Source of the DNA: Caldimonas mangrovi
GTDB taxonomy: Bacteria; Pseudomonadota; Gammaproteobacteria; Burkholderiales; Burkholderiaceae_C
Assembly: GCF_023721835.1 (NCBI RefSeq)
Contig: NZ_JAMKFE010000007.1
Span: 186,001-250,000 of the forward strand
Direction: 5' to 3'
DNA length: 64,000 nucleotides
Below the pieces are notes generated by a model. It saw only the letters and a program-made list of their open reading frames with translations. It ran no database searches and had not been told where the DNA came from. Below are positions 1-64,000 of the stretch, one piece after another. Position numbers and translations under genes: made by a program. Position 1 is the stretch's first letter; every line of letters starts with the position of its first letter.

Positions 1-362
1 TGCTGGTGGTCGACGACAACCACGACTCGGCCGACAGCATGGCCGCCGTGATGGAACTGCTGGGGCAGGAAGCTCGCGTCGCCTACAGCGGGCAGCAGGC
101 GCTGCAGACGGCACGCCAGTGGTCGCCCGACGCGGTGCTGCTCGACCTGACGATGCCCGACGCCAGCGGCTTCGACGTGCTGAGAGACCTGCGCACGCAG
201 AGTGCCGACCGGCCGCTGTATGTCGCCGCGATGACCGGCTATGCCCAGGCCGACGATCGCCGCCGCACCTTGCAGGCCGGGTTCGACGAACACCTGGCGA
301 AGCCGGTCGACGTGGAAACCCTGCAGCGCCTGCTGCAGGACGTGGAGCGGCGCCGGCGCTGA
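1..362 (+). CDS. receiver-domain protein, 5' end outside the window
   Basis: The reading frame is open at the left edge, so only the C-terminal part is visible. It is one complete CheY-like receiver: acidic residues in VVDDNHDSAD, the phosphoacceptor Asp in LLDLTMPD, the Thr of MTGY and the Lys of AKPVD. The protein stops a few residues after the last helix, so no output domain follows. A receiver at the very end of a longer protein is typical of hybrid sensor kinases, which I infer here, but a free-standing regulator is possible. The family is certain; the full architecture is not visible. Confidence 0.85.
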   Translation, partial: LVVDDNHDSADSMAAVMELLGQEARVAYSGQQALQTARQWSPDAVLLDLTMPDASGFDVLRDLRTQSADRPLYVAAMTGYAQADDRRRTLQAGFDEHLAKPVDVETLQRLLQDVERRRR

Positions 363-426
363 AGCGGGCGTTGGCGGGCACGGCAGGTGCACATCCGGCA
401 GCGATCTCTCCCGGAGCCGCCTCGCC

Positions 427-1779
427 ATGCCGACCTCACCCTCCTTGTCCTCCGTGTCCGCCACGCTGCATCGCCACGCGCGGCCCCTCTCCGGCAGCGA
501 AGACGCCGGTGCCGTCGTGCCGCTGCTGGCCGGCGCCGACCTCGTGCTGCTCGGCGAGGCGACCCACGGCACCCAGGAGTTCTATCGTCTGCGTGCAGAA
601 ATATCCAAGCGGCTGATCGCCGAGCACGGATTCGACGCGATCGCGGTCGAATCGGACTGGCCCGACGCACTGCGGGCCAGCCGCCACGCGCAGGGCGACG
701 AGGCCGACGCGTCGCCCGAGCAGTCTCTGGACGGCTATCAGCGCTTTCCCCGCTGGATGTGGCGCAACACCGAAACCGTGCGGCTGCTGCGCTGGCTGCG
801 CGCCCACAACCTGGCGCTGCCGCCCGGCGAGCCGCGTGTCGGCTTCTACGGGCTCGACCTCTACAGCTTGCGCAGCTCGATGGACGCCGTGCTGCGCTAC
901 CTGCGCGACACCGATCCCGCGGCTGCGCAGCGCGCGATGGAGCGGTACGGCTGCTTCGACCACATGGCCGAAGACCCGCAGCGCTACGGCCAGATGGCGA
1001 GCTTCGGCCTGACCACCGACTGCGAGGCCCAAGTGGTGCAGCAGCTCAAGGAGATGTCCATGGCGCTGGAGCGGCAGTTGCGCCACGACGGCACCGCCGA
1101 GGTCGACGAGCTGTTCTATGCTCAGCAGAACGCCCGCGTGGTGCGCAACGCCGAGAGCTACTACCGCAAGATGTTCACGGGCCGCATCGCCTCATGGAAC
1201 CTGCGCGACGAGCACATGGCCGAGACGCTGTTCGCACTGAGCGAGCACCTCGGACACCGCTTGCGGCGCCGAGCGCGCATCGTCGTGTGGGCGCACAACT
1301 CGCACATCGGCGACGCACGCGCCACCGAGCTGGGCGACCACGGCGAGTGGAACCTGGGCCAGCTGGTGCGCGAGCGTGCCGGCGACACCTCGACAGCGCT
1401 GCTCGGTTGCACGACACACGCCGGCACGGTGACCGCCGCGGCCGACTGGGACATGCCGGCGCAGCGCCGCACCGTGCGGCCGTCGCACCCCGACAGCATC
1501 GAGGGCCTGTTCCACCACCTCGGCCTGCCGGCTTTCGTGCTGCCGCTCGCAGGCAACGCCGAGCTGCGCCGTGCGTTGTCGGAACCGCGGCTGGAGCGCG
1601 CGATCGGCGTCATCTATGCGCCGCGCACGGAGCGCGTCAGCCACTACTTCCGTGCCGAGATCCCCCGCCAGTTCGACGCAGTCGTCCACTTCGACACGAC
1701 GCAGGCGCTGGAGCCGCTGGACGCTTCCGGTCACTGGCAACCGAACGTCGAGGAGGAGACCTATCCATCCGGCCTGTGA
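427..1779 (+). CDS. erythromycin esterase family protein
   Basis: 450 residues, start chosen at the ATG before MPTSPSLSS; the frame is open further upstream but that part overlaps the preceding receiver gene. Family motifs are clear: GEATHGTQEFYRLRAE near residue 40, ESDWPDA shortly after, and VWAHNSHIGDARATE in the second half, which supply the Glu and His residues used by EreA/EreB-type and succinoglycan-biosynthesis-like hydrolases. Members outside the true resistance enzymes have mostly unknown substrates, so no resistance claim is made. It is separated from the convergent receiver gene by about 45 bp. There is no signal peptide, so it is probably cytoplasmic. Confidence 0.85.
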   Translation: MPTSPSLSSVSATLHRHARPLSGSEDAGAVVPLLAGADLVLLGEATHGTQEFYRLRAEISKRLIAEHGFDAIAVESDWPDALRASRHAQGDEADASPEQSLDGYQRFPRWMWRNTETVRLLRWLRAHNLALPPGEPRVGFYGLDLYSLRSSMDAVLRYLRDTDPAAAQRAMERYGCFDHMAEDPQRYGQMASFGLTTDCEAQVVQQLKEMSMALERQLRHDGTAEVDELFYAQQNARVVRNAESYYRKMFTGRIASWNLRDEHMAETLFALSEHLGHRLRRRARIVVWAHNSHIGDARATELGDHGEWNLGQLVRERAGDTSTALLGCTTHAGTVTAAADWDMPAQRRTVRPSHPDSIEGLFHHLGLPAFVLPLAGNAELRRALSEPRLERAIGVIYAPRTERVSHYFRAEIPRQFDAVVHFDTTQALEPLDASGHWQPNVEEETYPSGL

Positions 1780-1825
1780 GCGCCGCGGGCCGGGCGGCCC
1801 CCAGGCCGCCCCATGGGCATGGGGT

Positions 1826-2236
1826 TCAAGACAACGGGGAACGGCCCGGCGCTTCCCGGAGTAGCCGCCGCTTGACCGCGTTGTAGATCTCGGCGCCCAG
1901 CTTGGCCATCATCAGCGGCTTGGTGACGAAGCCGTCGACCCCGGCCTCGAAGCACGCAGCACGGTCGGCCGGCGTGTAGAAGGCGCTGGCGACGATGATC
2001 GGAAAGCGCGGCAGCTCTCCTTCGGCCTGCAGGTGCCGCAGCCGGCGTGTTGTTTCCAGGCCGTCCATCACGGGCATTTGCACGTCCATCAGCACCGCGT
2101 CGGGTGCGCGTTCCTGGCACGCGGTGATTCCCTCCAGCCCATTGGCCGCCACGCGCACGGTGTAGCCCAGCGCCTGCAGCATGCCGGCGGCCACCAGTGC
2201 ATTGACGGGATCGTCTTCGACGACGAGAAAGTCCAT
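1826..2236 (-). CDS. single-domain response regulator
   Basis: 136 residues made of one receiver domain: LVVEDDPVNALVA at the N-terminus (acidic pocket), phosphoacceptor Asp in VLMDVQMPVMDG, hydroxyl residue in IVASAF and the conserved Lys in VTKPL. No output domain is present. The VEDDPVN and MDVQMPVMDG wording is typical of receivers that work with hybrid kinases and phosphotransfer proteins rather than DNA-binding regulators. The partner kinase is not in the window. It is closely similar in style to the receiver at 3804-4247 (LVVEDNPVN, LMDIQMPRMDG), so the two may be paralogues. Confidence 0.88.
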   Translation of the reverse strand: MDFLVVEDDPVNALVAAGMLQALGYTVRVAANGLEGITACQERAPDAVLMDVQMPVMDGLETTRRLRHLQAEGELPRFPIIVASAFYTPADRAACFEAGVDGFVTKPLMMAKLGAEIYNAVKRRLLREAPGRSPLS

Positions 2237-2394
2237 GGGCTTCGACGACGGGCTTTTGAGATGCAGGCCGCTCAGGCGCCCATCGTATGCCGCTGCCGTG
2301 ACGCCACGCCGATGCCCACGCGGACGAACGGGGCAGGCACGGGGGTTGCCGTACCGCCCCCGTTGACCCCGAGCAGCATATCCCAGGAGCCGCC

Positions 2395-2721
2395 ATGCAA
2401 CCGCAGCACGTCAAGGAACGTCTGTCCTTCATAGAACAGTGCATCGACGATGCCGCCCTGGCCTGTCGCGAGACGGGCTTCGCCCCCGAGGAACTGAAGG
2501 CCTGGGTGCGCGAACTCGACCGCCGGGCCGACGAACTCGGCACCGCGATCGACCGGGACGACGACCCCGGGCGGCTGCTGGCCTGCCTGGAGACGCTGGA
2601 GGAAATCGGCGACCGTGCGGTGGAGGCCTGCCGTGAACTGCGCCACATCGACCCCCAGCTGCGCAGCGCGGTGCAGACCGCACACCACGAGATCGCGTCG
2701 TTGCGGCAGCAATTGCACTGA
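2395..2721 (+). CDS. small acidic helical protein of unknown function
   Basis: 108 residues, rich in Glu, Asp, Arg and Leu and probably all helical, with heptad-like spacing through LACLETLEEIGDRAVEACREL. A good ribosome binding site (AGGAGCCGCC) precedes the ATG. I do not recognise a family. It lies among receiver-domain genes, and a small helical partner such as a phosphotransfer or connector protein is conceivable, but no conserved phosphotransfer His motif is obvious. It is a real gene by coding bias and ribosome binding site; the function is open. Confidence 0.6.
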   Translation: MQPQHVKERLSFIEQCIDDAALACRETGFAPEELKAWVRELDRRADELGTAIDRDDDPGRLLACLETLEEIGDRAVEACRELRHIDPQLRSAVQTAHHEIASLRQQLH

Positions 2722-2738
2722 CGCCCTTCGGGGCCCTC

Positions 2739-3092
2739 TCAGCCTGCGAGCACCGCCGCCATGGCGAGTGCCGCGGGCAACGCCTGCACCCACAGTATCT
2801 TGCGGCTTGCCGTCGCTGCGCCGAACACACCGGCCACGATGACGCAGCCCAGGAAGAACAGCAGCACCGCCCGGCCGTCCTCCAGCCACAGCCCCCACGC
2901 GAGGCCGGCCGCCAGAAAGCCGTTGTACAGCCCCTGGTTGGCCGCCAGCACCTTGGTCGCCGCCGACTGCTCGGCGCTCATGCCGAAGCTGCGGCGTCCG
3001 AAGGGCGTGTCCCAGAGAAACATCTCGAGCACCAGGAAATACAGGTGGAGCAGGGCCACCACCCCCACCAGGATTGAAGCCAGAACCGCCAT
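2739..3092 (-). CDS. DUF1304 family membrane protein
   Basis: 117 residues with four predicted membrane helices and the DUF1304 signature near the N-terminus (HLYFLVLEMFLWDTP, then F.....SAATKVLAANQGLYNGFLAAGLAWG). Start set at ATG 3092, preceded by GGGAGATCC; the frame is open upstream but without support. DUF1304 proteins are small inner-membrane proteins of unknown role. The gene converges on the small helical gene at 2395-2721 with an 18-bp gap and is divergent from the receiver gene at 3235. Confidence 0.85.
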   Translation of the reverse strand: MAVLASILVGVVALLHLYFLVLEMFLWDTPFGRRSFGMSAEQSAATKVLAANQGLYNGFLAAGLAWGLWLEDGRAVLLFFLGCVIVAGVFGAATASRKILWVQALPAALAMAAVLAG

Positions 3093-3234
3093 CGGATCTC
3101 CCTCACGTTGCAAGCTCGTCGAGCGTCGGAGCATAGCGCCGTTGCGGACTCGGTGTTTGCCCTGACGAATCGCACGCACGTGCAGGAACGCAGTTTGCTT
3201 TCAGTGCGCCGTACCTTTGCTTTCCGGGGCTTGC

Positions 3235-3639
3235 ATGGCACTCGATTCCCCCACCGAGACGAGAGCGCCGCGCGTTCTCGTCGCCGACGACAACCGCGAC
3301 GCCGCGGACAGTCTGTCCCTGCTGCTGTCGATGCTCGACTGTGAGGTGCGCACCGCCTATGACGGCGCGCAGGCGATCGCGATCGCGCGCGAGTTCCGTC
3401 CTTCGCTGATTCTGCTGGACCTGTGCATGCCAGTGCTCGACGGGCTGTCGGCGGCACGCGTCCTGCGGGCCGAACCCGCCGGGCAGGGCTTGGCCCTGGT
3501 CGCCGTCACGGCCCTTGCCACGGAGGCCGACAAAGCTGCCGTAAAAGCTGCCGGCTTCGACGCTCATTTGCCCAAACCGCTCGACCTCGACAGCCTGCGC
3601 CCCTACCTCCGGGTCGAACGCGCTCCGCTCCCCGCCTGA
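3235..3639 (+). CDS. single-domain response regulator
   Basis: 134 residues, one receiver domain only: VLVADDNRDAADSL, phosphoacceptor Asp in LILLDLCMPVLDG, Thr in VAVTAL and Lys in LPKPLD. The DDNRDAADSL wording is common in receivers attached to or encoded beside hybrid histidine kinases. Start taken at MALDSP; an in-frame ATG 18 bp upstream is possible. No kinase gene is visible close by. It is the third of four receiver proteins in the first 4.3 kb. Confidence 0.85.
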   Translation: MALDSPTETRAPRVLVADDNRDAADSLSLLLSMLDCEVRTAYDGAQAIAIAREFRPSLILLDLCMPVLDGLSAARVLRAEPAGQGLALVAVTALATEADKAAVKAAGFDAHLPKPLDLDSLRPYLRVERAPLPA

Positions 3640-3803
3640 CCCCGGCCACCCTTCCGTGCAACTTCTCACATCTTTGCCGTCGACATAGACCCGCCGACCG
3701 GGCCGACAGCCAAACAGGAGCAGGGCTTGCTCCAGTGAGGGTCCCCCGGGCACCGGCCCCATGCCGGCGTGCCCGCCCTTTGAACCTTCTCCCCCGACAC
3801 CCC

Positions 3804-4247
3804 ATGCAGCAGCCCGCCGCCATCCCGACTGTCGACGCCCCCGCGCCCCGCGTCCACGCCCCGCTGGTCCGTCCCTCAGTGCGCCGGCTCGCGTTGGTGG
3901 TCGAGGACAACCCGGTCAACCAGTTGCTCGCCGAAGAAATGCTGAAGCGGCTCGGCTTCGAGGTGGCACTGGCCGCCGACGGTGTCGAGGCGCTGGAAGC
4001 CTGCCAGCGCAACACACCCGACATCGTGCTGATGGACATCCAGATGCCGCGCATGGACGGGTTCGACGCCACGCGGCAGTTGCGCCTGATGCAGCAGGCC
4101 GGGTTGCTGCGCCGCTTTCCGATCATCGCGGTGACGGCATGCGGCACGTCGCGGCAGCAATGCCTCGACGCCGGGATGGACGGCTACATTCCGAAGCCAC
4201 TGGATCTCGCCAGCATCGGCCGCCAGTTGCAGGAAGTGGCGCACTGA
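3804..4247 (+). CDS. single-domain response regulator
   Basis: 147 residues with a Pro/Ala-rich N-terminal tail of about 27 residues before the receiver core (LALVVEDNPVNQLLAEEML). The phosphoacceptor Asp is in VLMDIQMPRMDG, the Thr in AVTACG and the Lys in IPKPLD. No output domain. Start taken at ATG 3804 because nothing upstream looks coding. Similar in sequence style to the minus-strand receiver at 1826-2236. It converges on the NADH dehydrogenase gene with a gap of about 35 bp. Confidence 0.85.
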   Translation: MQQPAAIPTVDAPAPRVHAPLVRPSVRRLALVVEDNPVNQLLAEEMLKRLGFEVALAADGVEALEACQRNTPDIVLMDIQMPRMDGFDATRQLRLMQQAGLLRRFPIIAVTACGTSRQQCLDAGMDGYIPKPLDLASIGRQLQEVAH

Positions 4248-4281
4248 CACACGCCGCCTCCAGCCACCCGGCAGTGCCCCC

Positions 4282-5742
4282 TCAGTGCAGCTTCACGCGC
4301 GGCTGCGCCCGCCCGGCCAACCAGCCACCCAGTGTCGCCAGCGCCGTCCGCGTCACACCGTGCAGCGTCGCCAGATGCCGGCGATACAGCATCCAGTAGG
4401 TGGTGCGCGCGATCCATCCTTCGATGGTCCAGGCGCGTCCGGTCACGCTGCCCACCAATCGCCCGACGGCATTGCGCCGGCCGAGCGACACGATCGCGCC
4501 CTGTTCATGGAATCGGAAGACCGGCAGAGTGCGCCCTGCCAGCCGCTGCTCCAACCCCTGCGCGAGCAGCTTCGCCTCCTGGTGCGCGGCCTGCGCCCGC
4601 GGCGGCACCGGCGCCCCGCCGGGCACCGGCACGCAGCTCGCGCAGTCGCCGAATGCGAACACGTCATCATCCAGCGTCGCCTGCAGTGTGGGGCGCACCA
4701 CGAGCTGTCGCTGCTGGTTCAGTTCCAGGCCGTCGAGCCGTTCCAGCACGTCCGGCCCCTGGATGCCGGCCGCCCACACCGTGAGGTCCGCCGGCAAGCC
4801 CACGCCGGACGCCAGCAGCACGCGATCGGCCTCGACCGCCGTGACTCGCTGCTGCACCCGCACGTCGATGCCCAGTCCACGGAGATCTTCGTGCACCTCG
4901 CGCGCGATCGCTTCGGGCAGTGCTGCGAGCAAGCGCGGCCCGGCCTCGACGACCGTGAGCCGCACCGGGCTGGGCAGCGCGGCCAGCCGGCTGCCGTAGC
5001 TGGCGATCTCCGAGACCGCTTCGCTGAGTTCGGCGGCCAATTCCACGCCGGTCGCGCCGCCGCCGACGATCACGATGTCTACAGGCCCCTGGTCCCGCAA
5101 CTCGGCCCGCATGCAGGCAGCGAGCAGGCGGCGGTGGAAGCGGTGCGCGTCATTCGCACTGTCCAGCGCCAGCGCGTGTTCGGGAACGCCGGGGGTGCGG
5201 AAATCGTTGACCACGCTTCCGACCGCGATCACCAGCGTGTCGTAGCCGATCGCCCGACGCGGCGCGATCTGCTCGCCCTCCTCGTCGATCAGCGGTGCGA
5301 GCCACACCTGCTTGTGGCTGCGCTCGAGCGATTCGAGCGTGCCGAGATGAAAACGGAATCCATGCCGCCGTGCCTGCTGCAGGAAATCGACTTCGCTCTC
5401 CTGCGCGCGCAGCGTGCCGGCCGCCAGTTCGTGCAGCATCGGCTTCCACACGTGCGTCAGCGCGGTGTCGATCAGCAGCACCTCGGCCCGGCCGCGGCGG
5501 CCGACACCGTCGCCCAGGCGGGTCGCCAACTCGAGCCCGCCGGCGCCGCCGCCGACGATCACGATGCGATGCTGTCCCGCGGTGCGTTGCTGTCCACTGG
5601 CCCAAGCCGATCGACGCGATCGCCGGCCACCGCCATCGGCATCGCGCACATCCTGCCGCATCGGCGCAACCGGCCGGCTCTCGGGCAGCGGCGCGGCCGG
5701 CCGCCCCGGCGCGGCCCCAACCGGTGCGCAGACTCGCGTCAT
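4282..5742 (-). CDS. ndh: type II NADH dehydrogenase (NDH-2-like)
   Basis: 486 residues. Two dinucleotide-binding motifs are visible, VIVGGGAGGLELA for FAD near residue 60 and VIVGGGATGVELAAEL for NADH near residue 215, followed by the FAD-binding AFGDCASC motif. The C-terminal stretch (WTIEGWIARTTYWMLYRRHLATL) is amphipathic, as in NDH-2 enzymes that dock on the membrane and pass electrons from NADH to quinone without pumping protons. The start ATG overlaps the stop of the upstream gene (ATGA), which supports this start despite a long N-terminal extension of about 58 residues before the first FAD motif. The two genes are probably translated in a coupled way. Confidence 0.9.
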   Translation of the reverse strand: MTRVCAPVGAAPGRPAAPLPESRPVAPMRQDVRDADGGGRRSRRSAWASGQQRTAGQHRIVIVGGGAGGLELATRLGDGVGRRGRAEVLLIDTALTHVWKPMLHELAAGTLRAQESEVDFLQQARRHGFRFHLGTLESLERSHKQVWLAPLIDEEGEQIAPRRAIGYDTLVIAVGSVVNDFRTPGVPEHALALDSANDAHRFHRRLLAACMRAELRDQGPVDIVIVGGGATGVELAAELSEAVSEIASYGSRLAALPSPVRLTVVEAGPRLLAALPEAIAREVHEDLRGLGIDVRVQQRVTAVEADRVLLASGVGLPADLTVWAAGIQGPDVLERLDGLELNQQRQLVVRPTLQATLDDDVFAFGDCASCVPVPGGAPVPPRAQAAHQEAKLLAQGLEQRLAGRTLPVFRFHEQGAIVSLGRRNAVGRLVGSVTGRAWTIEGWIARTTYWMLYRRHLATLHGVTRTALATLGGWLAGRAQPRVKLH

Positions 5743-6128
5743 GGCTGGCCGCCCCCCGGTACGGCGACCGCATGCGTGGAGCCGGACGCCGCCTGGTATG
5801 CCTGCGTGTCAGCGGCATCGGCGTCGGCGTCGCTGGCCGCATAGCGATAACCCCGAGGGTCGACGCCGTATTGCGCTTCAAGGGCCTGCGCCGGCAACTC
5901 GTCCCAGGCCGCGAGAGAGCCGACCTCGATCACCTCGCCGCCGCGCGCACCGCGCGCGACGCGACGCAACCGCATCTCCAAAGGCGTCGCGTCGCCGGCG
6001 CCGGCCGGTTCGTACAAGGTGCAGTGCTGTACGCCGATCCATTCCCCCTCGTGCATCCACGGGGTGTAGCAGTAGGCGCTGCTTCCGGTGGCCCGCACAT
6101 AGGCACAGGCCTGCTGGAAATCCATCAT
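5739..6128 (-). CDS. small protein of unknown function upstream of ndh
   Basis: 129 residues starting MMDFQQACAYVRATGSSAY, with GGGAAACGAAG before the ATG. The N-terminal half is well structured in composition, with aromatic residues around CYTPWMHEGEWIGVQHC. The C-terminal third is low-complexity Ala/Asp (DADADAADTQAYQAAS). No family recognised. Its stop overlaps the ndh start by 4 bp, so the two genes form an operon. It could be a regulator or partner of the dehydrogenase, but this is only inferred from the coupling. Confidence 0.65.
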   Translation of the reverse strand: MMDFQQACAYVRATGSSAYCYTPWMHEGEWIGVQHCTLYEPAGAGDATPLEMRLRRVARGARGGEVIEVGSLAAWDELPAQALEAQYGVDPRGYRYAASDADADAADTQAYQAASGSTHAVAVPGGGQP

Positions 6129-6244
6129 CTTCGTTTCCCGTCTGGTTGAGGCTGGCGATGGTTCCGGATCCGCAAGCCCTGTGCCTGCGGCGACAGCGCA
6201 TGCCGATTGCACGGCAGTGCAGCATCGCCGAACAAGGAGTACCG

Positions 6245-7141
6245 ATGTCCCCGACACCACCGCCCACGGACTGCCTCGTCATCGGTGGCGGACCCGCCGG
6301 GCTTACGGCAGCGATCTATCTGCGCCGCTTTCATCGCGAGGTGCAGCTGTGCGATGCGGGCGACGGCCGGGCCCTTCGCATCCCTCTGACGAAAAACTTC
6401 CCGGGTTTCCCGGACGGCATCAGCGGCGCGCACCTGCTCGACCGTCTGCGGCTGCAGTTGAGCCAGGTCGGCGGCGCGGTACAACAGGGCACCGTCGAGC
6501 AGTTGCAGCGCCTGGACGACGGGCTGTTCGTGGCCCACGTGGACGGCCGGAAGGTGCGGGCGAGGACGGTGATCCTGGCAACCGGCATCGTCGACGTGAT
6601 ACCGGCGCTCCCCGGTGCCGCGGAACTGCTGCAGGCCGGGCGGCTTCGCTTCTGCCCGATCTGCGACGGCTTCGAATTCACCGGACGGCACATCGGCATC
6701 ATCGGCAGCGGCGCCCATGGCGTTCGCGAAGCGCTGTTCATCCGGCGCTTCAGCCACCGCGTCTCCTACGTCTGCCACGGCGCGAAAGACGCGTCGTTGC
6801 TGCACCCGCTGGATGCGGCCGGCGTGGCAGTGATGGACGGTGCGGCCGGGTCACTGCATGCACAGACCGACGAAACGGTGTCACTGGTCACGCGGGAAGG
6901 GGTCGAACACCGGTTCGATGTGCTCTACGCCGCACTGGGCTCGCATACCCGGTCCCGCCTCGCGCTGGCGGTCGGCGCGCAGGCAGATCCCGCTGGCGGA
7001 CTGCATGTCGACGCCCATGCACGCACCAGCGTGCAAGGGCTCTATGCGGCGGGCGACGTGGTATGTGCGCTCGACCAGCTCGTGGTCGGCATGGCGCATG
7101 CCGCAACTGCCGCAACGCACATCCACAACACGCTGGGCTGA
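6245..7141 (+). CDS. thioredoxin-reductase-like flavoprotein
   Basis: 298 residues; start ATG 6245 with AAGGAGTACCG upstream. The N-terminal GGGPAGLTAAIYLRRF binds FAD, the middle carries CPICDGFE at the place of the redox-active CxxC of thioredoxin reductases, then IIGSGAHGVREALF for NAD(P)H and a C-terminal GLYAAGDVVCALDQL FAD motif. The overall order is that of the TrxB family. The CPICDG version and the short NAD(P) motif differ from classical TrxB (CATCDG), so this is probably a TrxR-like disulfide reductase of unknown partner. It is divergent from the ndh operon. Confidence 0.85.
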   Translation: MSPTPPPTDCLVIGGGPAGLTAAIYLRRFHREVQLCDAGDGRALRIPLTKNFPGFPDGISGAHLLDRLRLQLSQVGGAVQQGTVEQLQRLDDGLFVAHVDGRKVRARTVILATGIVDVIPALPGAAELLQAGRLRFCPICDGFEFTGRHIGIIGSGAHGVREALFIRRFSHRVSYVCHGAKDASLLHPLDAAGVAVMDGAAGSLHAQTDETVSLVTREGVEHRFDVLYAALGSHTRSRLALAVGAQADPAGGLHVDAHARTSVQGLYAAGDVVCALDQLVVGMAHAATAATHIHNTLG

Positions 7142-7148
7142 GGCGGCT

Positions 7149-8060
7149 TCACTCCGCGTCCGCCGTGGTCAGGTAGTTTTCGTCGGCGTTCTCGGTGCAG
7201 CACAGCTGGCGCACCAGTTCCAGCACACGCGGCGAAACCGGCCGACTGCTGCCGTCGTGCGTTCCGGGGTCCTGGTCTGCAAGGCACTGCACGCCTGCGG
7301 GCAGCACATGCAGCCGCACATCGGACAATTGCGCCACCTCGCGATCGCTCGCCTGCAGGAAGCTGGAGGACATGTCCCGACCATCGATCAGCGTGATCGC
7401 CCCCTCGCCTATCACTTCGATGCCACACCCGCGCTGCACGATGAGTGCCGTGTCCTCGTCGATCCCGATGCCGATGAGCTTGGGGTTGTGGGCCACCGCA
7501 CCGAGCAGCCGACCCAGCCGCTGTCGCTCGGAGAAATGCTGGTCGATCACGACGTCGAGCAGAAAGCCCAGCCCAGCGCGCAGGCTCGTGTCGTCTCGTT
7601 CCGGGTGCCCCTGCAGCGGACCGGGGTCGAGCATGTAGGCCGATATGGCCGAGGCCCCTGCACTGGTGCCGCCGATGCAGGCGGCGCGCTGCGCATACGC
7701 CTTGCGCATCGCGTCACACAGCAGCGAGCCGCCGAGACGCGACAGCAGCCTCTTCTGATCACCGCCGGTCATGAACACGCCGGCCGATTCGAGCACTCGG
7801 GCGGCCAACGCCTCGTCGTTGGCCTCGGCACGGCTGGCGATGTGCAGCGGCTCGCAACGCTGCACACCGAGATCGGCGAAAGCGTTCTTGTAGGTGCGCC
7901 ATGCCGCCTCGGGCTCCTGTGTGGCGGCTGTCAGTACGTACAGCGGGGCCTCGGCCCGCGGCAGGAGATCCACGAAGCGGCGCAGGATGTCCTTACCGTT
8001 CTTCCGGTCCTCGGCGCCCCCGACGATCACGAGGCACCCGCCGCGCATCCTGGCGGCCAC
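7149..8060 (-). CDS. cphB: cyanophycinase (peptidase S51 family)
   Basis: 303 residues. The S51 nucleophile motif GGTSAGAS is at residues 130-137 (Ser133), with the family motifs IVGGAEDR near the N-terminus, VFMTGGDQKRLL at about 95 and DQHFSERQRLGRL at about 170. Cyanophycinase hydrolyses the nitrogen reserve polymer cyanophycin into beta-Asp-Arg dipeptides. No cyanophycin synthetase gene lies in the window, so the substrate may come from elsewhere in the genome or from outside. It starts one base after the stop of the DUF4142 gene, so it is probably co-transcribed with it. Confidence 0.92.
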   Translation of the reverse strand: MAARMRGGCLVIVGGAEDRKNGKDILRRFVDLLPRAEAPLYVLTAATQEPEAAWRTYKNAFADLGVQRCEPLHIASRAEANDEALAARVLESAGVFMTGGDQKRLLSRLGGSLLCDAMRKAYAQRAACIGGTSAGASAISAYMLDPGPLQGHPERDDTSLRAGLGFLLDVVIDQHFSERQRLGRLLGAVAHNPKLIGIGIDEDTALIVQRGCGIEVIGEGAITLIDGRDMSSSFLQASDREVAQLSDVRLHVLPAGVQCLADQDPGTHDGSSRPVSPRVLELVRQLCCTENADENYLTTADAE

Positions 8061-8061
8061 G

Positions 8062-8583
8062 CTATTTCGCCTTGCTCGCCTTGCCGGCCTTCAGCGCACG
8101 GGCCATCTCCAGGTGGTGTTGCAGGGCCGGCAGCGTCTTGGCCGCAAAGGCTTTGATCTGCGGATCGCGCGCATTCGATGCCCCGCGCTGGAACAGCGAG
8201 ATCGTCTGCTCGTGGGCTGCTACGCCCATCTGCTCGACATACTGCTTGTCGAACTCGGCACCGCTCAAGCCGCTGAGCGCTTTCATCTTGGCCTGTTGAG
8301 CGGCATCAGGCTCCTTCGGCAGTTGAATCCCCTTCGACGTCGCGATCTGCTCGAGTTCGGCATTCGTCTTCGTGTGGTCTTCCACCATCCGTTGCGCAAA
8401 GGCCTTCACGTCCGCACTCGAGGCCTTCTGCTGCGCGAGCTTGCTGCTGACCACTTCGGCATGCCCGTTGTGCGCTGCCTGCTTCATGAAGCCCGCGTCG
8501 TCATCGGCAACGGTCTGTGAGGCCGCCGCGCCACCAAAAGCCAGAAAAGCGACCAGCGTCGCGCCGTGTAGGAATTGCTTCAT
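8062..8583 (-). CDS. DUF4142 secreted protein
   Basis: 173 residues with a signal peptide (MKQFLHGATLVAFLAFGGAAASQ). The mature part is a long helical domain of the DUF4142 type, with DAGFMKQAAHNGHAEVVSSKLAQ and AQRMVEDHTKTNAELEQIA followed by a repeat-like second half. Start chosen at ATG 8583, preceded by GAGGACATCC. DUF4142 proteins are predicted periplasmic ferritin-like four-helix bundles of unknown role, often in stress gene sets. It is the first gene of a likely operon with cyanophycinase. Confidence 0.88.
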   Translation of the reverse strand: MKQFLHGATLVAFLAFGGAAASQTVADDDAGFMKQAAHNGHAEVVSSKLAQQKASSADVKAFAQRMVEDHTKTNAELEQIATSKGIQLPKEPDAAQQAKMKALSGLSGAEFDKQYVEQMGVAAHEQTISLFQRGASNARDPQIKAFAAKTLPALQHHLEMARALKAGKASKAK

Positions 8584-8785
8584 GGATGTCCTCATTGCTC
8601 AGTGCACGGCCCCGATGGCCAATTGCGCCTCCGGTGGCGTTGCAATAGCCGTTCCCGCCCGGGCACCGCGCGCAGCGACCTCGGGTGTCGTCTGGCAATA
8701 CTGCACCGCGTGCCCCCTGTGGGGTCCTCGAGCGCAGGGCTACCATGCGCAGCCATGCCGCACAGACAAAAACGAGGAGAACCCG

Positions 8786-9763
8786 ATGACCCTGCGCCTG
8801 CGCTTGTATGAACTGGCTGCGCGCCACCGGCTGGACGGCACTGCCCAACGCAGGCTGCGCGCATGGGCCGGCCTCGAGCAGGAGCCGCCCGGTGTGGGGC
8901 ATTGGTTGCCGCAAGGCGCCGCGGTGCTCGCGGCCGCACTGGCGGGCCTCGGCATCGTGTTCTGGGTCGCCGCCAACTGGGACGCGCTGGGCCGCGTCGG
9001 GCAGTTCGCGCTGCTGCAGTGTGTCGTGCTGGCCGGCTGTGCGGTCGCCTGGCGTTGGCCATCGGCACGCCATGCCGGCGCGCTGGCCGCGCTGCTAGGC
9101 ATCGGTGGCCTGTTCGCCTATTTCGGCCAGACCTACCAGACCGGTGCCGACCCGTGGCAGCTGTTCGCATTGTGGGCGACGCTCGCGCTGCCGCTATGCG
9201 TCGCACTGCGCAGCGACGTACTGTGGGCCCCCTGGGCGGTCGTGGCGGCAACGGGCATCTCGCTGTGGGTGCACGCTCATGCCGGCCACCGCTGGACCAT
9301 CGAGCCCGAAGCTCTGTCGGTACACGCAGCGGGCTGGGGCGCAGCCGCTGCGCTGGTGTTCGTGCTCGGCCCCGCACTGCGCCGCCACACCGGAGCGGGC
9401 ACCTGGTCGTGGCGCACGGCGTTGACGCTCTGCGTCGTGATGGTCAGCGCCACCGCATTGGGCGGCCTGTTCCATCGCGAGGTGGCGCCGCACTACCTGC
9501 TGGGCCTGGCGCTGCTGGCCGCCGCGGCCGGTGCGCTCGCCTGGCCCCGCAGCTTCGACCTCTACGGGCTCAGTGCGGTGGGGCTCGGCCTCAACACGCT
9601 GCTGGTCGCAGGCCTTGCCCGCTGGCTGTTCGACGACCATCGCGGCGACCCGATCGGGCCGCTGCTGTTGCTCGGTCTCGTCGCCGCCGCACTGCTGGCC
9701 GGCACGGTGACCGGCGTGCTGAAACTGGCGCGAGCCCGTGTCTCGCAGGGAGCCGCGGCATGA
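8786..9763 (+). CDS. DUF2157 membrane protein
   Basis: 325 residues; start ATG 8786 behind GAGGAGAACCC. A cytoplasmic N-terminal segment of about 40 residues is followed by about nine hydrophobic helices, with the DUF2157 hallmark GIVFWVAANWDALGRVGQF at the first helix pair and FAYFGQTYQTGADPWQLFALWATL further on. Function is unknown. Its stop codon overlaps the start of the next gene (ATGA), and pairing with a DUF4401/GDYXXLXY protein is the usual arrangement, which suggests the two proteins act together in the inner membrane. Confidence 0.88.
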   Translation: MTLRLRLYELAARHRLDGTAQRRLRAWAGLEQEPPGVGHWLPQGAAVLAAALAGLGIVFWVAANWDALGRVGQFALLQCVVLAGCAVAWRWPSARHAGALAALLGIGGLFAYFGQTYQTGADPWQLFALWATLALPLCVALRSDVLWAPWAVVAATGISLWVHAHAGHRWTIEPEALSVHAAGWGAAAALVFVLGPALRRHTGAGTWSWRTALTLCVVMVSATALGGLFHREVAPHYLLGLALLAAAAGALAWPRSFDLYGLSAVGLGLNTLLVAGLARWLFDDHRGDPIGPLLLLGLVAAALLAGTVTGVLKLARARVSQGAAA

Positions 9764-11373
9764 ACGACGCGATCCGATTCGAACGTGCGGCGCAGGCCGC
9801 GGTGGAGGCCGGCTTGCTGCCGGCCCAGGCACATCCCGCGGCGGACGACTCCCGCCCCTGGCCGGTGGTGCTGCTCACGGCACTCGGGGCCTGGCTGGCG
9901 GCGCTCCCGTTGCTCGGCGTGGTGGGCTTGCTGCTCGGCGACCTGATCAGCCGCGGCGTGGGGCCGTATTTCGTCGGCAGCCTGGTGCTGGCCGGCGCCT
10001 GCGTGACGTTGCGCTCTTCGTCACTGCCGCTGTTCTTCGAGCAGCTCGCCGTGCCGGCGCTGCTGGTCGGCGGCGGCAGCCTGGCCTTCGGCCTGTTCCG
10101 CGACCTGCCCGACCCGGCCGCGGCAGGCGTGCTGGCAGTGATCGCCCTCGCGGTCGCGATCGCGCTGCCGCGCGCCTGGTTGCGCGTGCTGCTGGGCGCT
10201 GCAGCCGCCGTGCTGCTCGTGTTCGCCCTCGGCCCGCGACGCTGGTACGACTTCGGCATCCAATGGCGGCATCACTACTGGTGGGCCTGGCACCTGGTGC
10301 TGACACTCGCGGCGGCAGGGCTGGGGCTGCAGCAGGCCATCGAAAGCGCCCGGCCGCGGCTGGCGGGGGCGCTCGAATCGCTGCTGGCAGGCTGGCTGCT
10401 CGCGACGCTGGCGGGCTTGGCGTGGTGGTCGGGCATGACCCTGCTCGCCGGCGCCAGCCTGGGTGCCGAGCTGGCGCGTGACCTCGGCAGCCAGGCGTCG
10501 GTGGCGTGGCGCGGCACGGTCCCGCAGGCGGGCTCGGTGCTGCTGGCCGTCGGTGCGGTAGTCTGGGGCGTGCGCCTGTGGCCCAGTTGCAGGCAGCCGT
10601 GGTGCGCCGGTCTGGCGGCCGTGCTGATCGCGCTCGCGTGGTTCATGCCGGCTCTGGGAGCCGCGCTGCTGGCGCTGGTGTGGGCGGCCACCACGCAGCG
10701 CTGGCGCCAGGCAGGGGCAGCCGGCGTGACCGCCGCGTGGGTCATCGGCAGCTTCTACTACCAGCTGCAATGGCCGCTCGCCATCAAGGCGGCCGTGCTG
10801 GCGACCGCCGGGGCGGCGCTCGGTCTGCTCGTCTGGTGGGCCCTGCGTGGGGGGCCACGCGATACAGCGGCCGCCGCGCCGACGCCGCCACGCGTCACCC
10901 TCGGTGTCGCGGCTGCCGCACTGGCAGTGCTGGTCGTGGCCAACTTCGGCATCTGGCAGAAGGAGCGGCTGGTATCGCAAGGCCGGCCCGTCTTCGTCGA
11001 GCTCGCGCCGGCGGATCCGCGCTCGCTGATGCAAGGCGACTACATGGCACTGAACTTCCGCCTGCCCAGCGCCGTGCAGGACTCGCTCGAGCCGGTCAAC
11101 AGCGCCCGCCGACCGCGCCTCGTCGCGCGCATCGATGCGCGCGGCGTTGCCACGCCGGTTCGCGTCGACGACGGCAGCGACCTCGCCACCGACGAGCTGC
11201 GCATCGAACTGACGCCGCGCCGCGGCCGCTGGGTGCTGGTCACCGATGCATGGTTCTTCGAGGAAGGCGAAGCCGCACGTTGGCAGCCGGCACGCTATGG
11301 GGAGTTCCGCGTGGCGCCCGACGGCAAGGCGCTGCTCGTGGGACTGCGCAGTGCCGAACTGCGGCCCTTGTGA
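9760..11373 (+). CDS. DUF4401 and GDYXXLXY fusion membrane protein
   Basis: 537 residues. The first 360 residues form a DUF4401-like multi-helix membrane domain (PWPVVLLTALGAWLAALP, then GDLISRGVGPYFVG). After a further helix (VTLGVAAAALAVLVVANF) comes a periplasmic-type domain containing LMQGDYMALNF, the GDYXXLXY signature. In many genomes these are two separate genes, so here they appear fused. Translation is coupled to the DUF2157 gene by a 4-bp overlap. Function unknown. Confidence 0.88.
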   Translation: MNDAIRFERAAQAAVEAGLLPAQAHPAADDSRPWPVVLLTALGAWLAALPLLGVVGLLLGDLISRGVGPYFVGSLVLAGACVTLRSSSLPLFFEQLAVPALLVGGGSLAFGLFRDLPDPAAAGVLAVIALAVAIALPRAWLRVLLGAAAAVLLVFALGPRRWYDFGIQWRHHYWWAWHLVLTLAAAGLGLQQAIESARPRLAGALESLLAGWLLATLAGLAWWSGMTLLAGASLGAELARDLGSQASVAWRGTVPQAGSVLLAVGAVVWGVRLWPSCRQPWCAGLAAVLIALAWFMPALGAALLALVWAATTQRWRQAGAAGVTAAWVIGSFYYQLQWPLAIKAAVLATAGAALGLLVWWALRGGPRDTAAAAPTPPRVTLGVAAAALAVLVVANFGIWQKERLVSQGRPVFVELAPADPRSLMQGDYMALNFRLPSAVQDSLEPVNSARRPRLVARIDARGVATPVRVDDGSDLATDELRIELTPRRGRWVLVTDAWFFEEGEAARWQPARYGEFRVAPDGKALLVGLRSAELRPL

Positions 11374-11435
11374 CCGGCCGCTGCACGCGCACTCCTAGAA
11401 TCCGCGCAGCCACTGCCCCCTTTGCGAACCGCCCG

Positions 11436-12389
11436 ATGCCGGACCCCTTGCGCCACGCCACACTGCGCCAGCTGCAGATCTTCCTGCTCGCAGCCGAGCA
11501 CGGCAGCTTCATGCGTGCGGCCGAGCTGCTGCATCTGACGCAGCCGGCGGTCTCGATGCAGATGTCGCAGCTGGCGGAATCGATCGGCATGGCCTTGTTC
11601 GAGAAGCGCGGTCGCCACCTGGTGCTGACGCAGGCCGGCGAAGCGCTGGTGCCCTACGTGCGTCGTATCGGTGACACGCTGCGCGACGCCGGCGATGCGC
11701 TCGACGCGTTGCAGGGGCTGCGGCACGGCCGGCTGCGCCTGGCACTCGTCACGACGACGCGCTACTTCGCGCCGCGGCTGGTGGCTCAGTTCCATGCCCG
11801 TCATCCCGAGATCGAACTCGAAGTGGCGATCGAAGACCGTGAGCGGGTGATCGCTCTGCTCGAAAGCCACCACGCCGACCTGGCCATCATGGGCCGTCCG
11901 CCGAGCCATCTGCCGGTGACCTTCGAGGCCTTCGCGAAGCACCCGCACGGCATCATCGCGGCCCCGAGCCACCCGCTCGCCGGCCGCAAGCGGGTCTCGC
12001 CGCAGAACCTCGCACGCGAGTCGTTCATCGCCCGCGAAACCGGCTCCGGCACCCGGCACGCGATGGACAGCTACTTTGCCGAGCACGGCCTGAACCCGCC
12101 GCTGGTGCAGGAGATGCACAGCAACGAATCGATCAAGCAGGCGGTGATGGCCGGCATGGGGCTCGCATTCATTTCCCTGCACACGGTGAACCTGGAACAC
12201 CAGACCGGCCACCTCGCGCTGCTCGACGCGAAGGGCCTGCCGGTGGTGCGCGAGTGGTACGTGATTCACCTGGCGACCAAGCCGCTGAGCCCGGCTGCCG
12301 GCGCCTTCAAGCAGTTCATGCATTCGGAGGCGAGTGCCTACATGAAAACCTTGCTGCCCAAAGGGAGCCCCAGGAGGCTGGGCGGCTGA
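11436..12389 (+). CDS. LysR-type transcriptional regulator
   Basis: 317 residues: N-terminal winged HTH (LRQLQIFLLAAEHGSFMRAAELLHLTQPAVSMQMSQLAE) and a C-terminal effector-binding domain (RLRLALVTTTRYFAPRLVAQF onward), resembling CbbR-type LysR proteins, though no Calvin-cycle gene is near. The last residues (KGSPRRLGG) and the stop codon lie inside the start of a repeat element (12372-12657), so the natural C-terminus may have been replaced by the repeat. Its target is unknown; the convergent neighbour is kamA. Confidence 0.88.
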   Translation: MPDPLRHATLRQLQIFLLAAEHGSFMRAAELLHLTQPAVSMQMSQLAESIGMALFEKRGRHLVLTQAGEALVPYVRRIGDTLRDAGDALDALQGLRHGRLRLALVTTTRYFAPRLVAQFHARHPEIELEVAIEDRERVIALLESHHADLAIMGRPPSHLPVTFEAFAKHPHGIIAAPSHPLAGRKRVSPQNLARESFIARETGSGTRHAMDSYFAEHGLNPPLVQEMHSNESIKQAVMAGMGLAFISLHTVNLEHQTGHLALLDAKGLPVVREWYVIHLATKPLSPAAGAFKQFMHSEASAYMKTLLPKGSPRRLGG

Positions 12390-12657
12390 GAGTCGCCGTC
12401 CGTTTCGTGGCCATGGCTGCGAACGACCTTCCCTATGAGCCGCAGCAGATGCTGCTGCTGGCCGAGGCGATCCAAGACGGATCACTCCATACGGCGGCGG
12501 TGGAGCCCTCGTCAGACTGACTGGAGCCTCCCTCGTGGAGGGAGGCTGGAGGGTGCGGTCCAACGAGCTGGAGCTCTCTCGCGGAGGGGGCTCGGGGGAG
12601 CCGTGCGTAAAGCCGCAGGCTAGGAGACTGGGCGGCAGCTGCCGCTCAGTCTCCTAG
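12372..12657 (+). repeat. repeat element copy 1 with transposase-start remnant and terminal hairpin
   Basis: The left part matches 29691-29800: both contain GGCTGAGAGT, then an ATGGCCATGGC start and a reading frame beginning M-A-A-N, with QQMLLLAEAIQD shared. The right part (12573-12657) matches 29984-30068 at about three quarters of positions. The right end is a long hairpin, CTAGGAGACTG pairing with CAGTCTCCTAG around a GC core (12620-12657). The left end AGGAGGCTGGGCGGCTG (12372) is an imperfect inverted match to this right end, so the element has terminal inverted repeats. QQMLLLAEAIQDWLP-type wording resembles the N-terminus of IS1182-family transposases; I infer an internally deleted, non-autonomous derivative. 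It also overlaps the stop codons of lysR and kamA. Confidence 0.6.
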
Positions 12658-14129
12658 ACGCTGTGCAGCGCCCGCTGCGGCGCAGCGACCTCGTCGTTGC
12701 CCGCGGCGTCGAAGCGCCGGTAGCGGGCGCCTGCCGGTTGCCGGCCGTCGTAGACGATGCGGTCCTCGTAGTCGGACAGCCACAGCGCGTGCGGGTTGCG
12801 CCGCGCGATGACGAGATCGCCCTGGCTGTCGGCCGAGAACGGCGAACGGTGCACCTTCATCACGACCAGGCCGTCGCCGAACACGCCGCCGATGTCGGCC
12901 GTGCAAGTCGCGTCGTCGCCCGGACCGTCGATCACCGAGACCACCTCGAGCTTGCCCCATTCGGTGGACATGGCAAAGCGTGAACGCGCGGTGTCCGACA
13001 AGCCCTTCTGCGCCTCGTTGTGCAGCCGCCAGGCCTGCTCGACCGGCAGCGCGAACGCGGTGTGGCCTTCGATCTCGCGGCACTGGAACAGGTACTTCGG
13101 CCGGATGTTGAGGCGCCGCAGCTCTTCCTGCAGCAGGCGCAGGCTCGGCGCGTCGTCGTTGACTCGCGCGATGACCGGCGTCTGATTCTCCAGGCTCACG
13201 AAGCCGAACTGCTGCACCTGGTCCAGAGCGCTGCGCACGCCCGGCAACCACTGGTGGTAGCCCTGCTCGTTCTTCACGTAGTTGTTGTGCTCGTCGCGCA
13301 CCAGCATCTCGTCCGGGTGCGTGAAGTGCACGACGATGTTGACGTGCACGTCCGGGTGGCGGGCATGGAACACGCGCAGCATGTGCGCGAAGTTCTCGTC
13401 GAAACGCTGCGGCCGGAACGCCATCTCCTTGGTGCCGATGCGCACCAGGTGCACGCCCGCTTCGGCCGCGGCCGCCATGTAGCGGTACAGGTTCTTGTTG
13501 GACAACACCATCGGATCACCGCCCGACAGCAGCACCTCGCGAATCGGGTAGCGGCGGGCACCGCTGTCGGCATCCACGCCGCCATGGGCCGCCAGCGTGG
13601 TGTTGTAGCCGACGATGTAGGTCTTCAGGTCGTCGGCCTTGATGAGCCCCTTGCCGGTAGAGCCGTTGAAGATGTCGAGCCGGTAGCAGTAGCGACAGTG
13701 GGCCGAGCAGGCCAGCGCGGTGTAGCCGAGCACGATCTCGTCGTACTTGTGCAGGATCTTGCCCTTCAGGCTCTCGGGGCTGTAGCGGATCTGGTTCGAC
13801 GGGTCCTTCTCGCCGCTCATGTCGTCGGCTTCGGCCAGGATCGGCACCACCAGGGCTTCGAGGGGCCGGCTCGGCGGCATCGCCGGCACCAGCACGTCGC
13901 CCCCCGGGCCGCGGAACTCCTGCCCCTTCACGAGCGCCATGTAGTACGGGTTGATGCCGAACATCATGCGCTGGTCCACCCCCCGTTCGCGCATCTGCTC
14001 GATCTGGCCGGGCGGGTAGAACGCCTGGAGCAAGGGCACCACGTTGTTGTTGTTGAAGCGCCCGCGTGCGGGCTTTACGTTCTGCACGGGGGTGTCGGGC
14101 AGATCGATCTCTTGCGGGTCGGTGGTCAT
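12654..14129 (-). CDS. KamA-family radical SAM enzyme (lysine 2,3-aminomutase-like)
   Basis: 491 residues. The radical SAM cluster motif is CSAHCRYC (Cys141, Cys145, Cys148), then LLSGGDPMVL, a PLP/SAM-region hallmark of KamA proteins, and VHFTHPDE. Lysine 2,3-aminomutases move the alpha-amino group of lysine to the beta carbon using SAM, PLP and a 4Fe-4S cluster. The Cx3Cx2C motif here reads CSAHCRYC, unlike the CTVYCRHC of classical enzymes, so the substrate is uncertain. It has an Asn-rich N-terminus (RFNNNNVV). The stop codon lies in the hairpin of the repeat element. The 250 bp upstream are AT-richer than the surroundings and presumably hold the promoter. Confidence 0.85.
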   Translation of the reverse strand: MTTDPQEIDLPDTPVQNVKPARGRFNNNNVVPLLQAFYPPGQIEQMRERGVDQRMMFGINPYYMALVKGQEFRGPGGDVLVPAMPPSRPLEALVVPILAEADDMSGEKDPSNQIRYSPESLKGKILHKYDEIVLGYTALACSAHCRYCYRLDIFNGSTGKGLIKADDLKTYIVGYNTTLAAHGGVDADSGARRYPIREVLLSGGDPMVLSNKNLYRYMAAAAEAGVHLVRIGTKEMAFRPQRFDENFAHMLRVFHARHPDVHVNIVVHFTHPDEMLVRDEHNNYVKNEQGYHQWLPGVRSALDQVQQFGFVSLENQTPVIARVNDDAPSLRLLQEELRRLNIRPKYLFQCREIEGHTAFALPVEQAWRLHNEAQKGLSDTARSRFAMSTEWGKLEVVSVIDGPGDDATCTADIGGVFGDGLVVMKVHRSPFSADSQGDLVIARRNPHALWLSDYEDRIVYDGRQPAGARYRRFDAAGNDEVAAPQRALHSV

Positions 14130-14376
14130 CGGGCGGTCCTCCTGAGTCGGATAGAGAGTTCAGATGCGGAAATCAGGGGTGCAGTCTATTGGATGATTTC
14201 TTATGTTTTCCAATGTTGAGTTCAGTGTTTCTTATGAATAGACCACTACATTGCCATGCACGTTTCTTGTGCAACTGACCCCGCGGCCTCCTACAGCCCT
14301 GTCATCGGTACGCCGACAGGCGACCGAACACGCCGCGCTAAGGTGTGCTTGATCCGTTGCCACGAAAGGACACACG

Positions 14377-14775
14377 ATGAACACCCGAACGCTGTCGGTG
14401 CCGCTGCATTTGCGAGTGCTGCTGGGTACCTTCCTGCTGGCCGCCGGCGCAGCCGCCCTCGCGACGGATGCGCGTCCGGGGGCCGGCGCAAGCGAGCAGG
14501 CGTCATGCGCCCGCCACACGTCGGCAGAGGATCGCAAGACCTGCCTGCGCGAAGCGGGGGCGGCGAAGGCCGAAGCCCGCCGTGGCGAGTTGCGCGTGCC
14601 TGGCGCCGACTATGAGCACAACAGCATGCAACGCTGCCAGGCGCTGCCCGCGGACGATCAGGAAGCCTGCCGCGCCCGTGTGCGCGGCGAGGGCACCTCG
14701 AGCGGCAGCGTCGAAGGGGGCGGCATTTACCGCGAAACGCGAGAGATCGTGCCTGCCCCGGCCCCACCTCCGTGA
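14377..14775 (+). CDS. small secreted protein of unknown function
   Basis: 132 residues with an N-terminal signal peptide (LRVLLGTFLLAAGAAALA, cleavage after ALA likely). The mature part has two Cys pairs in similar contexts (SCARHTSAEDRKTCLREAG and RCQALPADDQEACRARVRG), suggesting a duplicated small disulfide motif, and ends in a Pro-rich tail. AAAGGACACACG precedes the ATG. Similar short periplasmic proteins are common in Burkholderiales, but I know no function. It converges on the nadM gene. Confidence 0.7.
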   Translation: MNTRTLSVPLHLRVLLGTFLLAAGAAALATDARPGAGASEQASCARHTSAEDRKTCLREAGAAKAEARRGELRVPGADYEHNSMQRCQALPADDQEACRARVRGEGTSSGSVEGGGIYRETREIVPAPAPPP

Positions 14776-14809
14776 GACCACGCGCGATACCGGTCTTCGG
14801 CGCGCGTGT

Positions 14810-15901
14810 TCAGGTGTGCGGCTCCTCGGTCAAGCCGAGGAAGTGATCGAGCATGTGGAAGTGGTCGTCAAGGAACTGGTCTTCGAACGCCGTCAACTCG
14901 TCGACCGGTACCCACAGGGCCTGCGCCGCATCGTCGCCGCCTTGCACCTCGGGCAGCTCCCGCTCGCCGAGTTCGAAGTAATGCGCGTGCGTGATCGTCC
15001 TGCCGCGCTGGCTGCGATCCGGGTGGTCGAACACGGCGGTGGCCTTCAGGCACTGGCGCATCGTCGTGTCGAGCAGCGCAAGGCCGGTCTCCTCCTGGAG
15101 CTCGCGCAAGGCTGACTGATACGCCGTCTCCCGTTGCTCGATGAAACCACCCGGGACCGCCAGCAGCCCCTTGCCGGGGGCCTGCCCTCGACGCACCAGC
15201 AGCACCCGGCCGGAGCAGGCCACCACACTGTCGACGGTGACGAACACCGGCGGGTATGGCGCGGCTGACCAGCTCTGCTTGTAGTGCCTCAGCAGCCGCC
15301 ATTCCTCGGCCAGTTCCTCGTGATGCGGCAACGCCGACCAAGCTCGCAGGAAGGCCGTGGTGCTCGGCGGCAGGTGTTCCACCAGCGCGGCGAGCGCGGC
15401 CTCGCGGTCGTCGGCTCCCGCACCGAACCACGCATCACGAACCGCCGTGGCGTCGACCGCAGCCACGCGCTCGACCGGCGTCAGGCGCCACCCGGGAAAG
15501 CCGTGCAGGTATTCGCTGGTGGCGTCCTTGAAGTGGCCGACCAGCGTGACGTGCGCATGCGACGGCATGCCTTCGCCGGCCAGGAGGCGGCTCACGCCAT
15601 CGCGCACGGCAGTCACCCATCGGGTCTCGTCGTAGTAGTCGCGCACCGGCAGGAAACGCACACGGCTGCGCTCGTCCTCGGACAGCGCCAGGCGCACCAT
15701 CTCTGCGCGCTCCTGCCATGTGAACGGGTTCTTCGGCGTGCGCGCCTGGTGGGCCGAGCCCAGCACCACGACGCAGCGCGGCGCCAACGCCAGCGCCTGC
15801 CGCAGCAGCGCAAGGTGGCCGCGATGAAAAGGCTGGAAGCGGCCGATGTAGACCGCGACATCGGCCCGCTGCGGAAGTGGTTCGCTGTGGGGCATGGTCA
15901 T
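14810..15901 (-). CDS. nadM: bifunctional NMN adenylyltransferase / Nudix hydrolase
   Basis: About 363 residues. N-terminal nucleotidyltransferase fold with YIGRFQPFHRGHL (HxGH at the active site) and a C-terminal Nudix domain with the full box GGFIEQRETAYQSALRELQEETGL. NadM-type enzymes make NAD from NMN and ATP; the Nudix domain of this fusion hydrolyses ADP-ribose or related compounds. Two starts are possible, MTMPHS at 15901 or MPHS at 15895; the first directly follows the stop of nadE. It is the last gene of the NAD-salvage operon. Confidence 0.92.
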   Translation of the reverse strand: MTMPHSEPLPQRADVAVYIGRFQPFHRGHLALLRQALALAPRCVVVLGSAHQARTPKNPFTWQERAEMVRLALSEDERSRVRFLPVRDYYDETRWVTAVRDGVSRLLAGEGMPSHAHVTLVGHFKDATSEYLHGFPGWRLTPVERVAAVDATAVRDAWFGAGADDREAALAALVEHLPPSTTAFLRAWSALPHHEELAEEWRLLRHYKQSWSAAPYPPVFVTVDSVVACSGRVLLVRRGQAPGKGLLAVPGGFIEQRETAYQSALRELQEETGLALLDTTMRQCLKATAVFDHPDRSQRGRTITHAHYFELGERELPEVQGGDDAAQALWVPVDELTAFEDQFLDDHFHMLDHFLGLTEEPHT

Positions 15902-15902
15902 C

Positions 15903-17603
15903 TCAGGCAGGGTGAGCCGCAATCGGCATCTGCCGGCCGGTGCCGAAGGCCCGTGAGCGCACGCGCAGGATGGGCGGCGCCTGCCGCCGCTTGTACTCGT
16001 TGCGCGCAATCATCCGACGCACGCGCTCGACCAGCGCCCGTCCGTCCTCGGCACGCGTCAGCTGTTGCACGAAGCGTGCGGCCTGTGCATGTTCCCAGGG
16101 CGCCAGCCGTTCGCCTTCGATCAGCACCTTCAGCACCTCGTCGAGCACCGGGTAAGGCGGCAGGCTGTCGGTGTCTTTCTGCCCCGGCGCCAGCTCGGCC
16201 GACGGTTCCTTGTCGAGAATGGCATGCGGAATGAGCTCGCGCCCGGCGGATTCGTTCAGGTGGCGCGACAACGCGAACACCTCGGTCTTGTAGAGGTCGC
16301 CGATCAAGCCGAGCCCGCCGTTGGTGTCACCGTACAAGGTGCAGTAGCCGACCGAAATCTCCGACTTGTTGCCGGTGGTCAGCAGCAGATGGCCGTAGCT
16401 GTTGGAGAACTCCATCAGCACGGTGCCCCGCACGCGGGCCTGCAGGTTCTCGAGTGCCAGGCCTTGCAGCGGCTGGCCGAAGCTGGCCTCGAACTGCGCG
16501 GCGAATGCGGCCACCGCGTCGGCAATGGGGTGCGTGTGCAATTCGATGCCGAGGTTGCGGCACAAGCTGACCGAATCGTCCACCGAGCCGGCCGACGAAT
16601 AGCGCGATGGCATCGTCACGGCCACCACGTTGCCGGCCCCGAGCGCCTCGACGGCCAGTACCAGCGTCAGTGCGCTGTCGATGCCGCCCGACGAGCCGAC
16701 CACCGCCTGCCGGAAGCCGCAGCGGCGTGCATAGTCACGCAGCCCCAGCACGATCTGGGCGCGGTAGAACGCCATGGTCGACAGCCCCTCGGCGCTGACG
16801 CGCGACAGCTCGTCGCCGCCGGCGCTGCGGAAGCGCCCGTCAGCGAAACCCAGCGTGGTCACGTCTTCGACGAAGCGCTGTGCCTCATAGACGACGCCCT
16901 CGTCCGGCTGCACCGCGAACGACGCACCGTCGTAGACGACCTGGTCGTGGCCGCCGATCTGGTTGGCATAGAGGATCGGCAGGCGGTGCCGGCGGCTGGC
17001 AGACGCGAAGACGCTGTGCCGCTGCTCGCGCTTGCCGATGTTGGACGGGCTCGCGTTGATCGACACCACGAGGTCGGGCGCCGCGTCGCGCATGCGCTCG
17101 AACGGGTTGACGAGGTAGTCGGCGCCTTCGTCGTTCCAGCCGTCCTCGCAGATCATGAAACCGACCTGTGTCGGGCCGATGCGCAGCACCTTGGCAACGT
17201 CCGGGCCGGGCTCGAAGTGGCGCCGCTCGTCGAAGATGTTGTAGGTGGGCAGCAGTTGCTTGGCATAGCGCAGCACCACCTCGCCCGCCTTCAGCACGAG
17301 CAGCGTGTTGTACAGCTTCTTGCCGGGGCCGCTCTTGGGCTCGGGCAGGCCGAAGGCCCAGTGCAAACCGCGCAACTGGCGCGAGGCCTGCTGCAGCGAC
17401 TCCAGCCCGCGGGCGACGCGTTCCATGAAGTGCGGCTCGTCGAGCAGGTCGGCCGGGTAGTAGCCGGTCAGCGACAGTTCGGAGTACACCACCAGCTCGG
17501 CACCGGCGCACCATGCCTTCTGGGCGGCCGCGACCATTTTCTCGACGTTGCCCTCGATGTCGCCGATCGTGTAGTTGAGCTGCGCGACGGTGATCTTCAG
17601 CAT
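15903..17603 (-). CDS. nadE: glutamine-hydrolysing NAD+ synthase
   Basis: 566 residues in two domains. The N-terminal nitrilase-type glutaminase has its catalytic Cys in MICEDGWNDE (about residue 150) with Glu in YSELSLTGYYP and a Lys in the GKKLYNT region. The C-terminal ammonia-dependent synthetase has the PP-loop SSGGIDSALTL (about 290) and GNKSEISVGYCTLYGD. It converts deamido-NAD to NAD with ATP and glutamine. It ends one base before the likely nadM start and begins 10 bp after pncB, so it sits inside a tight operon. Confidence 0.95.
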   Translation of the reverse strand: MLKITVAQLNYTIGDIEGNVEKMVAAAQKAWCAGAELVVYSELSLTGYYPADLLDEPHFMERVARGLESLQQASRQLRGLHWAFGLPEPKSGPGKKLYNTLLVLKAGEVVLRYAKQLLPTYNIFDERRHFEPGPDVAKVLRIGPTQVGFMICEDGWNDEGADYLVNPFERMRDAAPDLVVSINASPSNIGKREQRHSVFASASRRHRLPILYANQIGGHDQVVYDGASFAVQPDEGVVYEAQRFVEDVTTLGFADGRFRSAGGDELSRVSAEGLSTMAFYRAQIVLGLRDYARRCGFRQAVVGSSGGIDSALTLVLAVEALGAGNVVAVTMPSRYSSAGSVDDSVSLCRNLGIELHTHPIADAVAAFAAQFEASFGQPLQGLALENLQARVRGTVLMEFSNSYGHLLLTTGNKSEISVGYCTLYGDTNGGLGLIGDLYKTEVFALSRHLNESAGRELIPHAILDKEPSAELAPGQKDTDSLPPYPVLDEVLKVLIEGERLAPWEHAQAARFVQQLTRAEDGRALVERVRRMIARNEYKRRQAPPILRVRSRAFGTGRQMPIAAHPA

Positions 17604-17613
17604 GGCCGGCTCC

Positions 17614-18801
17614 TCACGATGCGACGTTGAAGACCTGGCGCAGGTAGGCCAGGAAGGTCTCGTCGTCGCACAGCGTCTTGCCCGGGCTGTCGGACAGCTT
17701 CGCCACCGGCTGGCCGTTGCAATGCGTCAGCTTCATGACGATGTTCAGCGGGGTCAGGCCGACGTCGTTCGACAAGCTGGTGCCGATGCCGAAGCCCAGC
17801 TGCGTGCGGTCGGCGAAGTGGCGATACAGCATGAAGGCACGCTCCATGTCCAGCCCGTCGGAGAACACCATCCGCTTGGTGTGCGGGTCGATGCGCAGCT
17901 TCGCATAGTGGTCCAGGGCTTTCTCACCCCACACGACCGGGTCGCCGGAATCGTGCCGCAGGCCGTCGAACAGCTTCGCAAAGTAGAGATCGAAGTCGGC
18001 GAGGAAGGCGTCCATGCCGACCACGTCGGTCAATGCCACGCCGAGATCGCCGCGGTATTCCTGCACCCAGTCTTCCAGCGCGGCTTTCTGGTGGTCGCGC
18101 AGCCGCACGCCCAGTGCCTGGTAGGTCTGCAGGTACTCGTGCGCCATCGTCCCGATCGGCACCAGGCCCAGCTCCTTGGCCAACAGCACGTTGGAGGTGC
18201 CCTTGAAGAACTGCGGCACCTCGCGCTTCATCGTTTCGACCACCTCGCGCTGCCAGGCGCCGCTGTAGCGGCGTCGCACGCCGAAGTCGAAGAACTCGAA
18301 CGGGTGGCGGCGCGCCGGCTCTTGCTCGAAGCGGTGCAGCGCGTCGATCTTGCCCGCCAGCTTTTCCCGCCCCACGCGCAGCGCCGCAGCGGCATCGAAG
18401 CGCTGGAAGTACAGCTCGTTGACGATGGCGAGCACGTGGATCTCGAAGGCCATCACGTGCACCTGCGGCCCCTGCGCGACGATGTGCAGCGTCTCGCCGT
18501 CGACGCTCGCGCGGATGAACTCGCGCTGGAAGCGGAAGATGCGCAGGAAGTCGACGAAGTCGGACTTGATGAAGCGCAGGTTGCGCAGATAGGCGAGCTC
18601 GTCGGCCTGAAAACTCAGAGAACACAGATGGTCGAGCTGCTCGTTCACCTGCGGCAGCAGCTCGGCCAGCGGATATTCGCTGCGGTTGCGGCAGACGAAG
18701 CTGTACTCGGCTTGCGTCTGCGGGTGCCGGTGCAGCATCGTCTGCCACATGGTGAACTTGTACAGGTCGGTTTCCAGCAGGCTGTGGATGACGGGCGGCA
18801 T
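17614..18801 (-). CDS. pncB: nicotinate phosphoribosyltransferase
   Basis: 395 residues, the usual length of bacterial PncB. Recognised by [13 protein letters not shown] at the N-terminus, [27 protein letters not shown] and the C-terminal [18 protein letters not shown] and [11 protein letters not shown] phosphate-binding segments. It forms nicotinate mononucleotide from nicotinate and PRPP in the Preiss-Handler route. Its place between nicotinamidase and NAD synthase gives a complete salvage path from nicotinamide to NAD together with nadM-type activity. Confidence 0.95.
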
Positions 18802-18841
18802 GCAGTGGTTCTCCGTGGAGTCTCGTTGGGGTGGGTGCCGT

Positions 18842-19705
18842 TCAGGCGGCAGCCTGCAGTTCGGGCAACAGCTCGGTGCTCGTGGCCAGCCGTGCGCCCC
18901 GGGCGCGCATGGCTTCGAGGAACGCCGCCTGCTGCGTCTCGAAGCCGCCGACCGGGCTCATGCAGTCGGTCAGCAACACCAGCCGTTCGAGCCTGCCGCC
19001 TGGCAAGTGGTCGGCGATGTGCTCGGTCGTCGCCTTGACGCAGTGGCTGCCCGCCTCGCCGGCGACCACGATCATGTCGGCCGCGTCGAGCGCGTCGATC
19101 AAGCGGCGGTTCAACTGCGTGTCGGCGTCGTCGCGGTCCGGCACTTCGGCCTGCACGGCACTGTAGTGCTCGGTCCAGGGATTGGTGCCCTTGACGACCT
19201 TCGCCACCTGCGTCTGCCGGCGTTCTTCCCACCGGTTGTAGGCTGCACGCACCGCGGCGTGCACGCCGTGTCCCCAGGAGCCGATCTCGCAATGCACCGG
19301 CCACACCATCAGCGTGTAGCGGCCGCGCGCCTCCAGTTCGTCGACGTAGGTCAGCACACGAGGCAGCGCTCGCGCGTCACGCGGCGCGAACTCGCCGGCC
19401 CGCACCTGTCGCGCGGTGACCTGCGTGAACGGTGCCACCGGGCCGCCGTCACCGCGCCGCCAGAACGGTGGGTGCGCCACGTCGACACGGTGGTGCGAGT
19501 CGAGCGTGACGACGACGCCGGACAGGGCTTCTGCAGCTTCGTCCACCAGCCGGGCCAGGCGCAACATGTCGGCATGAGCGCCGGCAACCGGCAGGGCCGG
19601 GTCGGTGCGACGTCCGTTCTGCGGATCCAACGGACGCCAAGCCTCCGGGAGATCGCAGAAGTCGTTCTGCGGGTCGATGATCAGGAGTTGGACATTGCGT
19701 CTCAT
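18842..19705 (-). CDS. pncA: nicotinamidase-like cysteine hydrolase
   Basis: 287 residues; start ATG 19705 with GGAGGCGCC directly upstream. The isochorismatase/nicotinamidase triad is visible: Asp in [11 protein letters not shown], Lys in VVKGTNPW and Cys in [15 protein letters not shown]. Nicotinamidase turns nicotinamide into nicotinate. It is longer than E. coli PncA (about 210 residues), with extra segments near residues 85-125, so it belongs to a long subgroup. As first gene of the NAD-salvage operon facing nrtR, the assignment is strongly supported by context. Confidence 0.88.
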
Positions 19706-19733
19706 GGCGCCTCCGCGTGTTGATGGTTCCACT

Positions 19734-19773
19734 ATATGCCAGTTAGATTACTGTTGCAACTAACATGGCATAT
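19734..19773. promoter_or_regulatory. NrtR operator between pncA and nrtR
   Basis: A long inverted repeat lies between the two divergent start codons. The left arm ATATGCCAGTTAG (19734-19746) mirrors the right arm CTAACATGGCATAT (19760-19773) with one extra base, and GTTAG/CTAAC are the inner arms. NrtR repressors bind 20-odd-bp palindromes in such positions and release them when ADP-ribose rises (established for the family). It should control both the salvage operon and nrtR itself. Confidence 0.75.
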
Positions 19774-19834
19774 GGCCGGCACCTTGTATCAATGCCGCAT
19801 CCAGTATGCTGTTCGTTCCTTTTCCGGTCTAAGC

Positions 19835-20512
19835 ATGGCAACTTCGATCATCTGCACCGTCGACGTGGTATTGCTGACGCTGCACGACGGCGACCTGCAC
19901 GCAGTGCTGCTGCGCCGCGAGCGTGACCCGTTCAAGCAGGCCTGGGCGCTGCCCGGCGGCTACATCGACCCCGAGCACGACCAGAGCGCCTGGGAGGCCG
20001 CCGCCCGCCTGCTCGAACAGAAGACCGGCATCGTGAGCCCTTACCTCGAGCAGCTTGCCACGTTCTCGGGCCCGGCCCGCGACCCACGCGGCTGGTCGGT
20101 GTCCGTCGCCTATTACGCCCTGGTGCCGGCCGACATCCTGCCTGCCGACGGCGAGGCCGTGAAACGCGTGCCCACCGCCCGCCTGCCCACCCTGCCTTTC
20201 GACCACGGCAACATCCTGCAGACGGCCGTGTCGCGCGTGCGCTCGAAGAGCCAGTATTCGTCGCTGCCGGTGTACCTGTGCGGCGAACGCTTCACGCTGC
20301 CGCAACTGCAGACCGTCTACGAGGCGGTGCTGGGCGAACCGGTCAACAAGGTGAGCTTTCGGCGCAAGGTCGAGGAACTGGGCATGCTGGAGCCGATCGA
20401 GGGCGAGATGGACGCAGGCAAGGCGCACCGCCCGGCGCAGCTGTACCGGCTGCGCAAGGAGTTCCGGCGGCGGCTGTCGGTGCTCGATCGCGGACTGAAC
20501 TCGCGCAGTTGA
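19835..20512 (+). CDS. nrtR: NrtR-type Nudix-related transcriptional repressor
   Basis: 225 residues. The N-terminal half is a Nudix fold in which the catalytic box has lost REXXEE (GGYIDPEHDQSAWEAAARLLEQKTGI), as expected for NrtR, which senses ADP-ribose instead of hydrolysing it. The C-terminal half (LCGERFTLPQLQTVYEAVLGEPVNKVSFRRKVEELG) is the winged-helix DNA-binding domain. It is divergent from the pncA-pncB-nadE-nadM operon across the palindromic operator, which fits repression of NAD salvage. Start at ATG 19835; upstream in-frame codons would run through the operator. Confidence 0.93.
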   Translation: MATSIICTVDVVLLTLHDGDLHAVLLRRERDPFKQAWALPGGYIDPEHDQSAWEAAARLLEQKTGIVSPYLEQLATFSGPARDPRGWSVSVAYYALVPADILPADGEAVKRVPTARLPTLPFDHGNILQTAVSRVRSKSQYSSLPVYLCGERFTLPQLQTVYEAVLGEPVNKVSFRRKVEELGMLEPIEGEMDAGKAHRPAQLYRLRKEFRRRLSVLDRGLNSRS

Positions 20513-20574
20513 CGCCAGCCATTCAAGGCGGATGGAAAAAATGGGGGCAGCTGCGAGGCCGCCCCCGAGCGGCA

Positions 20575-22605
20575 TCAGGCTGACACCGACTCCTGCGCGA
20601 CGCCTTGCGGCGCCACGGCATAGTGATCGAACTGCATCGAATACTGCGCCCTGCCTGACGACAATGCGCGCAGCTGCCCGATGTAGCCGAACATCTCCTT
20701 CAGCGGTACCCACGCTTGCACCGTGACGACGTTGTCGCGCTGATCCTGAGCGCGCACCGAGCCGCGTCGGCGGTGCAGGTCACCGATGCAGTCGCCCAGA
20801 TGCTCGACCGGCGTGATGACCTCGACCGCCATCACCGGCTCGAGCACCGCCGGTGCCGCCTTGGCGGCTCCGACCCGGAAGGCCGCCGCAGCTGCCAGCT
20901 CGAACGCCATGCCCGACGAGTCCCTCTCATGGAACCTGCCGTCGAGCAGCGTCGCCTGGAAGTCGACGCATGGGTAGCCCGCCAACACACCGGCTTCAGC
21001 TGCGCGCCGGAGGCCGGTTTCAACCGCGGGAATGAACTCGCGGGGAATCGCGCCACCGACGATACGGCTTTCGAAGCGGATGCCTGCGCCGCGAGGCAGC
21101 GGCTCCAGCCGCAAACTCACCTCGGCGAACTGACCTGGGCCGCCGCTTTGCTTCTTGTGCACATGGTGCACCTCCGTCATCTGTGTGAGGGTTTCACGGA
21201 AGGCCACCTGCGGCCTGCCCACGGACACCTCGACACGGTGTTTCGTTCTCAACTTCTCCAGCGAGACTTCGAGTTGCAGCTCACCCATTCCCGAAAGAAC
21301 CGTCTGGCCCGACTCGGCGTCCTGCCGCACGTGCAGGCTCGGGTCTTCCTTGACCAGCGCCTGCAGCGCGCGGCTCAGGCCCTGCTGGTCGGCCTGCGTC
21401 TTCGGCTCGATCGCCACGTCGATCACCGGCTCCGGCACCACGATCTGCTCGAGCACCAACGGATGCTGAGGGTCGCACAGCGTGTGGCCCGTCAGCGTGT
21501 CCTTCAGGCCCACCAGCGCGGCGATGTCACCCGCCTGCAGCAGGGCACGCTCCTCGTGGCGATTCGCATGCACTTCGTACAGCCGTGCCACCCGCTCGCG
21601 CCGGCCCGTGCTGGCATTCAGCACGGTATCGCCCGGCTGCAGACGGCCGCGGTAGACGCGCACGAACACCATCAAGCCGTGCGCCTCGCTCACCACCTTG
21701 AAGGCGAGCGCCGCCAACGGGCCCTGTGGGTCGGACTCGGGCTGCCGCGCGCCGGACACTTCGCCAGGCGCCGGCAGGTAGTCGACCACCGCGTCGAGCA
21801 AGGGCTCAACGCCCTTGTTCTTGAACGCGGCGCCGGCGAGCACCGGCACGAAGGCCCCTGCCAACGTGCCCTTGCGAATGCACGCCCGCAACTGCTCGCC
21901 CGACACGCCGGCACCTTCGACGTAAGCCCGCAAGGCCTCATCGTCCTGCTCCGCGGCAGCCTCGATCAGGCGCTCCCGACGCTGCTGGACCATGGCGACC
22001 AACTCGGTCGGGATGGCTTGCACCACGTAGCCGTCGTCCGGGTCGTCCGAACGCCACACGAGCGCGCGCTCCCCAACCAGGTCGACCACGCCGCGGAAGC
22101 CGCCTTCCGTGCCGATCGGCCACTGCAGCACCAGCGCCTTCACGCCCAGACGCTGCTCCAGCATGCGCACCACGCGCTCGAAGTCGGCGCCGGTACGGTC
22201 GAGCTTGTTGACGAAGGCGATGCGAGGCACGCCGTACTTGTCGGCCAGCCGCCAGTTGGTCTCGGTCTGCGGCTCCACGCCGGCCACGCCGTCGAACACG
22301 ACGACGGCGCCGTCGAGCACGCGCAGCGACCGGTTCACCTCGATGTTGAAGTCGATGTGGCCCGGCGTGTCGATCAGGTTGATCTGCACGCCGTTCCAGA
22401 ACACGGTAGTGGCCGCGCTGTTGATCGTGATGCCGCGCCGCTTCTCCTGGTCGTCGAAGTCCATCGTCGCGGTGCCCGCATGCGTGTCGCCGATGCGATG
22501 GTTGCGTCCGGTGTAGTAGAGGATGCGTTCAGTGGTTGTGGTCTTGCCCGCGTCGACGTGCGCAATGACGCCGATGTTCCTGAGGGGTCTGGGGACGGAG
22601 TTCAT
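20575..22605 (-). CDS. fusA2: elongation factor G, second-copy type
   Basis: 676 residues: G1 AHVDAGKTTTTERILYYTG, G2/G3 region RRGITINSAAT and DTPGHID, G4 NKLDRTGAD, then EF-G domains II-V ending with GYIGQLRALSSGRAQYSMQFDHYA. Start at ATG 22605 with AAAGAGATCCGT upstream; a 17-residue extension is possible. It is isolated from the str operon genes (rpsL, rpsG, tufA), so it is probably a paralogue of the main fusA. Alternative EF-Gs work in translocation or recycling under particular conditions. A leader with a terminator lies upstream. Confidence 0.9.
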   Translation of the reverse strand: MNSVPRPLRNIGVIAHVDAGKTTTTERILYYTGRNHRIGDTHAGTATMDFDDQEKRRGITINSAATTVFWNGVQINLIDTPGHIDFNIEVNRSLRVLDGAVVVFDGVAGVEPQTETNWRLADKYGVPRIAFVNKLDRTGADFERVVRMLEQRLGVKALVLQWPIGTEGGFRGVVDLVGERALVWRSDDPDDGYVVQAIPTELVAMVQQRRERLIEAAAEQDDEALRAYVEGAGVSGEQLRACIRKGTLAGAFVPVLAGAAFKNKGVEPLLDAVVDYLPAPGEVSGARQPESDPQGPLAALAFKVVSEAHGLMVFVRVYRGRLQPGDTVLNASTGRRERVARLYEVHANRHEERALLQAGDIAALVGLKDTLTGHTLCDPQHPLVLEQIVVPEPVIDVAIEPKTQADQQGLSRALQALVKEDPSLHVRQDAESGQTVLSGMGELQLEVSLEKLRTKHRVEVSVGRPQVAFRETLTQMTEVHHVHKKQSGGPGQFAEVSLRLEPLPRGAGIRFESRIVGGAIPREFIPAVETGLRRAAEAGVLAGYPCVDFQATLLDGRFHERDSSGMAFELAAAAAFRVGAAKAAPAVLEPVMAVEVITPVEHLGDCIGDLHRRRGSVRAQDQRDNVVTVQAWVPLKEMFGYIGQLRALSSGRAQYSMQFDHYAVAPQGVAQESVSA

Positions 22606-22683
22606 ACGGATCTCTTTCCTGGAGCCGCTGTCCTTGCGGCTCGTGCCGGTGGCCATGCCCGGCCCCAGGCGGAAGATCCGCCT

Positions 22684-22833
22684 TCAGGGCCGGTCGATCA
22701 CTTGCGAAACGGAACGCGCGACGGCTCGCCGGGGGCCGTCCCGTTCCTGCACCTTGACGCCAAGGCACGTGCGCAAGTCTCCCGCGCCTTGGCGGGCGGG
22801 AATCGTCGCGATCAGCTTGTCGTAGGTACGCAT
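22684..22833 (-). CDS. small ORF in the fusA2 leader
   Basis: 49 codons starting MRTYDKLIATIPARQ, between a strong terminator and fusA2 on the same strand. It is Arg/Val-rich and resembles no family I know. It may be a real small protein or part of a regulatory leader. Only weak ribosome binding signals precede it. The position makes it the first reading frame translated by any transcript that passes the terminator. Confidence 0.35.
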   Translation of the reverse strand: MRTYDKLIATIPARQGAGDLRTCLGVKVQERDGPRRAVARSVSQVIDRP

Positions 22834-22844
22834 GGTGGAACCCG

Positions 22845-22880
22845 AAAACAAAAAACCCCGGAGGTGCGAACCTGCCGGGG
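22845..22880 (-). terminator. intrinsic terminator upstream of fusA2
   Basis: Read on the minus strand: CCCCGG, a short stem, a GCGA-like loop, then CCGGGG directly followed by six T and a further T run. This is a textbook Rho-independent terminator pointing toward fusA2, lying inside its upstream region rather than downstream of a gene. That placement suggests attenuation or the end of a short leader RNA. Confidence 0.7.
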
Positions 22881-22930
22881 CGGGAATGCCGGAAGGCCCG
22901 CGCCTTCCGATGCGATATCGAAAGGCGAGA

Positions 22931-23020
22931 CTAGGAAAGCCGCGTCCAGCGCACACCACACAGCGAGTCCTCACGGACTTGCGCAAGGGCTGGTACGGTC
23001 GATGCAAAGGTCTTGCTCAT
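22931..23020 (-). CDS. candidate leader peptide upstream of fusA2
   Basis: A 29-codon frame beginning MSKTFASTVPALAQ and ending CGVRWTRLS, followed by the hairpin GGAAGGC/GCCTTCC and the terminator at 22845-22880. Order and spacing (short ORF, hairpin, terminator, gene) are those of translational attenuators or arrest-peptide leaders. No run of one regulatory codon is present, so the signal would have to be something other than a simple amino-acid shortage. Inference only. Confidence 0.35.
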   Translation of the reverse strand: MSKTFASTVPALAQVREDSLCGVRWTRLS

Positions 23021-23109
23021 GTGCTTCAACATAAGGGCAGCGCTCTCGCTGTCAAGAGACGGTATTGTCGAACTTTCGTGACGCGCCGGCCGAGCGCACC
23101 ACGGTGCGC

Positions 23110-23517
23110 TCATCCGCCGCTGGACCGGTTGCCCCGGTCCACCGTCAACTGCAGCGTGTCTTCGAACACATACGGCGCGATGCCGCGACCCATTGCCCGT
23201 TCATAGCGCTCCTCGCTCGACAGCGTGCGCCGGGTCACGCGCACCGTTCGCCACACCGGGTGCTCGCCGTGCAGGCGTGCCCGCTCGATCGCGGCGTCAC
23301 GATCCATGCCCTGGTAGACGTGGTACTTCGCCAGCGGCCCGAGTTCCAGGCGCTGCTCCACCCGCACCTCGGGCAACGAGACGGCCGGCCGGCACGCCGA
23401 ACTCTCGCCGAGCACGGCGCAGCGGTACGCGTCCAGATGCCTGTCCGCTGAGCTCTGGGCCAGTACGGGTGCGTGCGCCAGGGCCAGAAGCAGGTACAGG
23501 GTGGGCTTGATGGTCAT
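23110..23517 (-). CDS. small secreted protein of unknown function
   Basis: 135 residues. A signal peptide is clear (MTIKPTLYLLLALAHAPVLAQ, cleavage after ALA or LAQ). The mature protein has two Cys (YRCAVLGESSACRP) and a mixed charged region with WRTVRVTRRTLSSEERYERAMG. GAGGACAAGCA precedes the ATG. No family recognised. It is transcribed toward the fusA2 leader and follows the kinase/phosphatase gene by about 160 bp. Confidence 0.65.
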   Translation of the reverse strand: MTIKPTLYLLLALAHAPVLAQSSADRHLDAYRCAVLGESSACRPAVSLPEVRVEQRLELGPLAKYHVYQGMDRDAAIERARLHGEHPVWRTVRVTRRTLSSEERYERAMGRGIAPYVFEDTLQLTVDRGNRSSGG

Positions 23518-23674
23518 TGCTTGTCCTCGCGGTGTGGCTGCCGCGCCCCGTACACGGGCTGCCACGATGCAGGCCTGAGCGGAGGGCGCTTGCAATCACT
23601 GTAGGCCGCCGGGGCCGATGAAAAAACCACCGCAGCGGCAATCGTCCATTCCTCGAATCGAAATGAACGCCGCC

Positions 23675-25402
23675 TCAACCCCCCGCATGCAGCAAGGCCA
23701 GCAGCAGCACGCATCCCAGCGCGAGCAGCGCAGACAGCGACTTCCAGAACACCAGCGGGTTGCGCTCGATCAACGGCAGTCGGCCGCTGCGCGCGAAGTC
23801 CGGGTCGGGGCGGTGCAGGCTGGCGACGAACTCGTCGACGTCGCCGTAGCGCTTGTGCGGCTCGGGCTGCAGCGCCTTCTCGATCGCGTCGTCCACCCAG
23901 GACGGCAGTCGAGGCTGGGCCTGTCGCGCGGTGCGGTATTTCAGGCGCCTGTGCTCGGCGAGGCTCTTGCACTTCGCCACCTCGGTGCCGTAGGGCAACT
24001 GCCCGGTCAGCATCTGGTAGGTGATCACCGCCAGAGAAAACTGGTCCGAGCGCGCCGTACCGGGCTGGCCGAGCAGGCACTCGGGGGCGCTGTAGGTGAC
24101 CGTGCCGAGCGGGTGGACGTCGCGTTCCGGCGCCATCTCGACAACGCCCGCCACCCTTGCGGCGCCGAAGTCGATGATCTTCACGGTGCCGGTCGCATCG
24201 ACCATGATGTTCTCGGGCCGCAGGTCCTGGTGCAGCATCTCCAGCCGGTGGAAAGCGCGCATGCCGCGCGCGATCTGCTCGACCAGCGGGCGCACGGCGG
24301 CGATGTCGGCGCGTGGGTGATCGAGCATCCATTGCGCCAGCGTGCGGCCTTCGACGTACTCGAACACCACGTAGAGGAAGCTGCGTGCACGCACGCCAGC
24401 GCGGGGCTTGAGCACGTGCGGGCTGCTGATGCGCCGGGCCACCCACTCTTCCAGAAGAAAGCGCTCCAGGTAGGCGCGGTCGCCGTGCAGGTCGATCGAA
24501 GGCGTCTTGAGGACGACCGCCTCGCCGGAGGACTCGTCCGTCGCCAGGTAGATGTGGCTGCGGCTGCTGCCGTGCAGCTCGCGCACGATGCGGTAACCGT
24601 CGAATACCGCGCGCGGCTCCAGCATCGGTGGCAACGGCAGCTCGGTGGCCAGGCGTGCCAGCTCGCTGGCCTGCGGGTCCGGCAGCCGCTCGACGCGCAC
24701 GATCTGCACCGTCAGGTTGTCCGGGCTGCCCCGCGACAGGCCTTCGTCGACGATCTCGCGCGCGGCGCGGTCGAGCGCGTCGCCATGCCGCTCGATCGCG
24801 GCGACGATGGCCGCCGGCGGCACATGCTCGTACACGCCGTCGGTCGCCAGCACGAAGGTGTCGCCCTCGGCCAGCGCCACCGTGTGGTGGTCGATCTCCA
24901 GGTGACCGTGCACGCCGAGGGCTCGTGCCAGGTAGCTCTGGCCCGCCCCCACCTGCACGCGGTGGTCCTGCGTCAACTGCTCCAGCGCCTTGCCGTGCAG
25001 CTGGTAGATGCGGGTGTCGCCCACATGAAAGAGATGCGCCGTGCGGGACTTGAGCACCATCGCGCTCAAGGTGCAGACCCAGCCGCGGTCCTTGTCGTAG
25101 CGGCCGGGCCCACGCTGGTTCTGCGCATGCAGCCAGGAGTTGGCCGCCACCAGCACGCGCTCGACCGAGGTCTTCACCGACCAGGCGTCGGAGGTGCAGT
25201 AGTAGTCATCGAGGAAACTGCGCACCGCCGCCTGCGCAGCGAGGTGGCTTACGTCGCTGCTGCTGATGCCGTCGGCCAGTGCGATCGCGATGCCCTTGGT
25301 CGCCAGCTGCGGCTGCGCGGGCACGCACAGTCCGTGGAAGTCCTGGTTGCAGGGCTTGCGTCCCTTGTCGGAACACTGGCCGGTGCGGAGGGTCAGCGAC
25401 AT
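23675..25402 (-). CDS. fused PP2C phosphatase and Ser/Thr protein kinase
   Basis: 575 residues in three parts. Residues 1-240 are a PP2C-type phosphatase (IALADGISSSDVSH, HVGDTRIY, VLATDGVYEHV, SRGSPDNLTVQ). Residues about 265-530 are a eukaryotic-like kinase with catalytic loop LHQDLRPENIM (HQD in place of HRD) and IDFGAA. The C-terminus is a single membrane helix (FWKSLSALLALGCVLLLALLHAGG), so both domains face the cytoplasm. It follows nirC by about 70 bp on the same strand, and its place after nirB-nirD-nirC suggests it tunes nitrite uptake or reduction; the substrate is unknown. Confidence 0.9.
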   Translation of the reverse strand: MSLTLRTGQCSDKGRKPCNQDFHGLCVPAQPQLATKGIAIALADGISSSDVSHLAAQAAVRSFLDDYYCTSDAWSVKTSVERVLVAANSWLHAQNQRGPGRYDKDRGWVCTLSAMVLKSRTAHLFHVGDTRIYQLHGKALEQLTQDHRVQVGAGQSYLARALGVHGHLEIDHHTVALAEGDTFVLATDGVYEHVPPAAIVAAIERHGDALDRAAREIVDEGLSRGSPDNLTVQIVRVERLPDPQASELARLATELPLPPMLEPRAVFDGYRIVRELHGSSRSHIYLATDESSGEAVVLKTPSIDLHGDRAYLERFLLEEWVARRISSPHVLKPRAGVRARSFLYVVFEYVEGRTLAQWMLDHPRADIAAVRPLVEQIARGMRAFHRLEMLHQDLRPENIMVDATGTVKIIDFGAARVAGVVEMAPERDVHPLGTVTYSAPECLLGQPGTARSDQFSLAVITYQMLTGQLPYGTEVAKCKSLAEHRRLKYRTARQAQPRLPSWVDDAIEKALQPEPHKRYGDVDEFVASLHRPDPDFARSGRLPLIERNPLVFWKSLSALLALGCVLLLALLHAGG

Positions 25403-25469
25403 CGCGGCATTGGAGCAGAAGAATGCCCCGGTCCATGACGGTCCGGGGCTCCAGAGACGTCGGCGGCGA

Positions 25470-26282
25470 TCAGGCGGTGACGCGCTTCGGCGCCGTGCGC
25501 ACGTGAGTCGCGTAGAGCGTGAGGCCGGTGAACGACAGGCCGCCGACGAGGTTGCCCAGCACCGTCGGGATCTCGTTCCAGATCAGGTAGTCCATCAGCG
25601 AGAACTTGGCGCCCAGCAGCAGGCCCGACGGGAACAGGAACATGTTCACGATCGAGTGCTCGAAGGTCATATAGAAGAACAGCATGATCGGCATCCACAT
25701 CGCGATCACCTTGCCGCTGACGGTGGTGGAGATCATCGCACCCACCACGCCGGTCGAGACCATCCAGTTGCACAGCATGCCGCGAAAGAACAGCGTGACC
25801 ATGCCAGCGGCGCCGTACTCCGCGTAGCCGAGCGTACGGCTCTCGCCGATGATGCCGATGGCATGGCCGACCGCATTGGCCGGTGTCGAGAACCCGAAGG
25901 TGGTGACGACGGCCATCATCACGGCCACGGTGAAGGCGCCGGCGAAGTTGCCGCAGAACACCAGGCCCCAGTTGCGCAGCACGCCCTTGACCGTGACGCC
26001 GGGACGCTTGTCGAGCAGTGCCAGCGGGGTCAGCACGAACACGCCGGTCAGCAGGTCGAAGCCGAGCAGGTACAGGATGACGAAGCCGACCGGAAACAGC
26101 ACCGCACCCAGCAGCGGCTGGCCGGTGTTGACGTTGATGGTGATCGCGAACCAGGCGGCCAGCGCGAGGATGGCGCCGGCCATGTAGGCACGGATCAACG
26201 TGTCGCGCGTCGACATGTACAACTTGGATTCGCCGGCGTCGACCATCTTGGTGACGAATTCGGAAGGAACGAGGTAGGCCAC
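25470..26282 (-). CDS. nirC: formate/nitrite transporter family protein, probable nitrite channel
   Basis: 270 residues with six predicted membrane helices of the FNT fold. Family motifs are visible: RAYMAGAILALAAWFAI near the first helix, NWGLVFCGNFAGA and RGMLCNWMVSTGVV, and FEHSIVNMF, which carries the central channel His. The frame supports a GTG start at 26282 behind GAGAGAG; no ATG fits better. FNT proteins let nitrite or formate cross the inner membrane. Next to nirBD it should supply nitrite for assimilation. Confidence 0.9.
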   Translation of the reverse strand: MAYLVPSEFVTKMVDAGESKLYMSTRDTLIRAYMAGAILALAAWFAITINVNTGQPLLGAVLFPVGFVILYLLGFDLLTGVFVLTPLALLDKRPGVTVKGVLRNWGLVFCGNFAGAFTVAVMMAVVTTFGFSTPANAVGHAIGIIGESRTLGYAEYGAAGMVTLFFRGMLCNWMVSTGVVGAMISTTVSGKVIAMWMPIMLFFYMTFEHSIVNMFLFPSGLLLGAKFSLMDYLIWNEIPTVLGNLVGGLSFTGLTLYATHVRTAPKRVTA

Positions 26283-26334
26283 TTTGCTGTCTCTCTCTAG
26301 GAAATGGAATGCGGTTCGGCTGCAGGAGGGCGTG

Positions 26335-26676
26335 TCAGACCGCCACCAGGACGGTGTCGTTCTCGATGCGCACCGGATACGCGGCGACGGAGTTCTCCGG
26401 TACTTCGAGGCATTCGCCGCTCTGCAGGTCGAAGTGATGCTTGTAGATCGGCGAGGCGACAACGATGCGTTCACCCACGTTGCCTACCAGGCCGCGCGAC
26501 AGCACGCTGGCCTTCGCGTTCGGGTCGAAGTTGTCGATCGCGTAGACCGCGCCGCGCCCCTTGACGTGGAACACGGCCACGTGGCGCTGCCTGATCAACG
26601 CGCACACGCCGGTGTCGGGAAGGATGTCGGCGACGGAGCAGACAGGGCTCCACTGGGGGGGGTCGTTGCGGTTCAT
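26335..26676 (-). CDS. nirD: nitrite reductase small subunit
   Basis: 113 residues, the usual NirD length. It has the Rieske-like fold pattern (VCSVADILPDTGVCALIRQRHVAVFHV, YAIDNFDPNAKASVLSRGLVG) but, as in NirD generally, not the Cys/His ligands for a 2Fe-2S cluster. It partners NirB in NADH-dependent reduction of nitrite to ammonium. Start ATG 26676 follows the nirB stop by 26 bp in the same operon. Confidence 0.93.
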   Translation of the reverse strand: MNRNDPPQWSPVCSVADILPDTGVCALIRQRHVAVFHVKGRGAVYAIDNFDPNAKASVLSRGLVGNVGERIVVASPIYKHHFDLQSGECLEVPENSVAAYPVRIENDTVLVAV

Positions 26677-26702
26677 GGTGTCGCTCCTTCGCGGGCGGGT
26701 CT

Positions 26703-29237
26703 TCAAGCGGGTTGATCGGCAAGGACGGGCGCTGCGGCCACGCGCTCGTCCGGCGCGGCGGGGCGGATCTGCCCGCGCTCTTCCACGAAGATCACGTGGT
26801 GGTCGGGCTGGTCGCTGTTGACGAACTGGCGGAAGCGCTTGCGCACCTCGGGCTGGGTGACCGCGGTCTTCCATTCGCAGGCGTAGGTGTCGACCACGTG
26901 CTGCATCTCGGCCTCGAGCTCGGCGGCCAGGCCGAGCTTGTCGCCCACGATCACCTCCTTCAGGTAGTCCAGCCCGCCTTCGAGGTTCTCGCGCCACACG
27001 CTGGTGCGCTGCAGCCGGTCGGCGGTGCGCACGTAGAACATCAGGAAACGGTCGATGTAGTCGATCAGCTGCTGTTTCGTCAGGTCGGACGCCAGCAGTT
27101 CGGCGTGGCGTGGCTTCATGCCGCCGTTGCCGCAGACATACAGGTTCCAGCCCTTGTCGGTGGCAATCACGCCGACGTCCTTGCCCTGGGCTTCAGCGCA
27201 CTCGCGGGTGCAGCCCGACACGCCGAACTTGATCTTGTGCGGCGCGCGCAGGCCCTTGTAGCGGTTCTCCAGCTCGACCGCGAGGCCGACGCTGTCGCCC
27301 ACGCCGTAGCGGCACCAGGTCGAGCCGACGCAGGACTTCACGGTGCGCAGCGACTTGCCGTAGGCGTGGCCCGACTCGAAGCCGGCGGCAATCAGCTCCT
27401 CCCAGATCGACGGCAGCTGTTCGACGCGGGCGCCGAACAGGTCCACCCGCTGCCCGCCGGTGATCTTGGTGTACAGGCCATACTTCTTGGCCACCTGTGC
27501 CACCGCCATCAGCCCGTCCGGCGTCACCTCGCCGCCGGGCATGCGGGGCACCACCGAGTAGGTGCCGTCCTTCTGGATGTTGCCGAGGAAATAGTCGTTC
27601 GAGTCCTGCAGGCGCGCGTGGTCCTGGTTCAGGATGAAGTCGTTCCAGCACGACGCGAAAATGCTGGCCGCCACCGGCTTGCAGATGTCGCAGCCCAGGC
27701 CCTTGCCGTGGCGGGCGAGCAGGTCGTCGAAGCTGCGGATGCGCTCCACCTTGACCAGGTGGAACAGCTCCTGGCGCGAATAGGCGAAGTGCTCACACAG
27801 GTGGTTGTTCACCGCCAGGCCGCGCTTCTTCATCTCGACCTTCATGATCTGCGTCACCAGCGGCACGCACCCGCCGCAGGACGTGCCCGCTTTGGTGCAG
27901 CTCTTGAGTTCACCGATCGCGGTCACGCCCGCGCCCACGGCCTCGCAGATCCGGCCCTTGGACACGTTGTTGCACGAGCAGATCTGCGCAGAGGCCGGCA
28001 GCGCATCGGGGCCCAGCCCGGGCCTGGCCTTGCCGTCGCTTTGCGGAAGGATCAGGAATTCCGGCGACTCGGGCAGCGCGATGCCATTCAGCATCATCTG
28101 CAGCAGCGTCCCGTATTCGGCGGCGTCGCCCACCAGCACAGCGCCTAGCAGTTTCTTGCCGCACTCGGAAACCACGATCTTCTTGTAGACCTGCTTGCGC
28201 TCGTCGCTGAACTGGAACGATCGGCTGCCGGCGGTCGCGCCCATCGCATCGCCGACACTCGCCACGTCGACGCCCATCAGCTTGAGCTTGGTGCTCATGT
28301 CGGCGCCCTTGAACTGGGCGCCCTCTCCGGCCACGTGCTTCGCCGCCACCCGCGCCATGTCGTAGCCCGGTGCCACCAGGCCGAAGATCTGGCCGTTCCA
28401 CAGCGCACACTCGCCGATGGCGTAGATGTCGGGGTCGCTGGTCAGGCAGTGGTCGTCGATGGCGATGCCACCGCGCGGGCCGACGGACAAGCCGGCCTGG
28501 CGCGCCAGTTCGTCGCGCGGCCGGATGCCGGCCGAGAACACCAGCATGTCGGTTTCGAGGTGCGAGCCGTCGGCGAACACGAGGCGGTGGCGTGCCTGCT
28601 CGCCGTCGACGATCTGCAGCGTGTTCTTCTGCGTGTGCACCTGCACGCCCAGCGCTTCGATCTTGCGGCGCAGCATCTGCCCGCCGGCGGCATCGACCTG
28701 CAGGGCCATCAGGCGCGGCGAGAACTCGACCACATGGGTCTGCAGCTTCATGTCGCGCAAGGCCTTGGCACATTCCAGGCCCAGCAAGCCGCCGCCGATC
28801 ACGACGCCGCTCGTCGAGCGGGCGCCGCATTCGAGCATCGCTTCGAGGTCTTCGATGGTGCGGTAGACGAAGCAGTCCGGACGGTCCTTGCCCGGCACCG
28901 GCGGCACGAAGGGGTAGGAGCCGGTGGCGATGACGAGCTTGTCGTACGGCAGCGTCTCGCCGGTGCTGGCGGTCACGGTCTTGCGAGCACGGTCGATGGC
29001 GGTGGCACGCGCGTCGAGCTTGAGCACGGTGTCGAGCCGGTCGAAGAAGCCGGGCGCCACCAGGGACAGCTCCTCGGCCGACTTGCCCGCGAAATATTCG
29101 GACAGATGGACGCGGTCGTAGGCAGGGCGCGGCTCCTCGCACAGCACCGTGACGTGGGCACCCTCGGGCATTGCCTCGTACAGGCTTTCAAGAAACTTGT
29201 GGCCCACCATGCCGTGGCCGATGACGACGATCTTCAT
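26703..29237 (-). CDS. nirB: NADH-dependent nitrite reductase large subunit
   Basis: 844 residues. Order of domains: FAD/NAD oxidoreductase (VVIGHGMVGHKFLE, VVIGGGLLGLECAKALRD, YAIGECALWNG), a BFD-like 2Fe-2S domain (CSCNNVSKG ... SCTKAGTSCGGC around 420-480), then the sirohaem/4Fe-4S reductase with SCVGSTWCRYG and GCTRECAEAQGKDVG. It reduces nitrite to ammonium in the cytoplasm using NADH. Start at MKIVVIGHG; the frame is open upstream but without coding character. First gene of nirB-nirD-nirC, with a sigma-54 promoter about 230 bp upstream. Confidence 0.95.
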   Translation of the reverse strand: MKIVVIGHGMVGHKFLESLYEAMPEGAHVTVLCEEPRPAYDRVHLSEYFAGKSAEELSLVAPGFFDRLDTVLKLDARATAIDRARKTVTASTGETLPYDKLVIATGSYPFVPPVPGKDRPDCFVYRTIEDLEAMLECGARSTSGVVIGGGLLGLECAKALRDMKLQTHVVEFSPRLMALQVDAAGGQMLRRKIEALGVQVHTQKNTLQIVDGEQARHRLVFADGSHLETDMLVFSAGIRPRDELARQAGLSVGPRGGIAIDDHCLTSDPDIYAIGECALWNGQIFGLVAPGYDMARVAAKHVAGEGAQFKGADMSTKLKLMGVDVASVGDAMGATAGSRSFQFSDERKQVYKKIVVSECGKKLLGAVLVGDAAEYGTLLQMMLNGIALPESPEFLILPQSDGKARPGLGPDALPASAQICSCNNVSKGRICEAVGAGVTAIGELKSCTKAGTSCGGCVPLVTQIMKVEMKKRGLAVNNHLCEHFAYSRQELFHLVKVERIRSFDDLLARHGKGLGCDICKPVAASIFASCWNDFILNQDHARLQDSNDYFLGNIQKDGTYSVVPRMPGGEVTPDGLMAVAQVAKKYGLYTKITGGQRVDLFGARVEQLPSIWEELIAAGFESGHAYGKSLRTVKSCVGSTWCRYGVGDSVGLAVELENRYKGLRAPHKIKFGVSGCTRECAEAQGKDVGVIATDKGWNLYVCGNGGMKPRHAELLASDLTKQQLIDYIDRFLMFYVRTADRLQRTSVWRENLEGGLDYLKEVIVGDKLGLAAELEAEMQHVVDTYACEWKTAVTQPEVRKRFRQFVNSDQPDHHVIFVEERGQIRPAAPDERVAAAPVLADQPA

Positions 29238-29468
29238 GGAAATGCGGTGTCCTGAGGTGTGTGCCGGCCGCGGCCATCGTGGGTCGCGCCGTTCAGCGAG
29301 GAGCTCTTCGGTCAGTGCGCCCCGATGACCGGGCCTGCGGCCTGGTGTCATGACCAGCGGGATCGGCGTCGCAGCACAGCGGCGTGCTGCGGCTCGCACT
29401 ACGGCGTGCGGCCTGACGCGGCCCTCGAGGCACGCATCAAAGCGCGCCCGGGTCGGCGCAGACCTTTG

Positions 29469-29484
29469 CGCAAGGTTCATGCCA
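29469..29484 (-). promoter_or_regulatory. sigma-54 promoter for nirBDC
   Basis: On the minus strand the sequence reads TGGCATGAACCTTGCG, matching the sigma-54 consensus (TGGCAC-N5-TTGCW) with the GG and GC exactly 10 bases apart. It points toward nirB. Sigma-54 with NtrC-type activation fits a nitrite-assimilation operon. Confidence 0.65.
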
Positions 29485-29565
29485 GGCAAAGTGGTGCGTT
29501 GTAGTGCGTGCCGGGGCAGAAAGCCGACCGTGCGAGCACTTCAATGGAGCGTGCCGCGCCGTCGC

Positions 29566-29580
29566 GCACCGGGTTGGCGC
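29566..29580. promoter_or_regulatory. possible NtrC binding site upstream of nirB
   Basis: GCACC-GGGTT-GGCGC is one base off the NtrC half-site pair GCACC-N5-GGTGC and lies about 80-90 bp upstream of the sigma-54 promoter, a normal enhancer distance. Supported by position only. Confidence 0.4.
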
Positions 29581-29690
29581 ACACGGGGCGGCGGCTTTTG
29601 GGGCAGGCCTTGCAAGCCCCGGGGCAGGCACCGCCCCTCCCCACGGCCGGCGAGAGCGGCCAGGAGTCCGGGACGCAGAAGGGAAGAGCC

Positions 29691-30068
29691 TGGCTGCGGC
29701 TGAGAGTTGAGGTCGGTGTCATGGCCATGGCCGCGAACTACCTTTCCTATCAACCTCAGCAGATGCTGCTGCTGGCCGAGGCGATCCAGGACTGGCTGCC
29801 CTTTGGGCCCTGGCGCACCCGGCGCGAGGCTCGACTGCGGCCATCACCGAGACCCGTCAGCGCCTGGATCAACGCCAACGCGACGCCGACCTCGAGCGCG
29901 GGCGTGCCCCTGACGAACCGCCGCGCGCGGGCGCTACATGCGCGAGTTCGGCTGGGCGAGTTGCCCGAGCAGGCCCCGGCTGCAGCCTCCCTCGCGGAGG
30001 GGGTCGGGGAAGCCGTGCGTGAAGCCGCAGGCGGGAAATCCGGGCGGCAGAAGCCGCCCGGATTCTTA
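29691..30068 (+). mobile_element. repeat element copy 2, decayed IS1182-like transposase remnant
   Basis: Shares both ends with the element at 12372-12657. From ATG 29721 a frame reads MAMAANYLSYQPQQMLLLAEAIQDWLP, like an IS1182-type transposase N-terminus. About 100 bp on, in a second frame, TETRQRLDQRQRDADLERGRAP resembles the charged helical linker of these transposases, and in a third frame GRYMREFG follows. The frame changes and missing middle mark it as dead. The right end is a perfect 12-bp hairpin (AATCCGGGCGGC with AGAA loop) that overlaps the stop codon of the next gene. Between 29238 and 29690 I see only the sigma-54 and NtrC signals and no gene. Confidence 0.6.
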
Positions 30069-31172
30069 GCGGCGGAACCGTCCGTCCGCGCCGATGATGG
30101 ACAGATCGGCGAAGTCGAGGCCGGTGTGGTCGGTCGGGCTGTAGCTGACTTCCATGCCGCCGATGTCGAAGTTCCTGAGGCCGTTCAGCGCAGCGGTGAT
30201 CTTTTCGCGCGTGGGGTTCGGTCCGGCACGCCGCAGCGCCTCCACCAGCACCTTCGCGCCGGCATAGCCTTCCATCATGGCAGGCGAGATGGCGTCGATG
30301 TTCTTTGCCTTGGCCAGTTCGGCGGCTTCCTTGACGATGGGCGACGCGATCGAGCGCTCATAGGGGAACACCTGGCTGACGATGGTGCCGTGGGCGTATT
30401 CCCCCATCTGCTTGATGAAGCCGCCGGCCGCGTTGTTCGACAGCGTGACGATCTGCGCGCGAGACCCCGCCTCGCGGATCGCCTTGGTGCCTTCGGCCAC
30501 CGTGGACCCCGAGCCGATGAGCAGTACCGCCTGCGCGTCGGCCTTCGCCACCTGGGGGGCGATGAGCTTGAAGTCCGGCTTGCTGCGGTCGAACTTCTCC
30601 AGCAGCACCGGCTGCTTGTTGACGGCCGTGAAACCCGCTGTCGCGCCGGCCACTGCGTCGGCGCCGAACGAATCGTCCACCTGCAGCACCGCGATGCGCT
30701 CCATGCCGATCAGGCTGAGGTGCCGTACGGCGCGTTCCGCCTCGCGTTGGTAGGTGGCGCGCACGTTGAAGATGTACGGATGCACCGGGCTGTGCAGGAC
30801 CTTCGCGCCGGTGGACGGCGCCACGAGCGGAACCTTGAACTCGGCCAGCAGCGGTGCGATCGCCTGCGTGTGCGGCGTGCCGCGCACCAGGAACAGCGCC
30901 ACCACCTTCCTCTCGGTGATCAGCTTGCGCGCGTTCTCTGCTGCCAGCTTCGGCTCGAACTTGTCGTCGGTGGAGACCAGCTCGATCGGCTGCCCGTTCA
31001 CGCCACCGCGCGCGTTGACCGAGTCGATATAGAGCAATGCGCCGTCGGTGGTTTCCTTGACACCGGCGGCCACCGGGCCGCTGAACCCTGCCGTCTGACC
31101 CACGAGGATCTGTGCCGAGGCCGGGGCCGCCAGCGTGGCGCTCAACGCCAGCACACCAAGAAGCTGCTTCAT
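30066..31172 (-). CDS. branched-chain amino acid type ABC substrate-binding protein
   Basis: 368 residues with a signal peptide (MKQLLGVLALSATLAAPASA). The mature part is a type I periplasmic binding fold of the LivK kind: LVGQTAGFSGPVAAGVKETTDGALLYIDSVNARGGVNG, LVAPSTGAKVLHSPVHPYIFNVRATYQREA, then VLQVDDSFGADAV. No permease or ATPase genes are next to it, so it is an orphan binding protein. It may serve transport genes elsewhere or act in signalling. It is divergent from the GntR regulator of the malonate genes, so a shared control region is likely. Confidence 0.9.
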   Translation of the reverse strand: MKQLLGVLALSATLAAPASAQILVGQTAGFSGPVAAGVKETTDGALLYIDSVNARGGVNGQPIELVSTDDKFEPKLAAENARKLITERKVVALFLVRGTPHTQAIAPLLAEFKVPLVAPSTGAKVLHSPVHPYIFNVRATYQREAERAVRHLSLIGMERIAVLQVDDSFGADAVAGATAGFTAVNKQPVLLEKFDRSKPDFKLIAPQVAKADAQAVLLIGSGSTVAEGTKAIREAGSRAQIVTLSNNAAGGFIKQMGEYAHGTIVSQVFPYERSIASPIVKEAAELAKAKNIDAISPAMMEGYAGAKVLVEALRRAGPNPTREKITAALNGLRNFDIGGMEVSYSPTDHTGLDFADLSIIGADGRFRR

Positions 31173-31295
31173 GTCGGGAGGTCTCCTGCCAAGGGAAGTT
31201 GAACGGATGCTTGACGCACGGGCGGTGCCCATGCGCTTGTAATTATGAATTATGAATGCCAGAATGCAACCAACGTCCTCTCGGGCCTTGGCGTC

Positions 31296-32009
31296 ATGCT
31301 GCAGTCGACCGACTTGAGTTCCGCGATCCGCCCCTCGTCTCTGCACGAGGAAGTGGCATCGCGCCTGCGTGCGCTGATCTTCGAACGCCAGCTCGCTCCC
31401 GGTCAGCGGGTCGACGAACAGGCCCTGGCCGCCGAGTGGGGCATCAGCCGCACCCCGATCCGGGAAGCGCTGAAGGTGCTCGCCGTCGAAGGGCTGGTCA
31501 CACTGCAACCCCGACGCGGCTGTGTGGTGACCGAGGTGTCGGAAGACGACGCCGAACAGCTGTTTCCCGTGATGGCCTTGCTCGAGGGGCGGTGCGCCTA
31601 CGAGGCCGCGCAGCGTGCCACCGACGACGAGCTGGCCGAGTTGCGCCGCCTGCACCGGGACCTCGAGCTCTACGCCCGCTCGCACGACACCGAAGGCTAT
31701 TACCGCGCCAACCACGTCTTCCACACGCGGGTGCAGACCGTCGCCGGCAACCCCTGGTTGAGCCGGGCGACCGACCAGTTGCGCGTCTTCATGCGGCTGC
31801 TGCGCGGTCGCCAGCTGAGGCATCCCGGGCGCATCGACGCCTCGATCGCGGAACACCGGGTATTGATCGACGCACTGAGCGCGCGCGATGCGCCACGCGC
31901 TCAGCAGCTGATGTACGAACACCTGATGGAACAGCTCGCCGCGCTGAAGGCCTTGCGGGCCAGCGAAGCCCAGGCCGCCGCGGACGACGCGAAGCGCCGC
32001 GCCATGTGA
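31296..32009 (+). CDS. GntR/FadR-family regulator of malonate genes
   Basis: 237 residues: N-terminal winged HTH (LHEEVASRLRALIFERQLAPGQRVDEQALAAEWGISRTPIREALKVLAVEGLV) and a C-terminal all-helical FCD effector domain with metal-binding His residues (ANHVFHTRV, IAEHRVLIDAL). The adjacent matA-TctC-matB genes make it the probable malonate or malonyl-CoA-responsive regulator (MatR-like). Start at MLQSTD; an ATG 51 bp upstream in an AT-rich region is possible. Confidence 0.85.
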   Translation: MLQSTDLSSAIRPSSLHEEVASRLRALIFERQLAPGQRVDEQALAAEWGISRTPIREALKVLAVEGLVTLQPRRGCVVTEVSEDDAEQLFPVMALLEGRCAYEAAQRATDDELAELRRLHRDLELYARSHDTEGYYRANHVFHTRVQTVAGNPWLSRATDQLRVFMRLLRGRQLRHPGRIDASIAEHRVLIDALSARDAPRAQQLMYEHLMEQLAALKALRASEAQAAADDAKRRAM

Positions 32010-32032
32010 TCGACAACAACAGGGAGTCGTCG

Positions 32033-33379
32033 ATGTTCAGCTTGCCGTCCTACAGCTTGCGTCTCGATACCACCACGAGGCTGCGGCCCAGACCGCGCCA
32101 TGGGGTGTCGGAGGCGCGCCGCATGCAGCGCGTGGCAGAGACCTGCCGCCGCCTGCTGTCCGAACGCGGGGAAGCGAACAGCGTGGCGATCGCCGCCGAT
32201 CTGCTCGACGACCTGCTCGAACTCCAGGCCGATCAGCGCCTGGCCTTCTTCGAGCTGCTCGAGCACCAGTTCGGCCCCGACCCCGGGCAAGTGTTGCAGG
32301 CAGCCCAGCGATACGCCGAATCGCCGAACGCGGAGCATTTGATCCAGCTGACCGCCGCCGCCGAACCGCCCCGGCAGGAACTGTTGAGGCGCCTCAATCG
32401 TGCGCCCGGAGGAACGGCCGGCATCGTGTCGCTGCGCCGAGCGCTGCTCGGCGTGCTCAAGAGCCGGCCCGACCTGGCGGCCGTCGAGGCCGACTTCCAG
32501 CATCTGCTGTCGTCGTGGTTCAACGCCGGCTTCCTGCAGATGGAGCAGGTCGACTGGCGCTCGCCTGCGGCACTGCTGGAACGCATCATCGAGCACGAAG
32601 CGGTGCACGCCATCGACGGCTGGACCGACCTGCGACGGCGGCTGCAGCCGGACCGCCGATGCTTCGCGTTCTTCCACCCGCAACTGCCCGGCGAACCGCT
32701 GATCTTCGTCGAGGTGGCACTGCTGCCTCACATGCCGGAAGCCATCGGCCCGTTGATCGACCCGGCGTCGGCGTCGCTGGCGCCGCGCAGCTTCAAGGTC
32801 GCCACCTTCTACTCGATCAGCAACTGCCAGCCCGGCCTCAAGGGCGTGTCCCTCGGCAACTTCCTCATCAAGCAGGTTGCCGAGCACCTGCAGCGCGAGT
32901 TCCCGCAGCTGCGCACCTTCTGCACGCTGTCGCCGATACCCGGCCTGTGCACGTGGCTGCGCGGCTGCGGCGATTGGGACGCTCGCGACGACCTGCGCCC
33001 GCGGCTGCGCGAGCGGCTGGGCCGTGCCCACGCGTTGCTTCGGTCCCACTTCGGCGACACCCTGGCCAGCCTGCCCGGCAGCTTCGCCCCGGAAGCCGCA
33101 CCGCCCGAGCTGCGTGAAGCCCTCGAGCTGCTCGCGGCCCACTACCTCGGGCAGGAGTCGGTCACCGTGCGCGCGGACCCGGTTGCGCGCTTCCACCTCG
33201 GCAACGGGGCCCGGCTCGAGCGCATCAACTGGGCCGCGGACGTGAGCCGCAAGGGACTGAAGCAATCGCTCGGACTGATGGTGAACTACCTCTACGACCT
33301 CGGCGAAGTCGAGGAGCGCCACGAGCGCTTCGTGCGCGGTGAGGTCGTGAGCGCCCGAAGAATCACACAGAAACTCTGA
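32033..33379 (+). CDS. matA: malonyl-CoA decarboxylase
   Basis: 448 residues. Matches the two-domain decarboxylase: N-terminal helical part, then the acetyltransferase-like catalytic domain with FFHPQLPGEPLIFVEVAL, FYSISNCQPGLKGVSLGNFLIKQV and FCTLSPIPGL, and HLGNGARLERINWAAD near the end, where the catalytic Ser/His region lies. It releases CO2 from malonyl-CoA to give acetyl-CoA. It starts 24 bp after the GntR gene behind AGGGAGTCGT. Confidence 0.93.
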   Translation: MFSLPSYSLRLDTTTRLRPRPRHGVSEARRMQRVAETCRRLLSERGEANSVAIAADLLDDLLELQADQRLAFFELLEHQFGPDPGQVLQAAQRYAESPNAEHLIQLTAAAEPPRQELLRRLNRAPGGTAGIVSLRRALLGVLKSRPDLAAVEADFQHLLSSWFNAGFLQMEQVDWRSPAALLERIIEHEAVHAIDGWTDLRRRLQPDRRCFAFFHPQLPGEPLIFVEVALLPHMPEAIGPLIDPASASLAPRSFKVATFYSISNCQPGLKGVSLGNFLIKQVAEHLQREFPQLRTFCTLSPIPGLCTWLRGCGDWDARDDLRPRLRERLGRAHALLRSHFGDTLASLPGSFAPEAAPPELREALELLAAHYLGQESVTVRADPVARFHLGNGARLERINWAADVSRKGLKQSLGLMVNYLYDLGEVEERHERFVRGEVVSARRITQKL

Positions 33380-33435
33380 GCGAAGGTCGCGCTCAAGTGC
33401 CTTGACACCTCGACCAACCCCAAGGAGACAAGACC

Positions 33436-34419
33436 ATGATTTCACGTCGTCATGCGCTGTGCGCGATGGCCGTTGCGGTGGCGGCCGCCGTCGGCCCGTG
33501 GGCCTCGGCTTCGGCACAGACCTGGCCGGCCAAGCCGATCACCATCGTGGTGCCCTTCCCCGCCGGCGGCGGCACCGACGCGTTTGCGCGGCCGCTGTCC
33601 GCCACGATGACGAAACAGCTCGGCATGCAGGTCGTCATCGACAACAAGGGCGGCGCCGGCGGCACGGTGGGCGCCTCGATCGCGGCGCGCGCAGCGCCCG
33701 ATGGCTATACCTTCTTCATGGGCGCGGTGCATCATGCGATCGCCCCGGCCATGTATCCCAAGCTCGACTACAACATCCTGACCGACTTCGTGCCGGTGGC
33801 ATTGCTGTCGAAGGTGCCGCAGGTGATCGTCGTCAACCCGCAGAAGGTGGCGGCCAAGGACCTGAAGCAGTTGCTCGCCGAAGTGAAAGCCAACCCGGGC
33901 AAGCTGAACTACGGCTCGGCGGGCAACGGCACGTCGCATCATCTGGCCGGCGAGCTGTTCAAGATGCAGACCGGGACCTTCATCACGCACATCCCGTACC
34001 GCGGTGCCGGCCCTGCGTTGCAGGACCTGATGGCCGGGCAGGTCGACATGATGTTCGACGGCCTGGGCTCGTCGGCGACGCACATCAAGGGCGGCCGCAT
34101 CAAGGCGCTCGCCGTCGCCGGCGAGCAGCGCGCGCCGGGCTTCCCTGACATCCCCACGACCATCGAGGCGGGCGTGCCGAGCTACCAGGTCAGCACCTGG
34201 TACGGCCTGTGGGCACCCAAGAACACGCCGCCCGAGGCGATCAGCCGCATGACGGCGGAACTGCGCCGGGCCTTCGCCAACCCGGAACTGCGCGATGCGT
34301 GGACAGCCCTCGGCTCGGAGATCCCCACGCTCACCGGCAAGGCGTTCGGCAGCTTCGTCGAGTCTGAAGTCAAGCGCTGGGCCGAAGTCGCCAAGTCGTC
34401 GGGGGCCAAGATCGACTGA
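33436..34419 (+). CDS. TctC/Bug-family periplasmic binding protein
   Basis: 327 residues with a signal peptide (ISRRHALCAMAVAVAAAVGPWASASAQ). Family motifs: WPAKPITIVVPFPAGGGTDAFARPL, VVIDNKGGAGGTVGA, DGYTF, NYGSAGNGTSHHLAGELF and THIPYRGAGPALQDL. Bug proteins bind small carboxylates with high affinity. Being inside the malonate operon, malonate or a related dicarboxylate is the likely ligand. The TctA/TctB membrane partners are not in the window. Orphan Bug proteins are typical of Burkholderiales. Confidence 0.93.
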   Translation: MISRRHALCAMAVAVAAAVGPWASASAQTWPAKPITIVVPFPAGGGTDAFARPLSATMTKQLGMQVVIDNKGGAGGTVGASIAARAAPDGYTFFMGAVHHAIAPAMYPKLDYNILTDFVPVALLSKVPQVIVVNPQKVAAKDLKQLLAEVKANPGKLNYGSAGNGTSHHLAGELFKMQTGTFITHIPYRGAGPALQDLMAGQVDMMFDGLGSSATHIKGGRIKALAVAGEQRAPGFPDIPTTIEAGVPSYQVSTWYGLWAPKNTPPEAISRMTAELRRAFANPELRDAWTALGSEIPTLTGKAFGSFVESEVKRWAEVAKSSGAKID

Positions 34420-34500
34420 CGCCCCGACGGTGCCCGCGAAGCCGGGCACCGCCCCGGACCTCGGCTGGCCCGGCCGCCGATTGCACGGACGCTACACACG

Positions 34501-36030
34501 ATGAACAACGCCAATCTCTTCTGCGCCCTGCGCGCAGCCTTCTTTGCACGTCCCGACGCGGCGGCCATCGAGACCGACAACGGCCTGACCTACAGCTGGC
34601 GCGACCTGGACCGGGCCACGGCCATGCTGGCCAATCTGCTCGGCTCGCTGCAGCTCCCGGCGGGCTCCCGCGTGGCCGCGCACACCGACAAGTCGGTCGA
34701 GGCCTTGATGCTGTACCTGGCCACCTTGCGCGCCGGTCTGGTGTACCTGCCGCTCAACACGGCCTACCAGCAAGCGGAGTTGGCGTACTTCATCGGTGAC
34801 GCCCAACCGGGCGTGATCGTCTGCTCCAGCCGCAACCTGCCGTGGGTGCGCGAACTGGCCGCGCAGGCGGGGGTGAGCCATGTGTTCACGCTCGACGACA
34901 ACCGGTGCGGCACCCTGCTGGACCAGGCCGCACGGATGGACGACGAGCACGAACCGGTGGCCCGCGACGCCGACGACCTGGCCGCCATCCTCTACACGTC
35001 GGGCACCACCGGTCGCAGCAAGGGCGCGATGCTCACGCACGGCAACCTGCTCAGCAACGCCCTGACGCTGAAGGACTACTGGGACTGGCAACCGGGCGAC
35101 GTGCTGATCCACGCGCTGCCGATCTTCCACGTGCACGGACTGTTCGTCGCGTCTCACGGCGCGTTGTTGAACGGCAGCAAGATGCTGTGGCTTTCCAAGT
35201 TCGACCCGGGTGCGGTCGTGGAGCGGCTGCCGCGGGCCACCGTCTTCATGGGCGTGCCCACCCTGTACGTGCGCCTGCTCGGCGAACCGGGCCTCACACG
35301 CAAGGCATGCGCATCGATGCGGCTGTTCGTCTCGGGCTCGGCCCCGCTGCTGATCGAGACCTTCCGCGACTGGCAGGAGCGCACCGGCCACACGCTGCTC
35401 GAACGCTACGGCATGAGCGAGACGGTGATGCTGGCGTCCAACCCCTGCCGCTCCTCGGACGGATCACGCATCGGCGGTACGGTGGGCAAGCCGCTGCCCG
35501 GGGTGAAGATCCGCGTGGTGAGCGACGGCGGCGCACCCATGCCCACCGGCGAAGTGGGGCACATCGAAGTGCAGGGACCCAACGTGTTCAAGGGCTACTG
35601 GCGCATGCCCGAGAAGACCGCCGAGGAGTTCACCGCCGACGGCTGGTTCAAGACCGGCGACGTGGGCCGCTTCGACGAACACGGCCACCTGACCATCGTC
35701 GGTCGCAGCAAGGACCTGATCATCAGCGGCGGCTACAACATCTATCCGGCCGAGGTCGAGAGCTATCTCAACGACACCGAGGGCGTGGCGGAATCGGCGG
35801 TGGTCGGCGTGCCGCATGCGGACTTCGGCGAAGGCGTCATCGCCTTCGTGGTGCCGCGGCCCGGTGTCGCGCTCGACGAAGCCGGGCTGCTAGCCCGGCT
35901 CAAGCGCCAGATCGCGAACTACAAGGTGCCCAAGCGCATCTTCTTCGCCGACGAGCTGCCGCGCAACGCGATGGGCAAGGTGCAGAAGAACGTGCTGCGG
36001 GGCCTGCACGAACGGCTGTTCGTGAAGTGA
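34501..36030 (+). CDS. matB: malonyl-CoA synthetase
   Basis: 509 residues, acyl-adenylate-forming enzyme. The P-loop-like motif YTSGTTGRSKGAMLTHGN is at about residue 165-180, then GYWRMPEKTAEEFTADGWFKTGDVG and GRSKDLIISGGYNIYPAEVE, and the C-terminal catalytic Lys region PRNAMGKVQKN. Together with matA it converts malonate to malonyl-CoA and then acetyl-CoA. Last gene of the operon, followed by a strong hairpin. Confidence 0.93.
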   Translation: MNNANLFCALRAAFFARPDAAAIETDNGLTYSWRDLDRATAMLANLLGSLQLPAGSRVAAHTDKSVEALMLYLATLRAGLVYLPLNTAYQQAELAYFIGDAQPGVIVCSSRNLPWVRELAAQAGVSHVFTLDDNRCGTLLDQAARMDDEHEPVARDADDLAAILYTSGTTGRSKGAMLTHGNLLSNALTLKDYWDWQPGDVLIHALPIFHVHGLFVASHGALLNGSKMLWLSKFDPGAVVERLPRATVFMGVPTLYVRLLGEPGLTRKACASMRLFVSGSAPLLIETFRDWQERTGHTLLERYGMSETVMLASNPCRSSDGSRIGGTVGKPLPGVKIRVVSDGGAPMPTGEVGHIEVQGPNVFKGYWRMPEKTAEEFTADGWFKTGDVGRFDEHGHLTIVGRSKDLIISGGYNIYPAEVESYLNDTEGVAESAVVGVPHADFGEGVIAFVVPRPGVALDEAGLLARLKRQIANYKVPKRIFFADELPRNAMGKVQKNVLRGLHERLFVK

Positions 36031-36181
36031 GCTGAGCGCCGCGCTGTGCGAACGACCTGATCGGTCCGCCATGCCGGCCCTCGCCGGCTTGGTCAGCGTG
36101 GCGCCTGCGCGAGTGACGCCAGACGTCACGGTCGAGTCAGCTACTGAGGTCCATCAAGACAGCTCCAGGCCAAAAAGCATC

Positions 36182-36210
36182 TCGCCGCCACGTTGGTCCC
36201 GTGGCGGCGA
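36182..36210. terminator. terminator-like hairpin between matB and the TetR gene
   Basis: Perfect 11-bp inverted repeat TCGCCGCCACG/CGTGGCGGCGA with a 7-base loop, placed between two convergent genes. No T run follows on either side, so it may act as an mRNA 3'-end barrier rather than a classical intrinsic terminator. Confidence 0.5.
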
Positions 36211-36221
36211 TCAAGCGACCT

Positions 36222-36827
36222 CTACCTGCTGCCCGCCGTGACCAGCAGCACGATGGTGTCGTGCAGCTCCGTCTTGGCCTGCGCGGCCGTGATCTCGCCC
36301 GAAGCAGCCGCATACGACAAGGCTTCGGCCGCGCCGAGCATCGCCCGCACGCGCAGCCGGGTCAAACGGCTGCCACCCGCAAAGGGCGCCAGCACCTTGC
36401 GGCACTTTTCGTGGAACGCGTTCGAACACTCGCGCTTCACCTGTTCGAGTTCCGGCGCACCGGCCAAGGCCCCCACGATGCCGGGGATCTCGCGGCCCTG
36501 GGCCAGCACACAGTCGACATAGGTGGACGCGATGACCTTCGCCTTGGCGGGAAGCGTCTTCGCGCTCGCTGCGATGGCAGCATCGATGATCGCGACCTGC
36601 CGCTGATCGAAGTCCAGGTACAGCGCCGCGATCAGCCCGTTGCGCGTCTTGAAATGGTCGTAGACCACCGGCTTGGCCACCTGAGCGTGTGCTGCGAGCC
36701 GCCCGAGCGTCAGTGCATCCATGTCTTCGTCTCGCAGCAGCTCCCAGGCAGCGGCAATGAGCTGTCGATAACGGGCCTCACGCGTGAGGCGCTGGCGGGG
36801 CGGTGCTGTGGTCAATTCAGGGTGCAC
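36222..36827 (-). CDS. TetR/AcrR-family regulator
   Basis: About 201 residues from a GTG at 36827. N-terminal TetR HTH: REARYRQLIAAAWELLRDEDMDALTLGRLAAHAQVAKPVVYDHFKTRNGLIAALY. The helical C-terminal ligand domain is not diagnostic. The longer frame to 36908 would read through the operator and overlap the divergent gene, so a GTG or TTG start near 36815-36827 is preferred; this is uncertain. It faces a quinone-reductase-type gene across a large inverted repeat, so it probably represses that gene and itself. Confidence 0.82.
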   Translation of the reverse strand: MHPELTTAPPRQRLTREARYRQLIAAAWELLRDEDMDALTLGRLAAHAQVAKPVVYDHFKTRNGLIAALYLDFDQRQVAIIDAAIAASAKTLPAKAKVIASTYVDCVLAQGREIPGIVGALAGAPELEQVKRECSNAFHEKCRKVLAPFAGGSRLTRLRVRAMLGAAEALSYAAASGEITAAQAKTELHDTIVLLVTAGSR

Positions 36828-36832
36828 GTCGG

Positions 36833-36886
36833 GGTTATATACGAATGGTACATTGCGAACCGTCAACCTACCAAACGTATATAACC
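36833..36886. promoter_or_regulatory. long inverted-repeat operator for the TetR regulator
   Basis: The left arm GGTTATATACGAATGGTA (36833-36850) is mirrored by TACCAAACGTATATAACC (36869-36886) with only two mismatches, separated by 18 bp. It fills the gap between the divergent genes. Two TetR dimers, or one at each arm, could bind. The AT-rich arms stand out from the GC-rich surroundings. Confidence 0.7.
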
Positions 36887-36900
36887 GCAAAGGAATCCCC

Positions 36901-37515
36901 ATGCACACCCTTGTTGTCGTCGCCCATCCTCATCGCGATTCCGTCACTCACGCCGTGGCGTCCAAGGTCGCCGACGGCCTGCACCTCGAGGGGCACACGT
37001 CCGAGATCGCCGACCTGGCAGCGGAGGGTTTCGATCCCCGCTTCACGCTGCACGACGTGGCGGTGCACCGCGAAAAGCGCGCGCCGGCCGACGACGTGCT
37101 CGCCGAGCAGGCACGCATCGACCGCGCCGACGCGCTGGTGCTGGTCTACCCGATCTACTGGTGGTCTTTCCCGGCCCTGCTCAAGGGCTGGATCGACCGG
37201 GTGTTTTCCAACGGATGGGCCTATGACGAACGGCCCGGCACGCCGCTGGTGAAAAAGCTGCACCACCTGCCGGTGACGCTGGTGGCCATCGGCGGGGCCG
37301 ACTGGCGCACGTATGCACGGCACGGCTATTTCGGCGCCATGAAAACCCAGATCGACCACGGCATCTTCGACTACTGCGGAGCCCGCGTGCTGCGGTCCGA
37401 GTTGCTGCTCGAACCGGCCGACGGCGACTGGAACGCCAACTTCGAGACGGCCAGGGCCCTGGGCCGCAAGGTGGCCGCAGTCCGGGTCGCCCACGCGGAA
37501 GCGCTCGCGACCTGA
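36901..37515 (+). CDS. NAD(P)H quinone oxidoreductase, flavodoxin-like fold
   Basis: 204 residues. The flavodoxin_2 family is indicated by LVVVAHPHRDSVTHAVA at the N-terminus, the FMN/FAD-loop region VLVYPIYWWSFPALLKGWIDRVFSNGWAY and TLVAIGGADWRTYARHGYFGAM. Such enzymes (MdaB, KefF, NQO-like) reduce quinones or electrophiles by two electrons. AAAGGAATCCCC precedes the ATG. It is likely controlled by the divergent TetR protein, suggesting induction by quinone-like or electrophilic compounds. Confidence 0.87.
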   Translation: MHTLVVVAHPHRDSVTHAVASKVADGLHLEGHTSEIADLAAEGFDPRFTLHDVAVHREKRAPADDVLAEQARIDRADALVLVYPIYWWSFPALLKGWIDRVFSNGWAYDERPGTPLVKKLHHLPVTLVAIGGADWRTYARHGYFGAMKTQIDHGIFDYCGARVLRSELLLEPADGDWNANFETARALGRKVAAVRVAHAEALAT

Positions 37516-37541
37516 CCGGGGCAGCGGGCCTCGCGATGGCC

Positions 37542-38426
37542 TCAGCCGCGCGACTCGGCGGCCAGCGCCGAGAGCAGCCACTGCTCGAGCCGCCGGATGC
37601 CGCGATGCTCGCTGCGCTGTGGCGGGTAGGTCAGGAAGTAGGCGTGCCCGCTGTCGACCTCGATTTCGAACGGCTTGACGAGGCGGCCGTCGGCGAGCAG
37701 TTCGGGAAACATCGACGCGTCGGCGACCGCCACGCCCAGGCCGCGCTCGGCGCTCTGGAGGCACATGTCCACGGTCTCGAACATCTGCTCCGGTGCGCCA
37801 CCGGTCCCGTCCAGGCCCGCCCCTCGCAGCCACGTCAGCCACTCGTGCCGTTGCGCGCTGGCATGGAGCAGCGTGCAACGTGCCAGGTCGCGCGGCTCGC
37901 GAAGGCCGGCGGCTACCTGGGGCGAGCACAGCGGCACCAGCTTCTCGCGCATCAGCGGCACCTCGACCACATGAGGCCACCCGCCCTTGCCGTGCGCGAC
38001 GATCACGTCGGCGTCCGACTTGCTGAAGTCGGGCGCCGCCGTCCAGTGGATCGCCACGCGGATCTCCAGGCCGGGCATGTACGCCTGCAAGGCCGGCAAG
38101 CGCGGCAGGAACCACCTCACCGCCATCGTGGGCGGGAACTGAACCGTCAGGCTTTCGGTGAGCCGCCTCACACGGGCGCTCGCCTCGGCGAGTGACGCGA
38201 GTGCCTCCTGCACCGGCCCGAGCAGCTCCTGGCCTTCGGGCGTGAGCCCCAGCCCGCGTGGCAGGCGCACGAACAGCGGGCAGCCGTAGTACTCCTCGAG
38301 CAACTGCACCTGCCGGCTCACCGCGCCTTGGGTGAGGTTCATGCGTGAGGCAGCGCCCGTGAAGCTGCCGGCCTGGGCGGCAGCCAGAAAAGCTTGAAGC
38401 GCGTAAAGAGGGGGGAGCGCGGGCAT
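37542..38426 (-). CDS. LysR-type regulator, GcvA-like
   Basis: 294 residues. HTH at the N-terminus: LYALQAFLAAAQAGSFTGAASRMNLTQGAVSRQVQLLEEYYG, followed by a LysR substrate domain (VQFPPTMAVRWFLPRLPALQAYMPGLEIRV) of the GcvA/AmpR type. Start at ATG 38426, the second Met of the frame, because it begins at the usual distance before the HTH. Divergent from the NTF2-like gene at 38633, which is a candidate target. Confidence 0.87.
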   Translation of the reverse strand: MPALPPLYALQAFLAAAQAGSFTGAASRMNLTQGAVSRQVQLLEEYYGCPLFVRLPRGLGLTPEGQELLGPVQEALASLAEASARVRRLTESLTVQFPPTMAVRWFLPRLPALQAYMPGLEIRVAIHWTAAPDFSKSDADVIVAHGKGGWPHVVEVPLMREKLVPLCSPQVAAGLREPRDLARCTLLHASAQRHEWLTWLRGAGLDGTGGAPEQMFETVDMCLQSAERGLGVAVADASMFPELLADGRLVKPFEIEVDSGHAYFLTYPPQRSEHRGIRRLEQWLLSALAAESRG

Positions 38427-38632
38427 CGTCAGGACGACGGAACGCGGTTGCGCCACGTCGCGCTTGCTGCGGGGGTAGCCACCATGGAAGCAGTGTACTG
38501 AAGCGGGTTGCAGGCATGCGCGGCCCGCATGGCTGGCCCCAGAAACTTTGGCTTGTGGCTGCAGTGGGGCCTTCCTACGATGGCCATACCCCCGACAAAC
38601 GGCATCCGCCCACCCACCGACAGCCCGCGGCC

Positions 38633-39067
38633 ATGACCATGATCATCAGCTCCAACGCCCTGAACTACCTGGCCGTCGTCCGCCGCTGCCTGGACCTGCT
38701 GGCCGGCGACGACGCGCCTGCTGCAGCCGCGATGTTCAGCCCCACCGCCGTCGTGCACTGCCCGCTGGGGGGCGTGCAGACCGCGGCCATCTACTTCGAG
38801 GCGCTGGCGTCGGCACCCCGCCGCACCGCCGCCCAGGACGAGCGGCTTTTCGTCAGTGCCAGCGGGTCGCGCTCGGTCTGCGCGTGGCTCGCGCGCGAGT
38901 GGCAGCTTTCCGGCGGAACACGCATCTGCTTGCCCTGCATCGACGTCTTCGACTTCGACGAGCACGGCCTGATCGACCAGTTGACCATCTTCCATGACTG
39001 TGCGGCATTCCAACAGGCCGGCGACGACGCGTATCGCAACGCGCAAGCGCGGCTCCCCGTCGGTTGA
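38633..39067 (+). CDS. NTF2/SnoaL-like protein
   Basis: 144 residues. The pattern YLAVVRRCLDLLAGDDAPAAAAMFSPTAVVHCPL followed by strands with CAWLAREWQLSGGTRICLPCIDVFDFDEHGLIDQLTIFHD is that of the cone-shaped NTF2-like fold (nuclear transport factor 2 family). Members include small isomerases, hydrolases and binding proteins, so no reaction is assigned. It follows a divergent LysR gene and precedes a VOC protein by about 70 bp. Confidence 0.7.
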   Translation: MTMIISSNALNYLAVVRRCLDLLAGDDAPAAAAMFSPTAVVHCPLGGVQTAAIYFEALASAPRRTAAQDERLFVSASGSRSVCAWLAREWQLSGGTRICLPCIDVFDFDEHGLIDQLTIFHDCAAFQQAGDDAYRNAQARLPVG

Positions 39068-39135
39068 ACCCGTCCCCGCCCCCTGCAGCCAGGCCGCAAT
39101 GCAGGATCCATTCACACCACAGAAGGAGAACCTCG

Positions 39136-39567
39136 ATGCCCAAAATGATCTTCGTGAACCTACCCGTGCGCGACCTCGCCGCGTCGACCCGCTTCTACGA
39201 GGCGCTCGGTTGCGAGAAGAACCCGCAGTTCAGTGACCAGAACGCGTCGTCCATGGTGTGGTCCGACACCATCACGATCCAGTTGCTGACCCGCGAGTAC
39301 TTCGCGACCTTCGCCACCCGGGCCACCGCTGATGCGCACCAGACCACCGAGGTGATGCTGGCGCTGACGCTGGACAGCCGCGCGCAGGTCGACGCCGCCG
39401 CCGACGCGGCGGCGGCCGCCGGCGGCCGGGCCGACGTGCGCGCCAAGATGGACATGGGCTTCATGTACAACCGGGCGGTCGACGACCCCGACGGCCACGT
39501 GCTCGAGTTCGTCTGGATGGACTTCGAAGCGGCAACGGCTGAAATGGCGGCTGCGCAGGGGCAGTAG
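39136..39567 (+). CDS. VOC-family (glyoxalase-like) protein
   Basis: 143 residues with two beta-alpha-beta-beta-beta modules: MIFVNLPVRDLAASTRFYEALGCEKN and MGFMYNRAVDDPDGHVLEFVWMD, the latter with the conserved Asp-Pro-Asp-Gly and metal-ligand Glu. Strong ribosome binding site AAGGAGAACC. Proteins of this subgroup are often annotated as lactoylglutathione lyase-like, without proven substrates. A low-complexity Ala stretch lies between the modules. Confidence 0.85.
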   Translation: MPKMIFVNLPVRDLAASTRFYEALGCEKNPQFSDQNASSMVWSDTITIQLLTREYFATFATRATADAHQTTEVMLALTLDSRAQVDAAADAAAAAGGRADVRAKMDMGFMYNRAVDDPDGHVLEFVWMDFEAATAEMAAAQGQ

Positions 39568-39588
39568 GCACACATCCGCGCCACGGCC

Positions 39589-40488
39589 TCATCGGGCCTG
39601 GGTCAACGCGGCCTGAGCGCAGGCCGGTGCAAACACCTCCCGGGCGAAGTCCTCGGCGGTGGTCGGCTGCACGGCGACCGGCCCCGCCGCCACCGAGGCC
39701 AGCGCTGCGGTGGACAGCCAGCGGGCCAGCGCCTCGAGCTGGTCCGCTGCGTCGGCTGACAGGCCCTCCGCGCGCAAGGCCGCCTTCATCTCGGCGGGTG
39801 CCACCTGCAGGTATTGCAGGCCGGGGTTGCCGGTTGCGGCACCGAGTGCACCGGCCACCGCGCGCGTCGTCATGTGCGTTGGAGCGTGCAGCACCAGCAC
39901 CCCCTGGTGCTGTGGTGTCACCAGCTCCCTCGCGGCCACGGCCGCGACGTCGCGCGTCGCCACCAGGGGAATCGGCACGTCGGGCGCTTCCATGCCCGCC
40001 AACGGCCCGCCGGCCGCCACCGTGGCGGCGGCCGCCAGGTAGTTCTCCATGAAGGAGCCGGGGCGCAGGTGCAGCAGGTCAATACCGTCGATCGCATCCA
40101 GTCGCCGTTCCTGGGCATGCAGGCCGACGATCGGGCCCGTGCCGGCCGGCAACTCGGCGCCAACGCTCGACAGGTTCACCACCCGCCGCACGCGGGCCCG
40201 GCGCAGCGCCTGTGCGACCGCCTCGCCGATGCGCGCCTGCGCCGCCCGCATGTGGGGCTCGGCGTAGCACGGCGGCGTCATGGTGTAGATGGCCGCTGCG
40301 CCGGCGAATGCCCGCTCGAGAAACGCACTGTCCGACGGATCGCCGATGGCGATCTGGGCACCGGCCTCTTGCAGCGGCGCCAGCGCGCCGGCATGGCGCC
40401 CGACGACGCGTGTCGCATGGCCGGCAGCCAGAAGGCGGCGGGCCAGTTGCGAGGTGATCTGGCCGTTGGAGCCGAGCAGGACGAACAT
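39589..40488 (-). CDS. NmrA/SDR-like NAD(P)-binding protein
   Basis: 299 residues. N-terminal Rossmann motif MFVLLGSNGQITSQLARRLLAAGH, then VVNLSSVGAELPAGTGPIVGLHAQERRLD and LHLRPGSFMENYLA, typical of atypical short-chain dehydrogenases of the NmrA or quinone-reductase-2 (QorB) type. There is no YxxxK catalytic pair in the usual place, so it may be a redox sensor or a quinone reductase. AAGGAAACTGCC precedes the ATG. Divergent from a LysR gene that probably regulates it. Confidence 0.85.
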   Translation of the reverse strand: MFVLLGSNGQITSQLARRLLAAGHATRVVGRHAGALAPLQEAGAQIAIGDPSDSAFLERAFAGAAAIYTMTPPCYAEPHMRAAQARIGEAVAQALRRARVRRVVNLSSVGAELPAGTGPIVGLHAQERRLDAIDGIDLLHLRPGSFMENYLAAAATVAAGGPLAGMEAPDVPIPLVATRDVAAVAARELVTPQHQGVLVLHAPTHMTTRAVAGALGAATGNPGLQYLQVAPAEMKAALRAEGLSADAADQLEALARWLSTAALASVAAGPVAVQPTTAEDFAREVFAPACAQAALTQAR

Positions 40489-40590
40489 GGCAGTTTCCTT
40501 GGAGTGGGTTGATGTGCCCGAATGATGCGCATCAACCTCGTTCGGATAAACCTCGAAACCGGGAAACGATTGTCCAGCGATACTTAACGA

Positions 40591-41475
40591 ATGAACCTGA
40601 CGCGGCTGGAAGCCTTTCTCACCGTCTGCGACGTCGGCAGCTTCACGGCGGCGGCCGAGCGCCTGGCCCTCACCAAGTCGGCCGTCAGCCAGCACGTCAG
40701 CACGCTGGAACGCGAACTGGGCGTGCAGCTGCTGCACCGCTCCACCCGCCGGCTCACCGTCACCGAGGCAGGCACCACGCTGCTGCGCGAGGGCCGCGCC
40801 CTGCTGGAACAGGCGCAGCAGCTGTCGGTTCGCACGCGCCGCCAGGCCGCGCAACTCAGCGGCGTGCTGCGCCTCACGTCGGCAGAAGACACCGCCGGCT
40901 ACGTCGCACCGCTGATCGCCGAATACCTGCGCCTGCATCCCGGCATGCAGGTGGAATACCGCCCGAGCGACCGGCTGCTGGACCTGGCGGCCGAAAGCAT
41001 GGACCTCAGCCTTCGTGCCACGCTCCGGCGCGATTCGAGCCTGCGCGCCGTCAGCCTGGCCGAGTTCGACGTCTGGTGCGTGGCAGCCCCGCAGTACCTG
41101 CAGGAAAAAGGGCACCCGAAGCGGCTGGAAGATCTTGCGTCGCACGCCTGGATCGCCTTCACGCTCATCCCGCACCCGTGGACTCTGCAGACGCGTGACG
41201 GCAAGCAATCAGTGCGGCTGCATCGAACCGTGGGCACCACCAGCAACGCCGGTGGGCGCGCACTGGCGGTGGCAGGGGCCGGCATCTTCGCCGCGCCTTC
41301 CTTCGTGCTGGAACCTGAAGTGGCGGCCGGGCGGCTGGTGCGGGTGCTGCCCGCGCTCAAGCTGCCGCAGGTCACGCTCTACGTCGCCTGGCCCGGCCGG
41401 GGCGAGCCGCCGTCGAAGACACGTGCGTTCATCGACCTGGCCAAGGCGCAACGTCGCCCGCGCGTTGCCCGGTAA
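40591..41475 (+). CDS. LysR-type regulator
   Basis: 294 residues: MNLTRLEAFLTVCDVGSFTAAAERLALTKSAVSQHVSTLERELG at the N-terminus and a substrate-binding domain with LRATLRRDSSLRAVSLAEFDVWCVAAPQYLQ. Divergent from the NmrA-like gene with about 100 bp between, the usual LysR/target layout. It is the last gene with ordinary chromosomal context before the RNA-repair island on its right. Confidence 0.88.
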   Translation: MNLTRLEAFLTVCDVGSFTAAAERLALTKSAVSQHVSTLERELGVQLLHRSTRRLTVTEAGTTLLREGRALLEQAQQLSVRTRRQAAQLSGVLRLTSAEDTAGYVAPLIAEYLRLHPGMQVEYRPSDRLLDLAAESMDLSLRATLRRDSSLRAVSLAEFDVWCVAAPQYLQEKGHPKRLEDLASHAWIAFTLIPHPWTLQTRDGKQSVRLHRTVGTTSNAGGRALAVAGAGIFAAPSFVLEPEVAAGRLVRVLPALKLPQVTLYVAWPGRGEPPSKTRAFIDLAKAQRRPRVAR

Positions 41476-41484
41476 GCGCGGCTT

Positions 41485-41859
41485 TCAGGAGGCGCCGGCG
41501 ATCACTTCCTTCATCGCCAGCTTCAGCCGCTTGCGTCCTTCGGCGTTGGTCGTGCGCCATGCTTTCAATGCCATGGACAGAAACTGCTGCTCGGCAGCGT
41601 TCAGCCCCTGCGGCTCATGCTCCTCGTCGAGCCACCCGTTCGGTTTGCCACAGGCCGCCTCGATCTGCCGTGCCAGCTTGTCGCCGATGGGCCGGTTGCT
41701 CTTGATCTGGCTCCACATGCTCGGGCTCATCTGCAGCTTCCGGGCGTAGGCCTGCTCCATGCCCTTGGGGGGCACCCCGGCGCGCATCTGATCTTCGGCA
41801 TAGAGCTGAAAGAGGCTCAAGACGTTTTGGCGTCGGTTGACGGTGATGTTGTCGGGCAC
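41485..41859 (-). CDS. small HTH-type protein, candidate repressor of the island promoters
   Basis: About 124 residues from a GTG at 41859. The central part (MEQAYARKLQMSPSMWSQIKSNRPIGDKLARQIEAACGKPNGWLDEEH) has the layout of a phage-repressor/XRE helix-turn-helix, with SPSMWSQIKSNR as the probable recognition helix. The C-terminal part is helical and basic. No good ribosome binding site is seen, so the start is uncertain and the message could be leaderless. It lies divergent from a promoter that has a near-perfect palindrome between -35 and -10. The same operator recurs at 59901, so this protein may control both units. Specific family unknown. Confidence 0.65.
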   Translation of the reverse strand: MPDNITVNRRQNVLSLFQLYAEDQMRAGVPPKGMEQAYARKLQMSPSMWSQIKSNRPIGDKLARQIEAACGKPNGWLDEEHEPQGLNAAEQQFLSMALKAWRTTNAEGRKRLKLAMKEVIAGAS

Positions 41860-41908
41860 GGTGTGGTGTCGAAGAAACGAGCATTCAAAGAAATATTGTC
41901 GCACCCGC

Positions 41909-41937
41909 TTGACGCTTAAGTGAAGAGTCTTTACAGT
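41909..41937 (+). promoter_or_regulatory. sigma-70 promoter with internal palindromic operator, copy 1
   Basis: TTGACG and TACAGT are separated by 17 bp. Between them and into the -10 lies GTGAAGAGTCTTTAC (41920-41934), an inverted repeat GT-AAGA-N-TCTT-AC. About 50 bp around it are nearly identical to 59870-59930. A repressor bound here would block RNA polymerase. A related TGAAGAGTTCA repeat occurs at about 41992. Confidence 0.75.
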
Positions 41938-42004
41938 CCACCTCCTCGCTGCGGTGAAGTCCGCGGCGCAACGAACTGACGCAACCCACACTGAAGAGTT
42001 CATC

Positions 42005-42208
42005 GTGAAAACCGAAGGCCACATCACCCATCGCTTGCTGCCCCTGCAGGGCCAGTGCGCGTTCGTGCGTGCGGCACTTGAAGGGTCGAGTCTGGGCATG
42101 GCCGGGGCCGCCGGCACGATGAATGAACTGCATCCCGTCGAGAGCCGGCGACCGGCCGTGTCGCTGGGCCAAGACGGCTGGATGCATCCGGGTAAGGGAG
42201 GCGCGTAG
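42005..42208 (+). CDS. small ORF in leader RNA, doubtful
   Basis: 67 codons from GTG, beginning VKTEGHITHRLLPLQGQ and ending DGWMHPGKGGA, between the operator-controlled promoter and a terminator. GAAGAG lies upstream as a possible ribosome binding site. No family recognised. It may be a real small protein, a regulatory leader ORF, or chance coding in a structured RNA. Confidence 0.35.
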   Translation: MKTEGHITHRLLPLQGQCAFVRAALEGSSLGMAGAAGTMNELHPVESRRPAVSLGQDGWMHPGKGGA

Positions 42209-42238
42209 ACCGCGCACCCTCCACTCGATCACCTGTCG

Positions 42239-42276
42239 AGGCCCGGTTCCGCAAGGATCCGGGCCTTTTTGCTTTT
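42239..42276 (+). terminator. intrinsic terminator ending the copy-1 leader
   Basis: AGGCCCGG pairs with CCGGGCCT (8 bp) and is followed by TTTTGCTTTT. It lies about 300 bp downstream of the promoter at 41909 and before the tRNA array. Either it ends a short transcript or it acts as an attenuator for the array and rtcB. Confidence 0.8.
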
Positions 42277-42311
42277 CTGCCGCCTGGGCCTTCATGGGCC
42301 GGGGCAGCCGC

Positions 42312-42386
42312 GACCGATCGGCCATCGGTCACCGTGCTCCACCCGGGACACACCGACGGGCAGTGCCGCCGGAATGCTCTTTAACA
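42312..42386 (+). promoter_or_regulatory. rRNA-type antitermination leader: boxB-like hairpin and boxA
   Basis: TGCTCTTTAACA at 42375-42386 is an exact match to the boxA element of bacterial rRNA leaders, bound by NusB/NusE to make RNA polymerase resistant to Rho. A hairpin GACCGAT/ATCGGTC (42312-42330) lies upstream in the position of boxB. The pair stands directly before an untranslated, tRNA-rich transcript, exactly the kind of RNA that needs antitermination. I cannot place the promoter for this transcript with confidence. Confidence 0.7.
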
Positions 42387-42393
42387 AGTTGCC

Positions 42394-42430
42394 GCGAGCC
42401 GCCTGCACCACTGGGTGCAAGCGGGCTCGC
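42394..42430 (+). ncRNA. stable hairpin between boxA and the first tRNA-like gene
   Basis: GCGAGCC pairs with GGCTCGC and TGCACC with GGTGCA around a short loop, with small bulges. It lies 8 bp before the acceptor stem of the first tRNA-like gene. It may be a processing signal (RNase III type) or a boxC-like part of the leader. Confidence 0.5.
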
Positions 42431-42437
42431 ACACGAA

Positions 42438-42513
42438 GCGGATATTGCTCAGCAGGGAAAGCGCGACCACGCCATGGTCGAGGCCCCGGGTTCAAGCCCC
42501 GGTATCCGCTCCA
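42438..42513 (+). tRNA. tRNA-Gly(GCC)-like with abnormal anticodon loop
   Basis: 76 nt. A perfect 7-bp acceptor (GCGGATA/TATCCGC), discriminator T and encoded CCA. D stem GCTC/AAGC has only three pairs. Anticodon stem CGACC/GGTCG with loop ACGCCAT: position 33 is C instead of the near-universal U, with GCC as anticodon. T arm CCGGG-TTCAAGC-CCCGG is normal. Glycine identity elements (G1-C72, C2-G71, C35, C36, U73) are kept while U33 is lost, so it could be charged but should decode badly. Confidence 0.8.
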
Positions 42514-42516
42514 ATG

Positions 42517-42675
42517 TCTCATTGCGGGTGTGCTTCGGCACAACGGCCGAGTACGTGCCCTCGAAAGCGCAGGGGCGGCCGGGATGTGCGTTGCGGGGAC
42601 GCCCGCATCGTGCAGCGAGACGCGTTTCAGCGGGGACTCCCCCCGCACTCGCGCCGGAGCACAACCGCAATGAGA
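42517..42675 (+). ncRNA. long-stem structured RNA in the tRNA array
   Basis: A 25-base arm beginning TCTCATTGCGG (42517-42541) is complementary to 42651-42675 (ending CCGCAATGAGA) with three mismatches; the outermost 11 bp are perfect. The loop of about 110 nt holds further hairpins, such as GATG-GCGT/ACGC-GCATC and GCGGGG/CCCCGC. No D- or T-arm sequence is recognisable. A long stem made by the RNA ends is the layout of Ro-binding Y RNAs, and a truncated rsr lies downstream, so a Y-like RNA is possible. Confidence 0.6.
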
Positions 42676-42680
42676 TCCGA

Positions 42681-42710
42681 GCCCGTGTGGCCAAGCCACC
42701 ACGGGCGCCA
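42681..42710 (+). ncRNA. mini-hairpin ending in GCCA, acceptor-stem mimic
   Basis: GCCCGTG pairs perfectly with CACGGGC, stacked on TGGC/GCCA with a CAA loop, and the 3' side is followed by G and CCA, as discriminator and tail of a tRNA. In effect it is an acceptor minihelix of about 30 nt. It may be a degenerate tRNA or a deliberate acceptor-stem mimic. The remaining 95 bp up to the next tRNA hold only weak stems. Confidence 0.4.
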
Positions 42711-42805
42711 GCAACAGAAGCCCTCGTCGAGCTCACGCTTCGAGGGTGGAAATCGGCCGCAACGATAGGGCGGCACCGGAACCCGTCACCGGAAACCTCA
42801 ATCGT

Positions 42806-42881
42806 GCTCCGTTGACTCAGTGGCCCGAGTGCCGGCCTGTCCAGCCGGAAGCCGCGGGTTCGAATCCCGCACGGGGCGCCA
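42806..42881 (+). tRNA. tRNA-Asp(GUC)-like
   Basis: 76 nt. Acceptor GCTCCGT/ACGGGGC (one T-G pair), D arm ACTC-AGTGGCCC-GAGT, anticodon arm CCGGC-CTGTCCA-GCCGG with anticodon GTC, variable AAGCC, T arm GCGGG-TTCGAAT-CCCGC, discriminator G and encoded CCA. It folds completely. The unusual points are C at position 37, where a purine is normal, and A at 38, where AspRS usually expects C. It may or may not work in translation. Confidence 0.85.
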
Positions 42882-42890
42882 GCATTCACT

Positions 42891-42968
42891 GCCTCTTTAG
42901 CTCAGTTGGATCAGAGCACCGGTCTACGAAGCCGGAGGTCGCACGTTTGAGTCGTGCAGGAGGCGCCA
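42891..42968 (+). tRNA. tRNA-Arg(ACG)-like with altered T loop
   Basis: 78 nt. Acceptor GCCTCTT/AGGAGGC with a wobble pair, D arm GCTC-AGTTGGATCA-GAGC, anticodon arm CCGGT-CTACGAA-GCCGG with anticodon ACG, T arm GCACG-TTTGAGT-CGTGC, G73 and encoded CCA. Base 56 is T instead of the invariant C, which removes the G19-C56 tertiary pair that holds the elbow together. Otherwise intact. Confidence 0.82.
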
Positions 42969-42975
42969 GTTCATC

Positions 42976-43050
42976 TCTCGCGTAGCTCAATGGCAGAGCA
43001 CCGTCTTGATAAGGCGGGGATCGGTGGATCGTTCCCACCCGCGAGGACCC
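42976..43050 (+). tRNA. tRNA-Ile(GAU)-like with inverted T-loop pair and CCC tail
   Basis: 75 nt. Acceptor TCTCGCG/CGCGAGG, D arm GCTC-AATGGCA-GAGC, anticodon arm CCGTC-TTGATAA-GGCGG with anticodon GAT, T arm GGTGG-ATCGTTC-CCACC, A73. In the T loop positions 54 and 58 are A and T, the reverse of the normal T54-A58 pair. The 3' end reads CCC instead of CCA. These changes argue against ordinary tRNA function. Confidence 0.8.
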
Positions 43051-43056
43051 CTTCGT

Positions 43057-43132
43057 CTCGGTGTAGCGCAGTCGGAAGCGCGCATGCCTTGGGCGCATGA
43101 GGTCGTCCGTTCGAGCCGGACCACCGAGACCA
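43057..43132 (+). tRNA. tRNA-Pro(UGG)
   Basis: 76 nt. Acceptor CTCGGTG/CACCGAG with the C1-G72 pair typical of proline tRNAs, D arm GCGC-AGTCGGAA-GCGC, anticodon arm CATGC-CTTGGGC-GCATG with anticodon TGG, T arm GTCCG-TTCGAGC-CGGAC, A73 and encoded CCA. This is the most normal member of the array and could be a working tRNA-Pro. Confidence 0.9.
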
Positions 43133-43155
43133 TCCGTGTTGACGTGTGCTCAGGC

Positions 43156-43229
43156 GTGGCCGTAGCTCAATGGCGGAGCCGCGGGTTGTGGTCCCGCTGG
43201 TGTCGGTTCGATTCCGACCGGTCACCCCT
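43156..43229 (+). tRNA. tRNA-His(GUG)-like without CCA
   Basis: 74 nt. Acceptor GTGGCCG/CGGTCAC with one wobble, D arm GCTC-AATGGCG-GAGC, anticodon arm GCGGG-TTGTGGT-CCCGC with anticodon GTG, T arm GTCGG-TTCGATT-CCGAC, C73. The base before position 1 is C, not the G-1 required for histidine identity in bacteria, and the tail is CCT instead of CCA. The body folds perfectly. Probably not chargeable without processing. Confidence 0.82.
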
Positions 43230-43256
43230 GAGCGCATCGATTCAAACCGCAACGCC

Positions 43257-43333
43257 GCGTTCGTAGCTCAGTCGGCAAGAGCATGGCCGTCCGAAGGCCA
43301 AGGCCGGTGGTTCGAGTCCATCCGGACGCACCA
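43257..43333 (+). tRNA. tRNA-Arg(CCG)-like
   Basis: 77 nt. Acceptor GCGTTCG/CGGACGC, D arm GCTC-AGTCGGCAA-GAGC, anticodon arm TGGCC-GTCCGAA-GGCCA with anticodon CCG, T arm GGTGG-TTCGAGT-CCATC with one wobble, A73 and encoded CCA. G at position 32 is unusual; the rest is normal. It ends 24 bp before the rtcB start, and nothing separates it from that gene, so array and rtcB are probably one transcript. Confidence 0.87.
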
Positions 43334-43357
43334 ACCCCATCTACAAGGAGTACAGCC

Positions 43358-44575
43358 ATGGAGCTGATGAAAAACGTCCAGGGATGGACCGAAGGCGTCG
43401 AGGTCGACCACCAGGCGCTGAACCAGATCCGCAACATCGCCGGCCTGCCCATCGTGGCCGGCCACGTGGCCATCATGCCGGACCTGCACCTGGGCAAGGG
43501 CGCAACCGTCGGTTCGGTGATCCCGACCCGCGGCGCCATCATCCCGGCGGCCGTCGGTGTGGACATCGGCTGCGGCATGTGTGCCGTGCGCACGGACTTG
43601 AAGGCAGCGGACCTGCCCGAGAGCCTGGCAGCCGTTCGCTCGGCCGTCGAGTCGCTGGTGCCGGTGGGTTTCTCTGCGCACGACAAGGAAGTGAACCCCA
43701 CGCACGAGGCCCCCCATGGCCGCGTGCTGAAGCAACGCATGGATGCGCTCTATGCACGCTTCGAGAAGCTCGCCATCCTGCAGGTGCTGGGTTCGCTGGA
43801 CGCGCGCAAGATCTGGAAGCAGATCGGCACGCTGGGCGGCGGCAACCACTTCATCGAACTGTGTCTCGACGAGGCCGGTGCGGTGTGGGTGATGCTGCAC
43901 TCGGGCTCGCGCAACATCGGCAAGACCATCGGCGAAGCGGCGATCGCCATGGCGCGCGAAGCGTGCGCCAAGGCCGGCGTCGGTCTGCCCGACCGCGACC
44001 TCGCCTGGTTGAACGAAGGCACGCCCGAGTTCCACCGGTACGTCGAGAGCTTGCAGTGGGCGCAGGACTACGCGGCGCTGAACCGCGACCTGATGCTGTT
44101 CCGCGTGATGCGCGCGCTGCGCGAGTCGCTGGGGCGCGAGTCGCTGGGGCGCGAGATCGGTTCCACCAAGGAGGCGATCAACTGCCACCACAACTACGCC
44201 ACGGTCGAAGAGCATTTCGGCACCAAGGTGTGGATCACCCGCAAAGGCGCAGTGAGCGCGCGCGAAGGCCAGCTCGGGATCATCCCCGGCTCGATGGGCG
44301 CCAAGTCCTACATCGTGCGCGGCAAGGGCAACCCCTTGTCGTACTGCTCGTGCTCGCACGGGGCCGGCCGCCGCCACTCGCGCGGCATGGCCAAGCGCCT
44401 GTTCGACCTGGACGCGTTGGCGGCGCAAACCGCCGGCGTGGAGTGCCGCAAGGACGCAGGCGTGCTCGACGAGATCCCCGGTGCCTACAAGGACATCGAC
44501 GCCGTGATGGCGGCCCAGGCCGACCTGGTGAGCGTGGAACACACGCTCAAGCAGGTCATGTGTGTGAAAGGCTGA
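43358..44575 (+). CDS. rtcB: RNA ligase RtcB, copy linked to the tRNA array
   Basis: 405 residues; ATG behind AAGGAGTACAGCC. The metal site (GVDIGCG with Asp69 and Cys72, LGGGNHFIE, NCHHNY) and the guanylated His334 in CSCSHGAGR are all present. RtcB joins 2',3'-cyclic-phosphate (3'-phosphate) RNA ends to 5'-OH ends using GTP and Mn2+. A 15-bp tandem duplication near 44121-44150 gives ESLGRESLGRE. It clearly differs from the second copy at 56946 and belongs to the shorter, E. coli-like group. Placed directly behind the tRNA-like array and before an HNH nuclease, so tRNA-derived substrates are likely. Confidence 0.93.
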   Translation: MELMKNVQGWTEGVEVDHQALNQIRNIAGLPIVAGHVAIMPDLHLGKGATVGSVIPTRGAIIPAAVGVDIGCGMCAVRTDLKAADLPESLAAVRSAVESLVPVGFSAHDKEVNPTHEAPHGRVLKQRMDALYARFEKLAILQVLGSLDARKIWKQIGTLGGGNHFIELCLDEAGAVWVMLHSGSRNIGKTIGEAAIAMAREACAKAGVGLPDRDLAWLNEGTPEFHRYVESLQWAQDYAALNRDLMLFRVMRALRESLGRESLGREIGSTKEAINCHHNYATVEEHFGTKVWITRKGAVSAREGQLGIIPGSMGAKSYIVRGKGNPLSYCSCSHGAGRRHSRGMAKRLFDLDALAAQTAGVECRKDAGVLDEIPGAYKDIDAVMAAQADLVSVEHTLKQVMCVKG

Positions 44576-44639
44576 AGAGCCGGCGCTGGTGCCTTCCTTC
44601 GGCCACCCAAGAGCTGAACGAAGAAAGGAGGAACCCCCG

Positions 44640-45203
44640 ATGCATCAGCACGTCCTGCAACTGGACATCCAGGGCACGCCCCAGCGTTGGATCACGCTGG
44701 AACACGCGGCGCTGCACTACGCCACCGATGCGGTGGCCTGGGTCGACGGCACCGAGCCGCTGCGCACGCTGCGCGGCGGCACCAACGCCGCCACCGGCCG
44801 CCAGTCGCTGATCGACGTCCACCCCATCATCGCGCTGCGGGGCGTGGCGCGCATCAACCTGTTCGACGTGACGCCGTCGTTCGCGAAGCACAAGCTGTTT
44901 CGGCGCGACCGCCACACCTGCGCGTACTGCGGCCTGCAGTTTCCGGAACGGGAGCTGCAATGCGAACACATCGTGCCCGAGTCGCGCGGCGGCGGCTGGA
45001 CGTGGATGAACCTCGTCACCGCCTGCGCCGCGTGCAACGGCCGCAAGGCCGACCGCACGCCCGGCGAAGCCGGCATGCCGCTCGTCTACCTGCCCTACGT
45101 GCCCAGCCGCTTCGAGGACTTTCTGCTCGAAGGCCGCCGTATCCGTGCTGACGTGCACGAGTGGCTGGCGTCGCGGCTGCCCAAGGGGTCGCGGCTGAAC
45201 TGA
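44640..45203 (+). CDS. HNH endonuclease-like protein beside rtcB
   Basis: 187 residues behind a perfect AAAGGAGGAACC ribosome binding site. The C-terminal half is an HNH domain with two Cys pairs for zinc (CAYCG ... CAACN) around the catalytic EHIVPESRGGGWTWMNLVTACAACNGRKADR. The N-terminal half (PQRWITLEHAALHYATDAVAW) resembles the front part of Burkholderiales HNH proteins. HNH enzymes cut DNA or RNA leaving various ends. Immediate linkage to rtcB suggests either a nuclease whose products RtcB can handle or a nucleic-acid binding helper. Substrate unknown. Confidence 0.88.
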   Translation: MHQHVLQLDIQGTPQRWITLEHAALHYATDAVAWVDGTEPLRTLRGGTNAATGRQSLIDVHPIIALRGVARINLFDVTPSFAKHKLFRRDRHTCAYCGLQFPERELQCEHIVPESRGGGWTWMNLVTACAACNGRKADRTPGEAGMPLVYLPYVPSRFEDFLLEGRRIRADVHEWLASRLPKGSRLN

Positions 45204-45241
45204 AGCCGCGCGCCCTGGCCCAGACCTCCCGGGAGACGCCC

Positions 45242-45361
45242 ATGGTCAACACTCCACCCTTTCAAACGCTGAAGGCGTGTGCTGCTGCCAGGCCGTTCGG
45301 GCACGGGATACGCAAGAGGAGCTGTTACAAAGCACAAGCTGTACCAGATCTGCAGTGCTAG
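45242..45361 (+). pseudogene. 5' fragment of a second rsr (Ro/TROVE) gene
   Basis: The first 16 codons, MVNTPPFQTLKACAAA, copy the start of the intact rsr at 54964 (MVNTQLFQTIKGTLLPAA). At DNA level about 48 bases match at roughly three quarters of positions, including ATGGTCAACAC and GCTGCTGCC. After this the frame wanders for 23 codons and stops. I infer that a second rsr once followed rtcB and the HNH gene and was deleted, leaving its start. Confidence 0.6.
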
Positions 45362-45395
45362 CCTTTTCGGCTGCCGCCCCTTGGAGACACCACCG

Positions 45396-46484
45396 ATGCC
45401 CAATGTTCGAACCGCGAATGCCGTCCGCCTGGAATTCGCACCCGGCGCTCTCGTTCAATCCAACCTGTCGGGCGCCGCCTTCACCGGCGACTGGCTCTGG
45501 GTGGCGGGCGACGAAGCCTGCGGCCTGGACCGGCTGCGCCGGCTCGCCCCCCTGGGGCGCGAGGTGTTGCGCTTCGGTGAGGCACGTGACTTCCCGCTCG
45601 CCGACCTGCTGGACCTGCCTGGCGACCCCGACGACGAGGCCGACCTGGAAGGCATGGCCGTGGCGGACGGCTTCCTGTGGGTGGTGGGCTCGCATGGCCT
45701 GAAGCGCAAGAACGCCAAACCAGACCGCAGCCACACTGACAACGCCAAACGGCTGGCGAAGGTGGCGCTCGACGGCAATCGCCGCCTGCTCGCCTGCCTG
45801 CCGATCGAACCCGATGCCGCCGGCGAGCCCTGCCTGGTGCGGCAGGCCCGGGACGGCCGCCGGGCGCTGCGCCTGAAGGGTGACGCCAAGACCAACCTGC
45901 TGACCCACGCGCTGGCCGACGACCCCCACTTCGGCCCCTACATGGCGATCCCGGGCAAGGACAACGGCTTCGACATCGAAGGCCTGGCCGTGGACGGCCC
46001 CCGCTTGCTGCTCGGCCTGCGCGGGCCGGTCTTGCGGGGCTGGTCAGCATTGCTGGAGCTGGCCGTCGAAGCCCGTGGCGACCACCTGCGGCTGGTGCCG
46101 CTGGACCCGGGCGGTCCCTTGATCCGCAAGCACTTCCTGCCGCTGGACGGCCTGGGCGTGCGCGACCTGCACTTTTTTGGCGACGACCTCTACATCCTGG
46201 CCGGCCCGACAATGACGCTGAACGGCGATATCCGGGTCTTCAAGTGGCCCGCCGCCCGCCCGTTGCTGGCCGCGAACCGCGAGCCGGTGCGCTTCGAGGC
46301 GGCGTTGACCGAGTCGCTGCCGTTGCCGCACGGGCCCGGCACCGACCGCGCCGAAGCCATCTGCGACCTGCCGCCCGAGTTGTCGGCAGGCAAGCCGAGC
46401 TGGCTCGTGCTGTACGACGCGCCCGGGGCCAAACGGCGGGAGGGTGAACACACGGTTTTCGGGGACTTGCTGCGCCGCGACTGA
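45396..46484 (+). CDS. DUF3616 family protein
   Basis: 362 residues; start ATG 45396 behind GGAGACACC. The repeated strand pattern with LWVAGDEACGLDRL, DEADLEGMAVADGFLWVVGSHGLKRKNAK and GFDIEGLAVDGPRLLLGLRGPVL is that of DUF3616, a predicted beta-propeller. No signal peptide. Function unknown. It follows the rsr fragment on the same strand and could be part of the rtcB-HNH transcription unit. A good terminator lies 275 bp downstream. Confidence 0.85.
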   Translation: MPNVRTANAVRLEFAPGALVQSNLSGAAFTGDWLWVAGDEACGLDRLRRLAPLGREVLRFGEARDFPLADLLDLPGDPDDEADLEGMAVADGFLWVVGSHGLKRKNAKPDRSHTDNAKRLAKVALDGNRRLLACLPIEPDAAGEPCLVRQARDGRRALRLKGDAKTNLLTHALADDPHFGPYMAIPGKDNGFDIEGLAVDGPRLLLGLRGPVLRGWSALLELAVEARGDHLRLVPLDPGGPLIRKHFLPLDGLGVRDLHFFGDDLYILAGPTMTLNGDIRVFKWPAARPLLAANREPVRFEAALTESLPLPHGPGTDRAEAICDLPPELSAGKPSWLVLYDAPGAKRREGEHTVFGDLLRRD

Positions 46485-46758
46485 GAGTGCCGACCCTGGC
46501 TTCACGCCCGGCACGATCGCGCGCGCAAGCGCACCCCCCGTGTCGCCGGTGGCCATCGCGCGGCCGCCGGCCTTTCGTGATGCCAGCAATGTCGCAGGGA
46601 CCCGTGAGACCTTGTTGGGCAGCTCGCGGGCTTGCTCACGCCAACCCCTCTTTTCGACAGTTCGAACATTCGGCACCTGCGCCGGCTCTTGCAGGTACGC
46701 CGCAAGCAGCGGCAACTCGTCGGCGGTCGGGTCGCCGACGAACTCATCGCACTTCTGC

Positions 46759-46784
46759 GCGGGCGCCTACGGGCGCCCGTTTTT
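46759..46784 (+). terminator. intrinsic terminator
   Basis: GGGCGCC-TACG-GGCGCCC followed by GTTTTT: a seven-pair GC stem with a TACG tetraloop. It ends plus-strand transcription after the DUF3616 gene. The 46485-46758 stretch before it holds no reading frame I can support. Confidence 0.8.
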
Positions 46785-46795
46785 CCTGGCAGCGT

Positions 46796-47629
46796 CTATG
46801 CGCTGCTTCTTCGGTGCCCCCGGATCGCCGTCGGGGCAAAACCGAACCGCTCGCGAAACCGGATGGCAAACCGGGAGGCCGATTCGTAGCCGACATCCGA
46901 CGCGATGTGCGCCACCGAGCGGTCGGTCGACTGCAGCAGCGTCATCGCGAAAGACATGCGAACGTCGGCAAGCAACTCGTTGAAACTGGCGCCCTCTGCA
47001 CGCAACCTTCTTCTCAAGGTGGCTTCGCTCATGGCAAGCCGTGCCGCCACCTCCGGCATCGTCCACGCTTCGGAGATCGACGCGGCAAGCAAGGCCCGCA
47101 GCCTGGACACCACGCTGGTGGCCCGAGGCCGCGAAAAACGAATGTTGGCCGCTGCAAGCCACACCAGCAGCTCGGCCAGCCTGTGCCGTGCCACGTCGTC
47201 AGGAACCACCTCTGCGGTGCAGGCCACGGCAGCGACGGCACGGTCCACCGCGCCGGCAAACTCGGCACCGACACCTTTGAGCGCGGCAGCGCCCGCCAGG
47301 GGCCGTGCCGATCGGCCTTGCGGCTCGTAGCGTTCAAGAATGGACGGGTCCCACACCACCCAGCGGGCTTCGAACAGCCCATCGCCCGAAAGCCGGTTCC
47401 ACACGTCGAACGACTGGCCACCCGCGATGGCAATGGCATCACCGCCGTGGACAGCCCACCGCCGGCCCCCGGACTGAAGCGATTTGGCCCCGTGCCGCAA
47501 GACGATGAGCGCGGGGCTGTCGACCACCACATTACTGAACCTCAGCGCACTGCGCTGCACCACATTGGCCGTCAGCCCGACACCGGGCCGCACATGCAGA
47601 AACCTCGCGGCGCCGCCTGTTGCCTGCAC
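46796..47629 (-). CDS. AraC-family regulator
   Basis: 277 residues. The C-terminal 100 residues contain the double HTH (WTMPEVAARLAMSEATLRRRLRAEGASFNELLADVRMSFAMTLLQSTDRSVAHIASDVGYESASRFAIRFRERFGFAPTAIR). The N-terminal part resembles the cupin-like sensor of AraC proteins. No inducer can be named. The neighbouring minus-strand VOC gene ends about 20 bp upstream, so they may be co-transcribed. Confidence 0.88.
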   Translation of the reverse strand: MQATGGAARFLHVRPGVGLTANVVQRSALRFSNVVVDSPALIVLRHGAKSLQSGGRRWAVHGGDAIAIAGGQSFDVWNRLSGDGLFEARWVVWDPSILERYEPQGRSARPLAGAAALKGVGAEFAGAVDRAVAAVACTAEVVPDDVARHRLAELLVWLAAANIRFSRPRATSVVSRLRALLAASISEAWTMPEVAARLAMSEATLRRRLRAEGASFNELLADVRMSFAMTLLQSTDRSVAHIASDVGYESASRFAIRFRERFGFAPTAIRGHRRSSA

Positions 47630-47647
47630 AGCCTGCCGCCCCCCACG

Positions 47648-48043
47648 CTAGGACGGAACCCGATGGATGGCGCAAAGCTTGTTGCCGTCGGGGTCGCGAA
47701 CATAGGCCAGATAGTAGGAGCCGCCCGCGTGCTCGCGCAGGCCCGGCGGGTTCTCGATGGAAGTGCCGCCATGCGCCACTGCCGCGTCGTGAAACGCGTG
47801 CACCCGCTCGGGCGAGTCGCACTTGAACGCGATGGTGCCCCCGTTCGCAGCCGTCGCCGGCTCGCCATCGATCGGCTGGGTGATGCCCAGGGTGCTGCCG
47901 TTGTGGCGGTAGAACAGCCGAACGTGACCTGAAGCCGCAGTGTTCCGGACGGGCGCACCCGCCCCGAGCACGCCCAGAACAGCGTCGTAGAACCGGATCG
48001 AACGGTCGAGGTCGTTGCTGCCGACCATCACGTGATTGAACAT
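47648..48043 (-). CDS. VOC-family protein
   Basis: 131 residues; ATG 48043 behind AAGGAGTAGCA. Starts MFNHVMVGSNDLDRSIRFYDAVLGVLG and ends YLAVRDPDGN-type motif (YVRDPDGNKLCAIHR), the standard glyoxalase/dioxygenase superfamily layout. The metal ligands are partly conserved. Substrate unknown. Lies upstream of the AraC gene on the same strand and divergent from the flavoprotein at 48270. Confidence 0.87.
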   Translation of the reverse strand: MFNHVMVGSNDLDRSIRFYDAVLGVLGAGAPVRNTAASGHVRLFYRHNGSTLGITQPIDGEPATAANGGTIAFKCDSPERVHAFHDAAVAHGGTSIENPPGLREHAGGSYYLAYVRDPDGNKLCAIHRVPS

Positions 48044-48269
48044 TGCTACTCCTTGCTCGTTGGGGTACTTGAGGTCGAGATCAGTATAGGAGCCGAACCT
48101 GAGACGTATGGTGCGGTTGCGTGCCAATTTTGGTGCCGAATCGATCAGCCAGCGAATACCTGGCGCTTCGCACCTTGCGACATCGGTGCGCCAGCAGCGC
48201 ATCACAAGGTGCGTATCCAACGCAACATGCATCGATAGGCGATGTCGCCGGCTTGTCAGACGGTTCGGA

Positions 48270-49181
48270 ATGATCGAAGACGTGATCGTGGTCGGCGGCG
48301 GACCGGCTGGTGCCGCCTGCGCGTTGTGGACCCATCAATTGGGCCTGCGCGTGTTGCTGCTCGAAGCCGGCTCGGCCGTCGGTGGACTTCAGCTCAGAAG
48401 TCCATACGGCAACCCATGGATACCGGGCGTGCAAGGCAAGACGGGGCAGCAGGTGGCCGCGTCGCTGCAGGCGCACCTGGAAGCCGCCGCTGTTCCGCAC
48501 GCACTGAACTTCGCCGCGGCAGAAATCAAACGCAGCGTCGAGCATGTCGGTTGGGAAGTGTCGAACGAGCGGGCCACGCACGCGGCGCGCTATGTCGTGA
48601 TCGCGACAGGCGCCAAGCCCCGGCGAGAGGGATTTGTGGAAAGCGACCGCGTGGGCATCGGGCCCGGCATCTCGATGGAGCGCCTCGATGTCGCCGGCAA
48701 ACGGGTCGCCATTCTGGGCGGCGGCGACAATGCCTTCGACCAGGCCGCCTCTGCCAAGCGACGCGGTGCGCGCTGCGTCGACATCTATTGCCGCCGTGCT
48801 CCGCGCGCGCAACCCCTACTGGTGCGTCAGGTGGAAGCACGGTGCGTTCACATCGGGCCGTTCCATGCCGACCCGCTCAGCATGAGCGTCAACGGCGCGC
48901 CCTACGACATCTTCGGCGTGCAGTTCGGTTTCCAGGCCTGCATTCCCGGTGGCTTGCAGCTGCCATTGATAGACGGCTACATCGACGTCGATCGCCGCGG
49001 CGCGGTGCGGCGGTTCCCACGCCTGTTTGCAGCGGGCGAAGTCACCAACTACTGGCACCCCTGCGTCACGACCTCGTATGCCCACGGGGTGCAGGTCGCC
49101 AAGTCGATCCAGAACGAATTGCAGCTGGCCCACTCGGTGGCCCCCGCGTCGCCCGTATCGCTTCTGGCGCACGTGTCCTGA
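48270..49181 (+). CDS. FAD-dependent oxidoreductase, TrxR-like without CxxC
   Basis: 303 residues. VIVVGGGPAGAACALWTHQLGLRVLLLEAG binds FAD, VAILGGGDNAFDQAASAKRRGARCVDIYCR binds NAD(P), and FAAGEVTNYWHPCVTTSYAHG is the C-terminal FAD motif. The order is that of thioredoxin-reductase relatives, but there is no CxxC between the two nucleotide domains, so it resembles ferredoxin/flavodoxin-NADP reductases of the TrxR-like type. Partner unknown. An alternative longer start is not supported by a ribosome binding site. Confidence 0.82.
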   Translation: MIEDVIVVGGGPAGAACALWTHQLGLRVLLLEAGSAVGGLQLRSPYGNPWIPGVQGKTGQQVAASLQAHLEAAAVPHALNFAAAEIKRSVEHVGWEVSNERATHAARYVVIATGAKPRREGFVESDRVGIGPGISMERLDVAGKRVAILGGGDNAFDQAASAKRRGARCVDIYCRRAPRAQPLLVRQVEARCVHIGPFHADPLSMSVNGAPYDIFGVQFGFQACIPGGLQLPLIDGYIDVDRRGAVRRFPRLFAAGEVTNYWHPCVTTSYAHGVQVAKSIQNELQLAHSVAPASPVSLLAHVS

Positions 49182-49222
49182 GCCCAGACCGGTTGCCGTC
49201 AAGACGAGATCGACGTGCCTCT

Positions 49223-50572
49223 TCAGCCTGCGAGCTTGTCGGCGGCGCGCTCGATCCCGTCGAGGACGCTGTCGGCCAATGCTTGCGGGAAGTCGGCGGG
49301 TAGCTGGGCGCGGACGGCCTTCACCACCTGCGGAGTGCGCTCGACCAAGTCGTCGACCACGAATTTCGCCGCGCCGCCGTCCGGCATCAGGATGCCGTGG
49401 CGCGCCCCCACTGCAAGCCAGTGGCGGCGCAGGATTTCGCCCATCTTCCAGTGGGCGTTTGTGGCGCGCACGGCCATGGCCATCTTCACTTTTTGCGGGG
49501 GGATCTTGTCCGCGCCTTTGCCCAGCAGCGGGTGGGCCGACAGCACGTCGTAGAGCGGCGTCAGCTGGTAGCGCCCGCCGGGACGCAGGTACAGGCTGAA
49601 GTTCTTCGCATGGCCATCGGTGGCGCACAGCATCCAGAACAGCACCTGGGCCTGGTAGAACGTTCGCCGGTCGTGCTCGCGGGTCATGGAGCCGTCCAGC
49701 AGCTCCATGATGGTTTCGATGCCGGGCCCACCATCGGTCTCGTACTTCGCAGAGGGCGGCACGCCTTTGGCCTGGCACGTATCTTCCTGCGGAAGCCGGA
49801 TGAGACGGTCGTCGCCCTTGGGGCTCTTCCACCAGGTGCGGTCGAAACGTTCGACCGCCAGCACCTTCATGTCCTCGAACTGCCAGGGGGTGCAGTGGGC
49901 CACCGGCAGCCCGAACGCCTTCAACACCAGGGAGCACAACCACTCGTTCTCGACCGAATCACGCATGTCGAGCTTCAGCCCACCCACCAGGCCCAATGGC
50001 AGCTTGAGGATGTGCGTGGTGGGCGTGTCGCCGTGCGGTAGGCACCACCTGCCCTTGAAGTGCAGCAAGGCGGTCTTTTCCTGTGCACCGGCAATGGAAA
50101 TGCGAAAGTCGTCGGCTTCGTGGTCGATGCCCAGGGGGCCCGGTGCCGTGGCCGCGCGCAGCAGGCGCGCGACCTGGGCATCGTTCAGAGGCTCGGCCTT
50201 CACCGGTTGCACGCCGGCCGGCACAACGCCTTCCGGCAGCATCTGCAGGGCGCCCACGCAGTCGCGGCCGATCTCGGCCAGCAAGGAGAAGGCGTCGGCA
50301 GTGCCCGTGCTGTAGCGACGCGCGATGCGTGCGCGGATGTCTTTGCTGTCGGGAAGCAGGTTGTCGAAGTAGGCATGCACCTTCTCGCCCCGATGGCTGG
50401 CGTTGCCGGGCAGAAAGGGCAGCGACAAGGACAGTGGGCGCCCTTGCTCGGAGGACACCCACCCTGGGTCGTATTCCAGAACGTCGCCGGCATGCGGGTT
50501 GAAGCGCCACGTGCCGACGAAGCTGCCGTTCATCCAGAGGCCCAGGGCCCGGGTGTGTGAGCGCCGGCCCAT
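49223..50572 (-). CDS. hipA: HipA-family toxin kinase
   Basis: 449 residues. HipA motifs: N-terminal FNPHAGDVLEYDPGW, P-loop-like SIAGAQEKTALL, substrate/ATP-region LAVERFDR, the catalytic ATDGHAKNFSLY and metal-binding YDVLSA. HipA kinases phosphorylate glutamyl-tRNA synthetase or other targets and stop growth; HipB neutralises them. It begins 3 bp after hipB on the same strand. A tRNA-charging toxin inside an RNA-repair island is suggestive but may be coincidence. Confidence 0.93.
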   Translation of the reverse strand: MGRRSHTRALGLWMNGSFVGTWRFNPHAGDVLEYDPGWVSSEQGRPLSLSLPFLPGNASHRGEKVHAYFDNLLPDSKDIRARIARRYSTGTADAFSLLAEIGRDCVGALQMLPEGVVPAGVQPVKAEPLNDAQVARLLRAATAPGPLGIDHEADDFRISIAGAQEKTALLHFKGRWCLPHGDTPTTHILKLPLGLVGGLKLDMRDSVENEWLCSLVLKAFGLPVAHCTPWQFEDMKVLAVERFDRTWWKSPKGDDRLIRLPQEDTCQAKGVPPSAKYETDGGPGIETIMELLDGSMTREHDRRTFYQAQVLFWMLCATDGHAKNFSLYLRPGGRYQLTPLYDVLSAHPLLGKGADKIPPQKVKMAMAVRATNAHWKMGEILRRHWLAVGARHGILMPDGGAAKFVVDDLVERTPQVVKAVRAQLPADFPQALADSVLDGIERAADKLAG

Positions 50573-50575
50573 GCG

Positions 50576-50854
50576 TCACCAAGCCGGGCGGCCCGAGCGG
50601 GACTTGCCGGGCGACGTTCCTTGAACGTCTTCGCTGCGGGCCGACCGCAGCACCAGCTCGACGTCCAGGATGCTCAGCAACTTCAGCAGTCGCCCCAGGC
50701 TGGCGCTCTCTGGCTTGCGCTCAAGCGCCGACAGGGTCTGTTGGGTCACGCCCAGGCGTAGCGCCGCTTCGGCCTGGCTGAGGCCCGCGCGCTTGCGGAA
50801 TGCCTTGAGCAGGTCAGGCAACTGGTCGATGGTGCGGACGGCAAAGTCGCTCAT
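50576..50854 (-). CDS. hipB: HipB-family antitoxin
   Basis: 92 residues. XRE helix-turn-helix: LPDLLKAFRKRAGLSQAEAALRLGVTQQTLSALERKPESASLGRLLKLLSILDVEL. The tail is basic and flexible. It should bind the operators upstream and repress its own operon together with HipA. Start at ATG 50854. Confidence 0.92.
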   Translation of the reverse strand: MSDFAVRTIDQLPDLLKAFRKRAGLSQAEAALRLGVTQQTLSALERKPESASLGRLLKLLSILDVELVLRSARSEDVQGTSPGKSRSGRPAW

Positions 50855-50889
50855 ACAAGTCACCGACTGTATTTATGGTTTACAGATGC

Positions 50890-50940
50890 TATGTTGTATT
50901 CAGAACATACGCAAGATCAGTTGTAATCTAAATTTACAAC
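50890..50940. promoter_or_regulatory. hipBA operator region
   Basis: An AT-rich stretch with two inverted repeats: TATGTT/AACATA (50890-50909) and the perfect pair GTTGTAA/TTACAAC with a 7-base spacer (50920-50940). They lie directly upstream of hipB, as HipB boxes usually do. The second palindrome overlaps the 3' end of the truncated gene at 50917-51123. Confidence 0.6.
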
Positions 50941-51123
50941 TTTTGAGCTGTATATTGACTCGCCGGTCCAGCCCATTGCGGCCTGCAGCACCCTGTCGAG
51001 CTTGGCCAGACTCAATGTGTCGGGCACAAGCACCGTGCGCCAGATGCGCGGCTCGATGCGCTGCAGTGCCATGGTGAGTTGGTAGATGCGCTGAGGCTCA
51101 GTTCGGCGGGTCGATTTGCTCAT
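50917..51123 (-). pseudogene. truncated pRiA4b ORF-3-like gene
   Basis: 68 codons: QRIYQLTMALQRIEPRIWRTVLVPDTLSLAKLDRVLQAAMGWTG is the N-terminal part of the pRiA4b ORF-3 (IS1096 TnpR-like) family, which is normally about 170 residues or more. After GWTG the sequence switches to SIYSSKVVNLDYN and stops in the AT-rich hipB control region. I infer a deletion or insertion junction here at about 50965. Between 51124 and 51422 I see only a short GAGCTAT/ATAGCTC hairpin and no gene. Confidence 0.65.
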
Positions 51124-51422
51124 GGGCCGAGGGTAGCAGCGACGCCGCCTGCCACCGATGCGGCAGCCACTGCGGCAAGCGCAGTGAGCTATCCATAGCT
51201 CGCATCGCGAGCATCCGGGGTCCGCAAGTGAGTCGACGCCGAATGGGCACACCCCGTCAACCTTGACAGGCTGGTGCCGTTGCGTCGGACGGCTGCGAGT
51301 GCAGATACTCAGCGGGCGAGATGCAAGACACCCTTCAATGCCTGCGACCCGCCCCCAGGGGCAAACGAGGCTGACCGCCTGGTCGCAGCACCTCAAAACG
51401 CCCTCAGAGGGAGACCCGGCCC

Positions 51423-52346
51423 ATGGACAACCCGAACCTTCGAGCGCAGCAGACGCTCTTGAGAAGCACCGACCGCTACCGCTTCGCGGTGGCGAAGGCG
51501 ATGCGCGACCATGATTTCTACTGGCTGGCCGAGCGGTTCGGCGAACACTTCTACATCCAATGGAAGATCTGCAAGGACCGGTTCACCAAGTCGAAAGGCG
51601 CCATCGAACTGGGGTCGCTGGAATCCGTGGTGAAGTCGGCCGTGGTGAACTGCAACAAGGAAAACCCTCACTACCCGCTCCAGTTCGTCGCGCTGCGCGG
51701 CGCTTACGACATCGTGTGCAACGGCTTGGGCCTTGGCACGGTTTTTCAAAGCAGTCAACTGACGGACCCGCTGCTGAACGAGATCGTCATCCTCAAGGCG
51801 AACAAGGTCTGCGAGTACGTTCGTGATACGCAAGGCACGGTCGTCAATCGCTATGTGTACCGGGCGGTCGGCAACGACCCCGGCAAAGCCTTGGGCTACC
51901 GCCAAAGCGGCATGTTCGCCAGCGGCGTGACCGACGCGACCCGCAAGACCGACTACTACGCCTACACCGAAGTCAAGGCGACCAAAGGCTCCAAGGCCGT
52001 GACGCGCTCGATGGCAGAACATGTCATGGGCTGGAAGCCGTCGATGTTCCTGTCGTTCACGACGATTGCCAAGGGAGCGTCCAACCCGAAGGGCGATGCC
52101 TTCGGCGACGTGATCGTCAAGATCGACCTGATGGAGCTGAAGACCCGCGGCATCACCTTCACCTACCTGGGCACCAAGGAAGGCGCGCTGCTGCTGGCCA
52201 AGGAAGTCACCGGCAAGAGCGGCGCCGGGAAACAGGCCTTCGAGGACATCACGCGGACCAAGGAAGTGCTGGTGGAGGGCTGGGTCCCCCCGGAAGCGCT
52301 GTGCTCGATCAGTTGCAAGGGCGAGATCATCTGGGCGAAGTCGTGA
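51423..52346 (+). CDS. unrecognised protein, weakly ADP-ribosyltransferase-like
   Basis: 307 residues, no signal peptide, no membrane helix. I do not recognise a family. The C-terminal half runs RYVYRAVGNDPGKALGY, FLSFTTIAKGAS and TKEVLVEGWVPPEAL, which loosely follows the Arg - Ser-Thr-rich strand - Glu-x-x-x-Glu order of mono-ADP-ribosyltransferases. This is a pattern impression only. It stands alone between a truncated gene and a DUF1579 gene in the middle of the island and could be an effector or toxin. Codon use is slightly less GC-biased than its neighbours. Confidence 0.6.
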   Translation: MDNPNLRAQQTLLRSTDRYRFAVAKAMRDHDFYWLAERFGEHFYIQWKICKDRFTKSKGAIELGSLESVVKSAVVNCNKENPHYPLQFVALRGAYDIVCNGLGLGTVFQSSQLTDPLLNEIVILKANKVCEYVRDTQGTVVNRYVYRAVGNDPGKALGYRQSGMFASGVTDATRKTDYYAYTEVKATKGSKAVTRSMAEHVMGWKPSMFLSFTTIAKGASNPKGDAFGDVIVKIDLMELKTRGITFTYLGTKEGALLLAKEVTGKSGAGKQAFEDITRTKEVLVEGWVPPEALCSISCKGEIIWAKS

Positions 52347-52435
52347 GCACGGTGTAGCAAGCACCGCAGGTGCTTGGGCCGGCTCAAGAACTTCGGGGGC
52401 ATGCGGCCACGCATCCTGGATGCGCCAGGTTCCGT

Positions 52436-52948
52436 TCAATCCTGCACAGGGGATGCGCGTGCGTAGTTGACCTCGACGGCGAGCGCTTCGTCTCCGGTTG
52501 GCGTGATGTTGAACATGCGAATGTCCAGGTGCTCGGGGTCGAGCTGCGATATCTCGGTGCGCCAGCCCCAACGCTCGCCTCCGCGGCCGGCGCCATAGCT
52601 GCCCAGCGCACCGAAGCGTCCGTCCTTGACCCCACCGGTGCTGAACATGATCGACGTGCCGGTGCCGAAGCTTTCGCCCCAGGCGCATTCGAAGGCGTTG
52701 TCGTCGAGGTGGTAGCCCCACAGCGCGACACCCTCGAAGCGCTCGCCGCTGCAGCGGCCCTCGTATTCATGCAGAAGGAACCGGCCGCCGCCGACCACCC
52801 GGATGCGCCCGCGCTGCGCCGACTCATCGGCCAACTTTCCGGGCTCGAACCAGAGCCGGAAACGGCCTTCCCAATCGCCGGCCATCGCAGCCAACCGGTG
52901 ATGCATTCCACCGGGGGCGGCGGAACGCTCAAAGGCCTCTTTGCTCAT
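52436..52948 (-). CDS. DUF1579 family protein
   Basis: 170 residues; ATG 52948 behind GAGGAGACCC. MAGDWEGRFRLWFEPGKLADESAQRGRIRVVGGGRFLLHEYEG followed by FEGVALWGYHLDDNAFECAWGESFGTGT matches DUF1579, a lipocalin-like barrel. Function unknown. It lies between the unrecognised 307-residue gene and rtcR. Confidence 0.82.
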   Translation of the reverse strand: MSKEAFERSAAPGGMHHRLAAMAGDWEGRFRLWFEPGKLADESAQRGRIRVVGGGRFLLHEYEGRCSGERFEGVALWGYHLDDNAFECAWGESFGTGTSIMFSTGGVKDGRFGALGSYGAGRGGERWGWRTEISQLDPEHLDIRMFNITPTGDEALAVEVNYARASPVQD

Positions 52949-53152
52949 CGGGTCTCCTCTCGTGACTTGTGCGCCGTCACAGCACACCCATCGACTTCCA
53001 GAGGTGCCATCGTAACGGTGGGCACACTACTGCGGCGTGCATTTGAAGATCACCCTCCGTTGCTGCGTTCCGCGGTCTGAAGAACGGCCGCCGCGCTTTT
53101 CACGGCCCTGTCGCAATACCGTCCGCGACACGCCGTCGCGCGGACACAGCCC

Positions 53153-54763
53153 TCACTCCGCTTGGCCCGGCGGCTCGCGGCTTACCTGCTCCCAACGCAG
53201 CCCGAACCGCAGCAGGTACTTGCGCAGCCGGTCCGCGTCGTTGACCACCGAGCGCGTTTGCCGGCTCACCTGGAAGAGCCGGCGCCCCGCTTCGGACAAG
53301 GAGGTTGACGCTTTGCACACGCGCACCACGGCCTCCAACTGAAGGCGGTCGAACAGGTCGATCGCTTCCAGTGCTTCAGCGTCGAGCAGTTCCAGCCCGT
53401 CTTCACCGGCCACCGGCTTCTCCCCGCGGCGCCAGAGCCACTTCAGCCGCTGGATCTCCGCGTCGACCAGTGGTGCTGAAATCCGCCCGCCCTCTGCCAA
53501 GGTGGACAACCGTGTGACGCTGGCCGCCAGGTCCCGGAAGTTCCCATGCCATGGCGCCTCCGCGGACTGGGCGAACTTGAGGAACCTGGCCTTCGCCTCG
53601 GCACTGAATCGCACCGCACGCCCCGACTCCTGGCTCGCAAGCTGCAGCAGGTGCTCGACGTTCGGCTCGATGTCCTCGGGCCGTTCCCGCAAGCCGGGCA
53701 GGTTGTAGGTCCACAGGTTGATCCGCGAGAACAGGTCGTCGCGGAAGCGGCCCTGCGCCACCTCCTGCCGCAGGTCTCGGTTGGTGCCGGCGACGAGCTG
53801 GAAGTCGCTTTCCACATCCCGATCGGCACCCACCGGGAGAAATCGCTTCTCTTCGATCGCCTTCAGCAGCATGGCCTGCTCGTCGAGGCCGAGCTCGCCG
53901 ATTTCGTCGAGGAACAGCAGGCCGTTGTGCGCCGTGCGCAGCAGGCCGGGGCGGTCGGCGGTGGCACCGGTGAACGAGCCCTTCTTGTGGCCGAACAACG
54001 TGGAGGCCGCACCGTCACCCCGCAGGGTGGCGCAGTTCACTTCGACGAACAGGCCCTCCAGCTGGTGCCTCGCCTTCTTCAGCTCGTACATCCGACGCGC
54101 GAGGAAGGACTTGCCGGCGCCCGTGGGCCCGACCAGCAGGATCGGCGCGCGTGAGCGAACCGCCACCCGCTCCACCTCCTCGATCAATGCATTGAACCGT
54201 GGGTTGCGGGTGGCAATGCCGCTCTTGAGGAAGGCCACCGCGTCCCGCCGCTCGGCCTGGAAACGCTGTGCGATCCGGTCGTAGCGCGAGAGGTCAAGGT
54301 CGATCAGCGTCATCGAGCCCGGCTCGCCTTCTCGCTGCCTCTTCGGTGGGGCGGTCTGCAGCAACACGCCGGGGATGAACCGCGCCTCGACCAGCAGGAA
54401 CATGCAGATCTGCGCGACATGGGTGCCCGTGGTGATGTGGGCCCAGTACTGCTCCTTCGCCGTGTCGAAGTGGTAGCCCTTGACCCAATCGAACAGCGTC
54501 GCGTAGACCTCGCCGAAATCCCACGGGTCCAGCAGCTTGAGCTCGACCAAGTTGACGGCGGTCTCGGGCGACACGCTGGCGATGTCGGCTTTCAGCTGCT
54601 CGGCCAGCTCCAGGTGGCGTGGCGTGAAGAGCAGCTCGAGGCGATGCACCACGACGTCGGGGTGCTGTACCAGCGATACCGTGGGGCGCCACTTCTCCCA
54701 CCGGCCAGCGCCTTTGCCGCCGTCCAGCTGCGTGCCGATGAATCCGACAACGACATTCTTCAT
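53153..54763 (-). CDS. rtcR: RtcR, CARF-domain sigma-54 activator of RNA repair
   Basis: 536 residues. Residues 1-170 form the CARF/Rossmann sensor (VVVGFIGTQLDGGKGAGRWEKWRPTVSL, YWAHITTGTHVAQICMFLLVEA). Residues about 190-430 are the AAA+ domain with Walker A GPTGAGKS (212-219), the sigma-54 contact loop GSFTGA and Walker B LLFLDEIGEL. The C-terminus holds a Fis-like HTH. In enterobacteria RtcR activates rtcBA from a sigma-54 promoter when RNA ends with cyclic phosphates, including tRNA fragments, bind the CARF domain. Here it is divergent from rsr-rtcBA, the expected arrangement. Confidence 0.95.
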   Translation of the reverse strand: MKNVVVGFIGTQLDGGKGAGRWEKWRPTVSLVQHPDVVVHRLELLFTPRHLELAEQLKADIASVSPETAVNLVELKLLDPWDFGEVYATLFDWVKGYHFDTAKEQYWAHITTGTHVAQICMFLLVEARFIPGVLLQTAPPKRQREGEPGSMTLIDLDLSRYDRIAQRFQAERRDAVAFLKSGIATRNPRFNALIEEVERVAVRSRAPILLVGPTGAGKSFLARRMYELKKARHQLEGLFVEVNCATLRGDGAASTLFGHKKGSFTGATADRPGLLRTAHNGLLFLDEIGELGLDEQAMLLKAIEEKRFLPVGADRDVESDFQLVAGTNRDLRQEVAQGRFRDDLFSRINLWTYNLPGLRERPEDIEPNVEHLLQLASQESGRAVRFSAEAKARFLKFAQSAEAPWHGNFRDLAASVTRLSTLAEGGRISAPLVDAEIQRLKWLWRRGEKPVAGEDGLELLDAEALEAIDLFDRLQLEAVVRVCKASTSLSEAGRRLFQVSRQTRSVVNDADRLRKYLLRFGLRWEQVSREPPGQAE

Positions 54764-54846
54764 GCTATCCGTTTAGATACATAACTAGCTTCAATTCTAT
54801 TTCCGGTCGCTCCCACGGTTCAGCAAAGCAGGCGTCAGGATGCCAG

Positions 54847-54865
54847 GAAAGAGGAAAACTCTTTC
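54847..54865. promoter_or_regulatory. candidate RtcR enhancer site
   Basis: Perfect palindrome GAAAGAG-N5-CTCTTTC about 45 bp upstream of the -24 element of the rsr promoter and about 85 bp from the rtcR start. Position and symmetry fit an enhancer for a hexameric sigma-54 activator. No known RtcR consensus is available to me for comparison. Confidence 0.5.
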
Positions 54866-54909
54866 AACTTCAATCACTTGCACGCACACCGACGGTTTTC
54901 GCATCAGCC

Positions 54910-54925
54910 TGGCACAGGCGTTGCA
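54910..54925 (+). promoter_or_regulatory. sigma-54 promoter of the rsr-rtcBA operon
   Basis: TGGCACAGGCGTTGCA is a full match to the sigma-54 consensus TGGCAC-N5-TTGCA, 40 bp upstream of the rsr start codon. RtcR is a sigma-54 activator, so this is the expected target promoter. Confidence 0.88.
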
Positions 54926-54963
54926 ACAAGGGAGTCACAAGCAAAGTTGAATGCGAGGGAAAC

Positions 54964-56535
54964 ATGGTCAACACGCAACTCTTCCAAACGATCAAAGGCA
55001 CGCTGCTGCCCGCCGCAGACGCCCAGAACCAGGCGAACGCTCCCGCTTATGCATACGCGCCACGCCGCCGCCTGGCCCAGTTGGCGGCCACCGGGTGCCT
55101 GAACCACACCTTCTATGCCAACGCGCAGACGCAGTTGGAAGCCGTGTTGAAACTGGCCGCCGAGGTCGACCCGGAGTTCGTCGCCAAGACGGCGGTCTAT
55201 GCGCGCAAGTCGGGCCACATGAAGGACATGCCTGCGCTGTTGGCCGCGGCGCTGTCCGTGCGCGACGTGCAGTTGCTGGGCCGGGTGTTCGGCCGCGTGG
55301 TCGACAACGGCAAGATGCTGCGCAACTTCGTGCAGATCGTCCGCAGTGGTGCGGTGGGCCGAAAGTCGCTGGGTTCGCGCCCAAAGCAGCTGGTGCAGCA
55401 ATGGCTGCTGACGGCTTCCGAGGCGCAACTGCTGCAGGCGGCCGTGGGCAACGAGCCCACGCTGGCGGACGTGGTGAAGATGGTTCACCCGAAGCCGGCG
55501 GAAGCCTGGCGCGCCGCGTGGTTCGCCTGGCTGATCGGCCGCCCGCATGACGAAGCGGCGTTGCCGCACGCGACGCAGGCGTTCGAGCGCTTCAAGCGTG
55601 CGCTGCGCGACGGCCAGGCGGCCGAGGTGCCTGACGTGCCGTTCCAGATGCTGACCGCGCTGCAGCTGACACCGGCGCACTGGGCGGCGGTGGCGCGCCG
55701 GGGGTCATGGCAGATGGTGCGGCAGAACCTGAACACGTTTGCGCGTCACGGTGTGTTCGAGCAACCGGGGATGGTGGATCTGCTGGCCAGGAAGCTGCGC
55801 GACCGCGATGCGATCGCCCGGGCTCGCGTGCTGCCGTACCAGCTGCTGGCGGCGTACAAGGCGGCTGCCGAGGTGCCGCGCGATTTGCGCGAGGCGCTGC
55901 AGGACGCGATGGAAACGTCACTGGCCAACGTACCTCGCATCGACGGTCAGGTGGTGGTGTGCCCGGACGTGTCCGGCTCGATGCAATCGCCGGTGACAGG
56001 TCACCGCGGCTCGGCAACCACGGCGGTGCGTTGCATCGACGTGGCTGCGCTGGTGGCTGCCGCGCTGGTGCGCAAGAGCCCGCGTACCCGCGTGCTGCCG
56101 TTCGAGCAGCGCGTGGTGAAGCTGGATCTGAACCCGCGCGACCCGGTGATGAGCAACGCGCAGAAGCTGGCGTCGGTCGGTGGCGGCGGTACTTGCGTGA
56201 GCGCGCCGCTGACATTGCTGAATGACGAGCGCGCGAAGGTCGACGTGGTGGTGATCGTGTCGGACAACGAGTCGTGGGTGGACACCCGCCGCAGCGGCGC
56301 GACCGAGACGATGCGCCAGTGGTCGCTGATCAAGGCGCGTTGTCCAGGCGCGAAGCTGGTGTGCATCGACATCCAGCCGTACGGCACCACGCAGGCGGCC
56401 GAACGGCACGACGTGATGAACGTCGGCGGCTTCTCGGATGCGGTGTTCCGCGCTGTGGCGGATTTCGCATCCGGCTCGACCGACCGTGATCACTGGGTGA
56501 ACGAGATCGACAAGATCTCGCTCGAACTGCAATAG
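54964..56535 (+). CDS. rsr: Ro60-like TROVE-domain RNA-binding protein
   Basis: 523 residues. Residues 1 to about 320 form the alpha-helical TROVE ring (ETWRAAWFAWLIGRP-like stretch at AWRAAWFAWLIGRPHDEAALPHATQAFERF and YARKSGHMKDMPALLAAAL). The C-terminal von Willebrand A domain has a complete MIDAS (DVSGS, Asp335, Ser337, Ser339; GGGGTC; VSDNESW). Ro proteins bind misfolded RNA ends in the ring and Y RNA on the outside, and with exonucleases act in RNA quality control. The cluster of Y-RNA-like elements follows immediately, then rtcB and rtcA. Confidence 0.93.
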   Translation: MVNTQLFQTIKGTLLPAADAQNQANAPAYAYAPRRRLAQLAATGCLNHTFYANAQTQLEAVLKLAAEVDPEFVAKTAVYARKSGHMKDMPALLAAALSVRDVQLLGRVFGRVVDNGKMLRNFVQIVRSGAVGRKSLGSRPKQLVQQWLLTASEAQLLQAAVGNEPTLADVVKMVHPKPAEAWRAAWFAWLIGRPHDEAALPHATQAFERFKRALRDGQAAEVPDVPFQMLTALQLTPAHWAAVARRGSWQMVRQNLNTFARHGVFEQPGMVDLLARKLRDRDAIARARVLPYQLLAAYKAAAEVPRDLREALQDAMETSLANVPRIDGQVVVCPDVSGSMQSPVTGHRGSATTAVRCIDVAALVAAALVRKSPRTRVLPFEQRVVKLDLNPRDPVMSNAQKLASVGGGGTCVSAPLTLLNDERAKVDVVVIVSDNESWVDTRRSGATETMRQWSLIKARCPGAKLVCIDIQPYGTTQAAERHDVMNVGGFSDAVFRAVADFASGSTDRDHWVNEIDKISLELQ

Positions 56536-56542
56536 AAGCTGT

Positions 56543-56609
56543 CGCGTGGCGAATGCAGCCGGGACTACATATCCATGTTCGTGTCTCGACAAACGTTGGT
56601 CGCCACGCG
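56543..56609 (+). ncRNA. stem-closed RNA directly after rsr, possible Y RNA
   Basis: CGCGTGGCGA (56543-56552) pairs perfectly with TCGCCACGCG (56600-56609), enclosing about 47 nt that begin ATGCAGCCGGGACTACAT. The phrase GAATGCAG-CGGGACTACAT recurs at 56806 and, in altered form, at 56652, marking the start of each of three units. A long terminal stem right behind rsr is the usual position of bacterial Y RNAs. No T or D arm is present in this unit. Confidence 0.55.
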
Positions 56610-56653
56610 GGGGCTGCGAAAGGATGAGAAGTTTTCCGAAAGGTCGCCGGCGA

Positions 56654-56778
56654 ATGCCGGGTGGAACTACAGCCTTCTAAGCTCGTGGTCGCGGGTTCGA
56701 GTCCCGCCGGTCCCAGATCAGGGGGACCGTAGCTCAGCGGTAGAGCACGACGTTTCACCCCCTCCTCGTCGCCGGCAT
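56654..56778 (+). ncRNA. YrlA-type Y RNA with permuted tRNA module, unit 2
   Basis: Terminal stem ATGCCGG (56654-56660) / CCGGCAT (56772-56778). Inside, in order: a hairpin with the tRNA-like loop CTTCTAA, a T arm GCGGG-TTCGAGT-CCCGC (56691-56707), then the 3' acceptor strand CGGTCCC, an 8-base loop, the 5' acceptor strand GGGACCG (56722-56728), TA, and a D arm GCTC-AGCGGTA-GAGC. The tRNA parts are complete but in circularly permuted order, with the acceptor closed by a loop and the ends in the anticodon region. tRNA mimicry is known for YrlA RNAs. Confidence 0.72.
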
Positions 56779-56799
56779 CCTCGAGGATGAAAGATTTCA

Positions 56800-56926
56800 G
56801 CGATGAATGCAGACGGGACTACATCGGTAGAGCGCTGCCGCGAAAGCGGCGGAGGTCGCGGGTTCGTCTCCCGCCCGGCCGCAAGGCCGGTAGCTCAGGG
56901 AACGTCTCGTCGCCCCTTGTCATCGC
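56800..56926 (+). ncRNA. YrlA-type Y RNA with permuted tRNA module, unit 3
   Basis: Terminal stems GCGATGA/TCATCGC (56800-56806 with 56920-56926) and AGACG/CGTCT (56811-56815 with 56903-56907). Inside: CGGTAGAGC (D-arm 3' part), an anticodon-like stem CTGCCGC/GCGGCGG capped by GAAA, variable AGGTC, T arm GCGGG-TTCGTCT-CCCGC, acceptor CCGGCC-GCAA-GGCCGG closed by a GNRA tetraloop, then TAGCTCAGG (D-arm 5' part). GCTC at 56893 pairs with GAGC at 56830. Here the permutation break is in the D loop, unlike unit 2. It ends 19 bp before rtcB. Confidence 0.72.
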
Positions 56927-56945
56927 CCTTTGTCTGGAACACAAG

Positions 56946-58169
56946 ATGAACACCAAGATGAACTACCACCAGGAAGCTGTGCCCGGCGGCGTGCCGATCA
57001 AGATGTGGACGCACGGCGTGCCCGTCGAGGACGACGCGAAGCGTCAGCTGTCCAACGCGGCGAAGCTGCCGATCGTGTTCAAGCACATCGCGGCGATGCC
57101 CGACGTGCACCTGGGCATCGGCGCCACCGTGGGTTCGGTGATCCCGACGCTGAAGGCCATCATTCCCGCCGCGGTGGGCGTGGACATCGGCTGCGGAATG
57201 ATTGCGTGCAAGACCACGCTTCGTGCCGAAGACCTGCCTGACAACCTGGCGCCGTTGCGTTCCGCCATCGAGCGCGCCGTGCCGCATGGTCGCGCGCCCG
57301 GCGCCCGCGACCCGGGTGCCTGGGGCAAGGTGCCGACGGAGGTCGACGGCGCGTGGGCGCAATTGGCTCCTCAGTTCACCGAGTTGTGCCGCGACTACCC
57401 CAAGCTGGAAAAGACCAACAACCGCAGCCACCTGGGCACGCTGGGCACCGGCAACCACTTCATCGAGGTGTGCCTGGACGAGCAGGGCTTCGTGTGGTTC
57501 ATGCTGCATTCCGGCTCGCGCGGTGTCGGCAACGCGATCGGCTCGATGTTCATCGAATTGGCGAAGCAGGACGCGATGCGTCAACAGGCCAACCTGCCGG
57601 ACCAGGATCTGGCTTACTTCGAGGAAGGCTCCAGGTACTTCGGCGACTACGTGCGCGCTGTCGGCTGGGCGCAGAAGTTTGCGGCCCTGAACCGCGAGGT
57701 GATGATGCGCCGCGTGATCGAAGCGGCGAAGAAGGTCATCGCCAGGCCGTTCGAAAGCCACGTGGAAGCGGTGAACTGCCACCACAACTACGTGCAGAAG
57801 GAGACGCACTTCGGGCAAGACGTGTACGTGACACGCAAAGGCGCCGTGAGCGCGAAGAAGGGTCAGTTGGGCATCATCCCGGGCAGCATGGGCGCGCGTA
57901 GCTACATCGTGCGCGGCAAGGGCAACCCGGAGAGCTTCGAGAGCTGCTCGCATGGCGCCGGCCGTACGATGAGCCGCAACGAGGCGAAGCGTCGCTTCAC
58001 CGTGGAAGACCACAAGGCCGCGACGGCCGGCGTCGAGTGCCGCAAGGACAAGGACGTGATCGACGAGATCCCGATGGCCTACAAGGACATCGACGCAGTG
58101 ATGGAAGCGCAGAAGGACCTGGTCGAGGTGGTGTACACGCTCAAGCAGGTGGTTTGTGTGAAGGGTTGA
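56946..58169 (+). CDS. rtcB: RNA ligase RtcB, copy in the rsr-rtcA operon
   Basis: 407 residues. Metal and GTP site residues are complete: GVDIGCG (Asp80, Cys83), LGTGNHFIEV, NCHHNY and the guanylated His336 in ESCSHGAGR. It seals 3'-phosphate or cyclic phosphate ends to 5'-OH ends. It differs clearly from the copy at 43358, for example in the region after residue 95 (GRAPGARDPGAWGKVPTEVDGAW), and is closer to the operon-type RtcB found with RtcA. Start ATG 56946 lacks a strong ribosome binding site; MNYHQE 12 bp later is possible. Confidence 0.93.
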   Translation: MNTKMNYHQEAVPGGVPIKMWTHGVPVEDDAKRQLSNAAKLPIVFKHIAAMPDVHLGIGATVGSVIPTLKAIIPAAVGVDIGCGMIACKTTLRAEDLPDNLAPLRSAIERAVPHGRAPGARDPGAWGKVPTEVDGAWAQLAPQFTELCRDYPKLEKTNNRSHLGTLGTGNHFIEVCLDEQGFVWFMLHSGSRGVGNAIGSMFIELAKQDAMRQQANLPDQDLAYFEEGSRYFGDYVRAVGWAQKFAALNREVMMRRVIEAAKKVIARPFESHVEAVNCHHNYVQKETHFGQDVYVTRKGAVSAKKGQLGIIPGSMGARSYIVRGKGNPESFESCSHGAGRTMSRNEAKRRFTVEDHKAATAGVECRKDKDVIDEIPMAYKDIDAVMEAQKDLVEVVYTLKQVVCVKG

Positions 58170-58234
58170 CCCGCTTTACGAAGTCGTCGCGGAGCACCAC
58201 CTGACGACTTACAAGATCAACAAGAATGAGGGAA

Positions 58235-59284
58235 ATGATGATTGAACTGGACGGCTCGCATGGCGAAGGTGGCGGCCAGATTTTGCGCACTGCGCTGGCG
58301 CTTTCGATGTGCACCGGCGTGCCGATGCGTATCTCGAACATTCGCGCCAAGCGCGCGAAGCCAGGCTTGATGCGTCAGCACCTGGCCTGCGTGCACGCCG
58401 CGCAGCAGGTCAGCTGCGCCGAGGTCTCAGGCGCCGAGCTGGGCTCGCAGGCGCTGGAATTCGTCCCAGGCCCAGTCAGGGCCGGTGACTACCGGTTTGC
58501 AATCGGCACGGCGGGCAGTTGCACCTTGGTGCTGCAGACCGTGCTGCCCCCGCTGATGCTCGCAAATGCGCCAAGCACGTTGCACCTGAGCGGTGGCACG
58601 CACAACCCGATGGCGCCGCCCTACCACTTCCTGGAGCGCAGCTTCGCGCCCCTGGTCCAGCGCTGCGGGGCTGGGCTGGAACTGAATATCCGCCGCCACG
58701 GCTTCTATCCCGCAGGCGGTGGCGAAGTCGAGGCGACCATCCTCCCGGCACCGGGCGGCTTGCAGCCCTTCGACTTGATGGAACGCGGTGCTCTGCGAGC
58801 GGCCTATGCCGAAGCCTTGATTCCCGCGCTGCCGCGTGGCGTCGCGATGCGCGAACTGCAGGCGCTGGGCCAGGCACTGGGATGGTCGCAAGAGCAGTTG
58901 CAGGTTCCGCCCGTTCGGCAGAACGAAGGTCCAGGCAACGCGCTGTTGGCGACGCTCGTTTACGAGCACGTCACCGAAGTCTTCACCAGCTTCGGCGAGA
59001 AAGGCGTGAGTGCCGAGCAGGTGGCCGCGGCCCTGGCTCGCGAAGTCAAGGGCTACCAGGAGGCGAGCGATGGCGTCGTGGGGCCGCACCTGGCGGATCA
59101 GCTCGCGCTGCCGCTGGCGCTTGCGGTCAATGCGACGGGTCGTCCCGCCCGCTACAGCTTCTCGCAGATGACCGAGCACACCAGGACGAACTTCGGGGTG
59201 GTCGAGCGGTTTTTGCCGGTGGCGTTCGAGACCGAGCGCGGCGAGCGCCAACTGGTTGTCGAAGTGCGAAAGAGGCCCGTATGA
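58235..59284 (+). CDS. rtcA: RNA 3'-terminal phosphate cyclase
   Basis: 349 residues from MMIELD, with GAGGGA just upstream; an in-frame ATG 9 bp earlier also exists. RtcA hallmarks: [61 protein letters not shown], and the C-terminal [16 protein letters not shown] holding the adenylated His. It converts RNA 3'-phosphates to 2',3'-cyclic phosphates with ATP. Its stop codon overlaps the start of the exonuclease gene. Confidence 0.95.
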
Positions 59285-59844
59285 GCGAGATCTACATCAG
59301 CACGGACGTCGAGACCGACGGGCCGATTCCCGGCCCGCACTCGATGCTGAGCTTCGCTTCCGCGGCTTACACCTGCGACAAGCAGCTGCTCGGCACCTTC
59401 TCGGCGAACCTGGACACCTTGGAAAACGCGTCGCCACATCCCAAGACCATGGAATGGTGGTCGACGCAGCCGGAGGCCTGGGCCGCTTGCCGGAAAGATC
59501 CCGAGCCGCCCGCACAAGCGATGCGGCGGTACGTGGACTGGATCGCCAGCCTGAAAGGGAAGCCTGTTTTCGTCGCCTATCCCGCCGGCTTCGATTTCCT
59601 GTTCGTCTACTGGTACCTGATGCGCTTCGTGGGGCAGAGTCCGTTCAGCCATTCCGCGCTGGACGTCAAGTCCTACGCGATGGCAGTGCTGAAGACCGAG
59701 TACCGGCAGAGCACGAAGCGCAACATGCCGAGCCAGTGGTTCGACAAGCTGCCGCACACCCATGTCGCGCTCGACGACGCCATCGAGCAAGGAGCGCTGT
59801 TCTGCAACATGCTGAAGGCGAACCATGAGAACGGGACCGCCTGA
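59281..59844 (+). CDS. DEDD-family 3'-5' exonuclease-like protein
   Basis: 187 residues, ATG overlapping the rtcA stop (ATGA). RNase-H-like exonuclease motifs are visible: STDVETDG (Asp9, Glu11), [10 protein letters not shown] with the second Asp, and [11 protein letters not shown] with His and the last Asp, giving DEDDh. It resembles small exoribonucleases such as the Rv2179c type. In this operon it could trim damaged RNA ends before or instead of ligation, opposing RtcA/RtcB. The enzyme class is well supported, the RNA substrate inferred. Confidence 0.85.
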
Positions 59845-59889
59845 CACGGTGACTGGAACGCAGCGAAAGAGAAATTTTGTCGCATTCGG

Positions 59890-59918
59890 TTGACGGAAAA
59901 GTGAAGAGTCTTTACAGT
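59890..59918 (+). promoter_or_regulatory. sigma-70 promoter with internal palindromic operator, copy 2
   Basis: TTGACG, 17 bp, TACAGT, with GTGAAGAGTCTTTAC (59901-59915) between and into the -10. Nearly identical over about 50 bp to 41890-41950, including TTGTCGCA upstream and CACCTC-TCGCTGC downstream. It starts the leader of the AAA+/peptidase unit. Confidence 0.75.
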
Positions 59919-60073
59919 TCACCTCGTCGCTGCACGCAGTGCAGCAAGAACTGATTTCAACAGCAACCACAACACAGCAAACCCACGGGGCTTGCGCACT
60001 CGCGTTGATCTCTGCATCATTCGCGCCTTGCTGATGGCGCCACGACAGCGCCCGCATCACGGAGATCCTTTTT

Positions 60074-60106
60074 ATGTCCTCCTTGTTCATCTCGACGATC
60101 GACTGA
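60074..60106 (+). CDS. candidate 10-residue leader peptide
   Basis: GGAGATCCTTTTT then ATG: frame MSSLFISTID and stop. Immediately after the stop comes a 9-bp hairpin ACACGGTTC/GAACCGTGT (60107-60137) and then a terminator. Short ORF, hairpin and terminator before a structural gene is an attenuator layout. The rest of the 59920-60222 leader holds a GCTGCAC/GTGCAGC hairpin at the presumed 5' end and no other gene. Confidence 0.4.
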   Translation: MSSLFISTID

Positions 60107-60175
60107 ACACGGTTCCCGAGCCCCGGCTGAACCGTGTCTGTTCCCAGATACGGCCTCAGACCGCGCCGGCTAAGC

Positions 60176-60212
60176 AAAGCCCCGCAGCCATCGAGCCGGG
60201 GCTTTTGCTTTT
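60176..60212 (+). terminator. intrinsic terminator ending the copy-2 leader
   Basis: AAAGCCCCG pairs with CGGGGCTTT, followed by TGCTTTT. It lies about 290 bp downstream of the promoter and 10 bp before the next gene, matching the distance seen in the first module. Attenuation is likely, since the genes beyond it have no other visible promoter. Confidence 0.78.
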
Positions 60213-60222
60213 CGGAAACCGA

Positions 60223-60459
60223 ATGAGTGCACAACTCCGCTCCCGCGCCCTTCAAAAGGGCCGGATCAAGGCCCTGCGCCGCATGAAACAGCCGATGACG
60301 CTGGTGCTCGAAGCCGGTGCGCGCGACCCTGTCGCGCGCGCCCTCGCCCAGCGCGGCTCGCGTGGCGCAGGCCAACACATCCAAAGCCGCGGTGCCCAGC
60401 GTCGCGCAGACCGCGTGGCGCTGCAAGCGCTGCTGCGACGAGAAGATGGTGATGAATGA
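60223..60459 (+). CDS. small basic protein upstream of the AAA+ peptidase
   Basis: 78 residues, rich in Arg, Ala and Gln (LRSRALQKGRIKALRRMKQPM at the start, SRGAQRRADRVALQALLRRE near the end). Probably helical and nucleic-acid binding by charge. No family recognised. Its stop overlaps the start region of the AAA+ peptidase gene by a few bases, so the two are translationally coupled. It may be an adaptor or RNA-binding partner. Confidence 0.55.
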   Translation: MSAQLRSRALQKGRIKALRRMKQPMTLVLEAGARDPVARALAQRGSRGAGQHIQSRGAQRRADRVALQALLRREDGDE

Positions 60460-62437
60460 CTCCCACGAACTGCGCGAGCAGCTGGCGCAGAAGAACCAGC
60501 AGCTGCAGAAGATCGCCGCCCAGCTCAAGACAGAGCTGTTCGGCATCGACAGCGTCATCGATCGCGTCATCGATTCCGTGCGCGCTTGGGTACTGCTGCC
60601 CGAGCTGGTCTCGCGGCCCGTCATCGTTTGTCTCTGGGGCCTGACCGGCACAGGCAAGACCCAGCTGGTGCGCCGCCTGGCACAGCTGCTGGGCTTCTAC
60701 GACCGCTTCGTCGAAGTGCAGATGGACGGCTTTTCCAACGGGGCGAGCTGGCGCGGCGCGCAGAGCATCTCGGGGATGCTCGCGCAGTCGGGCGTGCGCG
60801 AGGGCGAGCCCGGCATCCTCTCGCTCGACGAGTTCCAACGCTTCCGCACGATCGACAACAAGCGCGGGGAGTTGCGCGTTGAGCGCTATCCGGACGTCTG
60901 GGCCCTGCTGTCCGATGGCCGTCTGCCGCCCGCGCTCTCGCTGCTGGGCGACATCGAAACGTCGATTGCCGAAGCGGCTTATGACGCAGAACGCGCCGAC
61001 GCGAGCGATTCCAAGTTGCGCTTCAAGCTGCGCAGCTGGGAGGCGCAGGAGCTGCAGCGCAACCTCAAGCTCGACGTGCCATTGATGGAGATCATGGGCT
61101 GGACGCCCGAGCAGATCCAGGAGCGACTGCGCGCTTTCCGCGAGAGCGGCCAGCAGCAATGGGAGACCGACTACAGCCGCCTGCTGGTCTTCGTGTGCGG
61201 CAACCTCGACGAGCTGTACGAGGACCTGGCCACCAGCGTGGAAGACTGCGACAGCGATGCTGACACCTTCCATGCCATGACCAACAAGCTGAGCGTCATC
61301 GACGTCAAGCAGGCGCTCAACAAGCGCTTCAAGCCCGAGCAGGTCGCACGGCTTGGCAACGAACATGTGATCTACCCGTCGCTCTCTCGCCGGGCGTATG
61401 AGCAGCTGATCGAGCAGGGTTGCGCGCGCTACGCCCGCGAAACTGAGGAGCGCTGCGGTCTGAGCTTCGAGCTGGACGCCAGTGTGCACGAGCAGATCTA
61501 CGCCAATGCCGTCTTCCCGGCCCAGGGCACGCGGCCGCTGTTCTCGTCACTCCATGCCATCCTCGGCGCCGGCCTGGCGAAAGCTGCGTTGTGGGCGCTC
61601 GAACAGGGCGCGCAGGCCGGCAGCCGTGTGGGACTCACTGCGGACGGCCACAGCCTGGTCGCGCGCTGGTGCGGGCAGTCCCATGCCATTGCCGCGCCTT
61701 TCGAGATCAGCCGACTGCGACAGCGGAACAACGCCGACTTCCGAGCGCTGCTGGCCGTACACGAGGCGGGCCATGGCTTGGTTCACGCCCTGCTCTTTGG
61801 CCGGGCGCCGAAGGAGATCAAGATCCATGTGGCCAGCTTCGAGGGTGGCTACAACACCTACACCTCGCGCAAGGTCTGGTCGCGCCGCAACCTGCTCGAC
61901 TCCATCTGCACCAGTCTGGCAGGCCGCGCGGCAGAGTGGCTGGTCTTTGGAGCGGAGATGAGTTCGAGTGGTGCCGAAAGCGATCTGCGCAAGGCCACCG
62001 AAACGGCGGCTCGCATGCTGCGACATCTGGGCCATGGATCGCGCATCGGCCGCAGCGACGTGTCCACCAACAGCGAAGACAACGTCTGCACCGACGTTGA
62101 AGCCAGCAACACGCCGATCGAGGCGCTGCTGCAGGCCGAGCACGCCCGCGCCACGAGACTGATCGAAACGCATCGCGACGGGCTGCTGGCGCTGGTGGAC
62201 GAGCTGATGGACCAGGGGCAGGTGAGGCCGGCGCGGTTTGCCGCCTTGGTGGGGCTGCCGCTGTCAACGCCGGAGGACGCGCTGGATCCGTACGCAGAGA
62301 GGTTGATGGCGTATCGTCGAAAAGGGAGCCGAGCGGTTGCGAGCCCCATGCGGCCAGCGCAACAGAAGGCGGTGGCTGGGCTTGAGCAGCGTCGTCTTGC
62401 CGGCGCCCGGAAAGCCGGACGGAACGGTAACGGGTAG
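60452..62437 (+). CDS. AAA+ ATPase fused to an M41 (FtsH-type) metallopeptidase
   Basis: 661 residues. A coiled N-terminus (LREQLAQKNQQLQKIAAQL) is followed by an AAA+ module with Walker A GLTGTGKT (63-70) and Walker B LSLDEFQ (Asp126, Glu127), more ClpX/ClpB-like than FtsH-like. The C-terminal third is an M41 zinc peptidase: HEAGH (437-441) and the third ligand region SGAESDLRKATETA (Asp511). There is no membrane segment, so it is a soluble FtsH-like protease. The last 20-odd residues are encoded opposite a cobW fragment and probably do not belong to the original protein. Confidence 0.85.
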   Translation: MNDSHELREQLAQKNQQLQKIAAQLKTELFGIDSVIDRVIDSVRAWVLLPELVSRPVIVCLWGLTGTGKTQLVRRLAQLLGFYDRFVEVQMDGFSNGASWRGAQSISGMLAQSGVREGEPGILSLDEFQRFRTIDNKRGELRVERYPDVWALLSDGRLPPALSLLGDIETSIAEAAYDAERADASDSKLRFKLRSWEAQELQRNLKLDVPLMEIMGWTPEQIQERLRAFRESGQQQWETDYSRLLVFVCGNLDELYEDLATSVEDCDSDADTFHAMTNKLSVIDVKQALNKRFKPEQVARLGNEHVIYPSLSRRAYEQLIEQGCARYARETEERCGLSFELDASVHEQIYANAVFPAQGTRPLFSSLHAILGAGLAKAALWALEQGAQAGSRVGLTADGHSLVARWCGQSHAIAAPFEISRLRQRNNADFRALLAVHEAGHGLVHALLFGRAPKEIKIHVASFEGGYNTYTSRKVWSRRNLLDSICTSLAGRAAEWLVFGAEMSSSGAESDLRKATETAARMLRHLGHGSRIGRSDVSTNSEDNVCTDVEASNTPIEALLQAEHARATRLIETHRDGLLALVDELMDQGQVRPARFAALVGLPLSTPEDALDPYAERLMAYRRKGSRAVASPMRPAQQKAVAGLEQRRLAGARKAGRNGNG

Positions 62438-62446
62438 CGGTTTCAT
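62380..62446 (-). pseudogene. 5' fragment of a CobW/COG0523 GTPase gene
   Basis: On the minus strand MKPLPVTVPSGFPGAGKTTLLK is the start of a CobW-type zinc or metal chaperone GTPase, with the P-loop GFPGAGKT. After TTLLK the family similarity ends at about 62380 and the frame runs into antisense of the AAA+ gene. It faces the Zur-like gene, a common partnership for zinc-regulated CobW proteins. I infer that the island joined here and destroyed this gene. Confidence 0.65.
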
Positions 62447-62599
62447 CGGCAATCCTCGGGATAGCGCCGCAACGTGCCAAACGCTGCCGGTGCGTCGCAC
62501 GCGTGATATATTGCGAACTCATTCTCAACAACGACGCTGCGTTCGGGCGGTGCGCCTGACCTCACGCGTCGCCCCCTGGAGTTCCGCTACCCTTGGCGC

Positions 62600-63064
62600 A
62601 TGGAACGCAACACTCGCCAACGCACTGCCATACGCGAAGCCATCGCGCAGGCAGGGCGTCCGCTACTCCCACAGGAAGTGCTCGAGGCTGCTCAAGCCGG
62701 TGCGCCCGGTCTGAGCATTGCCACGGTCTATCGCAACCTTCGCACCCTGCTGGACGAGGGCGAACTGCGCGCAGTGTTGCTTCCGGGCGAGAACGCACGC
62801 TACGAGTTGGCGGGCGGTGGGCACCATCATCACTTTCAATGTCTGGCGTGCGATCGCGTCTTCGAGGTCGACGCCTGTCCGGGCAACCTGGCCTCGCTGG
62901 CCCCGCCCGGCTTCATCGTCGAGGACCACGACCTGACCCTGTACGGCCGCTGCAGCGAGTGCGCCCCTCCACGGGGCGCCAAGGCGGCGGGCCGCGCCAA
63001 GGGCGCTGCGCCACACACGCATCGGGAGTCGCAAGGAACCGGCCGCGCCCACAAACACCGCTGA
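62600..63064 (+). CDS. Fur/Zur-family metalloregulator
   Basis: 154 residues. Fur fold: TRQRTAIREAIAQAGRPLLPQEVLEAAQ, SIATVYRNLRTLLDEGEL, a metal site in GGGHHHHFQCLACDRVFEV and a second Cys pair in GRCSEC. The C-terminal tail is basic and His-containing. The zinc-type ABC transporter downstream and the cobW fragment upstream point to zinc sensing (Zur). The AT-richer 62500-62540 stretch should hold its promoter and a possible Zur box, which I cannot define exactly. Confidence 0.85.
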   Translation: MERNTRQRTAIREAIAQAGRPLLPQEVLEAAQAGAPGLSIATVYRNLRTLLDEGELRAVLLPGENARYELAGGGHHHHFQCLACDRVFEVDACPGNLASLAPPGFIVEDHDLTLYGRCSECAPPRGAKAAGRAKGAAPHTHRESQGTGRAHKHR

Positions 63065-63089
63065 ACTGGCGATCTGCAGGGGCGTCGGC

Positions 63090-63179
63090 ATGCTGACGCA
63101 AGGCGCACTGCAGCGCCTGACTGCGGCGGCGGTCGTCGTCGCGGCGCTCTGGGGTGCGGTCGCATGGGCACTGTCATGA
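63090..63179 (+). CDS. 29-residue predicted membrane peptide
   Basis: MLTQGALQRLTAAAVVVAALWGAVAWALS, a single hydrophobic helix between the Zur-like gene and the transporter ATPase. Its stop overlaps the ATG of the ATPase (ATGA), which suggests true translation and coupling. Short peptides like this can be leader ORFs or small membrane subunits. Confidence 0.4.
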   Translation: MLTQGALQRLTAAAVVVAALWGAVAWALS

Positions 63180-63934
63180 GCCGCTTGGGTGTGCCTGCTG
63201 CGCTCCCGCCCGTGAGGGTGCACGACCTCACGGTGTCCTACCACGGCCACCCGGCGGTTCATCACTTGAGCGGCGAATTTGCGGCGGGGGCACTGACCGC
63301 GATCGTGGGGCCCAACGGCGCCGGCAAGAGCAGCCTGCTGTCGGTGCTCGCCGGCACGCGGGCGGACTTCCAGGGGCGGCTCCAGCGTCCGCCGGCGCAG
63401 CAGGTGGCCTACCTACCGCAGACGGCGTCGATCGACCGCACCGTGCCGGTCACCGTGCATGAGGTGGTGGCGATGGGGCTGTGGGCGCGTCTGGGCTGCT
63501 TCCGCGCGCTGGACGAAGCCGGGTGGGTCTCGGTCACACATGCGCTTGCAGCGGTGGGTCTGAGCGGCTTCGAACAACGGTTGATCGGTGAGATGTCGGC
63601 CGGCCAAGCGCAGCGTGTGCTCTTCGCCCGCGTGCTGGTGCAGGACGCCGCGCTGATCCTGCTCGACGAACCGTTCAATGCCGTCGACGCCAGGACCACG
63701 GCCGACCTGCTTGCCGTGCTGCAGCGCTGGCGCCGGGAAGCGCGCACCGTGATCGCGGTACTCCATGACCTGGACCAGGTGCGCGACCACTTTGATCAGG
63801 TGCTGCTGCTCGCAAGAGAAGCGGTGGCTTGGGGCCCCACTGCGCAAGTGCTGAACGCCGAGCATCTCTTCAAGGCCCGCCAGATGGCCGAATCCTGGGA
63901 CGACGATGCGCCGGTGTGCGGAGGGCGGCCATGA
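63176..63934 (+). CDS. zinc/manganese-type ABC transporter ATP-binding protein
   Basis: 252 residues from ATG 63176 (an alternative start 12 bp upstream exists). Walker A VGPNGAGKSSLL, Q-loop LPQTASIDRTVPVTVHEVV, signature MSAGQAQRVLFARVL and Walker B ALILLDEPFNAVD with the switch His in AVLHDLDQV. VAYLPQTASIDRTVPVTVHEVVAMG is typical of ZnuC/AztA-type metal importers. It overlaps the permease start by 4 bp. Zinc as substrate is inferred from the Zur-like gene. Confidence 0.88.
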   Translation: MSRLGVPAALPPVRVHDLTVSYHGHPAVHHLSGEFAAGALTAIVGPNGAGKSSLLSVLAGTRADFQGRLQRPPAQQVAYLPQTASIDRTVPVTVHEVVAMGLWARLGCFRALDEAGWVSVTHALAAVGLSGFEQRLIGEMSAGQAQRVLFARVLVQDAALILLDEPFNAVDARTTADLLAVLQRWRREARTVIAVLHDLDQVRDHFDQVLLLAREAVAWGPTAQVLNAEHLFKARQMAESWDDDAPVCGGRP

Positions 63935-64000
63935 GCGAATGGCATCAGGCGCTGCTCGGCCCCTTCCAGGAGTTCTCGTTCATGCGCCGTGCACTCGTTG
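63931..64000 (+). CDS. metal ABC transporter permease, cut by window end
   Basis: Only 23 codons are visible: MSEWHQALLGPFQEFSFMRRALV, the characteristic start of ZnuB/AztB-type permeases (PF-x-F-FMRRAL before the first membrane helix). Start overlaps the ATPase stop. The rest lies beyond the window. Confidence 0.75.
   Translation, partial: MSEWHQALLGPFQEFSFMRRALV

What the first reader, a model, noticed from the sequence alone, without database searches (positions are those of the whole stretch)
42438..43357. Array of tRNA and tRNA-like genes fused to an rtcB-HNH operon
Seven complete cloverleaves (Gly, Asp, Arg-ACG, Ile, Pro, His, Arg-CCG) lie in 900 bp with only 24 bp to the rtcB start and no terminator between. 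RtcB repairs broken tRNAs (established), so its co-transcription with tRNA-like RNAs suggests decoys, sensors or reserve substrates for anticodon nucleases, and their fragments could also trigger the RtcR sensor. I know of no described system of exactly this layout.
Basis: partly seen in the sequence, partly recalled or inferred. Interest (0 to 1): 0.92.

Follow-up and report, generated by a model that had tools for sequence, protein, structure and literature searches.

The report
Stress-gated spare tRNA and repair operon
This stretch looks like one copy of a recurring bacterial gene island that may switch on a spare set of transfer RNAs, together with an RNA-repair enzyme, when protein synthesis falters; it matters because its control region can be tested directly as a built-in sensor of failing translation.

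Summary
In detail: seven tRNA genes on one strand (42438-43333) end 24 nt before an intact rtcB, followed by an HNH gene, with no terminator found between. The idea of an array made for rtcB does not hold. It is one copy of a mobile tRNA-array island: 31 of 35 loci of this HNH class have same-strand tRNAs upstream, against 0 of 20 housekeeping HNH loci. RtcB of at least three branches sits beside such arrays; among loci examined, it lies between array and HNH only in this genus.

The array tRNAs are old, diverged, mostly chargeable-looking (Ala G3:U70 kept in 10 of 10), so I favour spare tRNAs over pure decoys, although His, Ile, Arg-ACG and Gly members carry odd defects.

Not seen described in my searches: a conserved control region, with a palindromic operator over the promoter beside a divergent phage-repressor-like regulator, a leader ORF running into mutually exclusive antiterminator and terminator structures, and an rRNA-type boxA. 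I read it as a translation-failure switch. tRNA arrays with HNH, and Anabaena's stress-induced trn operon co-regulated with rtcB, are known. All function is inferred from sequence.

The parts
41485..41859 (-). divergent regulator, about 124 aa, phage-repressor-like helix-turn-helix (conserved SPSMWSQIKSSRPIGDKLARQIE)
   Evidence: 28-member alignment; weak profile match to phage CI and Cro structures, best E 7.7e-4; no Pfam match for this member; homologue in 29 of 35 array-HNH loci, 0 of 20 controls
41909..41937 (+). promoter TTGACG-N17-TACAGT with palindromic operator GTGAAGAGTCTTTACA (41920-41935) over the -10
   Evidence: 0.3 expected in shuffles; recurs in 17 aligned leaders; pattern hits 26 sites in 21 of 299 family genomes, 0 for the reversed control pattern
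42005..42208 (+). leader ORF, 67 codons, GTG start, ends ...HPGKGGA-TAG
   Evidence: ORF ending before the terminator in 36 of 36 selected leaders; the peptide itself shows only a weak coding signature
42188..42246 (+). predicted antiterminator: CCGGG (42188-42192, Pro-Gly codons) pairs with CCCGG (42242-42246), enclosing two hairpins, the first holding the ORF stop codon
   Evidence: nascent-RNA folding: 33 of 36 leaders with all five pairs, 1 with four, 2 (the window and L293) otherwise; the window forms it when folded from a later 5' end; inner hairpins
42238..42271 (+). intrinsic terminator before the array, shares its 5' arm with the antiterminator
   Evidence: fold -24.1 kcal/mol, z -4.6; hairpin in 17 of 17 aligned leaders, T-rich tail in all but L202; motif at 24 of 26 operator sites
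42375..42386 (+). boxA TGCTCTTTAACA, rRNA-operon type antitermination signal
   Evidence: 0.07 expected in the window; identical in two rRNA leaders of a same-genus genome, 1 mismatch in the own rRNA leader; upstream of the array in 17 of 42 loci at <=1 mismatch, 0 of 20 controls
42438..42513 (+). tRNA-Gly(GCC) with C33, first array member
42806..42881 (+). tRNA-Asp(GTC)
42891..42968 (+). tRNA-Arg(ACG), T-loop C56 changed to T
42976..43049 (+). tRNA-Ile(GAT), degenerate T-loop, no encoded CCA
43057..43132 (+). tRNA-Pro(TGG)
43156..43228 (+). tRNA-His(GTG), no G-1, no encoded CCA
43257..43333 (+). tRNA-Arg(CCG)
43358..44575 (+). rtcB1, RNA ligase
   Evidence: PF01139 E 2.6e-124; alignment to a solved RtcB-family structure
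44589..45203 (+). array-type HNH endonuclease
   Evidence: PF14279/PF01844; 36 places of 64% or more identity in 35 of 299 family genomes, the next ones at 58% and less
59890..59916 (+). second exact operator-promoter of the genome, upstream of an AAA + M41-protease-like gene (about 60317-62437)

Best explanation
The window holds an inducible spare-tRNA and repair operon, one member of a mobile island family in Burkholderiales. Shown from sequence: divergent helix-turn-helix regulator, palindromic operator over the promoter, leader ORF, terminator, boxA, tRNA array, rtcB, HNH. Inferred: the regulator represses the promoter. When translation is healthy, a ribosome reaching the leader ORF's stop codon covers CCGGG, the terminator forms and transcription stops. 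When ribosomes stall or fail on the leader (antibiotics, tRNA cleavage, starvation), CCGGG pairs with the terminator's 5' arm and RNA polymerase reads on; boxA lets it cross the untranslated array into rtcB and HNH. The output is a diverged, mostly chargeable set of tRNAs that replaces lost or cleaved ones, plus a ligase to reseal cleaved tRNAs. HNH is most likely a mobility or array-shuffling nuclease.
For: Island: 31 of 35 array-type HNH loci have same-strand tRNAs upstream, 29 of 35 the regulator; controls 0 of 20 for both. Operator: 26 sites in 299 genomes, reversed control 0; 21 of 26 followed by tRNAs within 1.5 kb, 22 of 26 preceded by the regulator gene. Nine of the 26 were among the leaders from which I took the pattern; of the other 17, 12 precede tRNAs. 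Attenuator: terminator hairpin in 17 of 17 aligned leaders; antiterminator pairing predicted in 34 of 36, one of them with a mismatch; stop codon inside hairpin 1, stems differ in sequence yet keep pairing. boxA matches rRNA leaders of the same genus. tRNAs: Ala G3:U70 and A73 10 of 10; discriminators invariant for Asp 21/21, His 24/24, Pro 24/24, Cys 15/15, Phe 14/14, Trp 11/11 although acceptor stems are only 54% identical to housekeeping ones; 96.1% of stem pairs standard; several large arrays carry 19-20 isotypes. RtcB joined from at least three branches. Precedent: Anabaena trn operon is repressed by TrcR, relieved by translation inhibitors, and rtcB and HNH genes rise in the trcR mutant (PMC10272220).
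Against: No expression data. The core antiterminator pairs hardly vary, so they give no covariation support, and the next pair out does not covary. The leader peptide has little coding signature. boxA (<=2 mismatches) is found at only 16 of 26 operator sites. The window array is small and partly decayed (Ile, Arg-ACG T-loops). 15 of 24 array tRNA-His lack G-1, which should hinder charging by HisRS. Discriminators are loose in Arg, Gln, Glu, Thr and Met. The 36 leaders were selected for having operator and terminator motifs. Related loci are not independent. 5 of 26 operator sites show no tRNA, and 4 of 35 array-type HNH loci have none.
Confidence: 0.6

Rival explanations
1. Decoy or sensor RNAs: the array members are bait for anticodon nucleases, or feed cleaved ends to RtcB or to the RtcR sensor, and are not meant for translation.
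For: Window array has His, Asp and two Arg species, classic targets of anticodon nucleases (recalled); His, Arg-ACG, Asp and Glu are the commonest anticodons over the arrays (24, 22, 21, 20 loci); His without G-1 (15 of 24), Gly-GCC without U33 (10 of 13) and the window's Ile with a broken T-loop look unfit for translation. A competitive-inhibitor role was suggested for the tRNA-like YrlA by others (PMC7790460, passage seen).
Against: Discriminators of many isotypes, Ala G3:U70, CCA (286 of 350) and stem pairing are kept; the anticodon stem is no better conserved than the acceptor stem (53.6% against 53.7%); several large arrays carry 19-20 isotypes, which a decoy set would not need.
Confidence: 0.17
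2. Selfish mobile tRNA array: the HNH nuclease spreads or reshuffles the array between plasmids, ICEs and chromosomes, and rtcB is passenger cargo.
For: Arrays with related HNH on plasmids (Methylibium, Variovorax, Acidiphilium) and in a Salicola phage; variable order and number of tRNAs; some genomes hold two arrays.
Against: Conserved operator, leader, terminator and boxA argue for regulated function; repeated joining of RtcB, Rsr and RtcR.
Confidence: 0.15
3. Ordinary housekeeping tRNA operon that happens to precede rtcB.
For: Seven recognised tRNAs, same strand.
Against: All seven anticodons are already present in housekeeping copies and the array copies are strongly diverged; the HNH class that marks the island is in 35 of 299 family genomes; dedicated regulator and operator.
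Confidence: 0.03

Closest known systems
Anabaena PCC 7120 trn operon on plasmid delta, with TrcR regulon (PMC10272220; original description PMC8421152 not held)
   Same: Redundant tRNA array, silent until translational stress; rtcB (all3526) is bound and repressed by the same repressor TrcR, and HNH genes (all8564, alr0856) rise in the trcR mutant
   Different: TrcR is a ribbon-helix-helix repressor, not the phage-repressor-like family here; rtcB is unlinked there; no leader attenuator or boxA mentioned in the passages read
tRNA array units of Mycobacterium chromosomes, plasmids and phages (PMC5966550, PMC12803027)
   Same: Redundant, horizontally moved tRNA arrays with an HNH gene and, in group G2, an XRE regulator in about 87% of arrays
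   Different: 20 or more tRNAs by definition; no RtcB (0 occurrences in both texts); control region not described in the passages read
rsr-yrlBA-rtcBA operon with RtcR (PMC7790460)
   Same: RtcB-based tRNA repair; a classical copy (rtcR, rsr, rtcB2, rtcA) lies about 10 kb away in this window
   Different: Sigma-54 activator and Y RNAs there; no tRNA array in the passages seen; the finding's rtcB1 has no RtcR or RtcA beside it
tRNA arrays of Acidithiobacillus (PMC5468388, passages seen)
   Same: Horizontally moved redundant tRNA array, in one species inside a putative ICE
   Different: No rtcB or control region described in the passages seen
Ribosome-mediated attenuators (trp, his, tna type; recalled, listing)
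   Same: Leader ORF overlapping mutually exclusive terminator and antiterminator
   Different: No run of regulatory codons seen; no partner found that would force termination without translation, so absence of translation should switch it on

Membership tests
tRNA array unit | 20 or more clustered tRNA genes | tested here: not met
   7 in the window; relatives of the same island reach 27-28
tRNA array unit | anticodons redundant with housekeeping set | tested here: met
   all seven anticodons have a housekeeping copy
tRNA array unit | linked HNH endonuclease | tested here: met
Anabaena-type stress-induced trn operon | ribbon-helix-helix repressor TrcR at the promoter | tested here: not met
   neighbouring regulator matches phage CI/Cro helix-turn-helix weakly; no RHH family among its Pfam matches; operator sequence differs from TGTAGTAT
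Anabaena-type stress-induced trn operon | induction by translation inhibitors | not testable with these tools
   no expression data
rsr-yrlBA-rtcBA / RtcR operon | RtcR, RtcA beside the rtcB of the finding | tested here: not met
   rtcR, rsr, rtcA lie with the second rtcB at 53153-59284
Y RNA (YrlA, RF02553) | score above the gathering cut-off | tested here: not met
   best 30.9 bits against 69
ribosome-mediated transcription attenuator | leader ORF plus mutually exclusive terminator and antiterminator | tested here: met
   predicted in 34 of 36 selected leaders, ORF in 36 of 36; prediction only
ribosome-mediated transcription attenuator | read-through depends on leader translation | not testable with these tools
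   needs reporter assay
boxA (rRNA-type) antitermination | boxA sequence as in rRNA leaders | tested here: met
   identical to two same-genus rRNA leaders, 1 mismatch to the own one
boxA (rRNA-type) antitermination | Nus-factor dependent read-through | not testable with these tools
   no experiment

The most novel reading that the evidence does not exclude
A self-contained translation-failure response cassette: a leader ORF measures whether ribosomes can finish translating; failure opens an rRNA-type antiterminated transcript that delivers a complete or partial back-up tRNA set and an RNA ligase together. Bacteria thus carry mobile, damage-gated tRNA replacement-and-repair kits against anticodon nucleases and translation poisons.
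Probability: 0.45. Interest if true: 0.88.

Novelty: new variant of a known kind. Interest (0 to 1): 0.8.

Why it matters
Redundant tRNA arrays on plasmids, phages and ICEs have been known for years without a clear role. Here the array comes with a conserved, readable control region and repeated joining of RNA-repair genes, which turns 'why do mobile elements carry spare tRNAs' into a set of simple experiments: which insult opens the leader, whether the tRNAs are charged, and whether they or RtcB save the cell. The leader would also be a general reporter of translation failure, with a logic (no translation means on) unlike the classical amino-acid attenuators.

Tried and rejected
Rejected: array as YrlA-type Y RNAs (30.9 bits against a cut-off of 69). 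Array as recent duplicates of housekeeping tRNAs (54% acceptor-stem identity). Array as a system built for rtcB (0 of 35 relatives with rtcB between array and HNH). Anticodon arm specially conserved, as pure decoys might predict: not so. PADLOC: RtcB and the regulator match nothing; HNH matches PtuB and other models only through the HNH core, so I do not call it a Septu or retron effector. Column-based consensus folding of the leader: one search printed a weak consensus and stopped with a script error; I replaced it by per-sequence folding (mononucleotide shuffles). Third-position excess expected of a conserved peptide in the N-terminal block of the leader ORF was not found (572, 522, 604 differences at codon positions 1, 2, 3 over 16 blocks). 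A boxA pattern with fixed following bases found no rRNA leaders because those bases differ; reading the rRNA leaders directly settled it. A second housekeeping set from a same-genus genome (70 tRNAs) turned out to hold tRNAs of its second array, so I do not use it as a control. HNH relatives farther away: of 8 plasmid or phage records fetched, 5 have tRNA arrays around the HNH and 3 (Acaryochloris, Curtobacterium, Rhizobium phage) have no tRNA call; one of the 5, the Methylibium plasmid, has the same length and place as a genome already in the set of 35.
Full report
What is there. Seven tRNA genes on the + strand at 42438-43333 score as tRNAs against Rfam. They are followed after 24 nt by rtcB1 (43358-44575) and then an HNH gene (44589-45203). 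No + strand terminator is called between array and rtcB (that scan takes loops of 3-8 only), and there is no run of four T from 42277 to 43357. The same window holds a second, classical RNA-repair locus: rtcR (53153-54763, -), a Ro-type rsr (54964-56535), rtcB2 and rtcA.

It is one copy of an island. The HNH protein has relatives in 270 of 299 genomes of the family, most at about 55% identity in the rows shown. A second class at 64% or more occurs in 36 places in 35 genomes (my count from its table, the next places being at 58% and less). I fetched the 35 places other than the window's, and 20 of the lower class as controls. In 31 of 35 there is at least one tRNA upstream on the same strand, up to 28; in controls 0 of 20 on the same strand, and 1 of 20 has one on the other strand. 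A homologue of the divergent regulator is present in 29 of 35 and 0 of 20. Of the six without it three are cut short by a contig end; of the four without tRNAs none is. The order is regulator (divergent), about half a kilobase, a tRNA-Gly first in many, the array, HNH, then varying RNA-repair genes.

RtcB joins, it is not original. An RtcB of at least 50% identity lies within 4 kb after HNH in 15 of 35 loci; one more has a 34% RtcB-like gene (L175) and one a fragment (L193); four have rtcR with rsr, and two of the 15 also rsr; controls 0 of 20. In 0 of the 35 is it between array and HNH. That order is seen in the window and in two same-genus genomes, in which rsr follows HNH. One genome of another family has tRNAs on both sides of a 66% identical RtcB and no HNH hit. 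In a tree of 52 RtcB sequences those beside arrays fall in at least three places: the window's rtcB1 group, a large group near rtcB2, and a pair (L178, L179) elsewhere among rtcB2 relatives. In that tree L213 (no tRNA found) and L214 (one tRNA) carry the ARRAY label only because they were in the wide set, and L040 is the same gene as L208. Of 80 RtcB loci from named genomes (the best 80 of at least 587), 12 have any tRNA call.

The tRNAs. 350 distinct tRNAs from 42 loci (37 with tRNAs; a few may be neighbours rather than array members) were compared with 43 own housekeeping tRNAs. Array tRNAs keep U8 329 of 350, U33 319, T-loop TTCnA 303 and encoded CCA 286; housekeeping 43, 43, 43 and 41 of 43. 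Standard pairs in acceptor, anticodon and T stems: 5645 of 5875 (96.1%) against 720 of 731 (98.5%). Acceptor stems are 53.7% and anticodon stems 53.6% identical to the own housekeeping tRNA of the same anticodon, so these are old separate lines kept as folded tRNAs. Discriminator bases are invariant in Asp, His, Pro, Cys, Phe, Trp, Tyr, Asn and Ala; Ala keeps G3:U70 in 10 of 10. They are loose in Arg, Gln, Glu, Thr and Met. Four of five large arrays checked carry all 20 isotypes and one 19. This favours chargeable tRNAs. Against it: 15 of 24 array tRNA-His lack G-1 and 15 of 24 an encoded CCA, Gly-GCC lacks U33 in 10 of 13, and in the window Ile and Arg-ACG have damaged T-loops.

The control region. 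Seventeen leaders align from the regulator to the first tRNA. Shared features are TTGAC-N17-TTTACA with a palindrome like GTaAAGAnTCTTtAC over the -10; a start codon behind AGGA-like sequence opening an ORF; a terminator hairpin GGCCCGG...CCGGGCC with a T-rich tail (weak in L202); and GCTCTTTAACAA. The promoter-operator pattern TTGACN6GTRAAN3TCTTNACA occurs 26 times in 21 of 299 family genomes and never in the reversed control. Of the 26 sites 21 have a tRNA within 1.5 kb downstream, 22 the regulator upstream, 24 the terminator and 16 a boxA at <=2 mismatches. Nine sites had served to make the pattern; of the other 17, 12 precede tRNAs. Across 399 genomes of the order a slightly looser pattern hits 6 genomes at eight sites; four sites lie in one other family and all four precede tRNAs, and one (G359) has none. 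The own genome has two sites: the array, and 59890 ahead of an AAA + M41-protease-like gene with its own terminator-like repeat.

The switch. In 36 leaders chosen for having operator and terminator, folding the RNA up to the terminator's 5' arm pairs CCCGG with a CCGGG 43-68 nt upstream in 34 of 36 (33 with five pairs, L294 with four). The window and L293 pair differently in that fold, but the window too pairs CCGGG with CCCGG when folded from a later 5' end; another window fold with an early 5' end again prefers a different pairing. Between the two lie hairpins, the first with the leader ORF's stop codon in most; the segment folds better than mononucleotide shuffles by more than one SD in 33 of 36, mean z -2.5. 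CCGGG and CCCGG hardly vary, so the enclosing helix has no covariation support; the hairpins differ in sequence and still pair. An ORF of 39-84 codons ends 27-77 nt before the terminator in 36 of 36. For three of these (L283, L298, L201) the script picked another frame than the one ending in PGxGxA that one search shows for the same places. The peptide is poorly conserved. The stop codon lies 13 nt after CCGGG in the window (coordinates checked), so a terminating ribosome would cover it (ribosome footprint recalled). Hence: translation completed means terminator and off; translation failing means antiterminator and on. This is inference.

boxA. TGCTCTTTAACA at 42375-42386 is expected 0.07 times in the window at <=1 mismatch. 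Two rRNA leaders of a same-genus genome carry the identical 12-mer about 150 nt before 16S, and the own rRNA leader carries it with one mismatch. At <=1 mismatch it lies upstream of the array in 17 of 42 loci and in 0 of 20 controls. In E. [quoted passage not shown]

Regulator. A family of about 123 aa (28 aligned) with a weak profile match to phage CI and Cro structures (best E 7.7e-4). No Pfam family fits well (of 28 members one hits HTH_3 at E 0.006, five hit DUF6439 at best E 0.0066).

What is known. tRNA array units with HNH, and in one group an XRE regulator, are described in mycobacteria (PMC5966550, PMC12803027; passages seen). The Anabaena trn operon is silent until translational stress; TrcR represses it together with rtcB, and HNH genes rise in the trcR mutant (PMC10272220; abstract, section 9 and passages). 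tRNA 5' fragments with 2',3'-cyclic phosphate bind RtcR (PMC7790460; passages). In ten searches of the open library I saw no description of the attenuator, the boxA or the array-rtcB-HNH layout; I saw listings of at most 20 papers per search, subscription papers are mostly not held, and the original Anabaena trn paper was not readable.

Verdict. Function is unproven. I rate it a new variant of a known kind.

Noticed in passing
window 59890-60320: Second exact operator-promoter of the genome, with a terminator-like repeat (AAGCCCCG...CGGGGCTTTT, about 60170-60206) before an AAA + M41-protease-like gene; suggests a protease in the same regulon.
   Followed up: partly
window 53153-59844: Classical RNA-repair locus (rtcR, rsr, rtcB2, rtcA) plus a 3'-5' exonuclease-like gene (59281-59844) about 10 kb from the array.
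   Followed up: partly
G006 contig 1, 678321-679428: A same-genus genome carries a second tRNA array about 11 kb from its array-rtcB1 locus; G228, G257, G098 and G067 show a further operator site with tRNAs away from their array-HNH locus.
   Followed up: no
L248:3438-3513 and first array tRNA of relatives: tRNA-Gly(GCC) of arrays, usually the first member, has C33 in place of U33 in 10 of 13; perhaps a non-translating leader RNA.
   Followed up: partly
L118:2230-2372, L135:1473-1616, L139:2221-2363, L097:2223-2372: Pairs of abutting tRNA-like genes roughly 1.6-2.5 kb upstream of rtcB in Arenicella, Pseudoxanthomonas and Lysobacter relatives, two pairs with an incomplete anticodon call; possibly another tRNA-like partner of rtcB.
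   Followed up: no
L126:5210-5882, L107:5321-5395, L140:5214-5286: tRNAs directly downstream of rtcB in alphaproteobacterial genomes (five in L126), another tRNA-rtcB neighbourhood.
   Followed up: no
window 45279-46484: DUF3616 gene on the same strand after HNH; whether it belongs to the operon is unknown.
   Followed up: no
L303 and L284: Regulator and operator without recognisable tRNAs downstream; terminator kept in L303. Possible remnants or other targets of the regulator.
   Followed up: no
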